Shown here: positions 1 to 63,144 of the stretch, one piece after another | Position numbering within the stretch: position 1 is the stretch's first letter | Layout: every line of letters begins with the position of its first letter | Assembly: GCA_030430205.1 (NCBI GenBank) | Contig: JAUIGE010000035.1 | Span: 1-63,144, forward strand | Direction of reading: 5' to 3' | Source of the DNA: Bacteroidia bacterium | Lineage (GTDB): Bacteria > Bacteroidota > Bacteroidia > J057 | Length of the DNA stretch: 63,144 bases | Program-made: the position numbers and the translations under genes | Notes under the pieces: generated by a model | What the model was told of the DNA's origin: nothing | The model's input: only the letters and a program-made list of their open reading frames with translations | Databases searched by the model: none

Positions 1-11
1 TAAAAAGGGTT

Positions 12-115
12 TGTCATTTCGATGAGGCTTTGCGAAGAGAAATCTCCTGAGTTATTGATAATCAGTATTTTAATGAGTTCATGAGATTTCTCCTCGAAGA
101 CTCGTCGAAATGACA
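12..115. repeat. Intergenic inverted repeat (REP-like)
   Basis: The left arm (12-46, TGTCATTTCGATGAGG... AGAAATCTC) and right arm (83-115) are imperfect reverse complements of about 33-35 bases around a 36-base centre. The arms read GAGAAATCTC on one side and GAGATTTCTC on the other. The whole would fold into a long hairpin. It ends two bases before the TTG at 117, so it sits in the promoter/leader region of the permease gene. It looks like a dispersed intergenic repeat; no other copy was noticed in this window. Confidence 0.6.
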
Positions 116-164
116 ATTGAATCCCTCCACTAAAAGTCTCGATGAGCCACAAAATCAAAATCCT

Positions 165-2651
165 ATGTGGAAAATAGCTTTTCGCCATATCGTCCGCCAA
201 AAATTTTATGCAGTCCTCAACCTGCTCGGACTGGCCGTTGGCCTGGCCTGCTGCCTCCTGATGATGCTGTACCTGGTGGATGAATTCAGCTACGACCGCT
301 TTCATGAGAAAGCAGACCGTATCTACCGCGTCGACCAGACCAATATCTGGGTAGACAATGGCGTGCCTTTCGGCTCCACAGGACCCGCCGTCCTGCATGC
401 CTTGAAAGCGGAGCTTCCCGAGCTGGAAGCCATCGCGCGTATACATACGCCCGGCAGTGTCTGGATCAGCCGCCAGGATGCGGCTGGCGACAAACGCACT
501 TTCGATGACGAAAATGTCCTGGCTGCCGATAGCAACCTCTTTGACATTTTCAGCTTTGAGCTGCTCGCAGGAAATGCAAAAACAGCATTGCGCGATCCGC
601 AAAGCCTGATCCTGACCGAGACTGCGGCGGAGCGTTATTTTGGGAAAAAGGATGTTTTGGGAAAGCAGCTTTTGGTAAAGCAAAACAATGAGGAAGGCAA
701 TTATACCATCACAGCGGTGCTGAAAGACATCCCCCATGCCTCGCATTTTCATTTTGATGTCATGCTGTCTATGACTTCCTTTCCCCGCGTCAGGCGGCAG
801 GAGAGCTGGACCTGGATATGGACGACCTTCGTCACCTATGCCCTCTTTGAGGAAGGTGCCGATATGGCAAAAGTCAAAGCCCGGCTGAATGATATTCCGC
901 GCAAACACGCCGCAGCTACGCTGGAAAACATCATGAACATCAGTTATGATGATTTTCTCAAACAAGGCAAAGTTTGGGAACTTTTCCTTATGCCTCTGAA
1001 AGATATCCGCCTCTATTCAGGCGAAACCTACAACCGCCTCGGCTCTACGGGCGACATCCGCCAGCTGAGTGTACTGGGCATCGTAGCCCTGCTGATCCTC
1101 ATCCTTTCCTGCATCAACTTCATGAACCTGGCCACGGCCAGGGCAAGCCGGCGCGCACGCGAGATCGGCGTAAAAAAAGTGCTGGGCGCACACAGAGGCG
1201 CATTGATCCGGCAGTTTCTCCTGGAATCCATGCTCTTTAGCCTGCTGGCAACCATCCTCGGCCTCGCTTTCGCCGAATTGGCGATTGAGCCTTTCAATAC
1301 CCTCGCTGCAAAGCAACTTGCCATCAATCCGATGATGCATCCCTGGCTGATACCCGCCTTGCTGGGCCTGGGTATTTTTATGGGTTTGCTGGCGGGCAGT
1401 TATCCCGCATTTTTCCTCACGGCCTTTCAGCCGGTGCATGTCCTCAAAGGCCGCATTCAGCAGGGCATGAAAGGCAAAGGCTTTCGCAATGCGCTGGTCA
1501 CTTTTCAGTTTACCATTTCTATTGGCCTGATTATCTGCACCCTCTTTGTATATGAGCAATTGGGCTTCACGCGGGACAAAGACCTGGGCTTTGAGCCTGA
1601 TAACCTGCTGGTGGTCCAAAATGTAGAGCAGCTCGAAGCGCAGCAGCAGCTATTCAAGGAGGCAGTTCTGAAGCTGCCTTATGTGGACCGCGCCGCCAAT
1701 TCGGACCTGAGTCCGCCGCGGATCTACAGCCAGGATTATTTTAAAGCCATGGATGGCGCAGCCGATCAGGAAGTGCCTGTCTCTTATATGACGGTGGATG
1801 CAGACTACCTGCAAACGCTGGGGATCACCCTTGCGGCAGGCCGCGATTTTCGCGAGGACCAGCCCGCAGAGGCACAGCGCGTCATCATCAATGAAGCGGC
1901 AGTAAAAGCCATGGGCTGGGGAACGCCAAAAGCGGAGGATTATGTGCCGCCGCTGGGCAAGCGCCTGCGCTACCTGGGCGATGATGTAGAGCCTTTTGAG
2001 GTGATCGGTGTCTTGAAAGATTTTCACTTCTGGTCGCTCCACGAGCAGATCGAGCCGCTGGCGATCTTCGTGCATGAGGCACCGATCTGGTCGCAGGGCG
2101 AAAACTACCTCAGCATCCGCCTGAGGGCGGGTATCCAAACTGCCGAGCAGTTAGAGGAGGCCATAGCAGAAGTGCAGCATATTTGGGAAAATATGACTTC
2201 GGCGGCGCCTTTCACCTACTCCTTTCTGGATCAGGATTTCTTCGAAAGCTTTCAGGCAGAGCAGCGCCTGGGGCGCGTGATGGGCATTTTTACCTTTCTG
2301 GCGATCTTTATCGCCTGCCTGGGATTGCTGGGCCTCACCGCTTTTTCGGTAGAGCAAAGAAAGCAGGAAATCGGCATTCGAAAAGTCCTCGGCGCTCAGC
2401 CCATGCAGGTCGTGGCGCTGCTGTCACGCTCCGTGATTGGCTGGATTTTGCTGGCCTTTGTGATTGCGACGCCGCTCACCATCTGGTTGGTGAATGGCTG
2501 GTTGGAGACCTTTGCTTTCCGCATCAGCATGGGGCCTATGGCCTTTTTGCTGGCTGGAGGGATTACGCTGCTGGTGGCGATGTTGACGATGAGTTTTCAT
2601 GCATGGCAGGCTACCCGGATCAATCCGGTGGAAGCTTTGCGGGATGAGTAG
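165..2651 (+). CDS. FtsX/MacB-family ABC transporter permease
   Basis: Inner-membrane permease of the large Bacteroidota MacB_PCD/FtsX family, expected to work with a separate ABC ATPase in lipid, peptide or antibiotic efflux or in envelope remodelling. It has the usual duplicated layout: an N-terminal membrane segment (LNLLGLAVGLACCLLMM), a periplasmic domain, a three-helix FtsX block with REIGVKKVLGA, a second periplasmic domain, and a C-terminal FtsX block with QEIGIRKVLGA. Its length (828 aa) is normal for the family. The frame is open back to TTG at 117, but that codon touches an inverted repeat, and ATG at 165 (MWKIAFRHI) fits the usual family start better. No ATPase gene lies beside it. 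Substrate unknown. Confidence 0.9.
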   Translation: MWKIAFRHIVRQKFYAVLNLLGLAVGLACCLLMMLYLVDEFSYDRFHEKADRIYRVDQTNIWVDNGVPFGSTGPAVLHALKAELPELEAIARIHTPGSVWISRQDAAGDKRTFDDENVLAADSNLFDIFSFELLAGNAKTALRDPQSLILTETAAERYFGKKDVLGKQLLVKQNNEEGNYTITAVLKDIPHASHFHFDVMLSMTSFPRVRRQESWTWIWTTFVTYALFEEGADMAKVKARLNDIPRKHAAATLENIMNISYDDFLKQGKVWELFLMPLKDIRLYSGETYNRLGSTGDIRQLSVLGIVALLILILSCINFMNLATARASRRAREIGVKKVLGAHRGALIRQFLLESMLFSLLATILGLAFAELAIEPFNTLAAKQLAINPMMHPWLIPALLGLGIFMGLLAGSYPAFFLTAFQPVHVLKGRIQQGMKGKGFRNALVTFQFTISIGLIICTLFVYEQLGFTRDKDLGFEPDNLLVVQNVEQLEAQQQLFKEAVLKLPYVDRAANSDLSPPRIYSQDYFKAMDGAADQEVPVSYMTVDADYLQTLGITLAAGRDFREDQPAEAQRVIINEAAVKAMGWGTPKAEDYVPPLGKRLRYLGDDVEPFEVIGVLKDFHFWSLHEQIEPLAIFVHEAPIWSQGENYLSIRLRAGIQTAEQLEEAIAEVQHIWENMTSAAPFTYSFLDQDFFESFQAEQRLGRVMGIFTFLAIFIACLGLLGLTAFSVEQRKQEIGIRKVLGAQPMQVVALLSRSVIGWILLAFVIATPLTIWLVNGWLETFAFRISMGPMAFLLAGGITLLVAMLTMSFHAWQATRINPVEALRDE

Positions 2652-2664
2652 GGGGAATTAAAAA

Positions 2665-3051
2665 TTACCAAATCCTTTCAATATCGTAATTATCAAACTT
2701 CTTATCAGCACTAACAATTGGGAATCCTTCGGCCATAGCTTGAGCAATAATAATTCTGTCAAATGGATCCCGATGATGATAAGGTAGCTTTTCTACCTGG
2801 AAAATATGAGCATACTCAAATTGAAGGAGTTTATATCCAATCAGCTCAAATTCTTTTTTGACAAATGCAGGAAATGAAGGTTGAAACTCTAATTTCCCAA
2901 GGCTTGATTTTACGCCCATTTCCCAAACGCTAGCCATACTAATGAATCTTTCTTCATCAAAATTGTCAACAATTCGGCGAGCTTTATTAGAAAGTTGGTC
3001 ATTTCCTTCCGCATACCAAATCAAAACATGAGTATCTAAAAGATAGGGCAT
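2665..3051 (-). CDS. PIN-domain ribonuclease toxin (VapC-like)
   Basis: A 128-aa PIN-domain protein, predicted Mg-dependent endoribonuclease toxin. The expected acidic residues are visible: D6 (LLDTH), E44 (SVWEMG), D98 (RDPFDR) and D116 (SADKKFD). The HRDPFDR block is typical of the Sll0205-like PIN subgroup. It lies two bases downstream of a DUF2281-type antitoxin gene, so the pair is a co-transcribed toxin-antitoxin operon. Lower GC than the flanking permease suggests acquisition by transfer. The family assignment is firm; the RNA target is unknown. Confidence 0.88.
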   Translation of the reverse strand: MPYLLDTHVLIWYAEGNDQLSNKARRIVDNFDEERFISMASVWEMGVKSSLGKLEFQPSFPAFVKKEFELIGYKLLQFEYAHIFQVEKLPYHHRDPFDRIIIAQAMAEGFPIVSADKKFDNYDIERIW

Positions 3052-3053
3052 CT

Positions 3054-3269
3054 TTACATATAATCTTTAAAATCCTCTAAAGGCTCATCAAAATCAGGAG
3101 CCATATAAATTTTGCCTCTTGCATGACCAAAAAGAGAAGGCTTTTGATTTTCCGTTTTGGGAGGGGTCTTGTTTACTTTAACCGAAAGAAACTCCATGAA
3201 ATGGATTACCTCCCTTTGAAATTCCAAAGGAAGATTTTGAAATAATTTGATTACTGTTTCAGAACTCAT
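3054..3269 (-). CDS. DUF2281-type antitoxin (VapB-like)
   Basis: A 71-aa protein of the DUF2281 kind that precedes PIN toxins. The N-terminal half (ETVIKLFQNLPLEFQREVIH) is a helical region; the C-terminal tail ends LFGHARGKIYMAPDFDEP, the usual toxin-wrapping segment. The ATG at 3269 is followed by a stop at 3054-3056, and the toxin starts at 3051, a two-base gap that suggests coupled translation. Antitoxins of this kind neutralise the toxin and often repress their own promoter; the region upstream (3270-3387) is shared with the divergent zinc-ribbon gene. Confidence 0.82.
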   Translation of the reverse strand: MSSETVIKLFQNLPLEFQREVIHFMEFLSVKVNKTPPKTENQKPSLFGHARGKIYMAPDFDEPLEDFKDYM

Positions 3270-3387
3270 GATTAAATATACGATTTTTCCAGATTCCTGT
3301 TAAATCCATTCCCATTTTCATACCAGCCAGCCTTTTATCTCCTCTTTTCGTATATTACACAACAAATAAAACTAACCCACATCAGCT

Positions 3388-4128
3388 ATGAAAACCCTCA
3401 ACTGCCCCGACTGCGGCGCCCACATCCCTCCCTCCGAAATCAATGTGCAGGCCAATATCGCCAAATGCACCAGCTGTTCGCACGTCTTTCCGGCCAGCGA
3501 ACTGGTCGATCCGGTCACCGAAAGCTACCGCAACAAGCTTTACCCGCCGACTGGCAGCAAGATCGATATCTTCGAAAACGACAACGGCAATGTCGAACTG
3601 CGTTTGCCACCCAAAGGCCTGACAGGAAGTACCACTTACATCGGCTTTTTTAGTGTCGCCTGGCTGAGTTTTATCACTTTCTGGACCTATATGTCTGTGA
3701 GCATGGTCCCTTTTCCGGGCAATATTTTCTTTGGCCTTTTCTCCATCCCTTTTTGGTATGTGGGCTTTATGATGGCCTACAGCATCATGAATGCGTTGAG
3801 AGAATACCAGACCATCGAGGTCGAAAAGAATGAATTTGTGGTGAAAAAAGTGCGCCCCATCAACTCACAAACGGAAATCATTCCGTTTGCCCAACTCGAT
3901 CATATCGCCTTGCGGCAAATGGACAAAAAGAAGGCTTTTTCCTCCATGGACAAAATGCCCATGAACAATACCAACCGAAATACAAATGAGGAACAGCCCA
4001 TGCCAATGGTCCCGACTTTCCAGATGGGCATCAACAAAGTAAACTTTTTTGAGTATGTAGAGCCGGAAGAAGCAGCATGGCTCATTCAAACTTTGAATGA
4101 CTTGAAAGCCGAAAGGCTGAGTGCATAA
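3388..4128 (+). CDS. Zinc-ribbon membrane protein, function unknown
   Basis: A 246-aa protein with an N-terminal four-cysteine zinc ribbon (C6-x2-C9 and C27-x2-C30). Two hydrophobic segments follow at about residues 84-102 and 106-130 (FFSVAWLSFITFWTYM, FFGLFSIPFWYVGFMM), then a soluble domain rich in polar residues with a methionine-rich stretch (MDKMPMNNTNRNTNEEQPMPM). Similar ribbon-plus-two-helix proteins are common hypothetical genes in Bacteroidota. It is transcribed away from the toxin-antitoxin pair and converges on the CHAT genes. No catalytic motif was recognised. Confidence 0.7.
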   Translation: MKTLNCPDCGAHIPPSEINVQANIAKCTSCSHVFPASELVDPVTESYRNKLYPPTGSKIDIFENDNGNVELRLPPKGLTGSTTYIGFFSVAWLSFITFWTYMSVSMVPFPGNIFFGLFSIPFWYVGFMMAYSIMNALREYQTIEVEKNEFVVKKVRPINSQTEIIPFAQLDHIALRQMDKKKAFSSMDKMPMNNTNRNTNEEQPMPMVPTFQMGINKVNFFEYVEPEEAAWLIQTLNDLKAERLSA

Positions 4129-4156
4129 TGCCTCGTACTAAAACTCGTACCCAAAC

Positions 4157-7100
4157 TCAAACTTTCTTCCGCCGCCTCCAAAGCAGAGCAAGTGAGAGTG
4201 AGAGAGCGAGAGAAGAAAATAAGATGATCCAGGCCCATGGCCTGGATTTTTTGATGGGGATAACTCCCCCATCTCCGATCAGCACATAATTCGCCCAATA
4301 ATAGGGGTGACTATGCTGATTGTCAGCTTGTTCGAGCCAAAGCTGGCGGGCCTCCTGAAGCGAAGCTTCAGTGGATTTTCCGGCGGCGAGGCCGGCAAAG
4401 AAGGCTTTGCTGATCTCCGCGCCTGCGCGGTCGTCGGTCTGCCAAAGCGTGCTGAGCACGCGCTCAGCGCCGCTATATTGAAAGGCACGAGCCAGGCTCA
4501 TGACTCCTTCCCCGCGTTGGAGCGGGCCCAGCGCCGTCTGGCAGGCGCTCAACACGACCAGCGGGCTGTTGAGCCGGAGGTTGTAGATCTCGTAGGCATG
4601 CAGGATGCCGTCTTCTCCAGGATCATCTGTCCCGTCAAGGAATAGACGGGAGCGCATCAAATCGCTCTCGTCTGCCAGGGCATGCGTGGCGAAATGCAGG
4701 ATATTGCTCTGAGGAGGAAGGCTTTTGACAAAACTTTCCTGAGCAAGTGGGCCGAGCAAGGCTTTTCCATGAAATAAACTCGCTGCTACCTTTACCTCAT
4801 TCTGGTTAAATTGAAGGCTAGCAAGGGCCATCCGGCTTCCTGCTATTTCCTCCCCACTAAAAAGGGGGGCAAATCCCAGGTAAGAAGCTTTTCCGTCAGT
4901 TTTTGACAGATGCTGCTGTAGCCAAAGGGCAGCGCTGTAGCTGTAAGTGGAAGTATGAAGATGGAGCAAAAAAGGCCATTCTTTCCAATTCAGCTTATCC
5001 GTTTTGGTGCCCAAAAGACTTTCAAAAGGCAGATACCCGAGCGGACCATCAGGGATAATCAGCAATTGATTTTTGTCTGAAGATAATCCTGGAAGCAACT
5101 GCTGAGTAAAGGCAATTGTATTTTCTAATAAGAGAGGTAAATGGGAGGGATTATCCTCCGGAGGAAAGGAGATAAATCCAATCCATTTATTCAGATTTCC
5201 CTCAAAATCTTCTGTCAAAACGATCTCTTCCATTTGCCATTCCCCCCGAAATACCTGAAAAACAAAAAGATAACGTTCTCCCCAAAAGTAGCTGTACAAA
5301 GCCTGATTGGGCAATAACTGCTGACTCACATCTTGAAGAGAAAGGGTTTCAGAAGGATATTTCAGGTGAAAATAGCGGGGATACGATTTTTCTAATTTTT
5401 GCAAAAAAGTGCGGTACTGCTGTTTGAGGGAAAACTGCAATTGCCTGGCGCCTGCCAACTGAAGACTGTCGACTTCTTCACCATATTGGATGGCTTCCAG
5501 GGCAGCGATGCGCTGCTGAAAGTACTGCTCCCGTTCCAGCAGGGAATCGGGGATTCCCGAAAACCGAAGCGCCTTATGGCTGCGCAAATGCTCGCGAAGG
5601 TTTCCTGCCTTGCTTTCTTCTGCCAATAAAAATGCTTTTTCCAGGTATGCTGCCTCTCCGGTCATTTTGTATACATCAAAAGCCAGGTGGATGGCATTTT
5701 CCGTGGTCGTGCGATGTCTTTGCACGCCCAGTTGCCGGGATTCCGGCGAGTCGTAATAGGTCCTTTGGCTGTCTGCGACAGCCAGGGCAAGTTGATAGGC
5801 TGCCAGGGCAGCCTGCAGGTCTTCGATCTTTTTGCTTTGTTCAAAGCGCAGTTGCAGGCTGTTGCCTTGCTCCACCAGTATCTCATTCAGCTTGTTTTTG
5901 GGCCAAAAAGGCAAAAGCCGCGCATCTGGCGCTTCCCGAAAAGGAAGCTCCGGCAGGACCTGTTCCCAGGCCAGTCGATGCATATACATGCAGGAATCAA
6001 AATCACCCAATCGACGCCAGATAACCGCCATATCCTTATAAATTGGTACGCTACGCCACTTCACTTCCGATTGGGTGAAAATCGCCAGAGCTCCTTTGTA
6101 AGTGGAAAGCGCAGGGCGCAGTTTACCTTCTTCCAGGAGCACATCGCCCATGCCAACCAGACTTTGAGCCCGATAAACGGAATATTCATCTCCATTTTTT
6201 TCTGCCAACCGCATCGACTCTTCAAAGGCTTTCATCGCCGCAGGATAGATTTTAGCCTCCAGGAGTGTTATTCCTTTTCGATAAAAAGAAGTAATCAGCT
6301 GAAAATTATCCGGTCCATAGAGACCCGTCTCTTTTTCAATGGTAAGGTTGATATTTTGCACTGCTTCCTTAAAATCGCCTCTTTCGCGCAAGATCTCTCC
6401 CCGCTCGCTATAGATAAAAGCATAATGCTCCTGTGACATCCCGGGATTCGCATCCAGCAGGCGTTCCGCCTGCGCCAGTACCTCCCAGGCCTCCTTGTCA
6501 TCTCCCACACTGACCAGCATGGTCGCGAGATTGAGCAAAACGCCCAAATGAGGCTCTGGCGGCAGATTTTCGAGATAAACCATATTGGCTTTGTGGTATT
6601 CGAGGGATTTCCAGTACAGCCCCATATCTGCATAATGAATGCCGATATTGGTTCGGATTTGGACCAATTGCGGATGGCCTTTGCCCAGGTGATGGCCCAT
6701 GATTTTTTCTGCCTGCAGATAATGCTGAAGAGATTCATCATATTTATCCATCCAACTCAGCGCTGCTCCAATGGAATTTTCGCTATAGCCAATGGTGATG
6801 TGAAGGGGGTGAAAAATACGTTTGCGAATTTCCAGGGCTTCCTGGCTCACCTTCAGGGAATTTTCCCAATCCGAGATCACCAAAAAGGCGATTCCCTGCC
6901 CATGCAGGCACATGGCCAGCAGCGAATCCTTCTCCGGCGACAAGCGCCGGGCGTCGGCCAGCAGCGCTTCATAGCGCTGAAGCGCACTGTCCATCTCGCC
7001 TTTGAGGAGGTGCAGGGAGGCGCGTTCGCGCCGGGCAAGGATCACCCCCGGATGGTCCCATCCGACGGTTTTTTGCAGCGCGATGGCGCTGTCCAGGGTG

Positions 7101-7360
7101 GCGGCGCCTTCGTCGAGCTGCATCTGCCGTGTCAGGTATTTGCCTGATAAAAAGAGGGCATTGGCCTCGCTGGAGGCGTCATGACGAAGCTGTGCTTCGC
7201 GCTGGGCTGCGCGAAAAAGCGCATAAGCGCTGTCAAAGTTGGCAGCAAGCCATTGCTGCTGCCCGGCATCGAGCAGCACCTCAGGCGTTTGCGCCTGGAG
7301 TTTTGGCGCAAAAAGCAGCAAAAGGCTGCACATCCAAATCTTGAATCTATTCAAAATCAA
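4157..7360 (-). CDS. Envelope-anchored TPR-CHAT protein (copy 2)
   Basis: A 1067-aa protein ordered as signal peptide (to about residue 23, LLLLFAPKLQAQ), many TPR helices (about 25-560), linker, C-terminal CHAT caspase-like domain, one transmembrane helix (about 1040-1060) and a basic tail WRRRKKV. The CHAT catalytic pair is intact: H893 in HFATHA and C940 in VLSACQT, with the usual RGEGVMSLARAF and DDRAGAEIS blocks. The topology puts the TPR and protease domains in the periplasm, anchored in the inner membrane, if the first segment is cleaved. It follows its paralogue (7384-10584) by 23 bases on the same strand, so they are probably one operon. The substrate is unknown; CHAT domains in general are cysteine proteases or degenerate relatives. 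Confidence 0.88.
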   Translation of the reverse strand: MILNRFKIWMCSLLLLFAPKLQAQTPEVLLDAGQQQWLAANFDSAYALFRAAQREAQLRHDASSEANALFLSGKYLTRQMQLDEGAATLDSAIALQKTVGWDHPGVILARRERASLHLLKGEMDSALQRYEALLADARRLSPEKDSLLAMCLHGQGIAFLVISDWENSLKVSQEALEIRKRIFHPLHITIGYSENSIGAALSWMDKYDESLQHYLQAEKIMGHHLGKGHPQLVQIRTNIGIHYADMGLYWKSLEYHKANMVYLENLPPEPHLGVLLNLATMLVSVGDDKEAWEVLAQAERLLDANPGMSQEHYAFIYSERGEILRERGDFKEAVQNINLTIEKETGLYGPDNFQLITSFYRKGITLLEAKIYPAAMKAFEESMRLAEKNGDEYSVYRAQSLVGMGDVLLEEGKLRPALSTYKGALAIFTQSEVKWRSVPIYKDMAVIWRRLGDFDSCMYMHRLAWEQVLPELPFREAPDARLLPFWPKNKLNEILVEQGNSLQLRFEQSKKIEDLQAALAAYQLALAVADSQRTYYDSPESRQLGVQRHRTTTENAIHLAFDVYKMTGEAAYLEKAFLLAEESKAGNLREHLRSHKALRFSGIPDSLLEREQYFQQRIAALEAIQYGEEVDSLQLAGARQLQFSLKQQYRTFLQKLEKSYPRYFHLKYPSETLSLQDVSQQLLPNQALYSYFWGERYLFVFQVFRGEWQMEEIVLTEDFEGNLNKWIGFISFPPEDNPSHLPLLLENTIAFTQQLLPGLSSDKNQLLIIPDGPLGYLPFESLLGTKTDKLNWKEWPFLLHLHTSTYSYSAALWLQQHLSKTDGKASYLGFAPLFSGEEIAGSRMALASLQFNQNEVKVAASLFHGKALLGPLAQESFVKSLPPQSNILHFATHALADESDLMRSRLFLDGTDDPGEDGILHAYEIYNLRLNSPLVVLSACQTALGPLQRGEGVMSLARAFQYSGAERVLSTLWQTDDRAGAEISKAFFAGLAAGKSTEASLQEARQLWLEQADNQHSHPYYWANYVLIGDGGVIPIKKSRPWAWIILFSSLALSLSLALLWRRRKKV

Positions 7361-7383
7361 ATCCTCTTATCTCGTTTTTAAAA

Positions 7384-10300
7384 CTATTTCTTCCTCCTCA
7401 CATACCAGGCAAGGGAAAGCAAGATAGTGGAGAAAAGGAGCACCCATATCCAGTAGCGGTTTTTGGCGATAGGGATTTTTCCTCCATCCCCGATCAGCAC
7501 ATACTGCGCCCAAAAATAGGGGTGCGCATGGTAGCTGTCCGCCTGGCTAAGCCATGCTTTGCGCGCTAGCTGCAAGGCGATGGCGACATCTTTTCCCTCT
7601 GCTAATTTCTCAAAAAAAGTTTGACTTATCGCTGCGCCTGAGCGATCATCTGTCTGCCAAAGCGTGCTCAGCACGCGCTCACAACCGCTATACTGAAAGG
7701 CACGAGCCAGGCTCATGATGCCTTCTCCCCGCTGAAGCGGGCCTTGAGCCGTATGGCAGGCACTCAGCACGCAGAGCGGGCTGTTGAGTTGCATCCCATA
7801 GATCTCGAAGGCATGCAGTATGCCGTCTTCGGTGCTGTCTTTATTTTGCTGCAAAAACAGCCGTGACTGCATCAATTGGGACTCGTCGGCCAGGGCATGG
7901 GTAGCAAAATGCAGGATGTAAACCTTGCTGTCCAGCCTTTTGAGGCTGTGCTCACTGGCAGCAGCGCCGATCATGGCTTTGCCTTTGAGTAGCTTCGCGA
8001 CATCTGTTATTTCTGTTTGGTTGTGGAGCAAAGGACTCAGGGCCGCACGGCTGCCGGAGGATTCTCCTGCACCAAATTCCGGTGCAAAACCGAGGTATTG
8101 GCTTGTGGCTGAGGAGGCCATTTGCTGGCTCAGCCATATCTCCGCCGCAGGCGCATAAGTCAGGGCGCAGTCATTTCCCAAAAATGCCCAGCTCCGAAAA
8201 TCATTTCCCGCCCCTTTTTCTCTCAACAGGCTTTCAAAGGGCAAATAGCCCAATTGGCCATTGGCCAAAATGGCCAGCTTCTCCATCTCTACCGAAAAAT
8301 TCGGAAGGAGTAGCTGCTTCAATTCAAAAGCTTGCGCCGCAAGCTCCTCCATAGAAAAAGCCTCCGCCGGAGGCGGGTGGGAGATGGCATCCGTCCAGCT
8401 TTTCAGAAGCGGGCTGACATCGGCAGTCGCCAGGGAGGAGCATGCTATTTTTTGTTGAAAAAGGCGGAAAATAAAAAGCTGTTTTTCGCCCCAAAAATAG
8501 CTGTACATCGCTTTTTGAGGGTCTAAATGAGCAAATACATGTTGTAGAAAAATATCCGGGGAGGCATATTTGAGTGCATGATAAGCGGGAAAATCCTGCT
8601 CCAGCTGATGGATAAAGCTGCGAAATTGATCCTGCAGATCAAAAGCTTCCTGCTGCAAAGCGACGCGCTTTGCGCTATCTGTCTGAGGACTCAGCCGGCT
8701 TTCGTTTACCGCAGCGATGCGCTGCCTGAAGTAACGCTCCTGCTCCAGCAGGGAGTCGGGCAGACCCGCGAAGTGCAGCGCCTGCACTGCCCGGAGGTGG
8801 TCGCGCAAGTCATTAGCCTTGCTTTTTTCGGCGAGCTGAAAGGCACGTTCGAGATAGGAAATTTCCCTGCTTTCCTGGTACAAATCCTGGCAGCAGCTCA
8901 GCGCTGCTTCATATATCGGCAGCTGATCTCCCAGCCTGACTTGCCTGGATTCAGGCGATTCGTAATAGTGTCTTTGGCTGTCGATGACAGCCAGGGCTGC
9001 CTCATAGCAGGCAAGCGCAGCTTGCAGCTCCTCCGGACTTTTTGCAAAAGCCCGCAGGCTTTCTCCCTGTTCAAACATCATGTCTTCCAGTGGATGAAAG
9101 GCCCAGAAAGCGCGTATCTCCGCCGGAGGCGCAAGTTGAAAAGGCAGCTCCGGCAGGAGCATGGTCCAGGCTTGACGGTGCATGTGCATGCAGCTGTCGC
9201 GCTTGCCTTGCAAGCGGAAGTTGATAGCCATTTCCCTGTAGGTATCGGCTAATTCGAATGTATTTTCGATGGCAGAATAATTGTCCAGCGCCTGGTCAAA
9301 GCGGGCTTCAGCCAGGCTGTATTTTCCTTGCATACGGGCAAGGCGGCCCAGATAGCTGAGGGCGTGCCCGCCCTGGAGAGAATGGGCTCCGATCTGCTTT
9401 TGAGCTATCTGAAGGGCCTTTTCGAAAGCTTCATCCGCTTCCGGAAAGCTTTTTTTGGCCATCAGCAGATCTCCCCATTGCAGGTAATCGGTTAACAATT
9501 CCGGGTGGCCTTCGCCATGCAATTCCCTGTTTTTTTGCAGGGCTTTTTCTATTTCTGTCAATGCTTTTTCCTGCTGCCCCAACTGCTGATAAATGGTGGA
9601 GCGGTTTTGGGCGATATATGGAATATGCTCTGCCCGGAGCTCTGTATTTTTTTGTAAAAAAGCATCTGCCTGATCAAAATACAGCAAAGCTGCCTGATAA
9701 TCGCCTACGGCGATCAGGGTGGCTCCCAGATTGAGCAGGGCATTCAGATGTGGCCGTGTTTCCAACACCTCTTTTTGTTTATACACTTGCTGATGCACCC
9801 GCAAGGATTTCCAAAACAGGCCCAATTCTCCATAGAGTACCCCCAGGTTGGTTTGGATTTGCAGCACATTGGGATGAGCGGGGGGATATTTTTGGTTAAA
9901 AATGGCGACAGCCTGCTCAAAATGAGCGATGGATTCTGGAAAGCGATCCAGGTACATATACATGATTCCCAGGGTATTGGCGCAAATGCCGATTTTGACG
10001 TGCTGGGGGTGAAAAATGCCTTGATAGAGCGCCAGGGCTTCCTGACTGGCCTGGAGGCCTGCCTCAAAGTTTCCCTGGTAAAAGTAGGCCTGTCCGAGGG
10101 ACTCTTTGACAAGGCCGCGGATGGAGTCCGCCGCAGGCGGAAGCGGCTGTAAATCGGTGAGGATGTCCTCATAGCGGCCAATGGCTTCGGGTATCTGGCC
10201 TTGATTCAAGGCCACGAAGGCGCGCTCGCGGCGCGCGAAAAAAAACATAGCAGAGAGGGAATCGAGCCTTTTTGCCATGACAATGGCACTGTCCAGGGTC

Positions 10301-10584
10301 AGGGCAGCAGTTGAAAGCTGCATTTGACGGGCAAGGTATAAACCTGAACGATAGGTGGCTTCAGCCTGGGCTTGTGGGTCAAGGACTTGTGTTGCAGCTA
10401 TTTGACTTAACCTAAACAGGATGTAGGCACTATCAAAGTCACCTACATCCCATTTTTTTTTGCCTTCCATGAGCAAGGCTTTCGCTGATTCTTTTTCTGG
10501 TTCCAATGGCTTTTGCCCGCTTAACAATACTATCAGCAGGAAGCTAATGAGTGCTAATAAGGCGGAAAATCCACGCTTTTTCAT
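7384..10584 (-). CDS. Envelope-anchored TPR-CHAT protein (copy 1)
   Basis: A 1066-aa paralogue of the next gene downstream, with the same order: N-terminal hydrophobic signal (ALLALISFLLIVLLSG), TPR array, CHAT domain, one C-terminal membrane helix (WIWVLLFSTILLSLAWYV) and the basic tail RRKK. Catalytic residues H896 (HFATHA) and C943 (VLSACHT) are present. Long blocks are identical to the neighbour (RGEG, SLARAFQYSG, ERVLSTLWQTDDR), whereas the TPR part is much more diverged, which suggests duplication followed by divergence of the sensing part. As the first gene of the pair it probably carries the promoter, in 10585-10636 or further upstream. Confidence 0.88.
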   Translation of the reverse strand: MKKRGFSALLALISFLLIVLLSGQKPLEPEKESAKALLMEGKKKWDVGDFDSAYILFRLSQIAATQVLDPQAQAEATYRSGLYLARQMQLSTAALTLDSAIVMAKRLDSLSAMFFFARRERAFVALNQGQIPEAIGRYEDILTDLQPLPPAADSIRGLVKESLGQAYFYQGNFEAGLQASQEALALYQGIFHPQHVKIGICANTLGIMYMYLDRFPESIAHFEQAVAIFNQKYPPAHPNVLQIQTNLGVLYGELGLFWKSLRVHQQVYKQKEVLETRPHLNALLNLGATLIAVGDYQAALLYFDQADAFLQKNTELRAEHIPYIAQNRSTIYQQLGQQEKALTEIEKALQKNRELHGEGHPELLTDYLQWGDLLMAKKSFPEADEAFEKALQIAQKQIGAHSLQGGHALSYLGRLARMQGKYSLAEARFDQALDNYSAIENTFELADTYREMAINFRLQGKRDSCMHMHRQAWTMLLPELPFQLAPPAEIRAFWAFHPLEDMMFEQGESLRAFAKSPEELQAALACYEAALAVIDSQRHYYESPESRQVRLGDQLPIYEAALSCCQDLYQESREISYLERAFQLAEKSKANDLRDHLRAVQALHFAGLPDSLLEQERYFRQRIAAVNESRLSPQTDSAKRVALQQEAFDLQDQFRSFIHQLEQDFPAYHALKYASPDIFLQHVFAHLDPQKAMYSYFWGEKQLFIFRLFQQKIACSSLATADVSPLLKSWTDAISHPPPAEAFSMEELAAQAFELKQLLLPNFSVEMEKLAILANGQLGYLPFESLLREKGAGNDFRSWAFLGNDCALTYAPAAEIWLSQQMASSATSQYLGFAPEFGAGESSGSRAALSPLLHNQTEITDVAKLLKGKAMIGAAASEHSLKRLDSKVYILHFATHALADESQLMQSRLFLQQNKDSTEDGILHAFEIYGMQLNSPLCVLSACHTAQGPLQRGEGIMSLARAFQYSGCERVLSTLWQTDDRSGAAISQTFFEKLAEGKDVAIALQLARKAWLSQADSYHAHPYFWAQYVLIGDGGKIPIAKNRYWIWVLLFSTILLSLAWYVRRKK

Positions 10585-10636
10585 GAGAAAGACAGAAAGA
10601 GAAACATATCACAGAATCGTACCTTGAGTCAGCGAC

Positions 10637-10906
10637 TTACCAACGATCCCTTCTGGGACGTTCTTCACGGGGTTTTGCCTCATTGATTTTCAAGGCTCTT
10701 CCTCCCATGTCCGTTCCATTCAAGCCATCAATGGCATCATCAGCACCATCTTCCATTTCTACAAATCCAAAGCCTCTGGGGCGGCCTGTGTCGCGATCTG
10801 TAATCAAATTGACAGAAGTCACTGTACCATAAGATTCAAATAACTCCCGAACGCCGTCTTCATCAGCAGAGAAAGGAAGGTTTCCAACATAAATTTTCTT
10901 AGACAT
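10637..10906 (-). CDS. RRM RNA-binding protein
   Basis: An 89-aa single-RRM protein of the cyanobacterial/Bacteroidota Rbp type. RNP2 is IYVGNL (5-10) and RNP1 is RGFGFVEM (44-51), with the RNA-stacking aromatics in place. The tail is short and basic/acidic (REERPRRDRW). Such proteins bind single-stranded RNA and are often cold- or stress-induced. The leader (10907 onward) has an A/T-rich stretch with a run of T residues, fitting a strong promoter or regulated leader, but no motif there is diagnostic. The gene diverges from the exported protein at 11016. Confidence 0.9.
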   Translation of the reverse strand: MSKKIYVGNLPFSADEDGVRELFESYGTVTSVNLITDRDTGRPRGFGFVEMEDGADDAIDGLNGTDMGGRALKINEAKPREERPRRDRW

Positions 10907-10991
10907 AACTTTTTATTAGGTAAATAATAGTGAAAAGATACCCTTTTTTTTAACAATATGTGTTAACCTTTTCTCTAAATCTCCCATGGCC

Positions 10992-11015
10992 GGGTAAAGC
11001 AATTTTATTTTACCC
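10992..11015 (+). promoter_or_regulatory. Leader hairpin touching a start codon
   Basis: GGGTAAA (10992-10998) and TTTACCC (11009-11015) are perfect 7-base inverted repeats around a 10-base A/T-rich loop. The right arm ends at the base before the ATG at 11016. If transcribed, the stem would occupy the ribosome-binding region and could limit initiation. It could equally be a repressor operator. There is no experimental support. Confidence 0.4.
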
Positions 11016-12002
11016 ATGAAAAATGTAGTAACCCCCTTTTGTCTGGCTTTGGCCTGCTTGTATTTAACTGGCTCTCAATTGACTATTTTACCCAAACCGC
11101 AGATCTCCGGTAGCCAAAATGATCTGCATGCGAAGGTATATGATGACAGCCTCTTGCAGCAGTTGCAAGATCCCTGTGAAGGAGCATTTACGGTTAAGAT
11201 GCCGGGAGAGGGCTGGTGCTCCTTTGCGGGCCTCACCCGCGCTTATGGGCTGATCCGCCCTTTGGGTAGAGCGGCGGAGATGTATGGCTCAGCCAGGCTT
11301 TTCTTTGGCGACCCTGCTGTCCCAACCTACCTGCTACCGCAATCGGAGATGAAAGACCTTGCCGCCGATCATCCCCTCATTGAGCTGAAAGAAGTGATGG
11401 AACCAGCGGAATATGCGCGCATGTATTTGTCCCAAAAGTATGAAGGGAAGGGAAAGCTCAATATCCTGCGAAGCTCCCCTGATGCGGAATTGAAACAAAT
11501 CCTGGAAAAACAGGCGAAAAATTATCCTGAAAAAACCTTTTCCATATCCTCTGTCTGTGTGGCATACAGCCTGGAATCAGACTCTCTGCCCATGCGGGGG
11601 CTTAGCAGGGGGGAGCTCAATTGCTCCATCGTCCGGATGGACGACCTTTGGGGCGTGGAGCTCAGCGGCTTTAGCAGCCAGGCCGACAGCCTGGATCTGC
11701 ATGATATGCTGCGAGCTGTTTTGCACTCCTACGAGGTGGACCCATCCTGGATCGCCCGCAGCCATTTATACCAGCCGCGCCCAACCTACCAACTCTTCGA
11801 TCCGGAAGATACGGCGGTTCATTACTACAGCGTGACACCGGAAGCATTTTTGGGCTCCAGGTTCAATGACGGATGGAGTTATTACTGGAAAGATGAAAAA
11901 ACGGGAGAAATCCGTCCCAGTGATATTCTGGAGAATCCAGACCCATCTCGCTATGTCCGCTGGTACAAGGGTGAACTTTGTAAGCGCATTTTTTGGGAAT
12001 AA
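11016..12002 (+). CDS. Exported protein of unknown family (paralogue A)
   Basis: A 328-aa protein with an N-terminal hydrophobic signal (FCLALACLYLTGSQL) and no recognised family. It shares a chain of motifs with the following gene: F(T/S)VxMPxxGW, RxFFGDPxxPTxxxP, EYAxxYxxQ, GELxCSI, WxxxxSGF, a Trp after the DP/NP turn, YYW near the end and ENPDPSRYxxW. The order is the same in both, so they are tandem paralogues. They probably act in the periplasm or outer envelope. It lacks the Gln-rich insert of its neighbour and has no lipobox. Function unknown. Confidence 0.72.
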   Translation: MKNVVTPFCLALACLYLTGSQLTILPKPQISGSQNDLHAKVYDDSLLQQLQDPCEGAFTVKMPGEGWCSFAGLTRAYGLIRPLGRAAEMYGSARLFFGDPAVPTYLLPQSEMKDLAADHPLIELKEVMEPAEYARMYLSQKYEGKGKLNILRSSPDAELKQILEKQAKNYPEKTFSISSVCVAYSLESDSLPMRGLSRGELNCSIVRMDDLWGVELSGFSSQADSLDLHDMLRAVLHSYEVDPSWIARSHLYQPRPTYQLFDPEDTAVHYYSVTPEAFLGSRFNDGWSYYWKDEKTGEIRPSDILENPDPSRYVRWYKGELCKRIFWE

Positions 12003-12096
12003 GGCTTTCCAAATATTTTTTTTCAAAAAAATGGGTACATTCTGCTAACCAATTTCTTTTTGCTCCATATCTGAACAAACCCCAAAAAACAATACA

Positions 12097-13287
12097 ATGA
12101 AAACTTTAACATTCCTCCTTCTGAGCCTTTCCATACTGGTACTTACCTCCGCTTGTAGCAGTGATGTTTCTGAGCCTGCATACTATGAAAATGGCATGTC
12201 GCAGGACCCTTATGCTCAGGGTCAGCAGTCGAATGATCCTTATGCCAATTCACAACAGGTCAATAATAGCTATTCAAACCAACAACAAATGAATTATCAA
12301 AATTCATCCACTCCCGAGGGTTTTGTCCGTATGACGGACCCCAAAGAAAACGCTTTCAGCGTTTTGATGCCCAAAGGCTGGCAGGCTCAGGTGAGCCTGG
12401 AGCGGCCCGGCGGCCAGATTCGTTCCTGTGGCGTAGCCACGAGTCCTGATGGCGCTACGCGCATCTTTTTGGGAGATCCCAATATCCCCACTTTTTTCAG
12501 CCCCAACCTAGGATATGCAGACTTGATCGAACGCCAGCCGATGAGCAAAGTAAGGCAGCAGGTAAGTGCTGCACAGTTTGCGCAGGAGTACATTCAGCAG
12601 GTATTTGGGCAGCAGGGGCGTCCCCAGATGGGGCAGCCAGCCAGAGACCAGGAGTTATTATTTGACACCCAGCAAAAGGCAAGAGAAGCGGGCGTCCAGG
12701 TGCAGATAGACTTGGCTGTGGTCCCCTTTACGACAAGCTGGCAGGGAAAAGCCATTCAGGGAGAACTTGTCTGTTCTATCATGGCACAACCTGAATTTTG
12801 GATTGCTTCCGTATCAGGCTTTACCACCACAGATCGCGATGTCGCCAAGATCAGCAGTATCCTACGGGTTATATTGAAATCTCAGAAGTCCAATCCCGAG
12901 TGGCTCCAAAAAGAGAAAATGAAGCAGCAACAGCAGCAAATGCAAAGCCAGCAAATGATGGCTCAAAGCCAGGCTGCCCACCAGCAGCGCATGGCCAACA
13001 ACCAGGCACAGTTCAACGCACACCAGCAAAGGATGCAGGCCAATCAGCAGGCTTTTGATGCGCACAACCAAAGCTGGAACCAGCAGCAGCAGATCAATGA
13101 CCAGAGCCATCAGAACTACATGAATTACCTACGGGATGAGAATACCATCACCAATGGCGGATACCAAAGCCAGGTACAATCCGGCTACAACTATTATTGG
13201 GTTGATCCAAATACAAATGAGTATATAGGGACACAGTTTAATGAGAATCCTGACCCGACCAGGTATCAACTTTGGCAGAAGAAATAA
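12097..13287 (+). CDS. Gln-rich lipoprotein of unknown family (paralogue B)
   Basis: A 396-aa lipoprotein: signal ending in the lipobox LTSAC (Cys20), then a low-complexity N/Q/Y stretch (about 30-75) and a domain homologous to the 328-aa product just upstream (MPKGWQ, FLGDPNIPTFF, GELVCSI, WIASVSGF, ENPDPTRYQLW). Between the shared core and the shared C-terminal YYW-ENPDPTRY block it carries a roughly 70-residue Q/M/N/H-rich segment (about 268-345). That segment looks disordered or coiled and may be a late expansion. Both genes point the same way with a 94-base gap. No function can be assigned. Confidence 0.72.
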   Translation: MKTLTFLLLSLSILVLTSACSSDVSEPAYYENGMSQDPYAQGQQSNDPYANSQQVNNSYSNQQQMNYQNSSTPEGFVRMTDPKENAFSVLMPKGWQAQVSLERPGGQIRSCGVATSPDGATRIFLGDPNIPTFFSPNLGYADLIERQPMSKVRQQVSAAQFAQEYIQQVFGQQGRPQMGQPARDQELLFDTQQKAREAGVQVQIDLAVVPFTTSWQGKAIQGELVCSIMAQPEFWIASVSGFTTTDRDVAKISSILRVILKSQKSNPEWLQKEKMKQQQQQMQSQQMMAQSQAAHQQRMANNQAQFNAHQQRMQANQQAFDAHNQSWNQQQQINDQSHQNYMNYLRDENTITNGGYQSQVQSGYNYYWVDPNTNEYIGTQFNENPDPTRYQLWQKK

Positions 13288-13296
13288 TAAAAACTG

Positions 13297-13346
13297 TTTC
13301 TGGTTTCTGGTTCCTGGTTTGAACTAGAAACTAGAAACCAGAAACC
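13297..13346. repeat. Short-period repeat folding into a hairpin
   Basis: A run of GGTTTCT/GGTTCCT units followed by its complement (TAGAAACTAGAAACCAGAAACC) makes an imperfect hairpin just after the stop at 13287 and before the ATG at 13360. The 7-base G/A-A-A-C-C unit resembles the array inside hemH at 26879-26961. It could act as a terminator stem, though no T-run follows. Confidence 0.5.
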
Positions 13347-13359
13347 AAATTCATTGATA

Positions 13360-15138
13360 ATGAAAACCTACAAACTATCCCTCCTCCTGAGCCTCTCTTT
13401 CCTGATCTCTCTGCCTGCTTTTTCACAATCGAACTTCGAATGGGGGCTGACAACAGGCAGAGCCAAAAGAGATGAAGCCACCGACCTCAGCATAGATCCA
13501 CAGGGCAATGTCTACATCACGGGTACCTTTGAAGACTCCATGGATATGGCCATCAGCGGACCGAAGGATTTTTTGCATGGATATGGCTACAGAGATATTT
13601 TTCTGGCGAAGTATGATCCATCAGGTTCAAAACTTTGGGCTTATGCTTTTGGTGATACCAGGTTTGATCGAAGCTGGGCAATGACTACAGATGCGCAGGG
13701 TGCTGTCTATATGGGTGGGGTTTTTGGAGGACACGTAGATTTTGACCCGGGCAGTGACTCCAGCTTTTTGACTTCCAATCCGGCAGGTTTCTGGCCAGAT
13801 GGCTATCTGGCAAAATATAACACACAGGGCGAACTCGTCTGGGCAAAGCACCTCCTCACAGCGCGAAACCGCTCCGCCAGCCAGTCTGCGACGCTCTTCG
13901 GCATCACCGGCATCGAAGTAGATGCCAATGATGATATCATCATCGGCGGCATGTTTTGGGACAGCGTCTGGCTGGCCCCTAACAAGCTGATCGTATCCCA
14001 GGGCTCGCTGGCCGATATGTTTCTGGCAAAATATGACAACAACGGCAACCTCATCTGGGGAATACAGATGGGAGGTGCGGGTGATCAGCGAATTATGTCT
14101 CTTTCAGTGGACCCCCAGGGCAATATCTTTACAACTGGTTTTTATTTTAGCAACCCGGATTTTGATCCGGCGGGAGGTACCGTATTGAGTAGCCAGGGTG
14201 CGGAAGACATCTTCCTGGCCAAGTACAGCAGCGCAGGTTCGCTGCTCTGGGCAAAGGGCTTCGGAAGCCCTTCCGGCAGCAATACCTCCACGGAATCCGG
14301 GCTGGATGTCGGTACAGATGATATGGGCAATGTATATTGCACAGGCCGCCTACTGGGCACCGTGGACTTTGACCCAAACAGTGCCGCAGGCAGCATCGTC
14401 TCCATGGGCGGAGCCAACTTTTTTTGTACAAAATTTGATGGCAGTGGCGCTTTCCAATGGGTGTTTTCACTCGAAGGAAATGGCTATAAGATAGGCAAAA
14501 GGCTTGCAGTACAGCCCAATGGCGATTTTTGGCTGGGAGGAGAGTATGGGATAGGTGCCCCACTGGGTGGCCTCGATATCGATCCGGGGCCCGATACAGT
14601 GTTGATCTATGCGCTCGGAGGGCCAGAAGACAATTTCGTGGCGAAATACGACAAGGATGGCGCTTTTCTGACCGGATGGGACATCCGGGGACTGGGAGGC
14701 AGCAAGCTCGAAGGCCTGGCGGCCTCAGGCAATGAGCTGGTTTTGGGAGGCTATTTTGATGCCTCTATCCTGCTCAATCGCCAAAGTGGCGACCTCCGAT
14801 TCTCCAAAGGAGATGCGGATCTCTTTGCCGTCAAATATGGTCAGGGAAATATGAGCGTGGAAAATGCTCTGCAAAAAGTGGATTTTTCCATTTTCCCCAA
14901 CCCCGCTTCCCAACAGATCCAGCTGACTTTTTCCCTCCCAAAAGCCCAAAGCCTTTCCTTTAGCCTGTATAGCCTCGATGGCAAATGCGTCATGACGCTG
15001 GACCAGCAAAAAAGCCTTTCCTCCGGAAATCAACATCTCAGCTGGGATCTGGATGAAGAGCTGACGCCCGGGCGATATTTACTCGCCATCGCCTCGGATC
15101 AGGGGCAAAAGGTCTTGCCGCTTGTGATTGTCAAATAA
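13360..15138 (+). CDS. SBBP-repeat beta-propeller protein, T9SS cargo
   Basis: A 592-aa secreted protein: signal peptide (LSLLLSLSFLISLPAFSQS), then repeated SBBP-type blades (GNVYITGTFED, GAVYMGGVFGG, NIFTTGFYFSNPDFDP, NVYCTGRLLGTVDFDP) with the FLAKYD phrase recurring about every 60 residues. It ends in a type A T9SS sorting domain from about residue 512 (FSIFPNPASQQ to ATPGRY-like TPGRYLLAI). It is expected to be exported and attached to or released from the cell surface. TTG at 13354 is in frame, but ATG at 13360 starts a better signal peptide. Binding partner unknown. Confidence 0.88.
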   Translation: MKTYKLSLLLSLSFLISLPAFSQSNFEWGLTTGRAKRDEATDLSIDPQGNVYITGTFEDSMDMAISGPKDFLHGYGYRDIFLAKYDPSGSKLWAYAFGDTRFDRSWAMTTDAQGAVYMGGVFGGHVDFDPGSDSSFLTSNPAGFWPDGYLAKYNTQGELVWAKHLLTARNRSASQSATLFGITGIEVDANDDIIIGGMFWDSVWLAPNKLIVSQGSLADMFLAKYDNNGNLIWGIQMGGAGDQRIMSLSVDPQGNIFTTGFYFSNPDFDPAGGTVLSSQGAEDIFLAKYSSAGSLLWAKGFGSPSGSNTSTESGLDVGTDDMGNVYCTGRLLGTVDFDPNSAAGSIVSMGGANFFCTKFDGSGAFQWVFSLEGNGYKIGKRLAVQPNGDFWLGGEYGIGAPLGGLDIDPGPDTVLIYALGGPEDNFVAKYDKDGAFLTGWDIRGLGGSKLEGLAASGNELVLGGYFDASILLNRQSGDLRFSKGDADLFAVKYGQGNMSVENALQKVDFSIFPNPASQQIQLTFSLPKAQSLSFSLYSLDGKCVMTLDQQKSLSSGNQHLSWDLDEELTPGRYLLAIASDQGQKVLPLVIVK

Positions 15139-15159
15139 TTTCTAACAACCCATTTTTAC

Positions 15160-17040
15160 ATGAAAACGCATTTATCCTTTTTCTTCCTCTTCGCCCTCCT
15201 GGCCTCTCTTTTTGCCCAAACCGGGCCTCTTGTACCCCAAATGTCCCACTGTGACAACCAGATCACCCAGTTTATGAATACCTACAGCATTCCTGCTGCC
15301 ACGGTAGCCATCACCAAAGATGGCAAGCTGGTCTATATGCGCGCCTTTGGCAATGCAGACCTGGCGGGAACGGAGCCAACGCAGCCGCATCACATGTTTC
15401 GGATTGCCAGCCTTTCGAAGCCCATCACGGGCATTGCGATCATGAAACTTGTGCAGGACAATAGGCTGAGTTTATCGGACAAGGTTTTTGGGCCGCAGGG
15501 ACGCCTTGCTGGCAATGCTTTTCTCGATAGCGCACATGTCACAGACAACAGAATTTTTGATATCACCATCCAGCATTTGCTGGAGCATACTGGTGGTTGG
15601 AACCGTGATGTAGCCTGTACCCCCAGCCCCACCTCTCCTTATGCCTGGCATGCCAACCATTGTGACCCCATTGGTTTTCCCCTGCATGTAACGCAGGTAT
15701 TGGGCACAACCAATCCGGTCAGCGAGGATGCTTTGATTCGCTTTTTGATGGAAAAAGGGCTCAATTTTACCCCTGGAAGCACCTATGCTTATTCCAATAT
15801 TGGCTATTTAACATTGGGGCTGGTAATCGAAAAGGTTACAGGTATGAGCTATGAGCAATATGTGCAGAAGGCGATTTTGCAACCTTTGGGCATTTGTGAT
15901 ATGCATATCGGCAAAAATCTTTTGGCAGATAAGCGCGAGCGTGAAGGAGAATACAAGGGAAATGGGTATACAGCTCCTTCCCTTTACGGAACCGGAAACA
16001 CTGTTCCCTGGGAATATGGCGGCTGGAACCTTGAAGCCATGGATGCCCATGGTGGCTGGATCGCTTCTGCGAGGGATCTGGTGCGGCTACTTGTAGCCGT
16101 GGATGGCTTTTCTACCAAGGCAGACATCCTTTCCAGTGCGACTATCCAGACGATGACTACGGGTTCGACCAGCAATGTCAATTATGCAAAAGGCTGGACA
16201 GTGAATGCCTCGAATAACTGGTGGCATACAGGCGCTTTGGATGGCACAGCAAGCCTCCTGGCACGGACCTCCGGTGGCTATACCTGGGCCATCATCCTTA
16301 ACAAAAGAGTCATTGGCAGCAGTTCCAACAACTTTTGGGCTGACCTGGATGGGTTGCCCTGGAATTGTCTCAACCAAACGATCAGTTTTCCCAGCCATGA
16401 CCTACTCGATTTCCCCAGCCTCAACAGCTCGAACCTCCACTTCAACGGTCAGGGAAGTACTTCCATGAAGGTGAAGTGGCAAAAAGGAAATGGCAATTTC
16501 CGCCTGCTGATCGCCAGGGAAGGCGCAGCCGTAGACGCCTTTCCCCTCGACGGGGAAGATTATACTGGCAATGCCGCTTTCGGCATGGGAGATGAAGTCG
16601 GCACAGGCAACTTCGTTGTCTATCAGGGAATGGACGACAGCGTCGAGATCACAGGACTTGATCCTGCGAAGACCTACCATTTTCGCCTTTTTGACTACAA
16701 CAAAAACTTCAATACAGGCTTTCACAGCCTTTACCAGTTGTGCGATTATGCTGCTGCCAGCGCAAAGACTTCAACCAATACCTCTATCACAGACCTGACC
16801 GCTCAGGGCATACGCCTTTTCCCCAATCCTGTCCGGGATGTGCTCCACCTGGAGTTTTCGAAGGCCTCCGGCGTAGATCAGCTACAGCTGAGTAACCTTC
16901 ATGGGCAACTTATGCGCCGCCAGGCGGTGACGGGTTTGGAAGCGAAGCTTGATGTCTCGGATCTGCCTGCGCAGATGTATGTGCTGACTTTGTATAAGGA
17001 CGGTCGCAGGGTGGGGAGCGCGAAGGTTGTTATTGAATAG
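15160..17040 (+). CDS. Class C beta-lactamase-fold serine hydrolase, T9SS cargo
   Basis: A 626-aa secreted hydrolase of the beta-lactamase/DD-peptidase (Pfam Beta-lactamase) superfamily. The signal peptide ends near FAQT. The active-site SxxK is S84-L-S-K87 (FRIASLSKPITG), the second motif is YSN (TYAYSNIG) and the third is HTG (WWHTGALDG). The catalytic domain ends near 400. A middle beta-domain (YHFRLFDYN) follows, and a T9SS type A domain (RLFPNPVRD...AQMYVLTLY) closes the protein. It could be an esterase, peptidase or true beta-lactamase; the fold alone does not decide. It is 21 bases downstream of the SBBP gene, so they may be co-transcribed. Confidence 0.88.
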   Translation: MKTHLSFFFLFALLASLFAQTGPLVPQMSHCDNQITQFMNTYSIPAATVAITKDGKLVYMRAFGNADLAGTEPTQPHHMFRIASLSKPITGIAIMKLVQDNRLSLSDKVFGPQGRLAGNAFLDSAHVTDNRIFDITIQHLLEHTGGWNRDVACTPSPTSPYAWHANHCDPIGFPLHVTQVLGTTNPVSEDALIRFLMEKGLNFTPGSTYAYSNIGYLTLGLVIEKVTGMSYEQYVQKAILQPLGICDMHIGKNLLADKREREGEYKGNGYTAPSLYGTGNTVPWEYGGWNLEAMDAHGGWIASARDLVRLLVAVDGFSTKADILSSATIQTMTTGSTSNVNYAKGWTVNASNNWWHTGALDGTASLLARTSGGYTWAIILNKRVIGSSSNNFWADLDGLPWNCLNQTISFPSHDLLDFPSLNSSNLHFNGQGSTSMKVKWQKGNGNFRLLIAREGAAVDAFPLDGEDYTGNAAFGMGDEVGTGNFVVYQGMDDSVEITGLDPAKTYHFRLFDYNKNFNTGFHSLYQLCDYAAASAKTSTNTSITDLTAQGIRLFPNPVRDVLHLEFSKASGVDQLQLSNLHGQLMRRQAVTGLEAKLDVSDLPAQMYVLTLYKDGRRVGSAKVVIE

Positions 17041-17103
17041 GTTTGCGCTTTTTCCCAACCAAATACCCTACCTTTGCTGCGCAAAAACACACGCGCAACA
17101 AAT

Positions 17104-18324
17104 ATGAGTATCTGGAACAAGCTCAGCCAGGAAGAAATCCAACAACGCGTCTTCGACGCATTGGCTGAAAACATCAACTACGTTGACGAAAATATCCTGG
17201 GCGTACCCGCCTCCTACCTCGACGAAAAGGTCTTTCCGCATGAGTCGCCGCTCTTGCGCGACGCGCCCTTTTTGTCCTCTTTGATCCAAAATCCCAACCA
17301 CATCGGTTGTCATACCCTGGGCAAGTCTGAAAGCTTTTTTGCGGGCACGCAGCAGATAGAGCGGGAGCTCATCGAGATCTGTGCAGCAGAGATTTTGCAT
17401 GGAGAAAAAGGCCAGTTTGATGGCTATGTAGCTTCCGGAGGCACGGAAGCCAATCTACAGGCGATCTGGATTTACCGCAATTATTTTCAGCGAAAACATC
17501 AGGCCAGCAGAGAAGAAATCTGCATTCTGTGCAGCGAGGACAGCCATTATTCGATGGACAAAGCGGCCAATGTATTGTCGATAGACATATTCAAAGTAGA
17601 GGTGGAAGAAGATTCACGGGAAATATCTTCAGCCAGTATCCGGGTCGCGATTGAATCAGCGAAAGCGCAAGGCAAAAAACACTTCATTGTGATTGCCAAT
17701 ATGATGACGACCATGTTTGGTTCAGTGGACAAAGTGGATCTCTATGTGGAGGAATTAAAAAAGCAGGCTTGTCACTATAAAATCCATGTGGATGGCGCTT
17801 TTGGTGGTTTTTTCTATCCTTTTACCAAAGGACAAAGCAAGCTCAACTTCAGCAATCCGGAAATCAATTCCGTGACCCTCGATGCCCACAAAATGGCGCA
17901 GGCGCCTTATGGGACCGGAATATTTTTGATCCGCAAAGGCTGGATCCACTACGCCAATACGCAGGAGGCGAGCTATGTGGAAGGGGAAGACTTCACCCTG
18001 ATCGGCAGCCGATCCGGCGCCAACGCCATCGCGGTCTGGATGATCCTGATGAAGCACGGCCCTTTTGGCTGGCGGGAAAAAATATTTATCCTGCAAAAAC
18101 GCACCGAATGGATGTGCGACGAATTGAAAAAATTAGACATCCAGTATTATAACCACAGCCGCTCCAACATCATCACCATCCAGGCCAGGCATGTTGCGCC
18201 GAAAATCGCCCAAACTTTTGGGCTGGTGCCTGACAACCATGATCGCCCTCAATGGTACAAGATCGTGATCATGGAGCACGTGACGATAGAGCGTTTGCTG
18301 CCGCTGGTCATGGCGCTTTCCTGA
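17104..18324 (+). CDS. Group II PLP-dependent amino-acid decarboxylase
   Basis: A 406-aa PLP enzyme of the glutamate/histidine/aromatic decarboxylase (group II) fold. The PLP-ring Asp is in HVDGAFGG and the Schiff-base Lys in TLDAHKMAQAPYG; GGTEANLQA binds the phosphate. The chain is shorter than typical aromatic decarboxylases (about 480 aa) and near histidine/aspartate decarboxylase lengths, but the substrate cannot be read from sequence. ATG at 17104 is preferred; TTG at 17074 would add ten odd residues. It converges on hemL with a 5-base gap between stop codons. Cytoplasmic. Confidence 0.85.
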   Translation: MSIWNKLSQEEIQQRVFDALAENINYVDENILGVPASYLDEKVFPHESPLLRDAPFLSSLIQNPNHIGCHTLGKSESFFAGTQQIERELIEICAAEILHGEKGQFDGYVASGGTEANLQAIWIYRNYFQRKHQASREEICILCSEDSHYSMDKAANVLSIDIFKVEVEEDSREISSASIRVAIESAKAQGKKHFIVIANMMTTMFGSVDKVDLYVEELKKQACHYKIHVDGAFGGFFYPFTKGQSKLNFSNPEINSVTLDAHKMAQAPYGTGIFLIRKGWIHYANTQEASYVEGEDFTLIGSRSGANAIAVWMILMKHGPFGWREKIFILQKRTEWMCDELKKLDIQYYNHSRSNIITIQARHVAPKIAQTFGLVPDNHDRPQWYKIVIMEHVTIERLLPLVMALS

Positions 18325-18329
18325 CAGAT

Positions 18330-19628
18330 CTAGTCCATCGTCTCCAGACTGGCCGCCACCGCCTCCAGCGTCTGCGCAATATGCGCATCCGTCAGCGCAT
18401 CCGACAGAAACCATGTTTCAAAAGCAGAAGGCGGCAGGAACACCCCATGATTAAGCATTTGCTGGAAAAAATGGGGGAAATAATCATTGTTGCCCTGGGC
18501 AGCGCTTTCGTAATCCACCACCGGATCGGGACAGAAATGCAGCGAAATCATCGAACCGATGCGGTTGATCTGGTAGGGCAAGCCGCTTTTGCGTAGCAAA
18601 GCATCCATGCCCTCGTGAAGCCGTTCCGTCTTCTGTTCGAGGCGATCATAGATCGCCGGATCCTTTTTCAAAGCCTTCAGCTGCGTCAGGCCGCTGATCA
18701 TGGCAATGGGGTTGCCGGAAAGCGTACCCGCCTGATAGACAGGCCCTGTGGGAGCCACCTGGCTCATGATCTCGCGCTTACCTCCGTAAGCACCCACCGG
18801 CATACCGCCGCCGATGATCTTGCCCATGCAGACCAGGTCTGCGGTGATACCAAAGCGTTCCTGCGCGCCGCCCGGCGCAAGCCGGAAGCCCGTCATCACC
18901 TCATCAAAGATGAGGAGGATGCCCTCTGCTGTGCAGATGTCCCGCAGCCCTTGCAGGAAACCTTCCTGCGGTGGAATGCAGCCCATATTGCCCGCTACGG
19001 GCTCCACGATAAGAGCGGCGATCTCGCCGCGGTTGGCAGCTACAATTTCGCGCACACTGGCGAGATCGTTGAAATTGGCGAGCAAGGTATTTTGGGCCGT
19101 GCCGCTGGTAACGCCGGGACTGTTGGGCAGGCCCAGGGTGAGCGCGCCACTGCCCGCTTTGATCAAAAAGGTATCGCCATGGCCATGATAATTGCCGGCA
19201 AATTTGACGATCTTGTCCTTGCCGGTATAGCCGCGCGCCAGGCGGATGGCGCTCATGCAGGCTTCCGTACCGGAATTTACCATACGGACCATGTCCATGC
19301 CGGGCACCATCTCGCAGACCAGCTCCGCCATTTCGATCTCCAACTCCGTCGGCGCACCAAAAGAAGAGGAATCTTCGATGCGTTCCCTGACCGCTGCCAC
19401 CATGGGTGGATATGCGTGGCCGAGGATCATCGGCCCCCAGGAGTTGAAATAATCGAGGTATTCATTGCCGTCCTCATCGGTGAGGATGGCGCCCTTCGCT
19501 TTGCGGATGAAGACAGGCGTGCCGCCTACGGAGGTGAAGGCCCGCACGGGCGAGTTGACGCCGCCGGGCATGACTTTTTGAGCTTGTTGGAAGAGCTTTT
19601 TGCTTCTTTCCAGGGATATGTTTTTCAT
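18330..19628 (-). CDS. hemL: Glutamate-1-semialdehyde 2,1-aminomutase
   Basis: Converts glutamate-1-semialdehyde to 5-aminolevulinate, the second step of the C5 heme pathway (cytoplasm, PLP/PMP). It contains the signature start [12 protein letters not shown], the [16 protein letters not shown] block, FDEVMTGFR, and the PLP Lys near residue 270 in [16 protein letters not shown]. 432 aa is the family length. ATG at 19628 is chosen; an in-frame TTG at 19637 adds three residues. It is the last gene of the leftward hem operon (hemA-C-D-E-F-B-L), separated from hemB by about 100 bases that hold an inverted repeat. Confidence 0.96.
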
Positions 19629-19648
19629 TTTTGACAAATTTTAAGAGT

Positions 19649-19729
19649 GGACGCAGATTTTTATGATAATTATGATTGGCGCTGTTTTTACATAATTCTT
19701 ATCATAAAAATCAGCGTAAATCAGCGTCT
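19649..19729. repeat. Inverted repeat in the hemB-hemL gap
   Basis: GGACGCAGATTTTTATGATAA (from 19649) is mirrored by CATAATTCTTATCATAAAAAT plus CAGCGTAAATCAGCGTCT (19691-19729). The right arm contains the direct doublet AAATCAGCGT. A related sequence, GGACGCTGATTGACGCTGATT, occurs at 33005, so this is a dispersed intergenic repeat family. The right arm overlaps the hemB stop codon. It may fold in the polycistronic mRNA between hemB and hemL. Confidence 0.6.
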
Positions 19730-20711
19730 ACCTTCTTTTCAATACTTCCACAGCCTCCTTCGCAAAATAAGTCGCGATCAAATCAGCGCCCGCCCGCTTC
19801 ATCCCCATCAGTGACTCCATCATCGCATCCTGCTCATTGAGCCAGCCTCTGGCGGCGGCGGCCTTGATCATCGCGTATTCGCCCGAAACCTGGTAGACGG
19901 AGACGGGCACCTGCACGCTTTGCTTGACGCGATGTACGATGTCGAGGTAGGGCAAACCGGGTTTGACCATGATGATATCAGCGCCTTCGGCTACATCGAG
20001 TTGCGCTTCTTTGAGCGCTTCGATGGCGTTGGCGGGGTTCATCTGGTAGGTCTTTTTGTCGCCGAAGCCGGGCGCGGAGTCCAGCGCATCGCGGAAGGGA
20101 CCGTAGAAGCAGGAGGCATATTTGGCGGTATAGGCCATGATGCCGGTATCGTGAAAGCCTGCGGCTTCCAGGGCTTCGCGCATCGCGCCGATGCGACCGT
20201 CCATCATGTCTGAGGGCGCGACGAAGTCGGCCCCGGCTTCTGCATGGCTTACAGCCATGCGGGCGAGCAGCGATACGGTGGGATCGTTGACGATCTGACC
20301 ATCGGCGACGATGCCGTCGTGACCGAAGCTGGAATAGGGGTCCATGGCGACATCCGTCATGAGGCAGGTATCGGGAAATTGCGCCTTAATGGCGCGCAGG
20401 CTACGCTGCATCAATCCCTCAGGATTGAGGGCTTCCACGCCCACATTGTCCTTCAAGCCGTCAGGCACTTTGACGAAAAGCAGAAAGGATTTCAGGCCCA
20501 TTTCTACGTAGTTTCCTATTTCTGCCAGCGTCAGGTCAAGTGAATAGCGGTAATAGTCCGGCATGGAAGGGATTTCCTTCCGGAGGTTTTCGCCTTCATC
20601 TATGAAGAGCGGCACGAGAAAATCGGCAGCTGAAAGCTGCGTTTCCTGCGCCATGGCGCGGATGGTGGCGCTTTGGCGCAGGCGGCGGGGTCGTTGGTAT
20701 GGATGGTTCAT
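19728..20711 (-). CDS. hemB: Delta-aminolevulinic acid dehydratase (porphobilinogen synthase)
   Basis: Condenses two 5-aminolevulinates to porphobilinogen. The two active-site lysines are K197 ([10 protein letters not shown]) and K250 ([11 protein letters not shown]), numbered from ATG at 20711; [12 protein letters not shown] matches the family start, and the ATG at 20738 would add nine unlikely residues. The metal region reads [14 protein letters not shown], with Asp where zinc enzymes have the three Cys, so this is the magnesium-type rather than the zinc-type enzyme. Its upstream gap holds a 14-bp tandem repeat. 327 aa is normal. Confidence 0.95.
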
Positions 20712-20732
20712 GGGGTTTTGAGTTTTGGGTTT

Positions 20733-20802
20733 CTGCAAACTGCCTACTGCAAACTGCCTACTGCAAACTGCCTACTGCAAACTGCCTACTGCAAACTGCC
20801 TA
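20733..20802. repeat. Five exact copies of a 14-bp tandem repeat
   Basis: The unit CTGCAAACTGCCTA starts at 20733, 20747, 20761, 20775 and 20789 without a mismatch. The array fills the hemF-hemB gap and runs through the hemF stop codon (20786-20788), so the last residues of HemF (TVGSLQ) are encoded by a repeat unit. Confidence 0.9.
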
Positions 20803-21730
20803 CTGTCCTTTTCCCACTGCCCTCTGCCCACTCCCTCGGCTTCAGCCACTCCAAAAGCTCCGCTTCCCGACTCCCAGCCTGCGGCTGGTGGTTGTACTCC
20901 CAGCGAACGGTCGCTGGCAGGCTCATCAGAATGGACTCGATGCGTCCATTGGAGCGCAGGCCGAAAAGCGTTCCCTTATCGTGGATCAGGTTGAACTCTA
21001 CGTAGCGGCCCCGGCGGATTTCCTGCCAGGTTTTTTCCTGCTCTCCATAGACTTCGTCTTTTCTCCTTTCCACTATCGGCAGATAAGCATCCAGGAAAAG
21101 CTCTCCCATCGTAGTGGTATAATCGTACCAATCCTGCGATGACCGGCCCATTTTTCCATCTCTCAGGTAATCGAAAAAACAGCCGCCGATGCCACGGGCT
21201 TCTTCCCGGTGGGCATTGTAGAAATAGTCGTCACAGGCTTTTTTGAAAAGCGGATAAAGGTCCTCACCGAAGAGATCAGAGCCTTTTTTGATCGTTTGGT
21301 GAAAGTGCACTGCATCTTCCGGCCACAGATAATAAGGTGTCAAATCCATGCCGCCACCCAACCAGCAATCGCAGGGTTTTCCTTCGGCATCATACAATTC
21401 AAAAAAGCGAAAATTGGCGTGCACAGTCGGCACCTTGGGATTTTTGGGGTGCAGGACGAGGGAAAGGCCGCAGGCAAAAAATTCATTATGCTCCACCTGA
21501 AGCTGCTTTTTCAGCTCTGCATTCAACTTTCCATGAACGGTAGAGATATTTACTCCTCCTTTTTCAAATACATTTCCATTGCGGATAATGCGGGTTTGTC
21601 CTCCGCCTCCTTCTTCCCGCTTCCAGTCGTCTACTTCAAATTGGGCTTTCCCGTCGATTTCCTCCAAAGCATCACAAATGTGGTTTTGCAGGTAGTGTAT
21701 ATATAGGGTGAAATTTTGGCGTAAACTCAT
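20786..21730 (-). CDS. hemF: Aerobic coproporphyrinogen III oxidase
   Basis: Oxygen-dependent decarboxylation of coproporphyrinogen III to protoporphyrinogen IX. Diagnostic blocks include [64 protein letters not shown]-type [11 protein letters not shown] and [13 protein letters not shown]. The 314-aa length is normal, except that the last eight or so residues come from a tandem repeat. The ATG overlaps the hemE stop by four bases (ATGA at 21727-21730), indicating coupled translation. Use of HemF implies at least microaerobic heme synthesis; no hemN is seen here. Confidence 0.96.
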
Positions 21731-22773
21731 GATCCGTATGCTTTGATTGTATCTACAAATGCTTTTGCGTGATCTACAGGCACTTCCGGCAGGATGCCGT
21801 GGCCGAGGTTGGCGATATAGCGCTGGGTGCCAAAGGCATCTACCATTTCTTTCGCCATGCGCTTGATTTCAGGGATAGGCGAAAGCAGGCGGCTGGGGTC
21901 AAAATTGCCTTGCAGGACCATGTCCGGTCCGGCGAGTGCGCGGGCCTGCTCAGGTGTGGTATGCCAGTCGATGCCGAGTGCTGTCGCGCCAGCTCTTGCC
22001 AGTTCCGGCAGGGCATAGGCGCAGCCTTTAGCATACAGGATGACGGGCGTATCGGGAATCGCCTGTGCTATTTTTTGCATATAGGGGAAGGAAAAAATGC
22101 GGTAATCCGCAGGACTCAGCAAGCCTCCCCAGCTGTCAAACAGCTGCAAAACATCCGCTCCGGCAGCGGCCTGTGCTTTGAGGTAAGTGATCGTCGTATC
22201 GGCGATCTTGTCGAGCAGGCGAGCCGTCGCCTCCGGCTGGCTGAAAGCAAAAGCTTTTGCTTTGGAGAAGGTCTTCGAGCCACGGCCTTCGACCATATAG
22301 CAGAAGATCGTCCAGGGCGAACCGGCAAAGCCGATGAGGGGCACGCGCCCATCCAGCGTCTTTTTTGTCAGTGCCAAAGCATCCATAACGTAATGCAGGC
22401 GGTCCGCTACATCAGGAATCTGGATGGCATCTATCTGCTCCGCGCTGCGGATGGTCTGCGGCAGGCGAGGTCCCTCGCCGGGATTCATGCTCACTTCGAA
22501 GCCGAGCGCCTGGGGGATCACCAGGATATCGGAAAAAATGATGGCGGCATCCACGCCCACCTGATCCACCGGCATGACGGTGATCTCTGTGGCCAGAGCG
22601 GGATTTTCCACCCGCTCAAAAAAGCTGTATTTCGCCTTCAGCTTGAGGTAGTCCGGCAGATAGCGCCCTGCCTGGCGCATCATCCAGACCGGTGGTCTGT
22701 CGACTTCCTCCCCGCGCAGTGCGCGCATGAAAAGCGCATTATGTGTACTTTTAAGTACCAAATCTTTCATCAT
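21727..22773 (-). CDS. hemE: Uroporphyrinogen decarboxylase
   Basis: Decarboxylates uroporphyrinogen III to coproporphyrinogen III (cytoplasm, no cofactor). Signature blocks are RPPVWMMRQAGRYLPDY near the N-terminus, FSDILVIPQALG and GFAGSPWTIFCYMVEG, with GNFDP and NLGHGILPEVP near the end. 348 aa is normal. Two adjacent ATG codons (22773, 22770) could serve as start. It overlaps hemF by four bases. The 87-base gap to hemD upstream contains one copy of a 52-bp direct repeat. Confidence 0.96.
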   Translation of the reverse strand: MMKDLVLKSTHNALFMRALRGEEVDRPPVWMMRQAGRYLPDYLKLKAKYSFFERVENPALATEITVMPVDQVGVDAAIIFSDILVIPQALGFEVSMNPGEGPRLPQTIRSAEQIDAIQIPDVADRLHYVMDALALTKKTLDGRVPLIGFAGSPWTIFCYMVEGRGSKTFSKAKAFAFSQPEATARLLDKIADTTITYLKAQAAAGADVLQLFDSWGGLLSPADYRIFSFPYMQKIAQAIPDTPVILYAKGCAYALPELARAGATALGIDWHTTPEQARALAGPDMVLQGNFDPSRLLSPIPEIKRMAKEMVDAFGTQRYIANLGHGILPEVPVDHAKAFVDTIKAYGS

Positions 22774-22790
22774 TTCTTCACTTCTTTATT

Positions 22791-22909
22791 TCTTCACTTC
22801 TTCATTCGTAACTCCTTGTTCGTCACTCGAATGTTCAAAACCAAATCTTTCTTCACTTCTTCACTTCTTCATTCGTAACTCCTTGTTCGTCACTCGAATG
22901 TTCAAAACC
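22791..22909. repeat. 52-bp direct repeat at the hemD/hemE junction
   Basis: Copies at 22791-22842 and 22858-22909 are identical over 52 bases (beginning TCTTCACTTCTTCATTCG and ending ATGTTCAAAACC), with 15 bases between them. The second copy encodes the HemD C-terminus (NIRVTNKELRMKK) and its stop codon; the first lies in the intercistronic gap before hemE. Confidence 0.92.
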
Positions 22910-23568
22910 GCTTCCCTCATAGAGGAAAAATTCGGCTCCGCCGCCGCATAAACGGCAGCCACCTCCCGCTGCTTCAAGGCAGCAGCTGTAGTCGGCCCGA
23001 TCGCATAAGCGATCTTCCCTTCAGGCCAATCATTGGCCTTGAAAAAGCTCTCCACAGCCGAAGGGCTGAAGAAAAGCGCAGCTTCCGCATCGCCCCAGTT
23101 CAGCTTTTGAGGGGTCAAAACAGTTTGATACACCTTTTTATCCATCACCGTAAAGCCCAGCTCGGTCAGCCTTTCGCTGAGTTCATCACGCCTTTTGTCT
23201 CCACAGAAATGCAGCACTTTTTGCGGGGGAAATGCGATGTTGATTTCTTCTGCCAAAGCCATCGCATTATGTGACCGAATCTCCACATGGTAGCCCATGC
23301 CTGCCAGGGCATCAGCTGTTTTAGGGGCGATGGCTACGAGCAGTTTATTTTGATAAATAGCCAGAAAGTACTTCTTGAGCAGCGTTTTGAGGGAATCAAC
23401 CGCTTTTTCACTGGTAAAAATCCAGATAGCCGGCGTTTCAAAAATGTTGATATGAAAAGGCAAAGGCAGCGTTTTTATCATGGGATAAACGCGCAAGCCT
23501 ATGCCCGCCTGCTCCCATTCCCGGCAGATGCTTTCATCTATTGCTTTGGTACAAATTATCTCACGCAT
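22861..23568 (-). CDS. hemD: Uroporphyrinogen III synthase
   Basis: Cyclises hydroxymethylbilane with D-ring inversion to uroporphyrinogen III. The family is poorly conserved, but IFTSEKAVDSL, VAIAPKTADALAGMGY, LHFCGDKRRDEL, FSPSAVESFF and AIGPTTAAALKQRE are the expected blocks, and it sits between hemC and hemE. ATG at 23568 (MREIICTKAI) gives 235 aa and an 8-base overlap with hemC; a longer upstream frame exists but lies wholly inside hemC. The last 13 residues are encoded by a direct repeat and are probably not conserved. Confidence 0.9.
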   Translation of the reverse strand: MREIICTKAIDESICREWEQAGIGLRVYPMIKTLPLPFHINIFETPAIWIFTSEKAVDSLKTLLKKYFLAIYQNKLLVAIAPKTADALAGMGYHVEIRSHNAMALAEEINIAFPPQKVLHFCGDKRRDELSERLTELGFTVMDKKVYQTVLTPQKLNWGDAEAALFFSPSAVESFFKANDWPEGKIAYAIGPTTAAALKQREVAAVYAAAEPNFSSMREAVLNIRVTNKELRMKK

Positions 23569-24475
23569 TGCGAATCTCCTCCATGATTTCCTGGCCCCCC
23601 TGGGCCAATAGTTGTGTAGCCCACTGATGGCCGAGTTTCCCGGCATCTGTAACATCTCCTTCCCATTGGGCCAGGAGTTTAAGGGTCCCGTTGGGACTGA
23701 GCAGGCAGCCTTCCAGCGAAAACCTTTCGCCTCTGACTTCCGCCAGCGCGCCTATCGGCGCGGAGCAGCCGCCTTCCAGCCCGCGCATAAATGCGCGTTC
23801 TGCTATCGCTGCCGACATGGTCGGCTTGTGGCTGATCTGCGCCAGCTGCTGGCGCAGCAGGGTGTCTTCCTCCCGGCATAGGATGCCGACGATGCCCTGC
23901 GCAGGCGCAGGCAGCATCCAGTCCAGCAACTGATAGTTCAGTTTTTCCTGCAGGTGCAGGCGCTCGATGGCCGCCATGGCGAAGATCGCCCCATCCCAAT
24001 CGTTGTCCTCCAGCTTTTGCAAGCGGGTCTGGATGTTGCCGCGCAAGCCGACCAGCCGGTGGCTGGGGAAACGGTGCAACCATTGGGCGCGGCGGCGGAG
24101 GCTGCCTGTAGCGATGGTGGCCTCTCCTGTAATTTCTTCGGATTTGAGTACGAGGGTGTCCTGGTATGCTCCGCGTGGCAGTACTGCGGCGAGCACAACT
24201 CCTTTTGGGAGTTGGGTGGGAACGTCTTTGAGAGAATGGACCGCCAGGTCAATTTCCCCATTGAGCAGGGCGATGTCAAGGCTTCGGGTAAAGATACCCG
24301 TGATACCCATTTCGTAGAGCGGAATGTCCTGCCGGAGATCCCCTTCAGAAGTGATGATCACTTCTTCGGATGCGATGCCCTGATCGGCGAGTGCTTTGCG
24401 CACTTCTTCACTTTGCCAGCGTGCGAGCTGGCTGCCGCGGGTGCCTATTTTCCAAATCGGATGTGTATGCTTCAT
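23561..24475 (-). CDS. hemC: Hydroxymethylbilane synthase (porphobilinogen deaminase)
   Basis: Polymerises four porphobilinogens to hydroxymethylbilane. It starts IGTRGSQLARWQ, carries AVHSLKDVPTQLP and GSLRRRAQW, and has the dipyrromethane-attachment cysteine C237 in GLEGGCSAPIGA. 304 aa is normal. The ATG overlaps the hemA stop (ATGA, 24472-24475) and its 3' end overlaps hemD by eight bases, so hemA-hemC-hemD is a tightly coupled unit. Confidence 0.96.
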   Translation of the reverse strand: MKHTHPIWKIGTRGSQLARWQSEEVRKALADQGIASEEVIITSEGDLRQDIPLYEMGITGIFTRSLDIALLNGEIDLAVHSLKDVPTQLPKGVVLAAVLPRGAYQDTLVLKSEEITGEATIATGSLRRRAQWLHRFPSHRLVGLRGNIQTRLQKLEDNDWDGAIFAMAAIERLHLQEKLNYQLLDWMLPAPAQGIVGILCREEDTLLRQQLAQISHKPTMSAAIAERAFMRGLEGGCSAPIGALAEVRGERFSLEGCLLSPNGTLKLLAQWEGDVTDAGKLGHQWATQLLAQGGQEIMEEIRNA

Positions 24476-25692
24476 TTGCCCAACACTTCTTCAAACAAGT
24501 CTACCTCAGCGCCCAGTTTTTCATGATGGGTGTGTAAAAATTTGGCCACACGGCCTGTGATTTTTTGTAGCATACGCTCGCTGATCTTCTCGAGGTGGAG
24601 ACTGTCCGCCTCTGGATTTTTCCTTTTATACGTTGCTATTTCTACTTGTTGCAAATTTTCCAGTTCATCTTTTAACGAACGAATGATGCCCGCATAGCGC
24701 CTTTTGTCTACCCAATCCATAAACTCCTCCCGGATTTCCCTGACAATGGCCTCAGCAGCCGGAATTTCGGCTTTTCGCTGGCTGATGGCCTGGTCGGCCT
24801 GATTGACCAATTGGTCCATGTCCAGCAAGGTCGCTTGCGGCATGGCCGCAACTTCAGGCGCGATATTGCGCGGAACAGACAGATCGAGAAAAAGCTGTTG
24901 CTTTTTGCCTGTGAGCATATCCGGCGATACAATCGCCTGAGCGGCCCCGGTTGCGACCACGATGATATCGGCCTTATCCAGCGCCTGAAAGCGCTTTTCC
25001 CAGGGGATGAGCTGTACGCCCAGGCTCTCTTCCAGGGCCAGGGCCCGTTCCATGGAGCGGTTGGTGACGGATAATTCCGCCTGCGGAAATTGCTTGAGCA
25101 GGTTGGCGCAAGTGGCCTTGCCGATGTCTCCTGCGCCTAGCAGGAGGATGTTTTCGATCTTGTGAGAGCGGTCCCAGGCGCGGATAAAATCCACTGCAAC
25201 ATAAGCTACAGAAGCAGCGCCATCGCAAAGGGCGGTTTCGTTTTTTATGCGCTTGCTGTTACGAATGCAGGCATTCAGCAGCCGATCCAGAAAGGTGTTG
25301 ACGAGGCCATGAGCTTTGCTTTCTTCAAAAGCCTTTTTGATCTGCCCGATGATCTGAAAATCTCCCAGGATTTTGGATTCCAGGCCACTTCCCACCCGAA
25401 AAAAGTGCGTAAGCGCTTCTTCTCCTTTTTTTACCCAGCCGACCTTTTCCCATGCTTCGCGATCTCCGTGGGCGTGTTTGCAGAGCAAACGTATCAGTTT
25501 TTCGGTTTCTGTGCTGCAAGCATAGAGTTCGGTGCGGTTGCAGGTCGAAAGCAGCAGTACGCCTTCCAGTTCCAAAGCTGAAGCAGCAGCCAGAAGGGAT
25601 TCCGTCTGGGCGGACGTGAGGCTAAATTTGCCTCGCGTATCGATATCTGCTTTTTCGTAGCTGATGCCTATGACTTGAAAGGGTCTATGCAT
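24472..25692 (-). CDS. hemA: Glutamyl-tRNA reductase
   Basis: First committed enzyme of the C5 pathway: NADPH-dependent reduction of glutamyl-tRNA to glutamate-1-semialdehyde. The catalytic cysteine is C51 in LLSTCNRTELYA; LGAGDIGKATCANLL is the nucleotide-binding loop, and a C-terminal dimerisation helix follows. 406 aa is normal. As first gene of the leftward hem operon it faces a divergent AraC-type regulator across a 211-base region rich in inverted repeats, the likely control point for the pathway. Confidence 0.96.
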   Translation of the reverse strand: MHRPFQVIGISYEKADIDTRGKFSLTSAQTESLLAAASALELEGVLLLSTCNRTELYACSTETEKLIRLLCKHAHGDREAWEKVGWVKKGEEALTHFFRVGSGLESKILGDFQIIGQIKKAFEESKAHGLVNTFLDRLLNACIRNSKRIKNETALCDGAASVAYVAVDFIRAWDRSHKIENILLLGAGDIGKATCANLLKQFPQAELSVTNRSMERALALEESLGVQLIPWEKRFQALDKADIIVVATGAAQAIVSPDMLTGKKQQLFLDLSVPRNIAPEVAAMPQATLLDMDQLVNQADQAISQRKAEIPAAEAIVREIREEFMDWVDKRRYAGIIRSLKDELENLQQVEIATYKRKNPEADSLHLEKISERMLQKITGRVAKFLHTHHEKLGAEVDLFEEVLGK

Positions 25693-25903
25693 ATTGGAAC
25701 ATATCTACGGTGTTTTTGTGCAAAAGTAGGGGCTGCCATCTGTAAAAAATAACGCGAAAGGGATTATTAATCCCGTCAAATAGAATTGCATCGACGGCCT
25801 GCGTTATTTCATTTTCGCTTTGCGGTATTTTTAGAAAAAATATCCTTTATAAGCGAACCAAATTGGTTTTTAAGGGTTAGTTTTGCCTAAAATCATTTTC
25901 AAT
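25693..25903. promoter_or_regulatory. Divergent hemA/araC control region
   Basis: The 211 bases between hemA and the regulator gene contain a perfect 15-base palindrome, GGGATTATTAATCCC (25760-25774). They also contain a 9-base inverted pair, AAATAACGC (25747-25755) and GCGTTATTT (25801-25809), whose centres are 54 bases apart. These are plausible operators for the neighbouring AraC-type protein or for a heme- or oxygen-responsive factor. No promoter was confirmed. Confidence 0.5.
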
Positions 25904-26818
25904 ATGTTCTCCCGTCCGCCTCTCCAACTTTTTCATCCCGAAAAAAATGACGCAAAAAGTTCATTTCATTATCCCTTGCTTAGCCCAGATATGGCGCTGG
26001 CATGGATGATAGCGGAAACCAACGAGCAGGCGGTTTTGCGGGGAGAAATCCCCACCAAAGTCATTCAGTTTTTCTTTTGCCTGAAAGGAACGATTACCTT
26101 TTCCTACCATGGCGGCCGTTACCAGCAGCAGCTTTTGGAAGGCCGTTCTTTTCTGATGTACAATCCGGAGAGGAACCTACAACAGGAAATCAGCTTTTCT
26201 TCGGATGCGCGTATGCTCTGCCTGCTTATCACGGTAGAAAGGCTTCATGAGCTTTTTGTAAATGACTTTTCGGAGCTTTCCTTTTTGAATAGTGAAAATA
26301 TCAACAAGAAATTTTACGCCGATAATCCCATCACGCCCAGCCTGCGGCTTGTCCTGGATCAGCTTCTGCATGTGAATTCCATTCCCACCAACGAACGCCT
26401 CTATTATACCGGCAAAGCCTTTGAGCTGATGAGCTTTTACTTCGACCGAAGCAATGAGCAGGATATCGCCAATTGTCCTTTTCTGTTGGATGAAAACAAT
26501 GTGCAGAAGATTCGCCAGGCGAAAAAAATCATGATCGATAATATGATCGATCCGCCCGGCCTCAAAGAGCTTGCGCGCATGATCGGCCTCAATGAATACC
26601 AACTGAAAGTGGGTTTTAAGAATATCTATGGCAATTCCGTTTTCCAATTTTTGAACGATTACAAAATGGAACATGCACGTAAGCTGCTCGACGCCAGAAG
26701 CCAGAAGGTAAACGAAGTCAGCGAAGTGATTGGCTACAGCAATCCGAGCCACTTTATCGCCGCTTTCAAACGCAAATATGGGATCACGCCGAAGAAGTAT
26801 GTGCAGGCGTTGGGGTAA
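25904..26818 (+). CDS. AraC-family transcriptional regulator
   Basis: A 304-aa regulator with a cupin-like N-terminal sensing part (FFCLKGTITFSYHGGRY, FLMYNPERN) and a C-terminal double helix-turn-helix of AraC/XylS type (about 205-304: LKELARMIGLNEYQLKVGFK, then VSEVIGYSNPSHFIAAFKRKYGITPKKY). The ATG at 25904 is chosen over an in-frame TTG at 25883. It lies between the two arms of the heme locus and is divergent from hemA, so it is a good candidate regulator of heme synthesis. That role is inferred from position only. Confidence 0.88.
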   Translation: MFSRPPLQLFHPEKNDAKSSFHYPLLSPDMALAWMIAETNEQAVLRGEIPTKVIQFFFCLKGTITFSYHGGRYQQQLLEGRSFLMYNPERNLQQEISFSSDARMLCLLITVERLHELFVNDFSELSFLNSENINKKFYADNPITPSLRLVLDQLLHVNSIPTNERLYYTGKAFELMSFYFDRSNEQDIANCPFLLDENNVQKIRQAKKIMIDNMIDPPGLKELARMIGLNEYQLKVGFKNIYGNSVFQFLNDYKMEHARKLLDARSQKVNEVSEVIGYSNPSHFIAAFKRKYGITPKKYVQALG

Positions 26819-26863
26819 TTAGCAGATGAGCAGATTAGAGGATTAGTAGATGGAAAAACGATT

Positions 26864-27994
26864 ATGGATTTAAAACCTGAAACCCGGAACCCGAAACCCG
26901 AAACCCGGAACCCGAAACCCGAAACCCGAAACCCGGAACCCGAAACCCGAAACCCGAAACCTTCTTTTGGCGTGTTGCTTGTCAACCTGGGTTCTCCGGA
27001 TGCGCCAACGGCTCAGGCTGTGAAGCCTTATCTGGATGAGTTTTTGATGGATGAGCGCGTCATCGACGCGCCGAAGTGGCTGCGCACCTTTTTGGTGCGG
27101 GGCATCATCCTGAACACCCGGCCGAAAAAATCGGCCGCAGCCTACAGCAAGATCTGGTGGGACGAAGGCTCGCCCCTGATCGTCCTCAGCCAAAGGCTGA
27201 AGGAGAAATTGCAATCGCAGCTTGAAGTGCCCGTGGCACTGGGCATGCGCTATGGAAATCCTTCCATAGAGGCGGGATTGCAGGAGTTGATGGATGCCCA
27301 TCCGTCTATCAGCGAGGTTTTTCTCATACCGCTTTACCCGCATTATGCCATGTCTTCCTATGAGACTGTGGTGGTGAAAGCGGAAGAAATACAGCAAGCC
27401 CGGTTCCCCAATCTGACTTTGGCTGTGATGCCTCCTTTTTACCAGGAAAAAAACTATATCGCGGCTCTGAGCGAATCCATCAGGCCTTTTCTCCATGAAA
27501 AACCAGATCTGCTGCTCTTTAGCTATCACGGGATCCCCGAGCGGCATGTCAAAAAAAGTGATGTGACAGGCTGCCATTGTTTGAAAGTTGAAAACTGCTG
27601 CGAAATAGCCTCAGCGGCCCATGCCCAATGCTACCGGCATCAGGTGATGCAGACGACGCATGCCGTGGCTGAAAGGCTGGGCCTGAGCAAAAATCAATAC
27701 AGGGTCTCCTTCCAGTCGCGACTGGGGACAGATCCCTGGCTTAAACCCATGACCAGCAACCTGCTGGAGGAGCTGCCGGAGCAGGGCGTACAAAAACTGG
27801 CGGTTGTCTGTCCGGCTTTTGTGTCCGATTGCCTGGAGACTCTGGAGGAGATGGGTATGGAAGGGAAAAAAGCTTTTCTGCAAGCCGGAGGCGAAAGTTT
27901 CACTTTGATTCCCTGTCTGAATGATAAGGATGATTGGGTGGAAGTGCTGAGGGGATATGTGGAAGAAGCGCAAAAAACAAAGGCACATGCCTGA
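26864..27994 (+). CDS. hemH: Ferrochelatase with a repeat-encoded N-terminal extension
   Basis: Inserts Fe(II) into protoporphyrin IX, the last step of protoheme synthesis. Core blocks: FGVLLVNLGSPDAP, the catalytic-His loop SYHGIPERHVKKSD, a Cys-rich segment CHCLKVENCCE...AQCYRHQ often seen in Bacteroidota ferrochelatases, FQSRLGTDPWLKP and CPAFVSDCLETLEE. From ATG 26864 the first 33 or so residues are four copies of PETRN(P)(K/E) encoded by a 7-bp DNA array and are foreign to the family, which normally begins at GVLLVNLG. GTG (26972) or TTG (26975) just after the array could be the true start. It overlaps hemG by eight bases. Confidence 0.94.
   Translation: MDLKPETRNPKPETRNPKPETRNPEPETRNPKPSFGVLLVNLGSPDAPTAQAVKPYLDEFLMDERVIDAPKWLRTFLVRGIILNTRPKKSAAAYSKIWWDEGSPLIVLSQRLKEKLQSQLEVPVALGMRYGNPSIEAGLQELMDAHPSISEVFLIPLYPHYAMSSYETVVVKAEEIQQARFPNLTLAVMPPFYQEKNYIAALSESIRPFLHEKPDLLLFSYHGIPERHVKKSDVTGCHCLKVENCCEIASAAHAQCYRHQVMQTTHAVAERLGLSKNQYRVSFQSRLGTDPWLKPMTSNLLEELPEQGVQKLAVVCPAFVSDCLETLEEMGMEGKKAFLQAGGESFTLIPCLNDKDDWVEVLRGYVEEAQKTKAHA
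26879..26961. repeat. 7-bp tandem array inside the hemH 5' end
   Basis: About twelve head-to-tail units of GAAACCC or GGAACCC (pattern A-G-A-A-G-A-A-A-G-A-A-A) follow a degenerate AAAACCT. Three units equal 21 bases, giving a seven-residue peptide period. Gain or loss of one or two units would shift the frame between ATG 26864 and the ferrochelatase core. Confidence 0.92.
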
Positions 27995-29303
27995 GATAAG
28001 CACCCAGCACCTCGTCCTCGGCGCGGGCATCTCCGGCCTCAGCGCCGCCTACCACCTGCAAAAAGCAGGTAAAGAAGTTCTCATCGTTGACAAAAACACC
28101 CAGCCCGGAGGTGTCATCCAATCTGTTGAAAAACAGGGATATATACTGGATTTTGGCGCCAATTCAGCGTCCATGACGCCGAGGCTGAGCGAAGTGATCG
28201 AAGATCTCGGTCTGCAAGAAGACCTTCAGGAACCCACCGCTGCCGCGGCCAATCGCTACATCGCACGCGATGGCGTGCTGCACCGGGTCTATCCTTCTCC
28301 CAAATTTATATTTGGCACAGACCTGCTGAGTCGCTCCGCCAAATGGCGGCTGGCGCGAGAGCCCTTCATCGGCCCGGCCGATGCCCGGGACGAAACCGTC
28401 GAAGCCTTCTTCTCCCGCCGCCTCGGGCGGGAAGCCTTCGAATACCTCGTCGAGCCCGTGCTCGGGGGCATCTACGCGGGCGTGCCTGCACGCATGCACA
28501 TGGCATCTGTGATGCCTCGTTTGATTGAGTGGGAGCGGGAGCATGGCTCCCTGTTTCAGGGCATGACAGCCGCCCGCAAAGCGGGCGGGAGCGGCGGAAG
28601 ACAGCTCTTTTCGTTCCGAAAAGGCATGCAGCAACTGCCGCTCAGCATAGCTGAGAAATTGGGAGATCGCCTTTTATTAGGGCAAAAAATCACAAAAATA
28701 ATCGCCACGAAAGCAGGCTTTGAAGTTCAAATAGAAAAGCAGGGCGAAAAGCAAAAAATCCGCTGTCAGCAATTGACCTGGGCGCTTCCAGCGAGCCAAT
28801 ATGCGCTGCTGAAACACATCTCGCTCCAGGCGACGGAAGCCCTCGCGCAGATTCCTTACGTCAGCATGGGCATGCTGTTTTTGGGCTTTGAGCGCGAACA
28901 GATCAGCCATTCCATGGATGGTTTTGGCTTTTTGGTTCCCACCAAAGAAAGCCGTGAACTCGCCGGAGCGATATGGAATAGCGCTATTTTTCCAAATCGT
29001 GCGCCTGAGGGCAAGGCGTTGTTTACGCTTTTTGTGGGTGGGGGGAGAAATCCTTTTTCTTCTCAGGCAGCGGCAGCCTCTGCTGCTATTGAGGCGCAAA
29101 AGCAGTTCAAATCCCTGATGGGCATTTCTGGCGATGCGGGCTTTGAGCATTTTCACTTTTGGCCGCAGGCGATTCCTCAATATGAGATGGGCCATCCGGG
29201 GATTTTGGCGGAGTTGGCGGCTGCGGAAGCGGCGGTGGAGGGCTTGCGGTTTTTGGGGAACTTCCGAAAGGGGGTTTCGGTGGGGGATTGTGTGGGGGGC
29301 TAG
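27987..29303 (+). CDS. hemG: Protoporphyrinogen oxidase (oxygen-dependent, HemY type)
   Basis: FAD enzyme that oxidises protoporphyrinogen IX to protoporphyrin IX. The N-terminus has the dinucleotide fold LVLGAGISGLSAAYHLQKAG and E/D-type ribose site IVDKN. Family blocks follow: VEKQGYILDFGANS, VEPVLGGIYAG, GMQQLPLSIAEKLG and the C-terminal FLGNFRKGVSVGDCV. ATG at 27987 gives 438 aa and an 8-base overlap with hemH; the ATG at 27957 lies inside hemH. It ends immediately after GDCVGG, slightly shorter than usual. Membrane-associated in most organisms. Confidence 0.93.
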   Translation: MPEISTQHLVLGAGISGLSAAYHLQKAGKEVLIVDKNTQPGGVIQSVEKQGYILDFGANSASMTPRLSEVIEDLGLQEDLQEPTAAAANRYIARDGVLHRVYPSPKFIFGTDLLSRSAKWRLAREPFIGPADARDETVEAFFSRRLGREAFEYLVEPVLGGIYAGVPARMHMASVMPRLIEWEREHGSLFQGMTAARKAGGSGGRQLFSFRKGMQQLPLSIAEKLGDRLLLGQKITKIIATKAGFEVQIEKQGEKQKIRCQQLTWALPASQYALLKHISLQATEALAQIPYVSMGMLFLGFEREQISHSMDGFGFLVPTKESRELAGAIWNSAIFPNRAPEGKALFTLFVGGGRNPFSSQAAAASAAIEAQKQFKSLMGISGDAGFEHFHFWPQAIPQYEMGHPGILAELAAAEAAVEGLRFLGNFRKGVSVGDCVGG

Positions 29304-29347
29304 CCACATTCCGCCCTTTTTCGTATCTTTATTTAAAAGAAAAAATC

Positions 29348-29605
29348 ATGGCCGTATTAATTTCAGATGAATTATTGAGCCTACATAACCTGAATGAAAA
29401 GGCACTGCGGGAAGAATTGGCATGTATCCTTTATGACAAAGAAATCCTGAGTATGGGTCAGGCTGGCAAAATGGCTGGACTTGATAGAATATCCTTTCAA
29501 AAGGCCCTTGCTGACAGAAAGATTGATATCAAACTTGATCAAAATGATCTCCTCCAGGATCTCCAAACCCTAAAAAATCTCAAGCTTTATGGTAATCGTG
29601 AGTGA
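29348..29605 (+). CDS. UPF0175-family antitoxin
   Basis: An 85-aa protein typical of UPF0175: LREELACILYDKEILSMGQAGKMAGLDRISFQKALADRKI, a short DNA-binding helix-turn-helix-like region. The 3' end overlaps the PIN-domain gene by 17 bases, the standard arrangement with DUF3368 toxins. ATG at 29348 is chosen; the frame extends upstream into hemG but without a sensible start. Confidence 0.85.
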   Translation: MAVLISDELLSLHNLNEKALREELACILYDKEILSMGQAGKMAGLDRISFQKALADRKIDIKLDQNDLLQDLQTLKNLKLYGNRE

Positions 29606-30071
29606 TACTTCTGCTATTAGTAATCTGCTTATTGTCAATAAATTACATATAATAAAAGGCCTTTTTGGCCAGGCTGTTATCCCCCCAGCGGTTCAACAGG
29701 AATTGAGTGCCCTTAAAAAGCCTAATGAGTTTATTCTTGCTGCCTGGCCCTGGATTCAGGTCCGCCCACTTTCTGATTACGCCATTGTAAGAGAACTGCT
29801 TATTGAACTTGATTTAGGGGAATCAGAAGCAATCGCTTTAGCAGAAGAATTAGGCGCAGATACCCTATTAATAGATGAAGCGAAAGGGAGAAAAATTGCT
29901 TCAGAAAGAGGGATACAAGTGACTGGTTTGTTAGGCGTTTTGCTCGCTTCCAAAGCAAATGGCTTTATTCAACAGGTAGTTCCAGTTATGGATGAACTTA
30001 TTGAGAAAGCAAATTTTAGAATTAGTTCTTCTTTATATCAATTGCTTAGGAGAGAGGCAGGGGAAGAATGA
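29589..30071 (+). CDS. DUF3368 PIN-domain toxin
   Basis: A 160-aa PIN-fold protein of the DUF3368 group: D6 in VIVSDTSAISNLL, the acidic DLGESEAIALAEE helix and LLIDEAKGR carry the expected metal ligands. RGIQVTGLLGVLL is the conserved block that follows. It is the presumed endoribonuclease partner of the UPF0175 antitoxin with which it overlaps. The base composition is A/T-richer than the hem genes just upstream, consistent with acquisition. Confidence 0.86.
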   Translation: MVIVSDTSAISNLLIVNKLHIIKGLFGQAVIPPAVQQELSALKKPNEFILAAWPWIQVRPLSDYAIVRELLIELDLGESEAIALAEELGADTLLIDEAKGRKIASERGIQVTGLLGVLLASKANGFIQQVVPVMDELIEKANFRISSSLYQLLRREAGEE

Positions 30072-30533
30072 GCTGCTTTATTTCATTTCTAGAATACTCA
30101 TCATCGAGGCCTTAATCTTCTGCTATGGAATAAGGGATTCCCTCTTTTTTCCCACTAAGGAATTTATTTTTTATGCACTTCTTTTACTCATGATTATTGA
30201 ATTTCAATATTGTTCTTGGTAAGTATTCAGGACATTGCTACTCTAAGATACACAACACTTTCATAAACTTTCTTCTTTTTAAATTTTTAGTTTTGGAGAT
30301 TCCCTGATTAGGGGAAATTTATAATCTTACAACACTTGAAAGAGCAGAAACTGATTCTCATAACAGGGTTTGGCTTTTTTATATGCAGTCTTTTCTAGAA
30401 AAAAAAGTTAGAAATGCTCTAATAAAAATGTCTCCACCTAAACCTCCCTTTTTCCAAACCTTTATTGGTCCCTAATGACCCGCATTGGGATGTCAGGCTA
30501 TGCATCATGCGGGCATGTGAGGTTAGGGCAATG
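30072..30533. other. AT-rich intergenic stretch, no gene seen
   Basis: About 460 bases without a convincing reading frame. A 75-codon frame beginning inside the PIN gene (29992-30222) is mostly hydrophobic by composition and lacks a start context. No tRNA, repeat or terminator with a clear T-run was recognised; the end of the stretch leads into the hipBA operators. Confidence 0.5.
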
Positions 30534-30598
30534 ATTGACAATTATCAATTTGTTGATTAATATCAACATTAATTGTATTATTGCTGATAATAATCAAC
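30534..30598. promoter_or_regulatory. Three hipB-type operators
   Basis: Three palindromes share the form (R/G)YTGAY-N4-ATCAAY: ATTGACAATTATCAAT (30534-30549), GTTGATTAATATCAAC (30552-30567, perfect) and GCTGATAATAATCAAC (30583-30598). Each has 6-base half-sites around a 4-base A/T spacer. The last ends three bases before the hipB ATG at 30602. They are the expected autoregulatory sites of the HipB/HipA complex. Confidence 0.7.
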
Positions 30599-30601
30599 AA
30601 A

Positions 30602-30910
30602 ATGAAATCAAAGAGACAAAGTCTTTTCCCAAAGCATCAAAAAATCATGGATCAGCTAGGGGAAAATATCAAGCTTGCCCGTAAAAGGCGAAAGCTTACG
30701 ACTATACAGGTTGCTGAAAGGGCGGATATCAACAGGACCACCCTTTATCAAATTGAAAAAGGCAGTCCCAGCGTTTCTATGGGCGCTTATTTCAATGTCT
30801 TGCGGGTATTGGGTTTGCAAAATGATTTTTTAAAACTGGCTTCAGATGATGAATTGGGCAGAAAACTGCAAGACCTCAATCTGTTAACAGGTAAAAATAA
30901 TGGCAACTGA
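30602..30910 (+). CDS. hipB: HipB-like antitoxin, XRE helix-turn-helix
   Basis: A 102-aa DNA-binding antitoxin: GENIKLARKRRKLTTIQVAERADINRTTLYQIEKGSPSVSMGAYFNVLRVLG is an XRE-type HTH. The tail (GRKLQDLNLL) is the usual HipB end. ATG at 30602 is chosen; the upstream TTG (30581) would place an operator in the coding region. It overlaps hipA by 11 bases. Expected to neutralise HipA and repress the operon through the three palindromes upstream. Confidence 0.88.
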   Translation: MKSKRQSLFPKHQKIMDQLGENIKLARKRRKLTTIQVAERADINRTTLYQIEKGSPSVSMGAYFNVLRVLGLQNDFLKLASDDELGRKLQDLNLLTGKNNGN

Positions 30911-32153
30911 AAAATCAGATATATGGGTTTATGTCCAATGGCGAGGTATGCTACAACCCAAATGCATTGGCATTCTTTCTGCCCATCAGGCTAAAGGAAG
31001 AAAGGCATTTAGCTTTTCGTATGATGCCGATTGGCTCCAATCCAATGAGCAATTTTTGCTCGATCCAGATATGGGCTGGTACACAGGTTCTCAATTTCCA
31101 GAAGGAAAGGAAAACTTTGGCGTTTTTCTGGATTCTATGCCAGATCGTTGGGGGCGTACCTTGATGAAAAGGCGTGCTGCGCAAATGGCGAAAATCTCAG
31201 GAGAATCTGTTCCCAACTTATATGAAGTGGATTTCTTGTTAGGAGTAGATGACGAAAGCAGAATGGGAGCATTGAGATTTAAAACAGATCCCGAAGGCCC
31301 CTTTCTCTCCCATACTTCTGATATGCCTATTCCACCGGTCTCATCTATCAGAGAATTGCAGTTTGCGGCTAATATGATTGAGTCTGATACGGAAAATGAG
31401 GAAGTTAGACACTGGCTTGCCATTCTGCTTGCACCAGGTTCATCCCTGGGGGGAGCCAGACCCAAAGCCAATGTGAAAGACGAACATGGGCAATTATGGA
31501 TTGCCAAGTTCCCGTCCCGAAACGACGAAGTGAATAAAGCTACCTGGGAATATCTTTTGTACAAACTGGCCCTGAAAGCGGGCATTAACATGGCAAATTC
31601 CCGTTTATTAAAAGTTCAGGGAAACCATCATACCTTTTTGACTCAGCGCTTTGATCGTGACCAAAAGGAACGCATTCATTTTGCTTCTGCCATGACAATG
31701 ACAGGCAATAATGAAGAAACCATTAAGGATGCTCCTGCCAGTTATCTGGATTTGGCAGAATTCCTTCAATTCTCTGGCGCAAAGCCCCAGGAAGATTTAC
31801 ACCAATTATGGCGAAGAATTATTTTCAATATTTCTGTTTCCAATACAGATGATCACTTACGAAACCACGGTTTCCTTTTGGCAAATGAAGGTTGGCGATT
31901 ATCTCCAGCTTATGACCTAAACCCTTCTATTGAGAGAGATCACCTTTCTCTTCTGATAGATTCAGAAAGCAGCGAGCTGGACCTGGAATTAGCTCGAAGT
32001 GTGGGAACTTTTTTTCAGTTAAATTCAGAACAAATGGATGCTATCATTTCGGAAGTTCAGCAAGCTGTTTCCTCATGGCAAGAAATTGCGAAAGGATTGA
32101 AAATAGTTCGAAAAGAGCAGGAAATCATGGCAGCAGCATTCAAGTATATGTAG
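30900..32153 (+). CDS. hipA: HipA serine/threonine kinase toxin
   Basis: A 417-aa HipA kinase; in characterised systems it phosphorylates glutamyl- or tryptophanyl-tRNA synthetase and induces persistence. Visible parts: N-terminal couple_hipA subdomain (GVFLDSMPDRWGRTLMKRR), the flexible loop SSLGGARPKANV that carries the autophosphorylated Ser in homologues, the Lys in WIAKFPS, catalytic loop NTDDHLRNHGF and the metal-binding SPAYDLNPS. Full length, with no frameshift. HipB overlap and operator layout indicate an intact toxin-antitoxin system. Confidence 0.9.
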   Translation: MATEKSDIWVYVQWRGMLQPKCIGILSAHQAKGRKAFSFSYDADWLQSNEQFLLDPDMGWYTGSQFPEGKENFGVFLDSMPDRWGRTLMKRRAAQMAKISGESVPNLYEVDFLLGVDDESRMGALRFKTDPEGPFLSHTSDMPIPPVSSIRELQFAANMIESDTENEEVRHWLAILLAPGSSLGGARPKANVKDEHGQLWIAKFPSRNDEVNKATWEYLLYKLALKAGINMANSRLLKVQGNHHTFLTQRFDRDQKERIHFASAMTMTGNNEETIKDAPASYLDLAEFLQFSGAKPQEDLHQLWRRIIFNISVSNTDDHLRNHGFLLANEGWRLSPAYDLNPSIERDHLSLLIDSESSELDLELARSVGTFFQLNSEQMDAIISEVQQAVSSWQEIAKGLKIVRKEQEIMAAAFKYM

Positions 32154-32183
32154 GATATTTATAATAATAAAAAAATCAATCAC

Positions 32184-33017
32184 ATGAATCACCAGCTCAG
32201 CGATGCTCAAATCCAGTCCTACCGTGAAAACGGTTTTGTCGTCATCGAAGATTTTTTGAATGCCGATGAGCTCGCCGAGTGGCGAGAGGTCGTCGAGGAA
32301 GCCGTGCGCGAGCGCAAGGGCCGCAAGTTTGCCAATCAGGACGTCAAGACGGGCGAGGATGACGGCATCAATGCCGATGCGGATTATTTTGGCAAGGTCT
32401 TCGACCAGCTGATCAACCTCTGGCAAACGAATGCGCGCATGAAGAAACTCATGCTCGATGCGCGCCTGGGTGAGATGGCCGCGAAGCTGTCGGGTGCGGA
32501 GGGCATCCGCATCTGGCACGATCAGGCACTGATCAAAAAGCCCTGGGGAAACCCCACTTCGCTGCATCTGGACACGCCTTTCTGGTCTTTCAGCGACCGC
32601 AGGGCGCTGTCAATCTGGGTGGCGCTTGATGACGCCACGCTGGAAAATGGCTGCCTCTTTTTCATCCCGAAAACGCATCATCAAACCACTTTTGAAAATC
32701 CCGGCATCACCAAAAACATGGATGCCATTTTCGATTTTTACCCTGCTTTTCGCAGCCTTCCTGCGACTGCTGCACCGATGAAGGCGGGCAGTTGTTCCTT
32801 TCACAATGGCCTCTGCATCCATGGCGCACATGCGAATATGACGCCAGGGCTGCGGCGGGCGATGACTTGCGCTTATATGCCGGATGGGGCAACTTTCAAC
32901 GGCGAGCAGAATGTGCTGACGGCCGGGCAGCTGGCGCGGCTGAAGGTGGGGGATTTGCTGGATGATGAGACGCAGAATCCGTTGATTTATAAGAGATTAA
33001 GAGCGGACGCTGATTGA
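32184..33017 (+). CDS. Phytanoyl-CoA dioxygenase (PhyH) family protein
   Basis: A 277-aa Fe(II)/2-oxoglutarate oxygenase of the PhyH family. The iron-binding HxD is in TSLHLDTPFWSF and the distal His in LCIHGAHANMTPGLRRAM, whose Arg would hold 2-oxoglutarate. The N-terminus YRENGFVVIEDFL is the classic PhyH start. The substrate is unknown; relatives hydroxylate lipids, amino acids or natural products. It starts 30 bases after hipA, but its GC content is clearly higher, so it is unlikely to belong to the toxin operon. Confidence 0.88.
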   Translation: MNHQLSDAQIQSYRENGFVVIEDFLNADELAEWREVVEEAVRERKGRKFANQDVKTGEDDGINADADYFGKVFDQLINLWQTNARMKKLMLDARLGEMAAKLSGAEGIRIWHDQALIKKPWGNPTSLHLDTPFWSFSDRRALSIWVALDDATLENGCLFFIPKTHHQTTFENPGITKNMDAIFDFYPAFRSLPATAAPMKAGSCSFHNGLCIHGAHANMTPGLRRAMTCAYMPDGATFNGEQNVLTAGQLARLKVGDLLDDETQNPLIYKRLRADAD

Positions 33018-33038
33018 CGCTGATTGTTATGATTGAAG
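33002..33038. repeat. Second copy of the GGACGCTGATT repeat
   Basis: The sequence from 33002 contains GGACGCTGATT, an immediate GACGCTGATT doublet and TTATGATTG, matching the right arm of the inverted repeat in the hemB-hemL gap. It overlaps the last codons of the PhyH gene and appears to be a truncated copy of that dispersed element. Confidence 0.5.
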
Positions 33039-33062
33039 ATGTTTCATTAGTTTTGATCACTA

Positions 33063-33685
33063 GTGTCCGGTTTAAAAAGTGTCAATTCGTGTAATTTGGA
33101 TTTCATTCCCAATCTCACTGTTAACAGTGGCGATGCCGTCAACATCGCTTTCAGCGGCCAACATACCACCCAGATTCTCTGGTTTGACCTGGCAGGTATG
33201 GGCAATCCCAACATTGGGATTATAGGGACATTAGGTATGGGAAATCTGGCTTTTACGGTTTTCAATCCTACCGGATTGCCACAAACGGCAAGCATTCGGG
33301 TGATTCCATATAACGGCAACTGCGCCGGAACGCCGCTGAAAGCGGCATGGGCCATGTCAATCTGTACAGGTTGAAGCTGGTGCTGGCCGATGGCCGCATC
33401 ATTTGGAGCGAAACGGTCGAAGTCAAGATGGACTTCGCAGATAATAAGCGATTTATCGCTTATCCCAATCCGGCAGTTGAATGGATGACCATTCAGGCTG
33501 CTTTCCCCATGAAAGAAAGCTTCCATTGGCAGCTCACTGACATCATGGGCAAAGCCCTCCAATCCGGCATCATGCAGGAGCGAAGCTTCCCCATTTCGCT
33601 GCATGAATTGGCGGCCGGAAATTACTTTTTGGTACTTACTTCCCAAAAAGGACAGAGGTATTTGCTGAAAATCATCAAGCAGTAA
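33063..33685 (+). pseudogene. Remnant of a T9SS-secreted protein gene
   Basis: Two frames complement each other. 33063-33374 encodes a PKD-like stretch (IAFSGQHTTQILWFDLAG...ASIRVIPYNGNCAGTPL). 33347-33685 continues with GHVNLYRLKLVLADGRIIWSETVEV and a complete T9SS type A sorting domain (FIAYPNPAVEWMTIQ ... AAGNYFLVLT). They switch frame near 33345-33372, and there is no signal peptide or upstream domain. It therefore looks like the 3' end of a larger exported protein with a frameshift. A hairpin follows at 33708-33749. Confidence 0.65.
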
Positions 33686-33707
33686 AAGCAGATGTTAACA
33701 GCATTTC

Positions 33708-33749
33708 AACTGCCTGCAAGTGGGGGATTGCCCTTGTTTGCAGGCAGTT
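33708..33749 (+). terminator. Perfect 12-bp stem after the T9SS remnant
   Basis: AACTGCCTGCAA (33708-33719) pairs exactly with TTGCAGGCAGTT (33738-33749) across an 18-base loop. It lies 22 bases past the stop of the decayed T9SS gene. No T-run follows, so it may be a terminator stem, an mRNA 3' stabiliser or a small repeat. Confidence 0.5.
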
Positions 33750-33810
33750 GCCATAATGGTACCCAGAAGCTGAATATGCTAATGGCTCATCGGCCCGGTT
33801 GCTTTTTTGC

Positions 33811-34374
33811 CTACTTGATCATCTGAATCAGCGTAGGATAATACTTCCTGACACGGCCAGATCGGATCAGGAGCGTAACGACAATTGCATAAATTGAATT
33901 GATGACATAAAGCCAGAAAGTGATGACTAAAAATGTCCAGTTGTGCGGAGAATGTTCCAGCTTTAAAAGCATAGCAGTCATTAAACTTACAAATTCCAGG
34001 ATCGTCCACATCAGCTGAAAATTCAGCACATTGACTCCCTGCTCATGGAGGGAAACAATTTTGTCTCTTTTGCTTAGCCAAAGGATCATGGGAAGGATAA
34101 TGTTTCCCAAAGGGATGACCAAAAAAGACAAAACCGATAAATGGAAATAGGTGAGGAAGTTGGTGTCTTCTTTTTTGCCGTAATCGAGGATTTCTTCCAG
34201 GTTTACTTCAAGAACTTCGCAGATAGCGTGCAGGGTATTGCCTCTGGGAGTGGTTTCTCCATTCTCCAGGCGCTGTATAGTGCGCAGATTTACTTTGGCA
34301 GATTCTGCCAAATCTTCCTGGGTGAGGCCTTTGTTTTTGCGGATTTCCGCAATTTTGTTTCCAAGGGTTTTCAT
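33811..34374 (-). CDS. XRE regulator fused to DUF4870 membrane domain
   Basis: A 187-aa protein with an N-terminal XRE HTH (GNKIAEIRKNKGLTQEDLAESAKVNLRTIQRLENGETTPRG, about 4-60) and a C-terminal DUF4870 membrane domain with about three to four helices (SFLVIPLGNIILPMILWL, HEQGVNVLNFQLMW). The layout suggests a membrane-tethered transcription regulator. This fusion is common in Bacteroidota. Signal and targets are unknown. The upstream 34375-34589 shows no clear operator. Confidence 0.85.
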   Translation of the reverse strand: MKTLGNKIAEIRKNKGLTQEDLAESAKVNLRTIQRLENGETTPRGNTLHAICEVLEVNLEEILDYGKKEDTNFLTYFHLSVLSFLVIPLGNIILPMILWLSKRDKIVSLHEQGVNVLNFQLMWTILEFVSLMTAMLLKLEHSPHNWTFLVITFWLYVINSIYAIVVTLLIRSGRVRKYYPTLIQMIK

Positions 34375-34589
34375 ACTTTCTGGGATTAAATGATTTGCCT
34401 CAAAACTAGGCCTTACTTATCCTTTTGATAACGGTTTGCTTGCGGCATGTTTACGACATTTGTGTCAAAAGGTGGTTTTTTGGGGGAAATAAGTCCTAAA
34501 ATACCCAGGAAGATCAAAATAGAGAAATAGAAAATTTCATAGCCTCCCTCAGCATTGCCACAGGCGCAAATATTCCCTACCTTAGATGT

Positions 34590-36152
34590 ATGAAAAAATA
34601 TCCTGTAGGCATACAAGATTTTAAGGAGCTTCGAACAGGTAATTACCTGTATATCGACAAAACAGAAGACGTCTATACACTTGTCAATAGTGGAAAATAT
34701 TTTTTCCTTTCCCGCCCCAGAAGATTTGGCAAATCACTTTTGTTGTCAACCTTGAAGTATTTTTTCCTGGGCGAAAAGCAGCTTTTTGAAGGCTTGTGGG
34801 TCGGCGAACAGACTGATTATGATTGGGAAAAACACCCTGTAGTGCATATTTCTTTTAGTAGTATTGACTATAAAGGCCTAGGCTTATTGACGGCACTAGA
34901 CAATGAGGTGCTCGCATCAGCTGCAAAATATGACATTGAACTTCAATCGGAAAGTCTTGCCTCCCGCTTCAAAGAACTCATTCAAAAATTAGGTGAGCAC
35001 CACCCCAAATTGGTCCTGCTTATCGACGAGTATGACAAACCCTTGATTGACTATATTGACCAACCTGAGCAGGCGGAAATTAACCGGGGAGTTCTCAAGA
35101 ACTTCTTCTCTGTCATCAAAGACAGCGATCCCTACCTTGCCTTTTTTCTGATCACTGGCGTTTCAAAATTCAGTAAAGTATCCGTCTTTTCGGATTTGAA
35201 TCACCTGAAAGACATTACCATACATCCTCGTCATGCCACGCTTTGTGGATATACACAGGAGGAGATGGACCAATATTTTGGGGATGAATATGCAGACCTG
35301 GCAGCCAAAAATCATCAAACGCTCCCAGAAACACTGGCGATGATTCGACATTGGTACAATGGCTACCAGTGGGATATAGGCAAGGCGGTGTATAACCCCT
35401 TTTCAATTTTGAATCTGTTTGATTCTGGCCGGTTTGGCAATTATTGGTGGGAAACAGGAACGCCCAGTTTTTTGATGAAGCTTGTTCGCAAAGATTTGAA
35501 ATATGACCTCGAAGAAATGCGGGGAGGATCAGCTACATTTGAAAGTTATACCCTGGATAACCTGGATTGGCTGCCCCTACTTTTTCAGACAGGTTATCTG
35601 ACCATCCAAAAATACGATTTCAAATATCGCCTGTATACCCTGGGTTATCCCAATCAGGAAGTCCGGGAGTCTTTTCTACAGCATCTGTTAGCCACCTACC
35701 GGGAGACAGGCCCTGCCCAAAGCTATAGCCTTTTTTATCAACTGAAGGAGGCTCTGGATGACGGAAATATGGATGCATTCATGCAGGTGATAGACACCCT
35801 TTTTGCAACGCTTCCCTACCAGATTTTTGAAGCAAAAAAAGAAGCCATCTTCCACGCCATTCTGCATCTGAGTTTTAGTGGATTGGGCTTATTGGTTCAG
35901 TCTGAGGTCAGTACCTCAAAAGGGCGGGTGAATACGATTGTCCATATCGAAGATAGGGTGTATATCATTGAGGTAAATCTCTATAAGACGGCAGGACAAA
36001 CTTTAACCCAAATCCGCGATAATCGCTACGGTAACCCCTATCTTCATCAAGGCAAGGAGGTCATTGCCTTAGGCATCAGCTTTTCCTCAGAAACGAAATC
36101 TGTAGCTGAGTGGCAGGAAGTAAACTATATTGAGCTGTTGTCAGAGGGATAA
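34590..36152 (+). CDS. AAA-ATPase-like protein with PD-(D/E)XK nuclease-like domain
   Basis: A 520-aa member of the AAA-ATPase_like (PF09820) plus PDDEXK_9 family common in Bacteroidota. It starts YPVGIQDFKELRTGNYLYIDKT; Walker A is RPRRFGKSLL, Walker B LVLLIDEYDKPL. The C-terminal nuclease-like domain has VYIIEVNL followed by QIRDNRYGNPYLHQGKEVIALGI. Most relatives have E-x-K in that strand; here it is EVN, so the catalytic Lys appears replaced and the nuclease may be inactive. Role in cells is unknown; suspected mobile or conflict-related family. Confidence 0.85.
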   Translation: MKKYPVGIQDFKELRTGNYLYIDKTEDVYTLVNSGKYFFLSRPRRFGKSLLLSTLKYFFLGEKQLFEGLWVGEQTDYDWEKHPVVHISFSSIDYKGLGLLTALDNEVLASAAKYDIELQSESLASRFKELIQKLGEHHPKLVLLIDEYDKPLIDYIDQPEQAEINRGVLKNFFSVIKDSDPYLAFFLITGVSKFSKVSVFSDLNHLKDITIHPRHATLCGYTQEEMDQYFGDEYADLAAKNHQTLPETLAMIRHWYNGYQWDIGKAVYNPFSILNLFDSGRFGNYWWETGTPSFLMKLVRKDLKYDLEEMRGGSATFESYTLDNLDWLPLLFQTGYLTIQKYDFKYRLYTLGYPNQEVRESFLQHLLATYRETGPAQSYSLFYQLKEALDDGNMDAFMQVIDTLFATLPYQIFEAKKEAIFHAILHLSFSGLGLLVQSEVSTSKGRVNTIVHIEDRVYIIEVNLYKTAGQTLTQIRDNRYGNPYLHQGKEVIALGISFSSETKSVAEWQEVNYIELLSEG

Positions 36153-36196
36153 GCGCCCGCATTGTTCCCCCTGAGAATTATGAAGATAATTGAACT

Positions 36197-37708
36197 ATGT
36201 ACTTACTCGGCTACGATATAGGGTCCTCTTCCATTAAGGTAGCCTTGGTGGATGTGCAAAGCGGTCATACCCTTGCCGTGATGCAATCACCTGAATCAGA
36301 GATGGAAATGCTTGCCATGGAGGCAGGCTGGGCTGAACAAGATCCTGAGGTCTGGTGGGTTAATCTCTGCCTCGCCACTCAAAAACTGCTGCAAAAAACG
36401 GGTATTGATCCCGCCTCAGTTAAGGGCATCGGCATTGCCTATCAGATGCACGGTCTGGTATTGGTGGACAAAAATCATGATGTGATTCGACCCGCTATTA
36501 TCTGGTGCGACAGCCGCGCTGTAGCTATCGGAGAGCAGGCTTTCGACAGCATAGGGCAAGAAAAGTGTTATACACATGTGCTCAACTCTCCCGGCAATTT
36601 TACCGCTTCCAAACTCAAATGGGTCAAAGACAATGAGCCAGAGAATTATAAGCAAATACATAAAATCATGCTTCCCGGCGATTATATCGCCATGCGGCTG
36701 AGCGGGGAAATCGCAACCACCATCAGCGGACTGTCTGAAGGCATACTGTGGGATTTTGAAGGGCATCGACCCGCAGACATGATTCTGGATCATTTTGGTT
36801 TTCAGGCAGACCTGATTCCTGAAGTTGTTCCGACTTTTTCTTTTCAGGGAAAAGTCATGCCTTCTGCGGCACATGCCACAGGCCTGTTTGCGGGTACACC
36901 CGTCAACTACCGTGCAGGCGACCAACCCAACAATGCCATGTCCCTCAATGTGTTGGAGCCAGGTGAAGTAGCCGCGACCGGCGGCACCTCCGGTGTCGTC
37001 TATGGGGTGGTCAACCAGCCCATCTACGATCCTCTCTCCCGCGTCAATGGCTTTGCGCATGTCAATCACAGCAAAGAGAAAAACCGTATCGGTATCCTCC
37101 TCTGCATCAATGGCGCAGGCATACAATACAGCTGGATCAGGCAGCAAATGGCTAAGGACAATATGTCCTATACCGATATGGAGCAGATGGCTTCATCTGT
37201 CCCGACCGGAGCCGATGGCTTGCGGATTTTGCCTTTTGGCAATGGAGCCGAGCGCATGTTCCAAAACAGAGCGCCGGGCGCTCAAATCAACAATCTGCAT
37301 TTCAACCGCCACCACAGGGCCCACTTTTTCAGAGCTTCCCTTGAAGGAATCGCCTTTTCCTTTGTCTATGGCATGAATATCCTCCAGGAGCTGGGATTGA
37401 ATGTGCAGATCATCCGCGTGGGCAATGACAACCTTTTCCAATCAGCTATTTTCTCTCAAACCATTTCCAACCTCATGGGAAGCAGGATTGAAATAGTCGA
37501 AACGACAGGAGCCGTAGGTGCGGCCAAAGCCGCAGGAGTGGCCAATGGCATATATGCTTCTGTCCGGGAAGCGATGCAAGGCAATCAGCTCATCAAGTCC
37601 TATGAGCCCGCCAAGATGAGCGGGGGGCATGAGCATGCCTACCAGATCTGGCAGGAAGACCTGCAAAGCCTGTTGAATAGGGAAGAGTTGAGCATTTGTT
37701 ATAGATAA
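36197..37708 (+). CDS. xylB: Xylulokinase
   Basis: Phosphorylates D-xylulose to xylulose-5-phosphate. FGGY-family kinase: N-terminal LLGYDIGSSSIKVALVD phosphate loop, substrate region IAYQMHGLVLVD, GDQPNNAMSLNVLEPGEVAATGGTSG, and a C-terminal ATPase lobe (IIRVGNDNLFQS, VGAAKAAGVA). 503 aa is normal. First gene of a same-strand xylB-xylA-xylE set (26- and 78-base gaps) that turns xylose into a pentose-phosphate intermediate. No xylR lies adjacent. Confidence 0.93.
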   Translation: MYLLGYDIGSSSIKVALVDVQSGHTLAVMQSPESEMEMLAMEAGWAEQDPEVWWVNLCLATQKLLQKTGIDPASVKGIGIAYQMHGLVLVDKNHDVIRPAIIWCDSRAVAIGEQAFDSIGQEKCYTHVLNSPGNFTASKLKWVKDNEPENYKQIHKIMLPGDYIAMRLSGEIATTISGLSEGILWDFEGHRPADMILDHFGFQADLIPEVVPTFSFQGKVMPSAAHATGLFAGTPVNYRAGDQPNNAMSLNVLEPGEVAATGGTSGVVYGVVNQPIYDPLSRVNGFAHVNHSKEKNRIGILLCINGAGIQYSWIRQQMAKDNMSYTDMEQMASSVPTGADGLRILPFGNGAERMFQNRAPGAQINNLHFNRHHRAHFFRASLEGIAFSFVYGMNILQELGLNVQIIRVGNDNLFQSAIFSQTISNLMGSRIEIVETTGAVGAAKAAGVANGIYASVREAMQGNQLIKSYEPAKMSGGHEHAYQIWQEDLQSLLNREELSICYR

Positions 37709-37734
37709 ACAGCATTTAAAAACACACAACACCT

Positions 37735-39075
37735 ATGTCAAAGGACATTCAATTGGTTTTAGGAGAAAAAGAATACTTCCCTGCAATAGGAAGAATCCCC
37801 TTTGAGGGAAAAGGATCGGATAATCCCCTGGCTTTCCGCTGGTATGATGAGCAGCGCATGGTAGGGGGAAAAACAATGAAAGAGCATCTCAGGTTTGCCG
37901 TGGCCTGGTGGCACACCCTCTGTGGTACCGGGGGCGATCCTTTTGGCATGGGCACCAAAAATTTTCCCTGGTTGGTCGCCAGCGATCCCATGCAGCAGGC
38001 AAAGGATAAGTTGGATGCTGGTTTTGAGTTTATCACCAAACTGGGGGTCCCTTATTACTGCTTCCATGATTATGATCTGGTAGCGGAGGGAGATTCTCTG
38101 GCGGAAAGCAAAAAGCGGCTGGATGCTGTGACGGATTATGCTGCAAAAAAGCAGCAAGCTTCCGGGGTCAAATTGCTTTGGGGAACAGCCAATCTGTTCT
38201 CCCATCCCCGCTATATGAATGGCGCCATGACCAATCCCGACTTCGAAGTCGTCGCTTTTGCCGGTGCCCAGCTGCGCAATGCACTGGACGCGACGATCAA
38301 GCTGGGAGGTGAAAATTATGTTTTCTGGGGAGGCCGCGAAGGCTATATGTCTTTGCTGAATACCGATATGCAGCGGGAGCTGGATCACATGGCTCGCTTC
38401 CTGCACATGGCAAGGGATTATGCCCGCCAAAATGGCTTTACAGGCAATTTTTTCATTGAGCCTAAGCCTATGGAACCCAGCAAGCATCAATATGATTTTG
38501 ATGCGGCGACCTGCCTGAACTTCCTCAGGGCCTATGACCTGATGGATGATTTCAAATTGAATATAGAGGTGAATCATGCGACCCTGGCGCAGCATACTTT
38601 CCAGCATGAGCTGCAGGTTGCTGCCGATGCAGGCGCACTCGGGAGCATAGACGCCAACCGGGGCGACTACCAGAATGGCTGGGATACAGACCAGTTTCCC
38701 AATAATGTGATGGAGCTCACCGAGGCCATGCTGGTCTTCCTGCAAAGCGGTGGCCTGAAAGGCGGCGGGATCAATTTTGACGCCAAGACGCGTAGAAATT
38801 CCACAGATCTGGAGGACATCTTTTATGCACATATCGGAGGCATGGATACTTTTGCGCGGGCATTACTTGCTGCGCAAGACATCCTGGACCAATCTGCCTA
38901 CCTCAGGCTGCGTCAGGAGCGCTACGGTTCATTTGATGCAGGCAGCGGGAAAGATTTTGAAAATGGAAAGCTTAGCCTGGAGGATTTGGCAAGCTATGCT
39001 GCCAGTCATGGCGAGCCACAGCAGCGCAGTGGCAAGCAGGAGTTGTTCGAGAATATCCTTAATAATTATTGCTGA
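37735..39075 (+). CDS. xylA: Xylose isomerase
   Basis: Converts D-xylose to D-xylulose (also glucose to fructose); metal-dependent TIM barrel. Class II type by length (446 aa) and start ([24 protein letters not shown]). Visible active-site segments: YCFHDYDL with the catalytic His, [29 protein letters not shown] and [16 protein letters not shown] with metal ligands. It follows xylB by 26 bases. Confidence 0.96.
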
Positions 39076-39153
39076 TGCACAGTCATCTCACGACAAAAAA
39101 GCCTTCCGAAAGCCAGCTTTCTGGATTACCTTTCGGTCCATTAAGTTGCATAT

Positions 39154-40701
39154 ATGAAATCATCTTCAGGTTTTACCGTATTTTTGGCCATTGTCGTCTC
39201 GTTGGGAGGTTTCCTCTTTGGATTTGATGCAGGCATCATCTCAGGCGTCATGAATTTCGCCAAACCCTATTTTCAGCTAACAGATTGGCAGGAAGCCAGC
39301 ATCGTCTCTGCCCCTACGATGGCAGCGATGTTTTCTATGCTGGTAGCAGGAAGATTGAGTGATTCGGTAGGGCGGAAGATACTGCTGCTTGTCGTGGCCT
39401 TTTTATATGCTTTATCTGCGATATGGTCGGCCTATGCAGGTTCTTATGAGACCCTGTATATAGCCCGTGTAATCGGAGGAGTAGCTTTTGGTGCGGCGCT
39501 GGTGATCGCACCTACCTTTATTTCCGAAATCTCTTCTGCCAAAAGTAGAGGCAAGCTGGTTTCCATTCAGCAATTGAACATTGTATTGGGCTTTTTTGCC
39601 GCTTTTTTATGCAATGCCTACCTCAATCATTTGAATAACCAGCCCGACAACAGCCTGACTGACGAGACCGTTTGGCGCTGGATGCTGGGGGTAGAATTTT
39701 TGCCCGCGATTCTGTATTTTATTTTGCTCTTTTTTGTTCCCCGAAGCCCTCGTTGGCTCTATGTGAATGGAAAAGTGGAAGAGGCCAAAAGTGTGCTGGT
39801 GAAGCTGCATGGCGAAAAAATGGCCATCGAAGAAACCGCTGATATCCAGCGAAGTATCGATGAGTTGAAATCCATCAAAAAACCCAAAATATGGGAGCTT
39901 TTCTCCCGATCACTCAAGTATATACTGCTGATAGGGATTGCGGTCGGTATCCTCCAGCAGATCACCGGGATCAATGCCATTTATTTCTATGCTACAACCA
40001 TCTTTAAACTGACAGGTATTGGCACCAATGCAGCTTTTTCTTCCGGTGTCTGGCTGAGCCTTAGCTCGGTAGTGTTTACGCTGGTAGCCATGGCCCTGAT
40101 AGATCGTGTCGGGCGAAGACCTCTCTTGCTCGTAGGGATAGGCGGGATCGCCTTGAGCATGCTTATCTGTGCCTACAGCTTCAATCAGGCTACCTATACC
40201 CTTACTGCTGAAGGGACAGCCCAACTCAGCGGGTTGAATACCGAAGCGCTGAGTCCCTATCTGGGACAGACATTTGAAGATGATGTTTCATTTAAAAGCG
40301 CCATCAAAAGCGCTTTGGGAGAAACGGCTTACAATAAACATCAGGGAGATATTTTGGAAAAAGCCATCAGCATGAATGCCATGCTGGCTATTGTAGGCAT
40401 TTTTGGCTTTGTAGCCTGTTTTGCCTTTTCTCTCGGTCCCGTCATGTGGGTCATGCTTTCGGAATTATATCCCAACCGTTTTCGAGGGCTGGCCATCGGA
40501 TTTATCGGTTTCATCAATGGCTTTTCCAGCTGGTTGATTACGCAGATTTTCCCATGGGAACTGACGAATATAGGGAATGCCGGAACCTTTTTCATATTTG
40601 GGCTCATCGCCCTCATAGGCTTTTTCCTCTTTTTGAAAATACTACCCGAGACCAAAGGCAAAAGCCTGGAGGAAATCGAAAAGCAGTATACGCGTGGCTG
40701 A
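39154..40701 (+). CDS. xylE: Xylose:proton symporter (sugar porter, MFS)
   Basis: A 515-aa 12-helix major facilitator of the sugar-porter family. Family motifs: GFLFGFDAGIISG, the loop GRLSDSVGRK, PRSPRWL, QQITGINAIYFYAT, DRVGRRPLL and the terminal PETKGKSLEEIE. With xylA and xylB just upstream, xylose is the most likely substrate, although the family also covers glucose, galactose and arabinose. In the 78-base gap after xylA a small inverted pair CCGAAAG/CTTTCGG (around 39109-39140) might modulate expression. Confidence 0.9.
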   Translation: MKSSSGFTVFLAIVVSLGGFLFGFDAGIISGVMNFAKPYFQLTDWQEASIVSAPTMAAMFSMLVAGRLSDSVGRKILLLVVAFLYALSAIWSAYAGSYETLYIARVIGGVAFGAALVIAPTFISEISSAKSRGKLVSIQQLNIVLGFFAAFLCNAYLNHLNNQPDNSLTDETVWRWMLGVEFLPAILYFILLFFVPRSPRWLYVNGKVEEAKSVLVKLHGEKMAIEETADIQRSIDELKSIKKPKIWELFSRSLKYILLIGIAVGILQQITGINAIYFYATTIFKLTGIGTNAAFSSGVWLSLSSVVFTLVAMALIDRVGRRPLLLVGIGGIALSMLICAYSFNQATYTLTAEGTAQLSGLNTEALSPYLGQTFEDDVSFKSAIKSALGETAYNKHQGDILEKAISMNAMLAIVGIFGFVACFAFSLGPVMWVMLSELYPNRFRGLAIGFIGFINGFSSWLITQIFPWELTNIGNAGTFFIFGLIALIGFFLFLKILPETKGKSLEEIEKQYTRG

Positions 40702-40735
40702 TTGAATGATGAAGATGTAAGCTTTGGGGAGCTAC

Positions 40736-41029
40736 TTAGTGGATTTCAACTACCTTGATGTTGGGATTTGCAGATCCCCTGCCTTCGAAATCATGAAAGA
40801 AAGGCTCCATTCCATGATTTTTGTAGCGGTTCATGCGGGGATGACCAGATCTTCTGTGGTAGGGTTCTCCATATCGGTCGTAGCTGATAAAGTCTTTAAG
40901 CCTGCGAAAGATGGCATATACGATACTCATGGCGGCTGCGATGACAAATGCCACGATAGCTATTCTGGCAACAAACAATAACAACATCGCACCTATGGCT
41001 ACACCAAAAAACATTCTAAAATTTCTCAT
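40736..41029 (-). CDS. Small membrane protein, function unknown
   Basis: A 97-aa protein with a hydrophobic N-terminal half (GVAIGAMLLLFVARIAIVAFVIAAAMSIVY) that could form one long or two short helices. A basic, His/Arg/Asn-rich tail follows (YHRRSGHPRMNRYKNHG). It converges on xylE with a 34-base gap. Amphipathic composition and the lack of frameshift support coding; no family was recognised. Confidence 0.55.
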   Translation of the reverse strand: MRNFRMFFGVAIGAMLLLFVARIAIVAFVIAAAMSIVYAIFRRLKDFISYDRYGEPYHRRSGHPRMNRYKNHGMEPFFHDFEGRGSANPNIKVVEIH

Positions 41030-41152
41030 GACTGTTTATTTTTTATGATTAGTTGAGTACGCTTTTTCAGTATGATCTACTGCTTTGGGCGTTTGTAAAA
41101 AGGAAGACGCAGCAGAGATTTTTTTACTTTAGATTTTGTGAAAAATTGCTTT

Positions 41153-41421
41153 GTACAGGACAAAAAATGGAAGTCATGAATTATAAACATCCTCAAAGTC
41201 CTGAAGGGACGCTATATACTACGATCGGGCAAAGCCCGATCATTCGATTCACACCAGGTCCTAAAGCCCTGAAAGGGCGATATATTAGCTATGGCTTCCT
41301 AAGATATGCCGTCCTTTCAGGACTTCTATTGGGGGCGTTTACCTTCATGGGGCTTCGCCCCATGCTGAATATGGCGTCCCTTCGGGACTTTGGGGGACTT
41401 TCCTGAAAAATTGTCCTGTAC
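41153..41421. repeat. 269-bp hairpin-array element with terminal inverted repeats
   Basis: Ends are exact 11-base inverted repeats: GTACAGGACAA (41153-41163) and TTGTCCTGTAC (41411-41421). Inside are six short stem-loops: 41198-41210, 41223-41241 (GATCGGGC/GCCCGATC), 41266-41278 (GCCCT-GAA-AGGGC), 41311-41323 (GTCCT-TTC-AGGAC), 41347-41363 and 41376-41388 (GTCCC-TTC-GGGAC). Left-half stems have GAA loops and right-half stems have TTC loops, so the two halves are of opposite orientation. A second copy begins at 63083. There is no transposase gene. It resembles REP/BIME or MITE-type non-autonomous repeats. Confidence 0.75.
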
Positions 41422-41576
41422 TGAAGAAAAATTGTTGATTTTATTTTTCTCTCCCATTCGATTCCCTTCCCACTCCATGCTGATCTTTGCGGAGACTCTG
41501 TGTCTACTCTTTTTTTCTGATTAATTTCGACCAAATATTTTTGCTCAGTTACCAGAGACAGTTTTACGATCAAAGT

Positions 41577-42770
41577 ATGAAAGAAAAAACAGACAAGAGA
41601 AGGCCTCAGGCGATCCGACACCTTTATTTCATGCTGATCGCATCCCTTTTCATAAGCGCCTGTACCGGGCAGGACAAAGCACATATTTCCCAGACCCAAA
41701 GGCCTGAATCCGCTCCCACGCCTGCCGATAGCCCGGCAACAGAAGCGCGGGCAGCCAAACCCTTTATAGATGATCTTTTTCAGATTGAAGGGCAGCTTTG
41801 CGCCTGGGTACGGAGGATACATCAGGATCAGAGGGGAAACCTTTGGTTCGGTACGAATCACTACGGAGTCATGCGCTATGATGGCGATACCTTGCTGTAT
41901 TTTACTAAAAAAGAGGGCCTGGGCGGCGGTCGGATAACCGGAATCGTGGAGGATCAGGTAGGCAATGTATGGTTCGGCTCCTACGGAGGCCTATCCAAAT
42001 ATGACCCTTCGGCCTCGCTCAGAGCAGGCTCTGATTCATTCACCCATTTCTCCGAAAAAGAGGGCCTGATCAACCATGAAGTCTGGAGCCTGATGATGGA
42101 CAAAAAGGGGACCTTATGGGTAGGGACGATGGAAGGCGTCAGCCGATTTGATCCATCGGCTGCGCGCGAGCCGGGGGAGAAGCTATTTAGCGATTTTTCC
42201 ATCCCTAAAGCACAGGTAAAGGATACGACGACCATCCTGGCCTATGACCGGGTGTGCAGCATCCTGGAAGACCGAAATGGAGTCATCTGGTTTGGGCTGG
42301 ATGGATTTGGTATTACCCGCTATGACCCTGCGGCTTCCCTTCAGAAGGGCGGCAAAGCATTTACCCATTTTACCATGGAAAATGGCCTTCCCGATAATAA
42401 TATTTACGATCTGATGGAAGATTCGAAGGGCAATGTGTGGATTGGGACCATGTTTGGGGGAATCAGTCGCTACGACGGAAAATCATTTACCAATTATACC
42501 CAGGATAGCCTGATCGGTGGCGTCGAAGTCGGCGGACTTTACGAAGACCAAAAGGGCAATATCTGGTTTGCCGCCGAAAACCATGGCGTATACCGCTACG
42601 ATGGAAAATCCTTCACAAACTACTACACACAAGAAGGCCTTATCACCAATGGCATCCTTGCCATCCTGGAAGACAGAGAAGGCCGTTTTTGGTTTGGAGG
42701 CTGGCTGGGGCTTTTCCGCTTTGATGGAAAGACTTTTTCGCCGGTCACGATGGATGGTCCCTGGGAGTGA
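41577..42770 (+). CDS. Lipoprotein with seven two-component-type propeller blades
   Basis: A 397-aa lipoprotein (lipobox LFISAC) with seven Reg_prop-like blades, each with GNxWFGTxxxGxxRYD (for example GNLWFGTNHYGVMRYDGD, GTLWVGTMEGVSRFDPS, GRFWFGGWLGLFRFDGK). This is the extracellular sensor propeller of hybrid two-component systems, but here without a kinase, so it is probably a periplasmic or surface binding protein. Blades 2-4 carry a roughly 10-residue insert after the D of RYD/KYD/RFD (PSASLRAGSD and similar). ATG at 41577 gives a good signal peptide; the earlier in-frame start at 41487 does not. Confidence 0.82.
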   Translation: MKEKTDKRRPQAIRHLYFMLIASLFISACTGQDKAHISQTQRPESAPTPADSPATEARAAKPFIDDLFQIEGQLCAWVRRIHQDQRGNLWFGTNHYGVMRYDGDTLLYFTKKEGLGGGRITGIVEDQVGNVWFGSYGGLSKYDPSASLRAGSDSFTHFSEKEGLINHEVWSLMMDKKGTLWVGTMEGVSRFDPSAAREPGEKLFSDFSIPKAQVKDTTTILAYDRVCSILEDRNGVIWFGLDGFGITRYDPAASLQKGGKAFTHFTMENGLPDNNIYDLMEDSKGNVWIGTMFGGISRYDGKSFTNYTQDSLIGGVEVGGLYEDQKGNIWFAAENHGVYRYDGKSFTNYYTQEGLITNGILAILEDREGRFWFGGWLGLFRFDGKTFSPVTMDGPWE

Positions 42771-43106
42771 TGGGTGGATGGACAAATTAGCCTGTATGCC
42801 TATGTGAGCCATGAACAGGGCTATGCTGAACAGCACAGATATCATCCTTGTCAAAAACGGACTTGCAGATCATGCGCAATGAGGTTTTTGCCAGATACTC
42901 TTTTACCTACGGGCTGAACCTCGATTTCAATCAACAAATTCCATGAAAAATGTCAGCAAAACGAGAGCTAATAAAACAAATGGAGATTGATAATGCTGGA
43001 AGGTTGCATATCAGACCGTAGTGGGAAAAATTTAAAAACAGCCCAGCTCCCCAAAGAGAGCCAGGCTGGCGAATACAATCCATAAAAAACCTGAGTCAAA
43101 TTCCAT
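42771..43106. other. Intergenic stretch, no gene seen
   Basis: 336 bases between convergent genes. A 24-codon frame (42877-42951, MRNEVFARYSFTYGLN...) resembles the end of an outer-membrane or secreted protein but is too short to call. No strong terminator hairpin with a T-run was noticed. Confidence 0.4.
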
Positions 43107-46100
43107 TTAGCGCACCACAAAGCGCTTCCTAAAAGAGACCGTATTTCCTGTCCCCACAAGAAAATATTGCCCACCTGCCAGAGATTGACCAAAATTCAAC
43201 TGCCACTGATTTCCTGCCTGTAGCTGTGTTGTCCAAAGCTTTTTTCCTGTCAAATCATAGATCGACAGTGCTATGTGTTCCGTGGTTCCTCCGGGAAACT
43301 CCAGGTTTAGCTCCTGCCCATTGGAAGGATTGGGGTAAATGACAGCCTCGGCCTGACCAGGCTGGAAGAAAACTGCTACAGTCGCAGAGTAGGTGTACCT
43401 GCCATCTATGTCCAACTGCTTCAGGCGGTAGTAGGAGCGGCCATTCAGCGGCTGCTGATCCCAATCCCGATACTGTATCGGACTATCACTGCTGCCAGCT
43501 GCCGACTGCCGACTGATTCCACTAAAGACTATCCCATCGGCGGAACGTTCCACAACGTAGGCGTCCGTGTTGAATTCTTTCAAACTGATCCATTCCAGCT
43601 TTACTGCATCGCCTTCAGCTTGTGCATCGAAGGTCAGACCTTCGACAGGGAATGCCTGGGTGCTGGGGTCGAGTACATGGATTTCTTTACCAGAAGAAGG
43701 ATGATAGGCAGAAAAGTACAGCTTGTTTCCCAGGTTATAGAGGTAGGATACCTCTGCACTTGCGGTTCCGGGGAGCTGGTCCAGTCGCAGCATGGTCCCT
43801 GACTGGCTGCCATCAGTCATCCACAGCTCAAATCCATGTGACCCATCATAGGCACTGAAGTACAGCAGGTTCCCTACTACGCACATGCTGCTGGGGCGAC
43901 TGCCTCTGTTACCGGGACGGATGTCCTTGAGCAGGGATGTCGAGTTGCCGGTGCCATAGCTTTCCCAAAGCTCCCTGCCGTTCTGCTCGTCACTGGCAGA
44001 AAAATAAAGGGTATTGTTGAATACCGTGAGGTCAGAAGGCCAGCTGCTGCCTGGGCCGGGAAAGATATCTTTGACCAAAGACATCGCCTGGATGCCGCTG
44101 TTGAATCTAAACAGTTCATAGCCAAAACTGGGGTGATTTGCCCGGAAGTACAGCTTGTCGCCAATCACCGCGAAGTATTCCGGATGGCTCCCGTCGATAC
44201 CGGTATGGAGATCATGTATCATTTCGGTTCCCTGAGAGCTGCCATCTGATTTCCATAATTCCCTGCCATGGGTAGCGTCTTCAGCGGAAAAGTAGAGATG
44301 GGTTCCCATGGAGATAAGGTAACGTGGATTGCCTCCATCTATGCCTGCCTGGATGTCTTTGAGCAGGTAGGTACCGGCCGGTGTGCCATCGGAACGCCAG
44401 AGTTCATGGCCGTGGATACCGTTATTTGCAGAGAAATACAGGATATTTTGGTGGATGGTAAAATAGATGGGCGAAGAAGCCCCATTGGGATTGATGTCCC
44501 ATGGTACATAGAAGGTATGGTTGCTATTTACAAAAACAGCTTCTGTATCGGTGGTGCTAGTCTTGGCATTCATCACAAGCTGATTGCCGTAGACCGTCAG
44601 TTGAGAGGGGGAGCTGGAGGTATTGCCGGGGTAAATATCAATGACCAATTGGGTCCCTGCATAGGTGCCATCGGTTCTCCAAAGTTCCCGGCCATTGACG
44701 CCATCGTTAGCGGAAAAGTAGAGGTAATTGTTCCAATAGGTAAAAGAAGCGGGAGAACTGCTTAGATTGCCGGTCCTGATATCTTTGAGGAGATAGGTGC
44801 CAAAGGGAGTGCCATCCGTTACCCAAAGCTCTTCTCCATTCGCGGCATTGGTGCCTGCAAAGAGGATTTTGCCATTTGGCAATATGCCGGATGCGCTCAT
44901 ATCAGAGGAGAGGGATTCAACAAGGCCTATGTCTTTAAGCATATCGGTGTTTTGTTCTGTCCCGTCGCTTATCCATAATTCTGAACCGTGGGTGCCGTCA
45001 TTGGCTCTCATGAAAAACTTTCCAAGCCCCAGAAAAATGTCTCTTCCTCCCTGGTAGAGTGAACCGGAGTTTCCGGGATTCACATCCTTCACCATCCAGG
45101 TAGTCTGGCTGCCGCCTGTGGTGCGCCAAAATTCACGGCCATGAGTATCATCTTCTGCGGAGAAGTAGATGACCCCATTTTTATTGATCATGGATACGGG
45201 GTTGCTGCTGGCATTTCCGGCTTTGATCTCTTTGATCAAATAGGTGTTGGCAGCGGTGCCCAGGCTGCGCCAAAGCTCCCGCCCGGAGCCCGGGAAGTAG
45301 GCTGAAAAGTAGACGATGCTGCCTGAGGTAGTCAGGTCTTTGGGAGAACTGGAAGTTAAACCCGCAGCGATGTCTTCCACCAGTGCGGTACCACCGAAAG
45401 TGCCATCAGATTTCCACAACTCAAAGCCATAGCTGGCGTGATAGGCAGTAAAGTAGAGCGTGCCATTGGCATCTACGAGGTAGCGGGGCTCTGAGCCATC
45501 GGCTCCGGGATTGATATCGCGGATGCGATAAGTAGAAAGGGCCGTGCCCGAAGTCCGCCACAACTCATGGTTTACACCATCCTCTGCTGCGCCAAAAAAC
45601 AATACGCCATTGGAGACCACCATGGGCTCAAAGATAGGATAACTCGCCGGAGGGATAATCCCATCTCCTGCGCCGGGATTGATGTCTTTTAGCAGGCTCG
45701 TGCCGGCATAGGTGCCGTCTGTGCGCCAAAGCTCCACGCCATGGATGCCATCGTCTGCATAGAAATAGATGTCGTTGTTATACAATATCAAATTACGTGG
45801 ATAGCTGGATTCAGCACCTGCTCTGATATCTTTCAAGCGGTATGTACCGCCATGGGTTCCATCTGAACGCCAGAGCTCATAGCCATCGCTTTCTGTTTTT
45901 GCGTTGAAATAGGCGATTCCGTTCATGATGACCATGTCGGTCATCTCACTGCTGTGTATGCCCGGATTGATGTCCCTGACAAGCTGGGTTCCTGCCTCTG
46001 TGCCGTCGGTGATCCACAACTCGGTGCCATAGTCACCATCATAAGCTTCAAATAACAGCTTGTTGCCGAGGGCGACCATCTCCGGGCTATTGATAGCCAG

Positions 46101-46364
46101 GAAGGTATTGCCAGGATATAAATCCATCAATACTTGGGTGCCGGGAGTCGTGCCATCTGTGACCCAGAGTTCTGTACCCAGGCGGCTATCCTCCGCCCAA
46201 AAGTAAACTTTGCCATTTACTTCGACGAAGTCGCCGGGCATACTGGATGATGTGGCATTAAATGAATCATTGATGTCGCCGAGCAGCACTGCCTGTGCCT
46301 GGCTTTGCGCAAAAATGCTGAGCAAGATGAGTATAGAGAAGGAAAAGCGTAATAGGTATTTCAT
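43107..46364 (-). CDS. ELWxxDGT-repeat surface protein, T9SS cargo
   Basis: A 1085-aa secreted protein made of about 18 repeats of roughly 47 residues, each with a strand LYFSAxDGxHGxE, then LWRxDGTxxGT and LLKDIxPGxxSS. The best copies are near-identical; the copies with TEAVFVNSNH and KEIHVLDPS are degenerate. A signal peptide (SILILLSIFAQSQAQA) starts it; an EWISLKEFNTDAYVVERS fibronectin-like linker and a T9SS type A domain (VIYPNPSNGQE...AGGQYFLVG) end it. ATG at 46364 is preferred over the upstream in-frame start at 46391. Ligand unknown; the repeats are probably beta-propeller-like blades on the cell surface. Confidence 0.88.
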   Translation of the reverse strand: MKYLLRFSFSILILLSIFAQSQAQAVLLGDINDSFNATSSSMPGDFVEVNGKVYFWAEDSRLGTELWVTDGTTPGTQVLMDLYPGNTFLAINSPEMVALGNKLLFEAYDGDYGTELWITDGTEAGTQLVRDINPGIHSSEMTDMVIMNGIAYFNAKTESDGYELWRSDGTHGGTYRLKDIRAGAESSYPRNLILYNNDIYFYADDGIHGVELWRTDGTYAGTSLLKDINPGAGDGIIPPASYPIFEPMVVSNGVLFFGAAEDGVNHELWRTSGTALSTYRIRDINPGADGSEPRYLVDANGTLYFTAYHASYGFELWKSDGTFGGTALVEDIAAGLTSSSPKDLTTSGSIVYFSAYFPGSGRELWRSLGTAANTYLIKEIKAGNASSNPVSMINKNGVIYFSAEDDTHGREFWRTTGGSQTTWMVKDVNPGNSGSLYQGGRDIFLGLGKFFMRANDGTHGSELWISDGTEQNTDMLKDIGLVESLSSDMSASGILPNGKILFAGTNAANGEELWVTDGTPFGTYLLKDIRTGNLSSSPASFTYWNNYLYFSANDGVNGRELWRTDGTYAGTQLVIDIYPGNTSSSPSQLTVYGNQLVMNAKTSTTDTEAVFVNSNHTFYVPWDINPNGASSPIYFTIHQNILYFSANNGIHGHELWRSDGTPAGTYLLKDIQAGIDGGNPRYLISMGTHLYFSAEDATHGRELWKSDGSSQGTEMIHDLHTGIDGSHPEYFAVIGDKLYFRANHPSFGYELFRFNSGIQAMSLVKDIFPGPGSSWPSDLTVFNNTLYFSASDEQNGRELWESYGTGNSTSLLKDIRPGNRGSRPSSMCVVGNLLYFSAYDGSHGFELWMTDGSQSGTMLRLDQLPGTASAEVSYLYNLGNKLYFSAYHPSSGKEIHVLDPSTQAFPVEGLTFDAQAEGDAVKLEWISLKEFNTDAYVVERSADGIVFSGISRQSAAGSSDSPIQYRDWDQQPLNGRSYYRLKQLDIDGRYTYSATVAVFFQPGQAEAVIYPNPSNGQELNLEFPGGTTEHIALSIYDLTGKKLWTTQLQAGNQWQLNFGQSLAGGQYFLVGTGNTVSFRKRFVVR

Positions 46365-46478
46365 GATCGTTGGTATTTGTGAGTAATTCAATATTACTCC
46401 TGCAAGTACCTCAGATCAGCCTGTTTTAATCCTTAATGGCTTACTAACAAATGTTAAAAAGTATTAAATAAAAGCGCC

Positions 46479-47441
46479 TCAGCGCTTCAGCTCCCGGATA
46501 AGCTTCGCTTCTTTATTCCATATCGTTATGTGCCCTTCCATGCTGGAAGTGACGAGATAGCTACCATCGGGGCTCCAGTCGATGCCCCAGAGCCTGGCGG
46601 GTGACGGGCCGGTATGCAGGAGTTCTCCTTCGCTATTCCAGATGCGAAGCGCATCGCTGGCTGTGGCCAGAAACTGGCCGTCAGCCGACCAACGGAGGTT
46701 GCGGTATTCGGCTTTGCTTTCCCAAAACTCCTGTACATCTTCGGCTTTTTCATCCCAAAACTGCAAGACAGGCGGATGCGGTACATCCACATCCCCATAA
46801 TCACCCAGGGCAAAGAATTTGCCCTCCGGATGCCAGTCGATGCACAGCATCAATACCTGCTCCGCACGATGCTGCGTCAGCCCGAGCAGTTTGCCCCGGG
46901 CATTGTATGTCCGGATTCTGTTGCTCAGCAGGCTGAGCTGATTCTTGTGGGGATGCCAATCCAGCGCGACATAGCTGTAGGTATCGCCTTTCGCTATTTT
47001 TTGAACCAACTTCAGCTTCCGGTTCCAGATCCAGACGATTCCTTCCCCATCGCCAACAGCCAGCAACTTGCCATCATGGTTCCAGCCGATGGCGCGCGCG
47101 CCTGTCACCTGGTCCGGGATGGCGGTTTTTGAATAGGTATCAAAATCTATGAGAAATACATGAGGACCTGTGGTGCCGATGGCCAGCAGGTTTTCCTGCG
47201 GATGCCAATCCATTCTCATGATAGCTTCATCATCGGTAAGCAGCGTATCGCGCCTGAGCAGCTCAAAAGTCTCCCCATCGTAGATGCGGAGGATGCCGTC
47301 GGTGCCGCCAACGGCGATGTGGGAGCCATCCGGGCTCCAACGGGCTGTCCAGAGGAGGGGAGATTGGGCTTGAAGGTGGGAGCAATGAAGGGCGAGTGGT
47401 AGCGTAAGCAGAAAGGCGATTTTTGCGAAAAAATGGAGCAT
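46479..47441 (-). CDS. Exported seven-bladed WD40 protein
   Basis: A 320-aa protein with a signal peptide (FAKIAFLLTLPLALHCSHLQAQ) and seven WD40 blades, each of the form (W/R)xxDGxxLAxGxxDGxIxIW: ARWSPDGSHIAVGG, MDWHPQENLLAIG, IGWNHDGKLLAVGDGEG, LDWHPHKNQLSLLS, IDWHPEGKFFALGDYG, LRWSADGQFLATAS, IDWSPDGSYLVTSS. Seven blades make a closed propeller. ATG at 47441 starts the signal; the longer frame to 47552 would overlap the Fic gene. A periplasmic protein-binding scaffold is likely; partner unknown. Confidence 0.85.
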   Translation of the reverse strand: MLHFFAKIAFLLTLPLALHCSHLQAQSPLLWTARWSPDGSHIAVGGTDGILRIYDGETFELLRRDTLLTDDEAIMRMDWHPQENLLAIGTTGPHVFLIDFDTYSKTAIPDQVTGARAIGWNHDGKLLAVGDGEGIVWIWNRKLKLVQKIAKGDTYSYVALDWHPHKNQLSLLSNRIRTYNARGKLLGLTQHRAEQVLMLCIDWHPEGKFFALGDYGDVDVPHPPVLQFWDEKAEDVQEFWESKAEYRNLRWSADGQFLATASDALRIWNSEGELLHTGPSPARLWGIDWSPDGSYLVTSSMEGHITIWNKEAKLIRELKR

Positions 47442-47532
47442 GTTGGATTCTTTTTTTATAAAAGAGGGATGTAGGGGCTGGAATTCATACTTTTTTAACA
47501 AGATTAACAAATCCGGCCCCAAAACAGGTGAG

Positions 47533-48426
47533 CTAGGAGATAGGAGAATCATCCTCAGTCTGTTTTCCTCTCAACTTTTCCTCCAGGCGCTTCAATTCTG
47601 CTTCCATATCCACTTCATCTTCAATGGATTCCCCTTTTGCAGCTTGAATGGCTAATTCAAGAGTTGCGATTGTAGCCTTTCCCAGAAAGCCAGCTAAGGT
47701 TTCTGGCTCATCCAGGCTGCTGATATTGATGGAAGTGTAATAAGCCAGTCGGTCATCTAATTTAATGATCGCAGGTGTATAGCCACAAAGCATCAGAATA
47801 AGGTTGGTCATGATCCGGGCCATGCGGCCATTTCCATCTCCGAAAGGATGAATGCGCAGAAATTGCACATGAAAACCTGCTGCGATGAGCAAAGGATGCA
47901 GATCGTATTTTTTCTTTTTCCGCTTGGGAGGGCTTATATGATTATTGAGCCAATTGATGAGATCGTTCATTTTTTGAGGAACATCCTCAGGCGGCATAAA
48001 ATCAATTCTTTCTCCAACAGGAGAGTAAAGATAATTTGGAATTGTCTTCCATTCCCCTGGGTTTACTTCTGCATCGCTGTCTGCAAAAGGCTTTACCAGG
48101 ACCATTTTGTGAAATTCCTTAATCAGGTTTTCAGTGATATTAATATCCTTTTGAACGATGCTAAACAACTTATTGAGTGCTTCATGATGCCCTTTCATTT
48201 CAAGATAATCCCGAAACGGTTTTCCCTTAGCAGTGATTCCCCAAAGAATAAAAGACCTGGTCTCAGACATGGAAAGTGTATTGCCTTCCATGCTGTTGGA
48301 ATGGTAATTCCATTCGATTTTCAATTTTTGATTAAGACGATTCAGATGATCTTCCCGAATGGGGCGGAGTTGGTCCAGTTCCATTTTTAAAGCATCTGCT
48401 TTTTGTATGATTTCCTTTAGTTCCAT
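47533..48426 (-). CDS. Fic-domain AMP transferase (class II, inhibited)
   Basis: A 297-aa Fic protein. The catalytic motif is intact, H193-PFGDGNGRMAR-204 (HPFxDGNGRxxR). The N-terminal inhibitory helix S43-x3-E47-G48-N49 (SNSMEGN) is also present, the class II arrangement that blocks ATP binding until released. Fic enzymes transfer AMP (rarely other groups) to hydroxyl side chains of target proteins. A C-terminal acidic/charged helix follows (AELKRLEEKLRG). It stands alone; no antitoxin gene is seen. Target unknown. Confidence 0.9.
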   Translation of the reverse strand: MELKEIIQKADALKMELDQLRPIREDHLNRLNQKLKIEWNYHSNSMEGNTLSMSETRSFILWGITAKGKPFRDYLEMKGHHEALNKLFSIVQKDINITENLIKEFHKMVLVKPFADSDAEVNPGEWKTIPNYLYSPVGERIDFMPPEDVPQKMNDLINWLNNHISPPKRKKKKYDLHPLLIAAGFHVQFLRIHPFGDGNGRMARIMTNLILMLCGYTPAIIKLDDRLAYYTSINISSLDEPETLAGFLGKATIATLELAIQAAKGESIEDEVDMEAELKRLEEKLRGKQTEDDSPIS

Positions 48427-48494
48427 GGGTACTATTATTCTAACCGTTGAACTTCCCTAATCATGTACGAAGCTTCCTCCAAAACGGGCATATT

Positions 48495-49451
48495 TCACCG
48501 AATCTCCTCGCCCTCCTCATAGGTCCAAAAATCGCCCGTCCAGTAAATCCCCGTGGGATTTTCGGGGTAATTTTGAAGCTCTTCCCATTCTTCCACCTGG
48601 AAGGAATCAAGATTTAAGGGGATGGGCTCAAAGGCTTTGATAAGGCTAAGGGCCTCTTCCATGTCCCTGGCGACCACCTGGTAGCTGGTCAGGAATTTGA
48701 ATTTCTCGCCATTTTCCCCTTCCTCAAACCAGTCTCCCTGTATGATGATTTCGTAGTATTTGTTTTCCTCGGCTATGGTCCCTTCCATGCTGATCTTCAG
48801 CCAGAGGGCCCGGCGGTTGGTGCGGTCCCAATGCAGCGCAAGGCCCAGGGCATCCTGGGCAAGGGCCAATTCTTCGGTGCGCCAATAGGCTTTTGCCAGG
48901 TAGTAATAGATGCCGGAAATGGTGTTTTCCTCCAACTCTTCCTCATCCTCCTCTTCCGGAAATACAAATGCCTCAAAGGCAGAGATGACCGAGGCGCTAT
49001 CTTCCTGCTCGTCGAGCAGGTAAAAGCTAGCCTCCAGGCTTGCCAGAGGATACTGCTCTTTTGTCTGCTCCAGCAGCACAAAGGCCTCTTCAAATCGGCC
49101 GGTACGGCCATAGAGGATCGCCAGATTGAGGCGGATGAGCTCGACATCGGCATCGGTGAGATACTCTGCCCGCTTGAGGGCATATTCTGCCTCCTCGTAT
49201 TCTTCGAGGTCTGACTGATAATTGCCCAGACGCATCCAAAGCGTCCATGATTGCGGAAAGACCTCCACGCCTTCTTCGAGCAGCACCACGGTTTGGTCCA
49301 TTTCTTCCTGCGAGGCAAAAATATTTGCCAGCAGGTCATAGCCTTCCCAATGGCCCTCTTCTATCAGGTCACGGGACTCTTTTTCGGCAAGCTTCCAATC
49401 TCGTACTTCGATCAGATCGAATATGTGGTCAATTTGTTCGTCCAGGGTCAT
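48495..49451 (-). CDS. Acidic TPR protein
   Basis: A 318-aa cytoplasmic protein with helical TPR-like repeats (LWMRLGNYQSDLEEYEEAEYALKRAEYL, LNLAILYGRTGRFEEAFVLLEQ, YYLAKAYWRTEELALAQDALGLAL) and an acidic linker FPEEEDEEELEENT. The C-terminus (about 225-318) is a separate domain ending WTGDFWTYEEGEEIR. ATG at 49451 is chosen; TTG at 49460 adds three residues. Probably a protein-interaction scaffold; no partner is suggested by its neighbours. Confidence 0.8.
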   Translation of the reverse strand: MTLDEQIDHIFDLIEVRDWKLAEKESRDLIEEGHWEGYDLLANIFASQEEMDQTVVLLEEGVEVFPQSWTLWMRLGNYQSDLEEYEEAEYALKRAEYLTDADVELIRLNLAILYGRTGRFEEAFVLLEQTKEQYPLASLEASFYLLDEQEDSASVISAFEAFVFPEEEDEEELEENTISGIYYYLAKAYWRTEELALAQDALGLALHWDRTNRRALWLKISMEGTIAEENKYYEIIIQGDWFEEGENGEKFKFLTSYQVVARDMEEALSLIKAFEPIPLNLDSFQVEEWEELQNYPENPTGIYWTGDFWTYEEGEEIR

Positions 49452-49529
49452 GCTTTTCAAGAAATGCTTTAGCGGTCAAACATAAGGCTAATTTTGGAGT
49501 ATAAGCATGGATTTTGGCATTTTTATCTT

Positions 49530-49781
49530 ATGGAAAACAACTCACCCTATATTCCCATCGCCTGCAGCTTCTACGACCGCATCGAGGAGGCTATCGTTTT
49601 GCGAAAAGTAGTCAGGCTCGCATACCTCCAGCCTGATGGAACAGAGAGGTGCATCGAGACCCGCCTCAAGGATACCCAGACGCAGGATAAGGGAGAGTTT
49701 TTGCTTTTGCCGGAAGGGGAGCCCATCCGGATGGATCGGATTGTGAGTTTGGATGGGGAGCCGTTGTTGGGGAGTTGTTAA
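49530..49781 (+). CDS. Rof-like (Rho-binding antiterminator family) protein
   Basis: An 83-aa protein resembling Rof/YaeO: YIPIACSFYDRIEEAIVLRKVVRLAYLQPDG, then GEFLLLPEGEPIRMDRIVSLDG. Rof in Escherichia coli binds Rho and inhibits termination, and this SM-like fold has the same order of strands. ATG at 49530 is used; an earlier in-frame start at 49494 has no family similarity. The assignment is moderate because the family is short and diverse. Confidence 0.6.
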   Translation: MENNSPYIPIACSFYDRIEEAIVLRKVVRLAYLQPDGTERCIETRLKDTQTQDKGEFLLLPEGEPIRMDRIVSLDGEPLLGSC

Positions 49782-49782
49782 T

Positions 49783-51036
49783 CTACTGCAAGGCCCATTT
49801 CCATGCAGGCAAAACTTCAATAGGCATGCCCTCAAATTCCAAACTTTCCTCCTCCTCATAAGTGATGATGATAGCCTTTTCCACAGCTACCATTTGTCGC
49901 ATCTTACTGATGCTCTTGAGTTCTCGCTTTCGGGTTTCAGGATGCGCCAAAGTATAAGATGCTTGTATGAGCGTCTTTTTACTTTCAAGGTAAAAATCCA
50001 CTTCCTGGCCATCTCTTAGGTAGAAAAAGTCCTCTTTTTGTGTTTTTAGCAAATGGCTAAAAACAAAATTTTCAAAAAGTTGGGCCTTCCCTTTTGATAG
50101 AAACAAATTCAAAATACCGTTGTCAATGAAATAATATTTTTTCCTGGATTCTCGCTCTGCAAACTTTGACAAATAGTTATTGACCTTGAAGATCAAATAG
50201 GCATCATTACAATATTGAGTGTAATCAACCAATGTATTAACCGCAAGTTTCGCTCCCGAGGCTTTTAATAAATTACTTATTCGCTGATTGGAACTCTCAT
50301 CTCCTATGCTTTCCGCTAATTTTTTGATAAGTAATTCAAGTGCATAATCATTCCGGATATTATGTCTGGCGACAATGTCGCCATAAAGGACCTTCTTATA
50401 AATATTGCTAACATACTCACGTGAATTTTTGAATCGGGTGGATTCTGGAAATCCGCCATTGATGAAATACTGGTTGAATGCCCGTTTTATCTCAATTGCT
50501 TTCGGCGAAAAAAAGTCTATTTCGCTGAATGAAATTCCTTGAAACTGGAGATATTCTTCAAAATTTAAAGGAAAGACTTCTTTGACAAAAAAACGTCCTC
50601 CTAAAGTTGTTGAGATATCACGACTCAACATGTTTGCATTGCTACCCGTGATATATATTTGATATTTTGTATCTGCCAGGCGCCTGGCAAATTTTTCCCA
50701 ACCATCTATATTTTGAATCTCATCAAAAAAAAGAATCGGTTTGTAAGGAAAAAGTTCCTGATAAGCCTCCAAAATGCCATTGAGGTCTTCCGTTTTAAGT
50801 TCGAGAAGCCTTTCGTCCTCAAAATTTATATAAAGCATCTCTTCGATAGACGCCCCTTTTGCAAGGCGATTTTGGATTATTTGAAAAAGAGCATAAGTCT
50901 TACCTGAACGCCTACAGCCTGTAAAGACGTAATTCCCTTCTTCTTCCAAGTCAAACTCCCTTTCAATTACGGAAATATTGGATGCAAATTCCTGATATTC
51001 AGTTATATATGATTTTATTGTGTTTTTGGGAACCAT
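49783..51036 (-). CDS. AAA_14/DUF4143 ATPase
   Basis: A 417-aa ATPase of the widespread AAA_14-DUF4143 family. Walker A FTGCRRSGKTYAL, Walker B PILFFDEIQNIDG, and TGSNANMLSRD is a sensor-1-like block. The C-terminal DUF4143 portion (FFYLRDGQEVDFYLESKKTLIQASY) resembles a PD-(D/E)XK fold with D and E but a K two strands on. Function is not established; they are often in accessory DNA. Base composition is AT-rich. It converges on the Rof-like gene with no gap. Confidence 0.85.
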   Translation of the reverse strand: MVPKNTIKSYITEYQEFASNISVIEREFDLEEEGNYVFTGCRRSGKTYALFQIIQNRLAKGASIEEMLYINFEDERLLELKTEDLNGILEAYQELFPYKPILFFDEIQNIDGWEKFARRLADTKYQIYITGSNANMLSRDISTTLGGRFFVKEVFPLNFEEYLQFQGISFSEIDFFSPKAIEIKRAFNQYFINGGFPESTRFKNSREYVSNIYKKVLYGDIVARHNIRNDYALELLIKKLAESIGDESSNQRISNLLKASGAKLAVNTLVDYTQYCNDAYLIFKVNNYLSKFAERESRKKYYFIDNGILNLFLSKGKAQLFENFVFSHLLKTQKEDFFYLRDGQEVDFYLESKKTLIQASYTLAHPETRKRELKSISKMRQMVAVEKAIIITYEEEESLEFEGMPIEVLPAWKWALQ

Positions 51037-51130
51037 TATAAGTCTGTTATATTGATTCTAATTTAGAAAAATAAGATCAATATACTGATGTTAAATTTAA
51101 ATAATAAGTCTGATATATTAAGCTTGACTC

Positions 51131-51880
51131 CTAGATCGTCCCTCTTTTCACCTCCTCCCACAGCCGCATCACCTGCAAATCCCCCAGGCCATAAATGGCT
51201 TCCCGCTCACAGAAAGCCCTGAAGACAGGGCCAAACTCATCGCTCCCCAGCTCCGCCATGATCGCTTGCAGCGATCGCTCCGGTCTGCCGGGCCCCTCGG
51301 CCGGATATCGGTCCAGATGCGCCTGCACAGCGGCAGGCAGGAAGGGAAAAGCGCTTGCAGCGCTTTGGGCCAGCGCCGACATCTCCGGCAACTCATGTGC
51401 CTGATAATGCTGCCACAGCTGCGCAAAAAGCGCGATGTCGCTTTCCGTCAGTGCTTGTCGCGCGGCGTAGGCCGCTTCCAATGCTGCGGCATCCATGCCG
51501 CCAAAGCCATAGCGGAGATCCGCCGTCGGGCGGATCAGGTATACAGCCGAAACGGCTGTATGCGTTTTGAGCAGATGTGCCACAAACCACATATTCACCT
51601 GACAAAAGAGGTCATCCTCAAACCAGAGGTTTACCTCTGCAGCCGCAGGTAGTTGGCACATTTTTTCGAATTGCGGGACGGTTTTTTCGAAGTAATAAGT
51701 TGTGGAATAGCCGCCAGGGCCGGAGGCAAGGAAATGAGCGCGAGTCTCATAAAGGGCTTCCAGGCTTTCTCCTGCGACAGGGCCTTCGACGAGGCATTCT
51801 TTGGCGACGAGGATATGGCCGCCGATCGTGGCGGGGAGTTGGCTGCGGAGGGCGTCTCCGTTGAGGATGTGGGTTTGCAT
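51131..51880 (-). CDS. DUF1835-domain protein
   Basis: A 249-aa protein with the DUF1835 start (HILNGDALRSQL, ECLVEGPVAGESLEALYETRAHFL) and inner motif VNLWFEDDLFCQVNMWF; YGFGGMDAAAL follows. The family is widespread but unassigned. GC-rich like the core genome. It begins 14 bases after the downstream end of the small membrane gene, so it could share its transcript. No catalytic motif recognised. Confidence 0.72.
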   Translation of the reverse strand: MQTHILNGDALRSQLPATIGGHILVAKECLVEGPVAGESLEALYETRAHFLASGPGGYSTTYYFEKTVPQFEKMCQLPAAAEVNLWFEDDLFCQVNMWFVAHLLKTHTAVSAVYLIRPTADLRYGFGGMDAAALEAAYAARQALTESDIALFAQLWQHYQAHELPEMSALAQSAASAFPFLPAAVQAHLDRYPAEGPGRPERSLQAIMAELGSDEFGPVFRAFCEREAIYGLGDLQVMRLWEEVKRGTI

Positions 51881-51894
51881 GGGGCGTGAGTTTT

Positions 51895-52434
51895 TTAGGT
51901 GACAGGCAATTTCAATTCTTTTGCTGTCCAGGGAGTCTTTTCTTCTACTTTTTCTACAAAAGTTTTCAAGCCTACCAGGTGCATATGGGCTTTGATCAGT
52001 TGATTTTCCTCCCCCTGAATTTTGATAAGTCCAGAGAACCCCTTAAAGGAAATTTTTTGTACCTGATCCCAGTTTATTTTTGTTTTCCCGCCGCTCCAAC
52101 TATAAGCTGTCATAGATTGATCATCAAATATCAGCTTGTGATTTTTGTAATAAAGAAGAACGATTATACCCGGTAGCCCCATACAAATACCTAAAAAACC
52201 GCCTCCAATAGATAGCATCTCTTTGTCTCCCTCCAGCAAGGCCATACCTATAAAAACAACTAAGGAGGCGATTACCAGTATTCCAATGATGCCATAGAAT
52301 TTGTGCATTTTTAGGGTGAATGAGCCATCTGGATCAGCAATGACTCTCTTATTTGCGGAGCGAGCCATCAAGCTCATGAAAATGGCTACAATTGCTCCGA
52401 TGAGCCCGTAAAGCAGGAAATTTTCCCAATTCAT
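51895..52434 (-). CDS. Membrane protein coupled to the AAA/DUF4143 gene
   Basis: A 179-aa protein with three hydrophobic segments (LLYGLIGAIVAIFMSLM, GIIGILVIASLVVFIGMA, GGGFLGICMGLPGIIVLLYY) and a soluble C-terminal domain (KLIFDDQSMTAYSWSGGKTKINWDQVQKISFK) that looks like a bacterial PH domain. Its ATG overlaps the stop of the upstream ATPase by four bases (ATGA, 52431-52434), indicating coupled translation. Function unknown. Confidence 0.68.
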   Translation of the reverse strand: MNWENFLLYGLIGAIVAIFMSLMARSANKRVIADPDGSFTLKMHKFYGIIGILVIASLVVFIGMALLEGDKEMLSIGGGFLGICMGLPGIIVLLYYKNHKLIFDDQSMTAYSWSGGKTKINWDQVQKISFKGFSGLIKIQGEENQLIKAHMHLVGLKTFVEKVEEKTPWTAKELKLPVT

Positions 52435-53747
52435 GTTAAGCTATTTAGGGTTGATTCAAACAAAAATATCGCATACAGGGGAACATTCACAAAGTCATCA
52501 TCCCTCGTGAAATTCCTGGGAGAAAATCTGAATATGTAGGCTGGATTATATTTCTTCGCATAGCTTCGAAGACTTTTCAAAGTTCGACTTGTTCCACTCT
52601 TCACTTCTATTGGATAAATCTGGTTGTTTTGCACCACCACAAAATCAACCTCAGCAGCACTATCTGAAGTCCAATAAAATAAGTCCTGATTTCTCAGGGA
52701 TTTGAACTCTTGTGCAACAAAATTTTCGATGAAAGCGCCATTGTATTCTGTATACAATTGGCTGGGCTGTAGGATCATGTCAGAAGATAATTGGAGCATC
52801 GCGCCCAACAAGCCTGTGTCCAGCAGGTAAATTTTGAATTTGCTGCGATCCGCATAGCCGGAAAGGGGCAGTTTGGGAGTTGAAATTTGCTGCGCAAGGT
52901 GAATCAATCCTGTCTCACGAAGCCATTCAATGCTTTGCTCAAAAGCCGATGCCCGGCCTCCTTTTCTCACATCACTATATTTAAACTTTTTGTTCTCTTT
53001 GGCGAGTTGAACGGGAATGGATTGCCATATCTCGGCGAGTTTGATCGCCTGAGCGGCCTCTGTGTATTTGGAGAAATCTCTCCTGTAAGCCTCCAAAATT
53101 TCATTTTGGATGGTCCTGACGGCTGCAATGTCTTTATTTTTCAAATAATCCGCTAAAACCTCCGGCATACCTCCCAGATACAGATACATTTTCACATGCT
53201 TTAACAACTTCTCATGGAGAATCTCTGGCAAGGGAGAAATCTCAGCAAGATTTTGGAGTGATTCCACCAATAATTCTTCCCCAAATGCTCTCAGGTATTC
53301 CATGAAATTCATGGGGTACAAAGTCATGAAATTGACTTTCCCGACAGGAAAACTGCTGCTTTTCCCCACACTTACCCCCAAGAGGGAACCCGTGGCAATG
53401 ATATGATAATCAGGAGCTTGCTCGTAAAAGTATTTTAAACTTGTGATCGCTTCCGGCACTGTCTGGACTTCATCCAGACAAATCAATGTATCCGAAGGCG
53501 TGATTTTCTTTCCGAGGTATAAGCTGATATTATGGATGAGGTTTTCTGCTGATAGATTTCCTGAAAACAAACTTTTTAAATCGGGATTTTGCTCCAGGTT
53601 GAGGTAAATATATTGCTGGTATTCCTGCTTGCCAAAGCTATTTACGAGATAGGTTTTTCCTACCTGCCTTGCTCCCTGAAGCAGAAGTGGCTTGCGTCGT
53701 TTGTCTGTTTTCCAGGCTAAAAGTTGTTTGTATAATTGACGTTTCAT
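52431..53747 (-). CDS. AAA_14/DUF4143 ATPase with upstream repeat array
   Basis: A 438-aa ATPase of the same family as the gene at 49783, but a separate lineage: Walker A LLLQGARQVGKTYLV, Walker B LICLDEVQTVPE, IATGSLLGVS sensor 1, and a DUF4143 end with LFYWTSDSAAEVDFVVVQNNQIYPIEVKSG, where D, E-x-K are in the order of an active PD-(D/E)XK nuclease. ATG at 53747 is used; TTG at 53762 lies within the first repeat unit of the array upstream (53751-53872), which is likely to control it. Confidence 0.85.
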   Translation of the reverse strand: MKRQLYKQLLAWKTDKRRKPLLLQGARQVGKTYLVNSFGKQEYQQYIYLNLEQNPDLKSLFSGNLSAENLIHNISLYLGKKITPSDTLICLDEVQTVPEAITSLKYFYEQAPDYHIIATGSLLGVSVGKSSSFPVGKVNFMTLYPMNFMEYLRAFGEELLVESLQNLAEISPLPEILHEKLLKHVKMYLYLGGMPEVLADYLKNKDIAAVRTIQNEILEAYRRDFSKYTEAAQAIKLAEIWQSIPVQLAKENKKFKYSDVRKGGRASAFEQSIEWLRETGLIHLAQQISTPKLPLSGYADRSKFKIYLLDTGLLGAMLQLSSDMILQPSQLYTEYNGAFIENFVAQEFKSLRNQDLFYWTSDSAAEVDFVVVQNNQIYPIEVKSGTSRTLKSLRSYAKKYNPAYIFRFSPRNFTRDDDFVNVPLYAIFLFESTLNSLT

Positions 53748-53750
53748 GGC

Positions 53751-53872
53751 AGAATGTAGCAAAAAGTGTCAATTATGTACGAATTTATGTGCCAAAAAGT
53801 GTCATTAGTCGCTATATTTATGTACCAAAAAGTGTCATCCAAAGCCCTTTTTATGTGCCAAAAAGTGTATTC
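53751..53872. repeat. Four-copy array with an exact 33-bp period
   Basis: The core ATGTGCC-AAAAAGTGTCATT (with small changes) recurs with AAAAAG at 53761, 53794, 53827 and 53860, exactly 33 bases apart. The flank TTTATGT is also kept in the last three. The segments between cores are variable, about 10 bases long. The array abuts the ATG of the AAA/DUF4143 gene (53747), on the other strand. It could be phased operators or a repeat-derived leader. The sequence AAAAAGTGTCAATT also occurs once at about 33075. Confidence 0.8.
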
Positions 53873-53990
53873 ACCCAAATAATTTCCCAATCGTTTTCAT
53901 CGAAAAAAACAGCCTAAAGGATTTGTTGCATACCTATTGCATTCGGCAGCAAATAACTAGCGAAACACTTTGATAATCAATCATTTGTAT

Positions 53991-54217
53991 TGAAGTTGTC
54001 TAACGCAAATGGATCGGGGAGCGGATTACGCGACAATACCCTCCCCAGGTCCGAAATCCGCTCCAGAGAGATGTTTTAGCTGCTAACAGCAGTGCTTTTC
54101 AGCGCTTTTCCAAGAAAAGCTGGCGTGGATGGAGCCTGCACTGAACCAGATTCAGTGGCTTGTGCGGGGCTTGTAGCGTAATCCACGCTGAGGTATCAAA
54201 AAAATTAGACAACTTCA
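53991..54217. mobile_element. MITE-like structured element with 13-bp terminal repeats
   Basis: TGAAGTTGTCTAA (53991-54003) and TTAGACAACTTCA (54205-54217) are perfect inverted repeats enclosing 227 bases. No gene is inside, but four strong stems are: GGAGCGGATT/AATCCGCTCC (54018-54064), GCTTTTC-caa-GAAAAGC (54104-54120), CACTGAA-ccaga-TTCAGTG (54139-54157) and GCGTGGAT/ATCCACGC (54123-54188). The layout fits a small non-autonomous transposable element or a structured RNA. It sits just downstream of a broken antitoxin gene. No target duplication was evident. Confidence 0.6.
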
Positions 54218-54258
54218 TTGACTGCATACCGCCGACTATGTACTGCATGCTCCACGAT

Positions 54259-54539
54259 TCATCTCCCCATAAATTCCAGATACCGATTTGCCGCATTTTT
54301 CAATTTTTCATTGGGCTCAGGCGGAGATAGGATGGCTTCAAAAAAGCTTTCCCGGTCTCTTTGGGAAGCAAGGATCGTTTCATGCTCTTCAACAATTTTT
54401 CGCGCTTGTTCCCCTGTTCCTCTACGGAAAAAATCACCAATTCTGTCAGGGTCTTGAACCCGCCCAAATGCGCGACATGCTCAAAGCGCTCTTTTTGCTC
54501 TTTTGTCAGGCGAATAGCTAAGCGTGATATTTCTTTCAT
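54259..54539 (-). pseudogene. Frameshifted DUF1778 antitoxin
   Basis: The first part reads MKEISRLAIRLTKEQKERFE... LVIFSVEEQG in one frame (a ribbon-helix-helix DUF1778 start). In the -1 frame the sequence continues EQARKIVEEHETILASQRDRESFFEAILSPPEPNEKLKNAANRYLEFMGR to a stop at 54259, the usual end of this family. The 281-base span is one base short of 94 codons, and the break lies in a run of four G residues (complement CCCC, near 54411-54414). A one-base deletion explains it. The GNAT toxin normally encoded next is absent. Read alone, the first frame ends at 54300 with 79 aa. Confidence 0.75.
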
Positions 54540-54557
54540 ATCGGTACATATAATTTA

Positions 54558-55568
54558 TTAATCATAAAAATCCGCAAGCGCCTCCAGGGCTTCCCTGTAC
54601 TCAATTCGCGCTACCCAATCCTGCGGCAATGCCGCAAGCCCGGCATAAGCCCCCACAAATGCACCTGCCAGGCAGGCGATAGAATCGGAATCTCCGCCCG
54701 TCACGACAGCGCGTTTCAGGATAGCGACGGCATCGTCCGGACTGAGCAAAAAGCACAAAAGCGCCGTTCCAAAGGCTTCTTCGGCTACCCAGCCCATGCC
54801 GGTAAATACGCAGGGGTCGCTGCCCGGCTCATAAAGAGGCAAAGCCTCTTTCACCCGCTCCAGTTGAGCGAGGACCTCCTCCCATCCATACTGGATAAAA
54901 TCTTCGCCGGAGAATACCGCCGGGCGTTCCCAGACACTTTTGAGGTAAGCCTCATGGTAGATGCTTTTCTGGCTTTTGGCATGCTGAATCAATTGCTCCA
55001 ATAGGGCATCCGGGGCGACTTCCTCCAGGAGCATGGCGATGCAGATGGCGGTGATTTCGGCAGCTGCGAGCGCGGTAGGGTGGCCATGGGTGATGGCTGC
55101 CTGTAGCTGAGCGAGCTGACCGATTTCGGTCCGGGAGATGCCTTTGGCGGCCAGCAGGCCTACGGGCAGCACGCGCATATTGGCGCCGCAGCCTTTGGAA
55201 TGCCGGGCGGTAGCATGGAGCCAGTGCGAGCCTCGCTCCAGTTCTTCGCAGGCCAGCAGGCAGGTCATGCCGGGCGCGCGGTCGTTTTGAGGATCGTTGA
55301 GCCATTCGATGAATGTGCCGGTCAGCGCAGCTGCGATCTGCTCCGGCTGCCAGGCAGCGGGGTAGGATTGCATGAGAGCCTTGCCAACGGCAAGGGACAT
55401 TTGGGTGTCATCGGTTACGATGATGGGCTCGCCGATGGGCGCGTCTGGCCCGTCCGGGGGCCAGTGGTAGAGGATATCGCGAAAGCTTTTAAACTCGGTC
55501 GGGAAACCGTAACCATCGCCAATGGCGGCACCCAGGAGGGCTCCTGCTATTCGGGTTTTGAGGGTCAT
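54558..55568 (-). CDS. ADP-ribosylglycohydrolase family protein
   Basis: A 336-aa protein of the DraG/ARH3 family, which removes ADP-ribose from modified proteins or nucleic acids. Mg-binding motifs are in place: TDDTQM (52-57) and VTGGDSDSIACL near 288, plus GDGYGFPTEF near the start. The chain is complete. It is a single gene, 18 bases from the antitoxin pseudogene. It could counteract an ADP-ribosyltransferase, but none is seen in the window. Confidence 0.9.
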   Translation of the reverse strand: MTLKTRIAGALLGAAIGDGYGFPTEFKSFRDILYHWPPDGPDAPIGEPIIVTDDTQMSLAVGKALMQSYPAAWQPEQIAAALTGTFIEWLNDPQNDRAPGMTCLLACEELERGSHWLHATARHSKGCGANMRVLPVGLLAAKGISRTEIGQLAQLQAAITHGHPTALAAAEITAICIAMLLEEVAPDALLEQLIQHAKSQKSIYHEAYLKSVWERPAVFSGEDFIQYGWEEVLAQLERVKEALPLYEPGSDPCVFTGMGWVAEEAFGTALLCFLLSPDDAVAILKRAVVTGGDSDSIACLAGAFVGAYAGLAALPQDWVARIEYREALEALADFYD

Positions 55569-55644
55569 TTTGTCAAAAATTGAGTCCTAAGTTGGGAATA
55601 ATTTGTCAATACAAAGCATAGGGGGCAGTTTTCTTTTTTCCCCA

Positions 55645-55687
55645 TGATGTATTCAAGATGTAGCGCCTGATGTATGCAAGACGTGGC
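55645..55687. repeat. Two direct repeats upstream of a T9SS gene
   Basis: TGATGTATTCAAGATGTAGC (55645-55664) and TGATGTATGCAAGACGTGGC (55668-55687) are offset by 23 bases, with three mismatches. They lie about 100 bases before the ATG at 55785, spaced roughly two helical turns apart, as expected of a regulator-binding direct repeat. Target regulator unknown. Confidence 0.4.
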
Positions 55688-55784
55688 CCATAACTACCTT
55701 CCTGTGGGCAACTTCTTTACCTTTAGCCATGGATAACCCAACTGATTTCCAGGAAAGGCTTTTCCACTACTACTCAACTTTTTT

Positions 55785-57092
55785 ATGAAAAAACTTCTAT
55801 TTCTATCCCTGTTTTTATGCAGCCTGACAGGCTTTGCCCAAACCCTGAGCCTGCCGATCGACTTCGAGTCGACTACTCAGACCTATACCTTTAATGACTT
55901 CAATGGGGGAGGAGCGACTGTGATCCCCAATCCTCAGTCCAGCGGAATCAATACCAGCGCCCATGTGGCGCAGATGGTGAAAAGCCCGGGCGAAGTCTGG
56001 GGAGGCAGTTTTATGGAACTGAGCAATCCGATTGATTTTGTTGCTGCCCGTTCATTTAAGATAAAGGTGTACGCACCCAGAGCAGGAGCCAGACTTTTGT
56101 TAAAAGTGGAAAACCTGACCGATGGCGCCATTTATCATCAGTTGGAAGATACGGTCACCACAGCCAACAGCTGGGAAGAACTGAGCTTTGATATGCGTTA
56201 TATCAACCTCAACAAGCAGTATTCCAAAATCGTCTTCATCTTCGATATGGATGTCATGGGCGATGGTTCTGCCAACTTCACCTTTTTGTTTGATGACATC
56301 CAGCTGGTCAATGAGGGCCCCTATCTTGACCAGATCGACCTTCCCGTCACTTTTGACGATGCGACGGTAGACTATGGGATGACCGACTTTGGTGGAAACT
56401 ACTCCAGCGTAGTGGCTGATCCTGCCGGTGGCGCCAACAAAGTCGCCATGGCGACCAAGTCTTTGGGAGCTGCTGGCTGGGCCGGCACGACCATTGGCAG
56501 ACCTGTAGGCCTTGCCACAGCGATCCCGCTCAACGCGGCGAACAGCAAAATGAATGTGCGCATTTATGCGCCACGGGCCGGCATCACGATCCGACTGAAA
56601 GTCGAAGATGCGGGCGACCCCACGCGCAGCGTGGAGACGGATGCCATCACCACCCAGGCCCAGGCCTGGGAAACGCTCGAATTTGACTTCAACAACGAAG
56701 CCATGGGCACAGCGGTGCTTAACCCCGCATACAACTTCAATATGGCCTCTATCTTCTTCCATTTTGGAGTAGAAGGCATAAATGCCGGTGCCGATACCGT
56801 CTATTACTTCGACGATGTGAAGTTTGGCCCATCAGGCGTAGGCATCGAAGAGCTGCTGGAGCAGGGTCTGGTGTATTACCCCAACCCTGTCAGGGAGGTG
56901 CTGGCGCTGCGCGCAGATGCCCCTATCGGAACGATTCGCCTGTTTGACCTGATGGGAAAAGAAGTCTTGCAAAGACAGGCTGACAGCGAATATGTCAACA
57001 TGGATGTATCCATGCTTCCAGCTGCCATCTATTGGATGCAGGTCGAGATCAATGGAATCCGTGGCAGCTTCAAGCTGGTGAAGGCTGAATAA
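55785..57092 (+). CDS. Two-domain T9SS-secreted protein
   Basis: A 435-aa secreted protein: signal peptide (LFLSLFLCSLTGFAQ), two homologous jelly-roll-like domains of about 160 residues (IDFESTTQTYTFNDFNGGG / VTFDDATVDYGMTDFGG at the starts; IKVYAPRAGARLLLKVE / VRIYAPRAGITIRLKVE inside; FLFDDIQL / YYFDDVKF at the ends) and a T9SS type A domain (YYPNPVREVLALRADA...PAAIYWMQV). The domains look like carbohydrate-binding modules. Two direct repeats lie in the upstream region. Confidence 0.85.
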   Translation: MKKLLFLSLFLCSLTGFAQTLSLPIDFESTTQTYTFNDFNGGGATVIPNPQSSGINTSAHVAQMVKSPGEVWGGSFMELSNPIDFVAARSFKIKVYAPRAGARLLLKVENLTDGAIYHQLEDTVTTANSWEELSFDMRYINLNKQYSKIVFIFDMDVMGDGSANFTFLFDDIQLVNEGPYLDQIDLPVTFDDATVDYGMTDFGGNYSSVVADPAGGANKVAMATKSLGAAGWAGTTIGRPVGLATAIPLNAANSKMNVRIYAPRAGITIRLKVEDAGDPTRSVETDAITTQAQAWETLEFDFNNEAMGTAVLNPAYNFNMASIFFHFGVEGINAGADTVYYFDDVKFGPSGVGIEELLEQGLVYYPNPVREVLALRADAPIGTIRLFDLMGKEVLQRQADSEYVNMDVSMLPAAIYWMQVEINGIRGSFKLVKAE

Positions 57093-57126
57093 GCCGATTT
57101 TATTTGATCTTCTTAATCGGCTTTTT
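57091..57126. terminator. Bidirectional-type terminator between convergent genes
   Basis: AAGCCGATT (57091-57099) pairs with AATCGGCTT (57115-57123), followed by TTTCTT on the + strand, as expected of a Rho-independent terminator for the T9SS gene. The same stem covers the 3' end of the convergent YitT gene. Confidence 0.55.
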
Positions 57127-58077
57127 CTTAATCATCCCGCCTTTGGCATCTTTGATAGAAGCCATGATGAGAAAAGCGTTTTTGTCGATTTTGTCGATCT
57201 CGGTTTTGAATTTCGACATTTCGAGCCTTGTGATGATGGTATAGATAATTTGTGTCTCCTTGAGCGGTTCTCCCTGTTTGGAATAGCCATTCAAACCCTG
57301 ATAGATGGTGCATGCTCTGCCCAGCTTTTCTGTCAGGGTGTAGCGTATCTGTTCGCTTTCTTCAGAGATAATCGTCACGCCGATATATTCTTCTATACCA
57401 TCAATCACAAAATCAATGGTTTTGGAAGCCGCATAATAGGTCAGAATCGCATATAGGGCGATTTCTACAGAAAGAAGGTAGGATGCCACAAGGAATATCA
57501 GCAGGTTGAAAATCAGGATCACATTACCGACAGTCAGGCTGGACCTTCGGCTGATGAAAATCGCCAATACCTCTGTGCCATCTATGATGGCTCCACCTCG
57601 GATGGCCATGCCGATCCCGAGTCCGAGGAAAAGGCCGCCAAAGGAGGCAACCAAAATCTTGTCATCTGTCATCGCCGGAAAGGGGATCAGATAAACCGCC
57701 AGCGAGAGCAGCACGATGCCGATGATGCTTTTGATGGCAAATTTTTTGCCAATGGCAATATAGGCCAGCATTATAAAGGGCAGGTTGAAGGCGATAATAA
57801 GAATCGAAAGGGAGATTCCGGAAAGCTCTGTCGTGATCAGCGAAATGCCCATCACCCCTCCATCTATGAAGGAGTTGGGGATGAGGAAACCTTTCAGGCC
57901 AAAGGCCGCAGCAAGCACCCCGATCAGCAGGCTTCCTGCATCTCTCAAGCCATGCTCGACCTCTACGGTCAGGTCGTTGACCTGCTTGTTGAGCTGGTAT
58001 TTGCCCGTGGGATTTTTGCTACCTTTCTGCTTGCGCAGTATGCTGTTTACGATAATCTGGTGGAGGAATGGATTCAT
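57100..58077 (-). CDS. YitT-family membrane protein
   Basis: A 325-aa inner-membrane protein of the YitT/DUF161 family: about five to six helices (LIGVLAAAFGLKGFLIPN, SILIIAFNLPFIMLAYIAIG, IIGIVLLSLAVYLIP, VILIFNLLIFLVASYLL) and a C-terminal DUF2179 domain (about 225-300, EEYIGVTIISEESEQIRYTLTEKLGRACTIYQG). The strongly basic tail KKKPIKKIK overlaps the terminator stem. Function in this family is unclear; some members are linked to transport or stress. Confidence 0.88.
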   Translation of the reverse strand: MNPFLHQIIVNSILRKQKGSKNPTGKYQLNKQVNDLTVEVEHGLRDAGSLLIGVLAAAFGLKGFLIPNSFIDGGVMGISLITTELSGISLSILIIAFNLPFIMLAYIAIGKKFAIKSIIGIVLLSLAVYLIPFPAMTDDKILVASFGGLFLGLGIGMAIRGGAIIDGTEVLAIFISRRSSLTVGNVILIFNLLIFLVASYLLSVEIALYAILTYYAASKTIDFVIDGIEEYIGVTIISEESEQIRYTLTEKLGRACTIYQGLNGYSKQGEPLKETQIIYTIITRLEMSKFKTEIDKIDKNAFLIMASIKDAKGGMIKKKPIKKIK

Positions 58078-58486
58078 ATTTCGTTGAGGATAAAAAAGAG
58101 GGTTGTACGAAATTCAGGCGAGACTGATATCGGTAAAGCACCACTTTTTTATCCTTAAACGAAAATTTGTTTGTTGCTTTCTACAGATTGGAACATGCTG
58201 ATCGCTTCCACCAACAAACTCAATAGAAAGAGTGCCAAAACCCGGTTGGAAGTACTTCTATGTTTTCTGGAAAATTGTAACTTCTCCAACAATAATTTCG
58301 AAGCATATCGTGAACGAGATGCGCCATCAAAAACAAATATTCATCCTCTAATATCGGGAAAACTCAACATCCTGGCGAGGAATAGGAAATGATCAGGAAT
58401 AAAATCAGGAATAAATAAATACAGGATAAAAAATCATTTTGTGATCTAATTCAGACCTGGCTATCTTGGTTTAATAATATTTCACA
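58078..58486. other. Intergenic stretch, no gene seen
   Basis: About 400 bases. A 73-codon frame (58171-58392) has no start context or family similarity. The end of the stretch (TTGGTTTAATAATATTTC, about 58466-58483) is AT-rich and could be the promoter of the decayed gene that follows. No repeat was recognised. Confidence 0.4.
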
Positions 58487-58922
58487 ATGAAGTAATACTA
58501 TCTAAGCCTCATACTTTTCCTCCCATTTTTTATTCCCTTGTAGGACAAACCCCATCGACAAGCATTCAGTTGGAGGAAGGTCATGTGCTTTTTTTCTCAA
58601 GTAGCCTGGAGAATAATGATTTGCAGCAGGAAAAAGAGACCTGGATGTGCAGGCCCAGCCTGATGAGAAGCTGGTATTGAGTGCCAGTCCCAGGGCCAAT
58701 ATTGGCAAAAAAGGCGCATGTTACCTGACCTTTGATGAGCACGGCAAATTATCAACAGAAGCGATAGCGCTTGAAAAAGGTCAGCTTCTTTTCAAACAGC
58801 CCCTGGGCTTTTCCAGGATTTACAGGTGGAAAAATCAGCTCTATTTTCACTCGCTCAATTCAGCGGGGGAGTTTATCGTGTATTCAAATAAACAGGAAGT
58901 AGTTATTGAGCGCTATGATTGA
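58487..58922 (+). pseudogene. Decayed exported-protein gene
   Basis: From ATG 58487 a signal-peptide-like segment YYLSLILFLPFFIPL follows, but TAA is codon 3 and TAG comes after IPL. The next frame holds QTPSTSIQLEEGHVLFFSSSLENNDLQQEKE, and a third frame from about 58641 continues DLDVQAQPDEKLVLSAS...GEFIVYSNKQEVVIERYD to a proper stop. Joined, they make a plausible secreted protein of about 145 residues. At least two frameshifts and two stops indicate decay. The 3' frame alone (GTG 58647, 91 aa) could be called a small gene, but it lacks an export signal. Confidence 0.55.
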
Positions 58923-59069
58923 TTAATACATGTCTTGTTTGCAGAATAGGCTTGGGGATTTATCATCCATTTTAGCAAAGCGGCTTATTTAAAAGCAGAA
59001 GAAAGAGCCCGATGTGGACTCTTTCTGTCAATCAATCAATCAATTAGAGCAATAGAATAGGGGCGCGCA

Positions 59070-60032
59070 TCACGGTCCGCATGGATAACTTCTGACTTTA
59101 TAGCCGGGGGTTTTACATGTAATCGGCGTAAATCTAAATATTGAATATTGACCTTCGACATAGCCTATCTGAGCCAGGGAGTGATATTGCGTCACGACAT
59201 TTGCAATAGGCAATGACGTTTGACCTCCGGTATAAAAGGTCATATTGGTAGGCAGACAGGGTTTATTATTGAATATGGCTGCATAGAAGGTAACAGCAGC
59301 CAGGAAGCCGCCCGGATTATCAAAATGGAACCCATACTGTGAGCCATATCTTAGCTCATCAGGACTTGTTACACTGTAGCTAAAATCCCCATCATAGGCA
59401 TTTTTAAAAGCCTGGCCTATGTTGCAGACAAATACATTGCTGTAGTTGTTGGCGGTATTGGTAAACAGGTTGTTCCAATTATTTTGGAGGATAGCAAAAT
59501 TAAAAGAAGTATGTATTACCGGCGGCACCATTTGATAAAGGATGATTTTTGCATTAGGGCTATTGTTTGCGATGAGTGATACAAAGCTGGCAACACCTGC
59601 TGTAAAAGCGTTGGTCCCGCCATTGGCCAAAGCGCCTGAATTTTCCTGCAAAATCACATAATCCCAATTTCCCTGATTGACCAGGTTGAGGGTGCCGCTA
59701 TAACTTAAGTGATTTTGGAGCGTGTACCCGAGTATAGCAGAAGTACTAACCACATCTACATATTGGCTGTTTTCATCAGCCAGTTCTTTAAACATTTTGG
59801 GGATATCCGTGGTGTAATTGTCCGTATAGCTATTTCCAATAAAGAGGATTCTCAAATCCAGTTGGTCCACATCACAGGGGTTATTATCGGGATTTAGGTC
59901 CTCGCTTGTTCGCTCTAGGCCTATGGGGGCATTTGAAATTTCATTTGTGACTTCCTTCAGTTCTTCCTTTTGGCAAGCGCTAAACAAAAGAAGCATGAGT
60001 GGAAAAATAAGAATGAGACTTTTGGTTTTCAT
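59070..60032 (-). CDS. SGNH/GDSL-like hydrolase lipoprotein (DUF4886 type)
   Basis: A 320-aa lipoprotein: lipobox FSAC (Cys20). The GDSL-like opening is ILFIGNSYTDN, in which the Ser is the expected nucleophile; further blocks are DYVILQENSGA, and near the C-terminus YGFHFDNPGGFLAAVTFYAAIF, where Asp/His of the catalytic dyad normally sit. Family members are carbohydrate esterases or similar. Outer-membrane or periplasmic attachment by lipid is likely. Substrate unknown. Confidence 0.78.
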   Translation of the reverse strand: MKTKSLILIFPLMLLLFSACQKEELKEVTNEISNAPIGLERTSEDLNPDNNPCDVDQLDLRILFIGNSYTDNYTTDIPKMFKELADENSQYVDVVSTSAILGYTLQNHLSYSGTLNLVNQGNWDYVILQENSGALANGGTNAFTAGVASFVSLIANNSPNAKIILYQMVPPVIHTSFNFAILQNNWNNLFTNTANNYSNVFVCNIGQAFKNAYDGDFSYSVTSPDELRYGSQYGFHFDNPGGFLAAVTFYAAIFNNKPCLPTNMTFYTGGQTSLPIANVVTQYHSLAQIGYVEGQYSIFRFTPITCKTPGYKVRSYPCGP

Positions 60033-60124
60033 AGGGAATCATTTTTGAAGATTAATAAACTATTTCTTCAAAATTGGCTGGATAAAAAGACAAAAGAATC
60101 ACCTGTTCTAGTAAAAAAAAATCA

Positions 60125-60358
60125 CTAGAAATAGGGAGTTGAACCCATACTAGAAATGGGGAGTACGTTCAAGTTGAATGAAGATTTCGCCTTCAGCAAG
60201 TCCTCAAATTCAAGGTGCACAAGCATTTTGGTCAGAAAATAATTCGCATCTTCATCCGTCTCCAGGATGGGTTCAGGAGAGCCATTTCGCCTCATAAAAC
60301 GCTGCATAAGGGGAATTCCTGTGCCTCTGCCTTCGGTTAGGGGGATTGTTAAGGCCAT
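60125..60358 (-). pseudogene. Internally deleted partial copy of the AlbA_2 ATPase gene
   Basis: The 77-residue frame from ATG 60358 starts MALTIP, matching the MALAIN start of the 520-aa gene at 60817. It then jumps to LTEGRGTGIPLMQRFMRRNGSPEPILETDEDANYFLTKMLVHLEFEDLL, nearly identical to residues from about 375 onward of that gene. The intervening 370 or so residues are missing. The DNA upstream also carries a matching leader (GGGATTTATCCTCAGGTGTG at 60426 and at about 62450). It is a duplication that lost its middle. An in-frame upstream extension to 60487 exists but has no family match. Confidence 0.78.
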
Positions 60359-60455
60359 TTTTTGATGGGGTAAGGCTTTTGGATTGAGGAATAAATATCG
60401 CAAAAAAAGGAGATGGGGAGAAGGGGATTTATCCTCAGGTGTGGATAAGGTTTCA

Positions 60456-60743
60456 TTACCCCAAAAAGTGCTTATCATTGTTTTCAAATTCCCCGATGAA
60501 TGATTGGGTTACTCTTTTACAAAAAGCATAATCTCTTCTCATCGTTTTGGCTAATTGTCTAATGAAAAGTGCGGTTTCCTCATCTTGAAGGATTTTGTCA
60601 AAAATCTGATTGAGGTTGTTCCCCAATTCTGCTGACAAACCACTTATTTGCTTCACCCTTCTCCCCAAGGCTTGCGCTCCATATACTATTTGGTCAAAAT
60701 TTTTCCGCTTCGAATAAATCGGGATATACGCCTGAAAATTCAT
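60456..60743 (-). CDS. Small helical protein, function unknown
   Basis: A 95-aa protein, mostly helical by composition (RVKQISGLSAELGNNLNQIFDKILQDEETALFIRQLAKTMRRDYAFCKRV). It starts 73 bases downstream of the AlbA_2 gene on the same strand. A 7-base stem, CTATTTT-cgattc-AAAATAG, overlaps the start region (about 60745-60764). No known family recognised; it could be a chance frame in a decayed region. Confidence 0.4.
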   Translation of the reverse strand: MNFQAYIPIYSKRKNFDQIVYGAQALGRRVKQISGLSAELGNNLNQIFDKILQDEETALFIRQLAKTMRRDYAFCKRVTQSFIGEFENNDKHFLG

Positions 60744-60816
60744 CTATTTTCGATTCAAAATAGCTTTGAACAATCAAACCAATATCTCCGACATGCTCGT
60801 GCCAGCGGTGAAATAT

Positions 60817-62379
60817 TCAATCTGCTAAAGACGCCAAAAAAGCCTTCCCTTTGGGCGTGATCAGGTATTTCTGATTTCGGCTTCTGGGTTTCTTGGGGAT
60901 AGTCATGCTGAGCCAGTTGTTTTGGAGGGCGGGAACAATATATTTCCGATGATTCTTTGTATGATTCGTAAGGCCTACATATTTAAGAATCTCTTCTCTT
61001 GTTTTCGCTGTACTTGCATACTCCAAAATCTTCAAAATCTGGGACATAACTTGGTCACTAACTTGGTCACTAACTTGGTCACTAACTTGGTCACTAACTT
61101 GGTCGTTAGTCTCTTTCAAGAGATCCTCAAACTCAGGATGGACAAGCAGCGTCGTCAGGAAATAATTCGCATCCTCATCCGTCTCAAGGATGGGTTCAGG
61201 AGAGCCATTTCGCCTCAAAAAACGCTGCATAAGGGGAATTCCTGTGCCTCTGCCTTCGGTTAAGTGAAGCTCTTTGAGGAAATCTCCCACCCGCCGATTG
61301 CGATAATCGCGGGCGGTAACGCGCTGCTTTTCTACCAGGGTTTTCTTAGTTACTGGTGGAAAGGGGCCGGGGAAACTAAGTACTTCGATTTTGTCAGGCC
61401 AGATTTGTACTTCGATGGGCTTGTGAAGGTCATAGCTTTTGTGATAAACGGCATTGGCGAGGGCTTCTTCGACGGCTTCGTAGGGGAAGTTGTAGTAGCG
61501 ATCCGCTTCTGCACGGCCTTCTACTTTGTGGACTTGCTCAGTGATGACATGCGTTCGAATGAATCCCAATGCATCCCGAAGCTGAATATGCAAAGGGCCT
61601 TTGAAATACTTTTCACTGAAATCTTTGCCTGCCTCATCCTTTCGCAGCACCACTTCGATCCATGCCCTATTGAAGAACCGATGCGGTTCTTTGCTAAAAA
61701 ACATCAAGCCTACATTCAGTGGCCGAACAGACTCATTGGGCCCTTTGGCGATGGCCATGCGCCTGCACAGCTCAGAAAAGGGCATATTGATGCTCTCATC
61801 AAATAGATCGCTATTGATTTCCGACAGAAAATCACGAATCAATCCCAGGTCAAGGTCCTGCAAACTCGCCTGATAGCTGATCCGATCATCAAAAGGAATC
61901 CGTGCCGTCAATTCCTGCAATCTTCTCAAATGCGGTCCTTTTGCACGTATCGTTCGCGAACCGCTACGGATATAATGGAACCGCTGTTTACTGCCCGCTT
62001 TTCCCAGGCCTTCAGGCGCTGAGTAAGGCCGCATATCTCCAGCTGGCGCATAAATCACCAAAATATGCTTCCCCTGGAAAACATAAGGCTGCACAATCGG
62101 CAAATAATGTGGCTGCAAGCGATGACAAAGTTCTGTTATGGCACCCTGCAGTTTGTCAAGATCATTGGGATTTAAGCCAGCAGGAGGTAAAACAGGCCTC
62201 CCTTTATTTTCCGCAATCCCGATAATCAAATAGCCGCCGCCCCAATTGTTGATGTCATTGGCAAAGGCGCATAAGGTATGCAGGACGTCTTCAGGATTCC
62301 ATCCTTGTTTGAATTCCAGGCGCTCCCATTCGATCACTTGCCCGTGGAGGAGTTCTGTTATGTTGATTGCTAAGGCCAT
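60817..62379 (-). CDS. AlbA_2 (Schlafen-like) ATP-binding regulator with DQVS repeats
   Basis: A 520-aa protein. The N-terminal AlbA_2 domain (EWERLEFKQGWNPEDVLHTLCAFANDINNWGGGYLIIGI, about 15-150) is followed by an HATPase_c_4-type domain (YEAVEEALANAVYHKSYD; LTEGRGTGIPLMQR as the G-box; about 300-430). A spacer then reads DQVS five times, and a winged-helix C-terminus follows (ILEYASTAKTREEILKYVGLT). Such proteins are thought to be transcriptional regulators or helicase-like ATPases. The spacer DNA is a 12-bp tandem array. A truncated relative of this gene lies downstream at 60125. Confidence 0.85.
   Translation of the reverse strand: MALAINITELLHGQVIEWERLEFKQGWNPEDVLHTLCAFANDINNWGGGYLIIGIAENKGRPVLPPAGLNPNDLDKLQGAITELCHRLQPHYLPIVQPYVFQGKHILVIYAPAGDMRPYSAPEGLGKAGSKQRFHYIRSGSRTIRAKGPHLRRLQELTARIPFDDRISYQASLQDLDLGLIRDFLSEINSDLFDESINMPFSELCRRMAIAKGPNESVRPLNVGLMFFSKEPHRFFNRAWIEVVLRKDEAGKDFSEKYFKGPLHIQLRDALGFIRTHVITEQVHKVEGRAEADRYYNFPYEAVEEALANAVYHKSYDLHKPIEVQIWPDKIEVLSFPGPFPPVTKKTLVEKQRVTARDYRNRRVGDFLKELHLTEGRGTGIPLMQRFLRRNGSPEPILETDEDANYFLTTLLVHPEFEDLLKETNDQVSDQVSDQVSDQVSDQVMSQILKILEYASTAKTREEILKYVGLTNHTKNHRKYIVPALQNNWLSMTIPKKPRSRNQKYLITPKGKAFLASLAD
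61047..61106. repeat. 12-bp tandem repeat encoding the DQVS spacer
   Basis: The unit TAACTTGGTCAC starts at 61047, 61059, 61071, 61083 and 61095, the last ending GT rather than AC. Read on the minus strand each unit encodes S-D-Q-V. Because 12 is divisible by 3, copy-number change preserves the frame and only alters spacer length. Multiple DQV units are typical of this protein family. Confidence 0.9.
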
Positions 62380-62583
62380 TTTTTCCTGGGGTTAAGGCTT
62401 TTATTGGGTGGAAAGGGAAGATCGGGAAAAATGGGGAATGGGGGTGGGGGATTTATCCTCAGGTGTGGATAAGTGGGGCAGAGAAATTATCCAAACGCTA
62501 GTGGGAGTTTGGTGAATTCGAATACCTTACAATTATATTTTGACTAAAATCTCGAACCAGTGGTACGAGATTTTTATAAATAC

Positions 62584-63012
62584 TCATTCCTTCTTTACAA
62601 GCTCATCCCAATCCAACTTTTCAATTTGAGCCAGAATTTTTTCATCAATTGGGAAAGCAAAAGTATCTTGACACCATGCAATAGTTAAAAATGATTCTCT
62701 CATACCTCCTTCATCACAAACTAAAACACTGTAGCAAAAGGTATATGGAATCTCAAAATGAGCTTCACCGCGAAAATTTGTCCCTTCTGATTTTTTGATT
62801 AACTGAGGTTCTATCACATAAAGAGGGAAATTCTCCCATCTCTTCTTTACTGGATCCAAACAACTTTCGAAGTACCTTTGGCTTGATTTTTTTGTTGGAA
62901 GACCTTCGATATAAGTTCTATAAGTCGGCCATTGTTCAAAATGATAAAATGTTGCTGTTTTTCCTTTTGAGAATTTCAGACTTTCATTTGAGTATACCAT
63001 AATATCCATCAT
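62584..63012 (-). CDS. Hypothetical protein, GC-poor
   Basis: A 142-aa protein starting MMDIMVYSNESLKF (ATG at 63012; a following ATG at 63000 is also possible), with no family recognised. It has aromatic-rich blocks (TFYHFEQWPTYRTYIEGLP, FEIPYTFCYSVLVCDEGG, FLTIAWCQDTFAFPIDE) and looks like a soluble globular protein. The frame extends upstream to 63126, but that part lies in a repeat element and is probably not translated. A strong hairpin precedes the start. Confidence 0.6.
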   Translation of the reverse strand: MMDIMVYSNESLKFSKGKTATFYHFEQWPTYRTYIEGLPTKKSSQRYFESCLDPVKKRWENFPLYVIEPQLIKKSEGTNFRGEAHFEIPYTFCYSVLVCDEGGMRESFLTIAWCQDTFAFPIDEKILAQIEKLDWDELVKKE

Positions 63013-63028
63013 TCCATTAAACTTGAAA

Positions 63029-63061
63029 GAGCTTGATTGTAATGCAAATACAATCAAGCTC
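63029..63061. promoter_or_regulatory. Perfect 13-bp hairpin in the leader of the last gene
   Basis: GAGCTTGATTGTA (63029-63041) and TACAATCAAGCTC (63049-63061) pair completely, with a 7-base loop. On the + strand the stem is followed by CTATTTTTTA and looks like a terminator, but no rightward gene precedes it. On the - strand it lies 17 bases before the ATG at 63012, as a leader stem-loop or operator would. Confidence 0.6.
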
Positions 63062-63082
63062 CTATTTTTTAAAAAATAATTA

Positions 63083-63144
63083 GTACAGGACAAAAAATGA
63101 AACCTATGAATGATGAACAATCCCAAAGTCCCGAAGGGACGTCC
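63083..63144. repeat. Second, truncated copy of the hairpin-array element
   Basis: The terminal repeat GTACAGGACA starts at 63083 and is followed by AAAAAATG as at 41161. An arm with GTCCC-GAA-GGGAC (63128-63140) is the first hairpin of the array. The copy runs off the end of the window. It differs from the first copy in the spacer, so the family is dispersed and diverged. Confidence 0.8.

Follow-up and report, generated by a model that had tools for sequence, protein, structure and literature searches.

In type III-E CRISPR systems, Csx29 cleaves Csx30, an inhibitor of CASP-sigma and its known substrate, according to the cited parts of the source (PMC10028731). The same excerpts describe the DegS/RseA/RpoE pathway, in which a protease that senses envelope stress cuts an anti-sigma factor (PMC10028731). 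DdvS, an ECF sigma factor, acts once DdvA is inactivated, the signal being given as unknown in the portion cited (PMC4374960). For ECF54 sigma factors, the cited passages of a review report CHAT, subtilase and carboxypeptidase genes in the genomic context and mention an existing proposal of proteolytic control (PMC8999054). Searches of open-licence literature found no paper on the DdvA structure and none tying the CHAT domain to periplasm, Bacteroidetes and tetratricopeptide. A search for the CHAT domain with sigma/anti-sigma or extracytoplasmic function found Csx29 work alone, and one for PF12770 with sigma gave nothing judged on-topic from the titles listed.

Here we analyze two genes, A and B, in a 63,144-nt stretch of a Bacteroidia genome (the window). 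Our best reading is that they belong to an envelope counterpart of the Csx29/Csx30/CASP-sigma circuit. Specifically, we tentatively propose, as something a little short of probable, that A and B are membrane-tethered periplasmic TPR-CHAT proteases of a family that acts on the anti-sigma partner of an ECF sigma factor, by cutting or gating it.

Architecture and predicted topology of A and B

Both ORFs were found, in tandem and 23 bases apart as originally predicted, with B upstream (Table 1). They probably form one operon; promoter and terminator scans scored at about the level of shuffled sequence. The ORF of A opens with a TTG, and a second TTG lies three codons further in, near 7351. The inner TTG is the likelier start, because AGAGGA precedes it at a better spacing, as judged by eye.

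Table 1. Positions of features in the window
Feature	Position	Strand	Residues or sequence	Basis
Gene A, TPR-CHAT protein	4157..7360	-	1067 aa	ORF, CHAT profile match
A signal-type N-terminus	7289..7360	-	MNRFKIWMCSLLLLFAPKLQAQ (counted from inner start)	hydropathy
A CHAT domain	4271..5098	-	755-1030	PF12770
A dyad codon, His	4682-4684	-	H893	
A dyad codon, Cys	4541-4543	-	C940	
A C-terminal transmembrane segment	4178..4234	-	1043-1061, then basic tail RRRKKV	hydropathy, AlphaFold2 model
Gene B, TPR-CHAT protein	7384..10584	-	1066 aa	ORF, CHAT profile match
B signal-type N-terminus	10513..10584	-	MKKRGFSALLALISFLLIVLLSGQ	hydropathy
B CHAT domain	7486..8295	-	764-1033	PF12770
B dyad codon, His	7897-7899	-	H896	
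B dyad codon, Cys	7756-7758	-	C943	
B C-terminal transmembrane segment	7399..7455	-	1044-1062, then basic tail RRKK	hydropathy
Beta-lactamase-fold protein with type IX secretion tail	15160..17040	+		

PF12770 matched A (E 2.1e-51, 175.5 bits) and B (E 4.7e-48, 164.5 bits) above its curated cut-off of 24 bits, and the His/Cys dyad named in the original prediction is intact in each. Signal and transmembrane segments were called by hydropathy. Mean Kyte-Doolittle values over 19 residues were 1.49 (N-terminal) and 2.04 (C-terminal) for A and 2.41 and 1.76 for B, bearing out the signal-like N-terminus and single C-terminal transmembrane helix claimed for both; a basic tail follows each helix. Exosortase-like sorting was considered for the helix and tail and set aside; we take the tail to be a plain anchor.

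The AlphaFold2 model of chain A was confident (pLDDT 87.9, pTM 0.83), with a terminal helix at 1042-1066; a loop past the catalytic Cys (942-952) had pLDDT < 50. Its five top structural matches were Csx29/TPR-CHAT chains, the best at Z 28.2 and rmsd 7.0 with 587 residues aligned. Foldseek TM-scores, normalized by query length, were low (Csx29, 0.37; DdvA, 0.22).

A signal-type N-terminus with a C-terminal transmembrane segment is a common layout, seen in 20/22 strong CHAT genes of the same genome and, at set thresholds, in 73 of 86 complete relatives (a gene offering more than one start codon was read from the one giving the most hydrophobic N-terminus). All 86 keep both the catalytic His and Cys, a degree of retention beyond chance. 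A periplasmic CHAT domain in A and B, as the original prediction had it, is thus well supported by hydropathy, and the wider family probably shares the trait. Both proteins are predicted by hydropathy to be exported. Their CHAT domains are putative proteases.

Divergence of the two copies

A and B share 44% identity across 1045 aa. Identity is 69% across residues 871-1032 and 36% across the TPR part (30-480), so the CHAT part is indeed the more alike. Comparison of A with four further CHATs (three from other genomes) gives 29-33% for the TPRs and 49-62% for the CHAT end, which makes a variable TPR part and a conserved CHAT part a generic gradient. The earlier idea of two sensors with one shared output is weakened by this; in its favor, the CHAT-end tree groups A with B (SH-aLRT 98, bootstrap 81), and the TPR tree leaves the two unresolved.

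One tree put B weakly with single CHATs of other genera (SH-aLRT 89 and 82), using a quick method and with B (winB) flagged for composition, and a smaller full-length tree left B's placement open (support 15/42). DNA identity between the genes ranged from 41 to 73% in windows of 60 codons. Based on these trees, weak or open as they are, and on the DNA identity, we rejected a recent tandem duplication and see no sign of a fresh copy or recent gene conversion.

Linkage to sigma and anti-sigma genes in relatives

Related CHAT genes recurrently neighbor two others, one for an ECF sigma factor and one for an anti-sigma-like protein with TPRs. Of 80 related loci, 32 had both partners within 5 kb of CHAT, 37 had at least one and 43 had neither; some contigs end early, and 6 of the 80 are the same records in which the sigma link was first sought. 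Of the 46 loci where CHAT has 3 kb or more of sequence on each side, 22 had no sigma and 25 no anti-sigma. Sigma density per 100 kb was 12.1 at 0-1 kb, 1.8 at 5-7.5 kb and 0.6 at 7.5-10 kb from CHAT, and anti-sigma density 16.0, 1.3 and 0.6 over the same intervals.

At E <=0.01, Sigma70_r2 matched 7/10 sigma partners and r4_2 9/10. The NCBIfam 'anti-sigma factor' model matched 19/36 anti-sigma-like partners (E <=0.01; the matched part of the protein is not indicated), and a TPR chaperone model matched more (26/36). A transmembrane segment was called in 48/49 anti-sigma-like proteins, with K+R higher before it than after in 45/49. A conserved stretch, LFA.yf.Pyp.....R, lies immediately beyond this segment on the outer side. 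In related loci, as distinct from the window, the anti-sigma is thus predicted to have one transmembrane segment with its TPRs outside. Its structure model reached pLDDT 88; TPR-type proteins were among the 50 Foldseek matches listed, and these do not address the N-terminal part. Comparison of that N-terminus with known structures was poor (RskA, E 0.34, eighth of 27 weak matches), and zf-HC2 was found in 5/24 anti-sigma N-termini at E <=1.

In the home genome of A and B, 9/15 anti-sigma and 9/42 sigma matches were no more than 5 kb from one of the 22 CHAT genes; the anti-sigma count is biased, since CHAT neighbors supplied the first anti-sigma model. Among the matches listed for three other genomes (G003, G005 and G007), 12/18 anti-sigma genes lay within 5 kb of CHAT versus 0.38 expected. 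The matches listed also include exceptions: one strong CHAT and one anti-sigma 5.4 Mb apart in G003, 5/10 anti-sigmas unlinked to CHAT in G007, and CHATs with no anti-sigma match > 43 bits in G016. Such linkage is expected too where CHAT is simply a target gene of the sigma.

Across 43 triples, CHAT co-varied with anti-sigma (r 0.33, P 0.0014), and r was 0.11 for CHAT and sigma (P 0.15). Within the home genome, co-variation was weak (r 0.34, P 0.075; 8 triples, not significant) and rose to r 0.65 (P 0.013) after one triple was dropped. In 8/9 codirectional loci the anti-sigma gene preceded CHAT, 3-143 bases apart; L115 and L121 are compact examples, at 27 and 3 bases. Among the 33 anti-sigma genes linked to CHAT, 10 were divergent from it and 14 convergent.

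These arrangements bear on the strongest competing explanation, that CHAT is the sigma's target gene and its protease acts on other envelope proteins, in remodeling, kin conflict or cell death. ECF sigma factors often control genes adjoining their own, promoters could be common to the divergent pairs, and CHATs lacking both linked partners are frequent. Yet the convergent pairs have no common promoter, CHAT co-varies more with anti-sigma than with sigma, and DdvA unites CHAT and an anti-sigma factor in one chain. We consider the target-gene explanation unlikely, though a serious contender. The linkage of CHAT and sigma genes suggests a protease-triggered gene switch.

Neighborhood of the pair and possible partners at other loci

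For A and B themselves, the sigma link is by family only: profile searches of the window contig gave no sigma or anti-sigma match, so no sigma pair adjoins the two genes. The original prediction saw no adjacent partner except a zinc-ribbon membrane protein. The first part stands at this locus, but the zinc-ribbon gene (3388-4128) is convergent and its cluster has no other member in 34 loci (window included), and we dropped it as a candidate. The beta-lactamase-fold protein of Table 1 is 60% identical to the protein encoded next to the lone CHAT gene of relative G008 (L087), a trace of shared gene order.

Among the kin of A and B, the sigma/anti-sigma genes lie ~6 kb from CHAT in G001 and ~3.5 kb in G008, a loosening of the link in this clade. 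These distances and the empty contig would suit a departure of A and B from the sigma circuit to serve a separate envelope task. However, the home genome holds three CHATs of this clade versus one linked and two orphan sigma/anti-sigma pairs (G000:C16:73885-75310 and C48:24472-25828), and the sigma genes of the kin and the two orphans form one clade (support 100/99). A departure from the circuit is improbable in our view, and A and B would act in trans, on sigma pairs encoded at other loci of the genome.

A proposed envelope switch

The proposal of an anti-sigma-directed protease builds on the computed architecture, dyad and fold, the linkage in relatives, the predicted anti-sigma topology and the CHAT-anti-sigma co-variation. 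A and B would be exported and then anchored by a single C-terminal helix at the inner membrane's outer face, which would place the TPR array and the caspase-like domain in the periplasm. The partners of this Bacteroidota family would be an ECF sigma factor and an anti-sigma that crosses the membrane once and bears periplasmic TPRs. The TPR array would read an envelope signal and activate CHAT. Cutting or remodeling of the anti-sigma factor by CHAT, just beyond the membrane, would free the sigma factor. The anti-sigma would thus be the CHAT substrate, with cleavage and control running in this direction. A non-cutting CHAT, sensing in the periplasm and retaining or letting go of the anti-sigma by TPR-TPR contact, would suit the co-variation and the predicted placement of both partners' TPRs on the same membrane side, but is the least probable alternative, given the His and Cys kept in every complete relative and the near invariance of residues around the Cys (partly selected for, as the search pattern lies near it).

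More broadly, and more speculatively, Bacteroidota may possess a widespread, multi-paralogue envelope system in which periplasmic TPR-CHATs are site-1 proteases of TPR transmembrane anti-sigmas. On this view, CRISPR would have captured a cytosolic version of an older sigma/anti-sigma/CHAT circuit as the RNA-guided Csx29/Csx30/CASP-sigma cascade, DdvA would be the fused form, and tandem CHATs such as A and B would feed in two envelope signals. If the proposed switch is right, a large, little-explained family of caspase relatives (22 strong CHAT genes in this genome alone) would gain a partner and a role, relaying envelope signals into transcription through an anti-sigma factor that it cuts or gates. 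The protease/inhibitor/sigma part of Craspase might then have originated on the chromosome, and it would fit that DdvA, an anti-sigma factor, carries CHAT.

Relation to known systems

PADLOC gave a TPR model (0.0027) with weak Cas8f (0.0076) and BovA (0.0084) matches for A and the generic TPR model only (2.1e-8) for B, and we rejected identity with a known anti-phage defense system. By function, the proposed module can be likened to DegS/RseA/RpoE, as far as the excerpts on that pathway go, in that a protease responds to the state of the envelope by cutting an anti-sigma. A difference is that DegS belongs to the PDZ serine proteases.

HetF of Anabaena is likewise a membrane-bound CHAT-TPR protein with one transmembrane segment, described as a putative protease; it differs, in the cited portion of its source, in having CHAT in the N-terminal part (aa 1-555) and a role in division and heterocysts (PMC8406250). 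CalpL/CalpT/CalpS is also a cascade of protease, anti-sigma and ECF sigma, but in the passages cited its protease is of the Lon type and cA4 switches it on during a CRISPR response (PMC11417357). ECF54 systems share CHAT genes in a sigma context; control there is proposed, in the cited passages, without an anti-sigma factor, whereas the present module includes an anti-sigma-like TPR protein.

A PDB sequence search with the CHAT profile matched DdvA of Myxococcus alone (E 2.3e-4); one with the full-length CHAT profile gave TPR proteins in its best 60 of 342 matches. The DdvA structure is titled as a transmembrane anti-sigma factor, with the chain named 'CHAT domain-containing protein'. DdvA/DdvS of M. 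xanthus thus resembles the present family in joining CHAT to a transmembrane anti-sigma factor, with an ECF sigma, but does so in one chain, where the present family has separate genes. A and B begin with a signal-type N-terminus, and no anti-sigma family was among their Pfam/NCBIfam matches at E <=0.01, so they are not DdvA-type fusions.

Csx29 was absent from the PDB matches of the CHAT sequence profile at E <=1, and A and B scored 20.5 and 19.1 bits against the NCBIfam Csx29 model (cut-off 300). No Cas7-11 lies alongside them; the genome's two RAMP matches are both on contig C31, which carries 0/29 of its CHAT matches. With no Cas7-11 context, we rejected a type III-E CRISPR identity. The original contrast with cytosolic Csx29 was right on location, since hydropathy gives A and B a signal-type N-terminus and a C-terminal transmembrane segment, and the anti-sigma of their relatives differs too in bearing TPRs and a transmembrane segment. 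Yet A shares the TPR-CHAT fold with Csx29 over those 587 residues, and both systems, as far as the cited parts of the Csx29 work describe, link a CHAT protease to an ECF sigma and a sigma inhibitor. This fold match and sigma link make Csx29 a close comparison.

Domain architecture and envelope layout of genes A and B

The tandem TPR-CHAT genes A (1067 aa) and B (1066 aa) run in the same direction, from B to A, across a 23-base spacer. In both proteins TPRs precede a CHAT domain whose profile match lies far above the family cut-off, and the two are 44% identical across 1045 residues. The His/Cys dyads (H893/C940 in A, H896/C943 in B) are present as claimed in the original prediction. Each protein has a hydrophobic segment at both termini, with a basic tail after the C-terminal one, so hydropathy bears out the proposed signal-like N-terminus, transmembrane helix and tail. 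By the positive-inside rule, both proteins are predicted to have a periplasmic body and a short cytosolic tail.

The RRM gene upstream lies 52 bases from B and could be transcribed with it. The adjoining paralogues beyond it matched no Pfam family above its cut-off. PF18962 tails at three window genes indicate type IX cargo in this host. Elsewhere in the genome, on a contig free of CHAT matches, two RAMP-family matches suggest a type III CRISPR locus (G000:C31:32691-35286).

Features of the window and orphan sigma pairs of the same genome (contig named where outside the window)
Feature	Coordinates	Strand or direction	Basis
PIN-domain protein, as in VapC toxins	2665-3051	minus	PF01850, E 7.9e-15
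Zinc-ribbon membrane protein, beyond A	3388-4128	opposite to A	weak zinc-ribbon matches only
Gene A, second of the two	4157-7360	minus	ORF reading
Gene B, first of the two	7384-10584	minus	ORF reading
Small RRM RNA-binding protein, directly upstream of B	10637-10906	minus, as B	Pfam search
Two adjoining paralogues, one cluster	11016-12002 and 12097-13287	plus	neighbour clustering
Type IX secretion tail proteins	13354-15138, 15160-17040, 43107-46391		PF18962
Beta-lactamase-fold gene	15160-17040		60% identical to gene beside CHAT in genome G008
Two AAA_14/DUF4143 ATPases, near each other	49783-51036 and 52431-53762	minus	
Orphan sigma/anti-sigma pair	C16:73885-75310		sigma tree
Orphan sigma/anti-sigma pair	C48:24472-25828		sigma tree, long branch

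The layout of A and B is typical of the wider family as well, both terminal features being present in 20 of 22 strong CHAT genes of the same genome and 73 of 86 complete relatives; the start codon chosen was the one giving the most hydrophobic N-terminus, which favours signals. The 22 strong genes (E < 1e-38, of 29 matches) were scored by hydropathy, with an 11-residue mean of at least 2.2 at the N-terminus and a 19-residue mean of at least 1.5 at the C-terminus; the exceptions are an 800-residue protein with neither stretch and a 385-residue frame. The relatives, each with 850 residues or more, come from 80 related loci in public records, the best 80 of 558 relatives found. Signal-type N-termini were found in 81 and C-terminal transmembrane helices in 75. 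All 86 keep the catalytic His and Cys, a conservation partly selected for because the locus-finding pattern sits near the Cys.

The AlphaFold2 model of A (pLDDT 87.9, pTM 0.83; alignment of 46 rows) comprises helical repeats up to about residue 660, an alpha/beta part including CHAT, and a single helix at 1042-1066. The loop after the catalytic Cys (942-952) has pLDDT < 50. When Foldseek candidates were re-aligned, the five top rows were Csx29/TPR-CHAT chains, led by 7y9x_B (Z 28.2, rmsd 7.0, 587 residues, model 267-1032), followed by an APC/C subunit matching the TPR part (Z 27.2). Separase 5fby_A covered CHAT and the preceding stretch (residues 565-1038; Z 24.5, rmsd 3.7). Foldseek's own ranking placed separase first (E 9.0e-13); among those below it were DdvA of Myxococcus xanthus, titled a transmembrane anti-sigma factor (E 2.0e-12), and Csx29 (E 2.1e-12), with query-based TM-scores of 0.22 and 0.37. 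DdvA was also the single PDB sequence found by the CHAT-part profile at E up to 1 (E 2.3e-4), and the profile's catalytic His and Cys align with a His and a Cys of DdvA.

Sigma and anti-sigma-like genes recur beside CHAT genes

Neighbour clustering of 34 CHAT loci from this genome and relatives, window included, gave two co-located recurrent clusters, of ~190 residues (11 loci) and ~245 residues (12 loci). Of 10 shorter proteins scanned, 7 carry Sigma70_r2 and 9 carry r4_2, which identifies this cluster as an ECF-type sigma factor. The longer has a cytosolic-looking N-terminal part, one transmembrane helix and TPRs. Among 36 such proteins, NCBIfam's general anti-sigma model matched 19 (E up to 0.01, best 5.4e-10) and its putative anti-sigma-E model 12, the matched portion not being located for either; TPR models also matched, one of them in 26. 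A transmembrane helix was found in 48 of 49 anti-sigma-like proteins (one gene counted twice, as L094 and L169), and K+R was higher before it than after in 45, which places the TPRs, by prediction, in the periplasm.

The AlphaFold2 model of one anti-sigma-like protein (pLDDT 88) contains a pair of short helices at the N-terminus, one long helix including the transmembrane segment, and a TPR domain. The N-terminal part matched solved structures weakly, RskA coming eighth of 27 (E 0.34). Just outside the membrane lies the consensus LFA.yf.Pyp.....R, in two blocks of 1.66 and 1.49 bits per column; other blocks run from 0.79-0.83 (least conserved) to 2.08 (a TPR block). We guess that contact or cleavage may take place at this stretch.

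At 6276-9495, L100 (G000:C32:60000-76000) has the order sigma gene, anti-sigma-like gene twice in succession; the anti-sigma model matches only the first part of the second anti-sigma-like protein (406 aa). In L061 and L093, from two genera, CHAT is separated from the sigma pair by two more genes common to both loci, of 485-496 and 352-393 aa, one resembling, by eye, a formylglycine-type protein.

Within the window's genome, a distance of at most 5 kb separated 9 of 42 sigma matches (binomial P 1.6e-5) and 9 of 15 full anti-sigma matches (P 4e-10) from one of the 22 strong CHAT genes; the anti-sigma figure is biased, its model having been built on CHAT neighbours. The best 80 loci had a sigma gene within 5 kb in 36 cases, an anti-sigma in 33, both in 32 and either in 37; they are not independent, some genomes contributing several and six being records of the 34-locus clustering, of which only L169 is among the 32. 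Where a CHAT had 3 kb of sequence on both flanks (46 loci), the counts were 24, 21 and 21 for sigma, anti-sigma and both. Across the 80 loci, densities per 100 kb at 0-1, 5-7.5 and 7.5-10 kb were 12.1, 1.8 and 0.6 for sigma and 16.0, 1.3 and 0.6 for anti-sigma. The 33 anti-sigma genes were convergent with CHAT (14), divergent (10), or upstream on the same strand (9, of which 8 have gaps of 3-143 bases).

In the further genomes G003, G005 and G007, 12 of 18 anti-sigma matches (at least 64 bits, spanning N-terminus and TPRs; two TPR-only matches of such score omitted) had a CHAT of 77 bits or more no further than 5 kb away, with gene spans taken approximately, versus 0.38 expected. By genome these were 7/7 in G005, where one locus (L093) was already in the 34-locus clustering, 5/10 in G007 and 0/1 in G003. 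G016 has CHATs, but the anti-sigma profile gave no match there above 43 bits.

Tree distances over 43 linked triples correlated for CHAT and anti-sigma (Spearman 0.33, permutation P 0.0014), less for anti-sigma and sigma (0.22, P 0.007), and hardly for CHAT and sigma (0.11, P 0.15). This pattern favours CHAT-anti-sigma contact over mere co-regulation. For the window genome's 8 triples, the CHAT-anti-sigma value was 0.34 (P 0.075), or 0.65 (P 0.013) when C37, a triple with its sigma in a different cluster, was omitted.

Orphan sigma pairs and tandem CHAT genes

Profile searches found no sigma or anti-sigma match on the window contig. One clade (SH-aLRT 99) unites A, B, a CHAT on contig C16 of the same genome and the single CHATs found in G001, G006 and G008. 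A divergent sigma/anti-sigma pair adjoins the C16 CHAT; such a pair lies ~3.5 kb away in G008 and ~6 kb in G001, and the contig of G006 does not reach far enough to show one. In the sigma tree, one clade (100/99) comprises genes from the C16, G008 and G001 loci, from both orphan pairs and from L115, whose CHAT lies elsewhere in the CHAT tree. The genome thus has three CHATs of this clade (A, B and the C16 gene) and as many sigma pairs, of which one is linked and two are orphans; A and B are predicted to act on the orphan pairs. The beta-lactamase-fold gene is a trace of a gene order common with G008.

Nine of the 80 loci contain, between them, ten pairs of CHAT genes on one strand and less than 500 bases apart. 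Agaribacillus and Splendidivirga keep the order sigma, anti-sigma, CHAT, CHAT, and their first copies, likewise their second, pair with support 100, so two-CHAT operons can be stable. That stability agrees with two inputs, one part of the proposal that A and B are two sensors with a shared output; its other footing, variable TPRs beside a conserved CHAT, is not peculiar to this pair. One further contig (L126, JAGQVA010000102.1) carries four CHAT genes in the same orientation, and its ends truncate the outermost two.

Proposed mechanism and comparison with known systems

Passages of PMC10028731 state that Csx29, the type III-E TPR-CHAT protease, cleaves Csx30 and thereby relieves CASP-sigma, and also describe DegS/RseA. 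By analogy with both, the most likely scheme is that the TPR array of the envelope CHAT protein would sense envelope state, and that CHAT, once switched on, would cut or remodel the anti-sigma protein beside the membrane. The likeness to Csx29 lies in the best re-aligned fold match of A and in a CHAT tied to a sigma factor and its inhibitor.

In the open-licence literature searched, no description was found of a Bacteroidota TPR-CHAT in the periplasm whose TPR anti-sigma is encoded by a gene of its own. Published cases of CHAT close to ECF sigma genes are type III-E CRISPR (in passages of PMC10028731) and, as far as passages of PMC8999054 go, group ECF54, there with no anti-sigma factor. In DdvA, according to PDB titles, CHAT lies within the anti-sigma chain. 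The Bacteroidota module differs from both ECF54 and DdvA in its separate TPR anti-sigma gene. We therefore regard it as a variant: the link between CHAT and ECF sigma and the DdvA fusion are known, and the Bacteroidota pairing of a TPR-CHAT predicted in the periplasm and a separately encoded TPR anti-sigma is what appears new in the literature searched.
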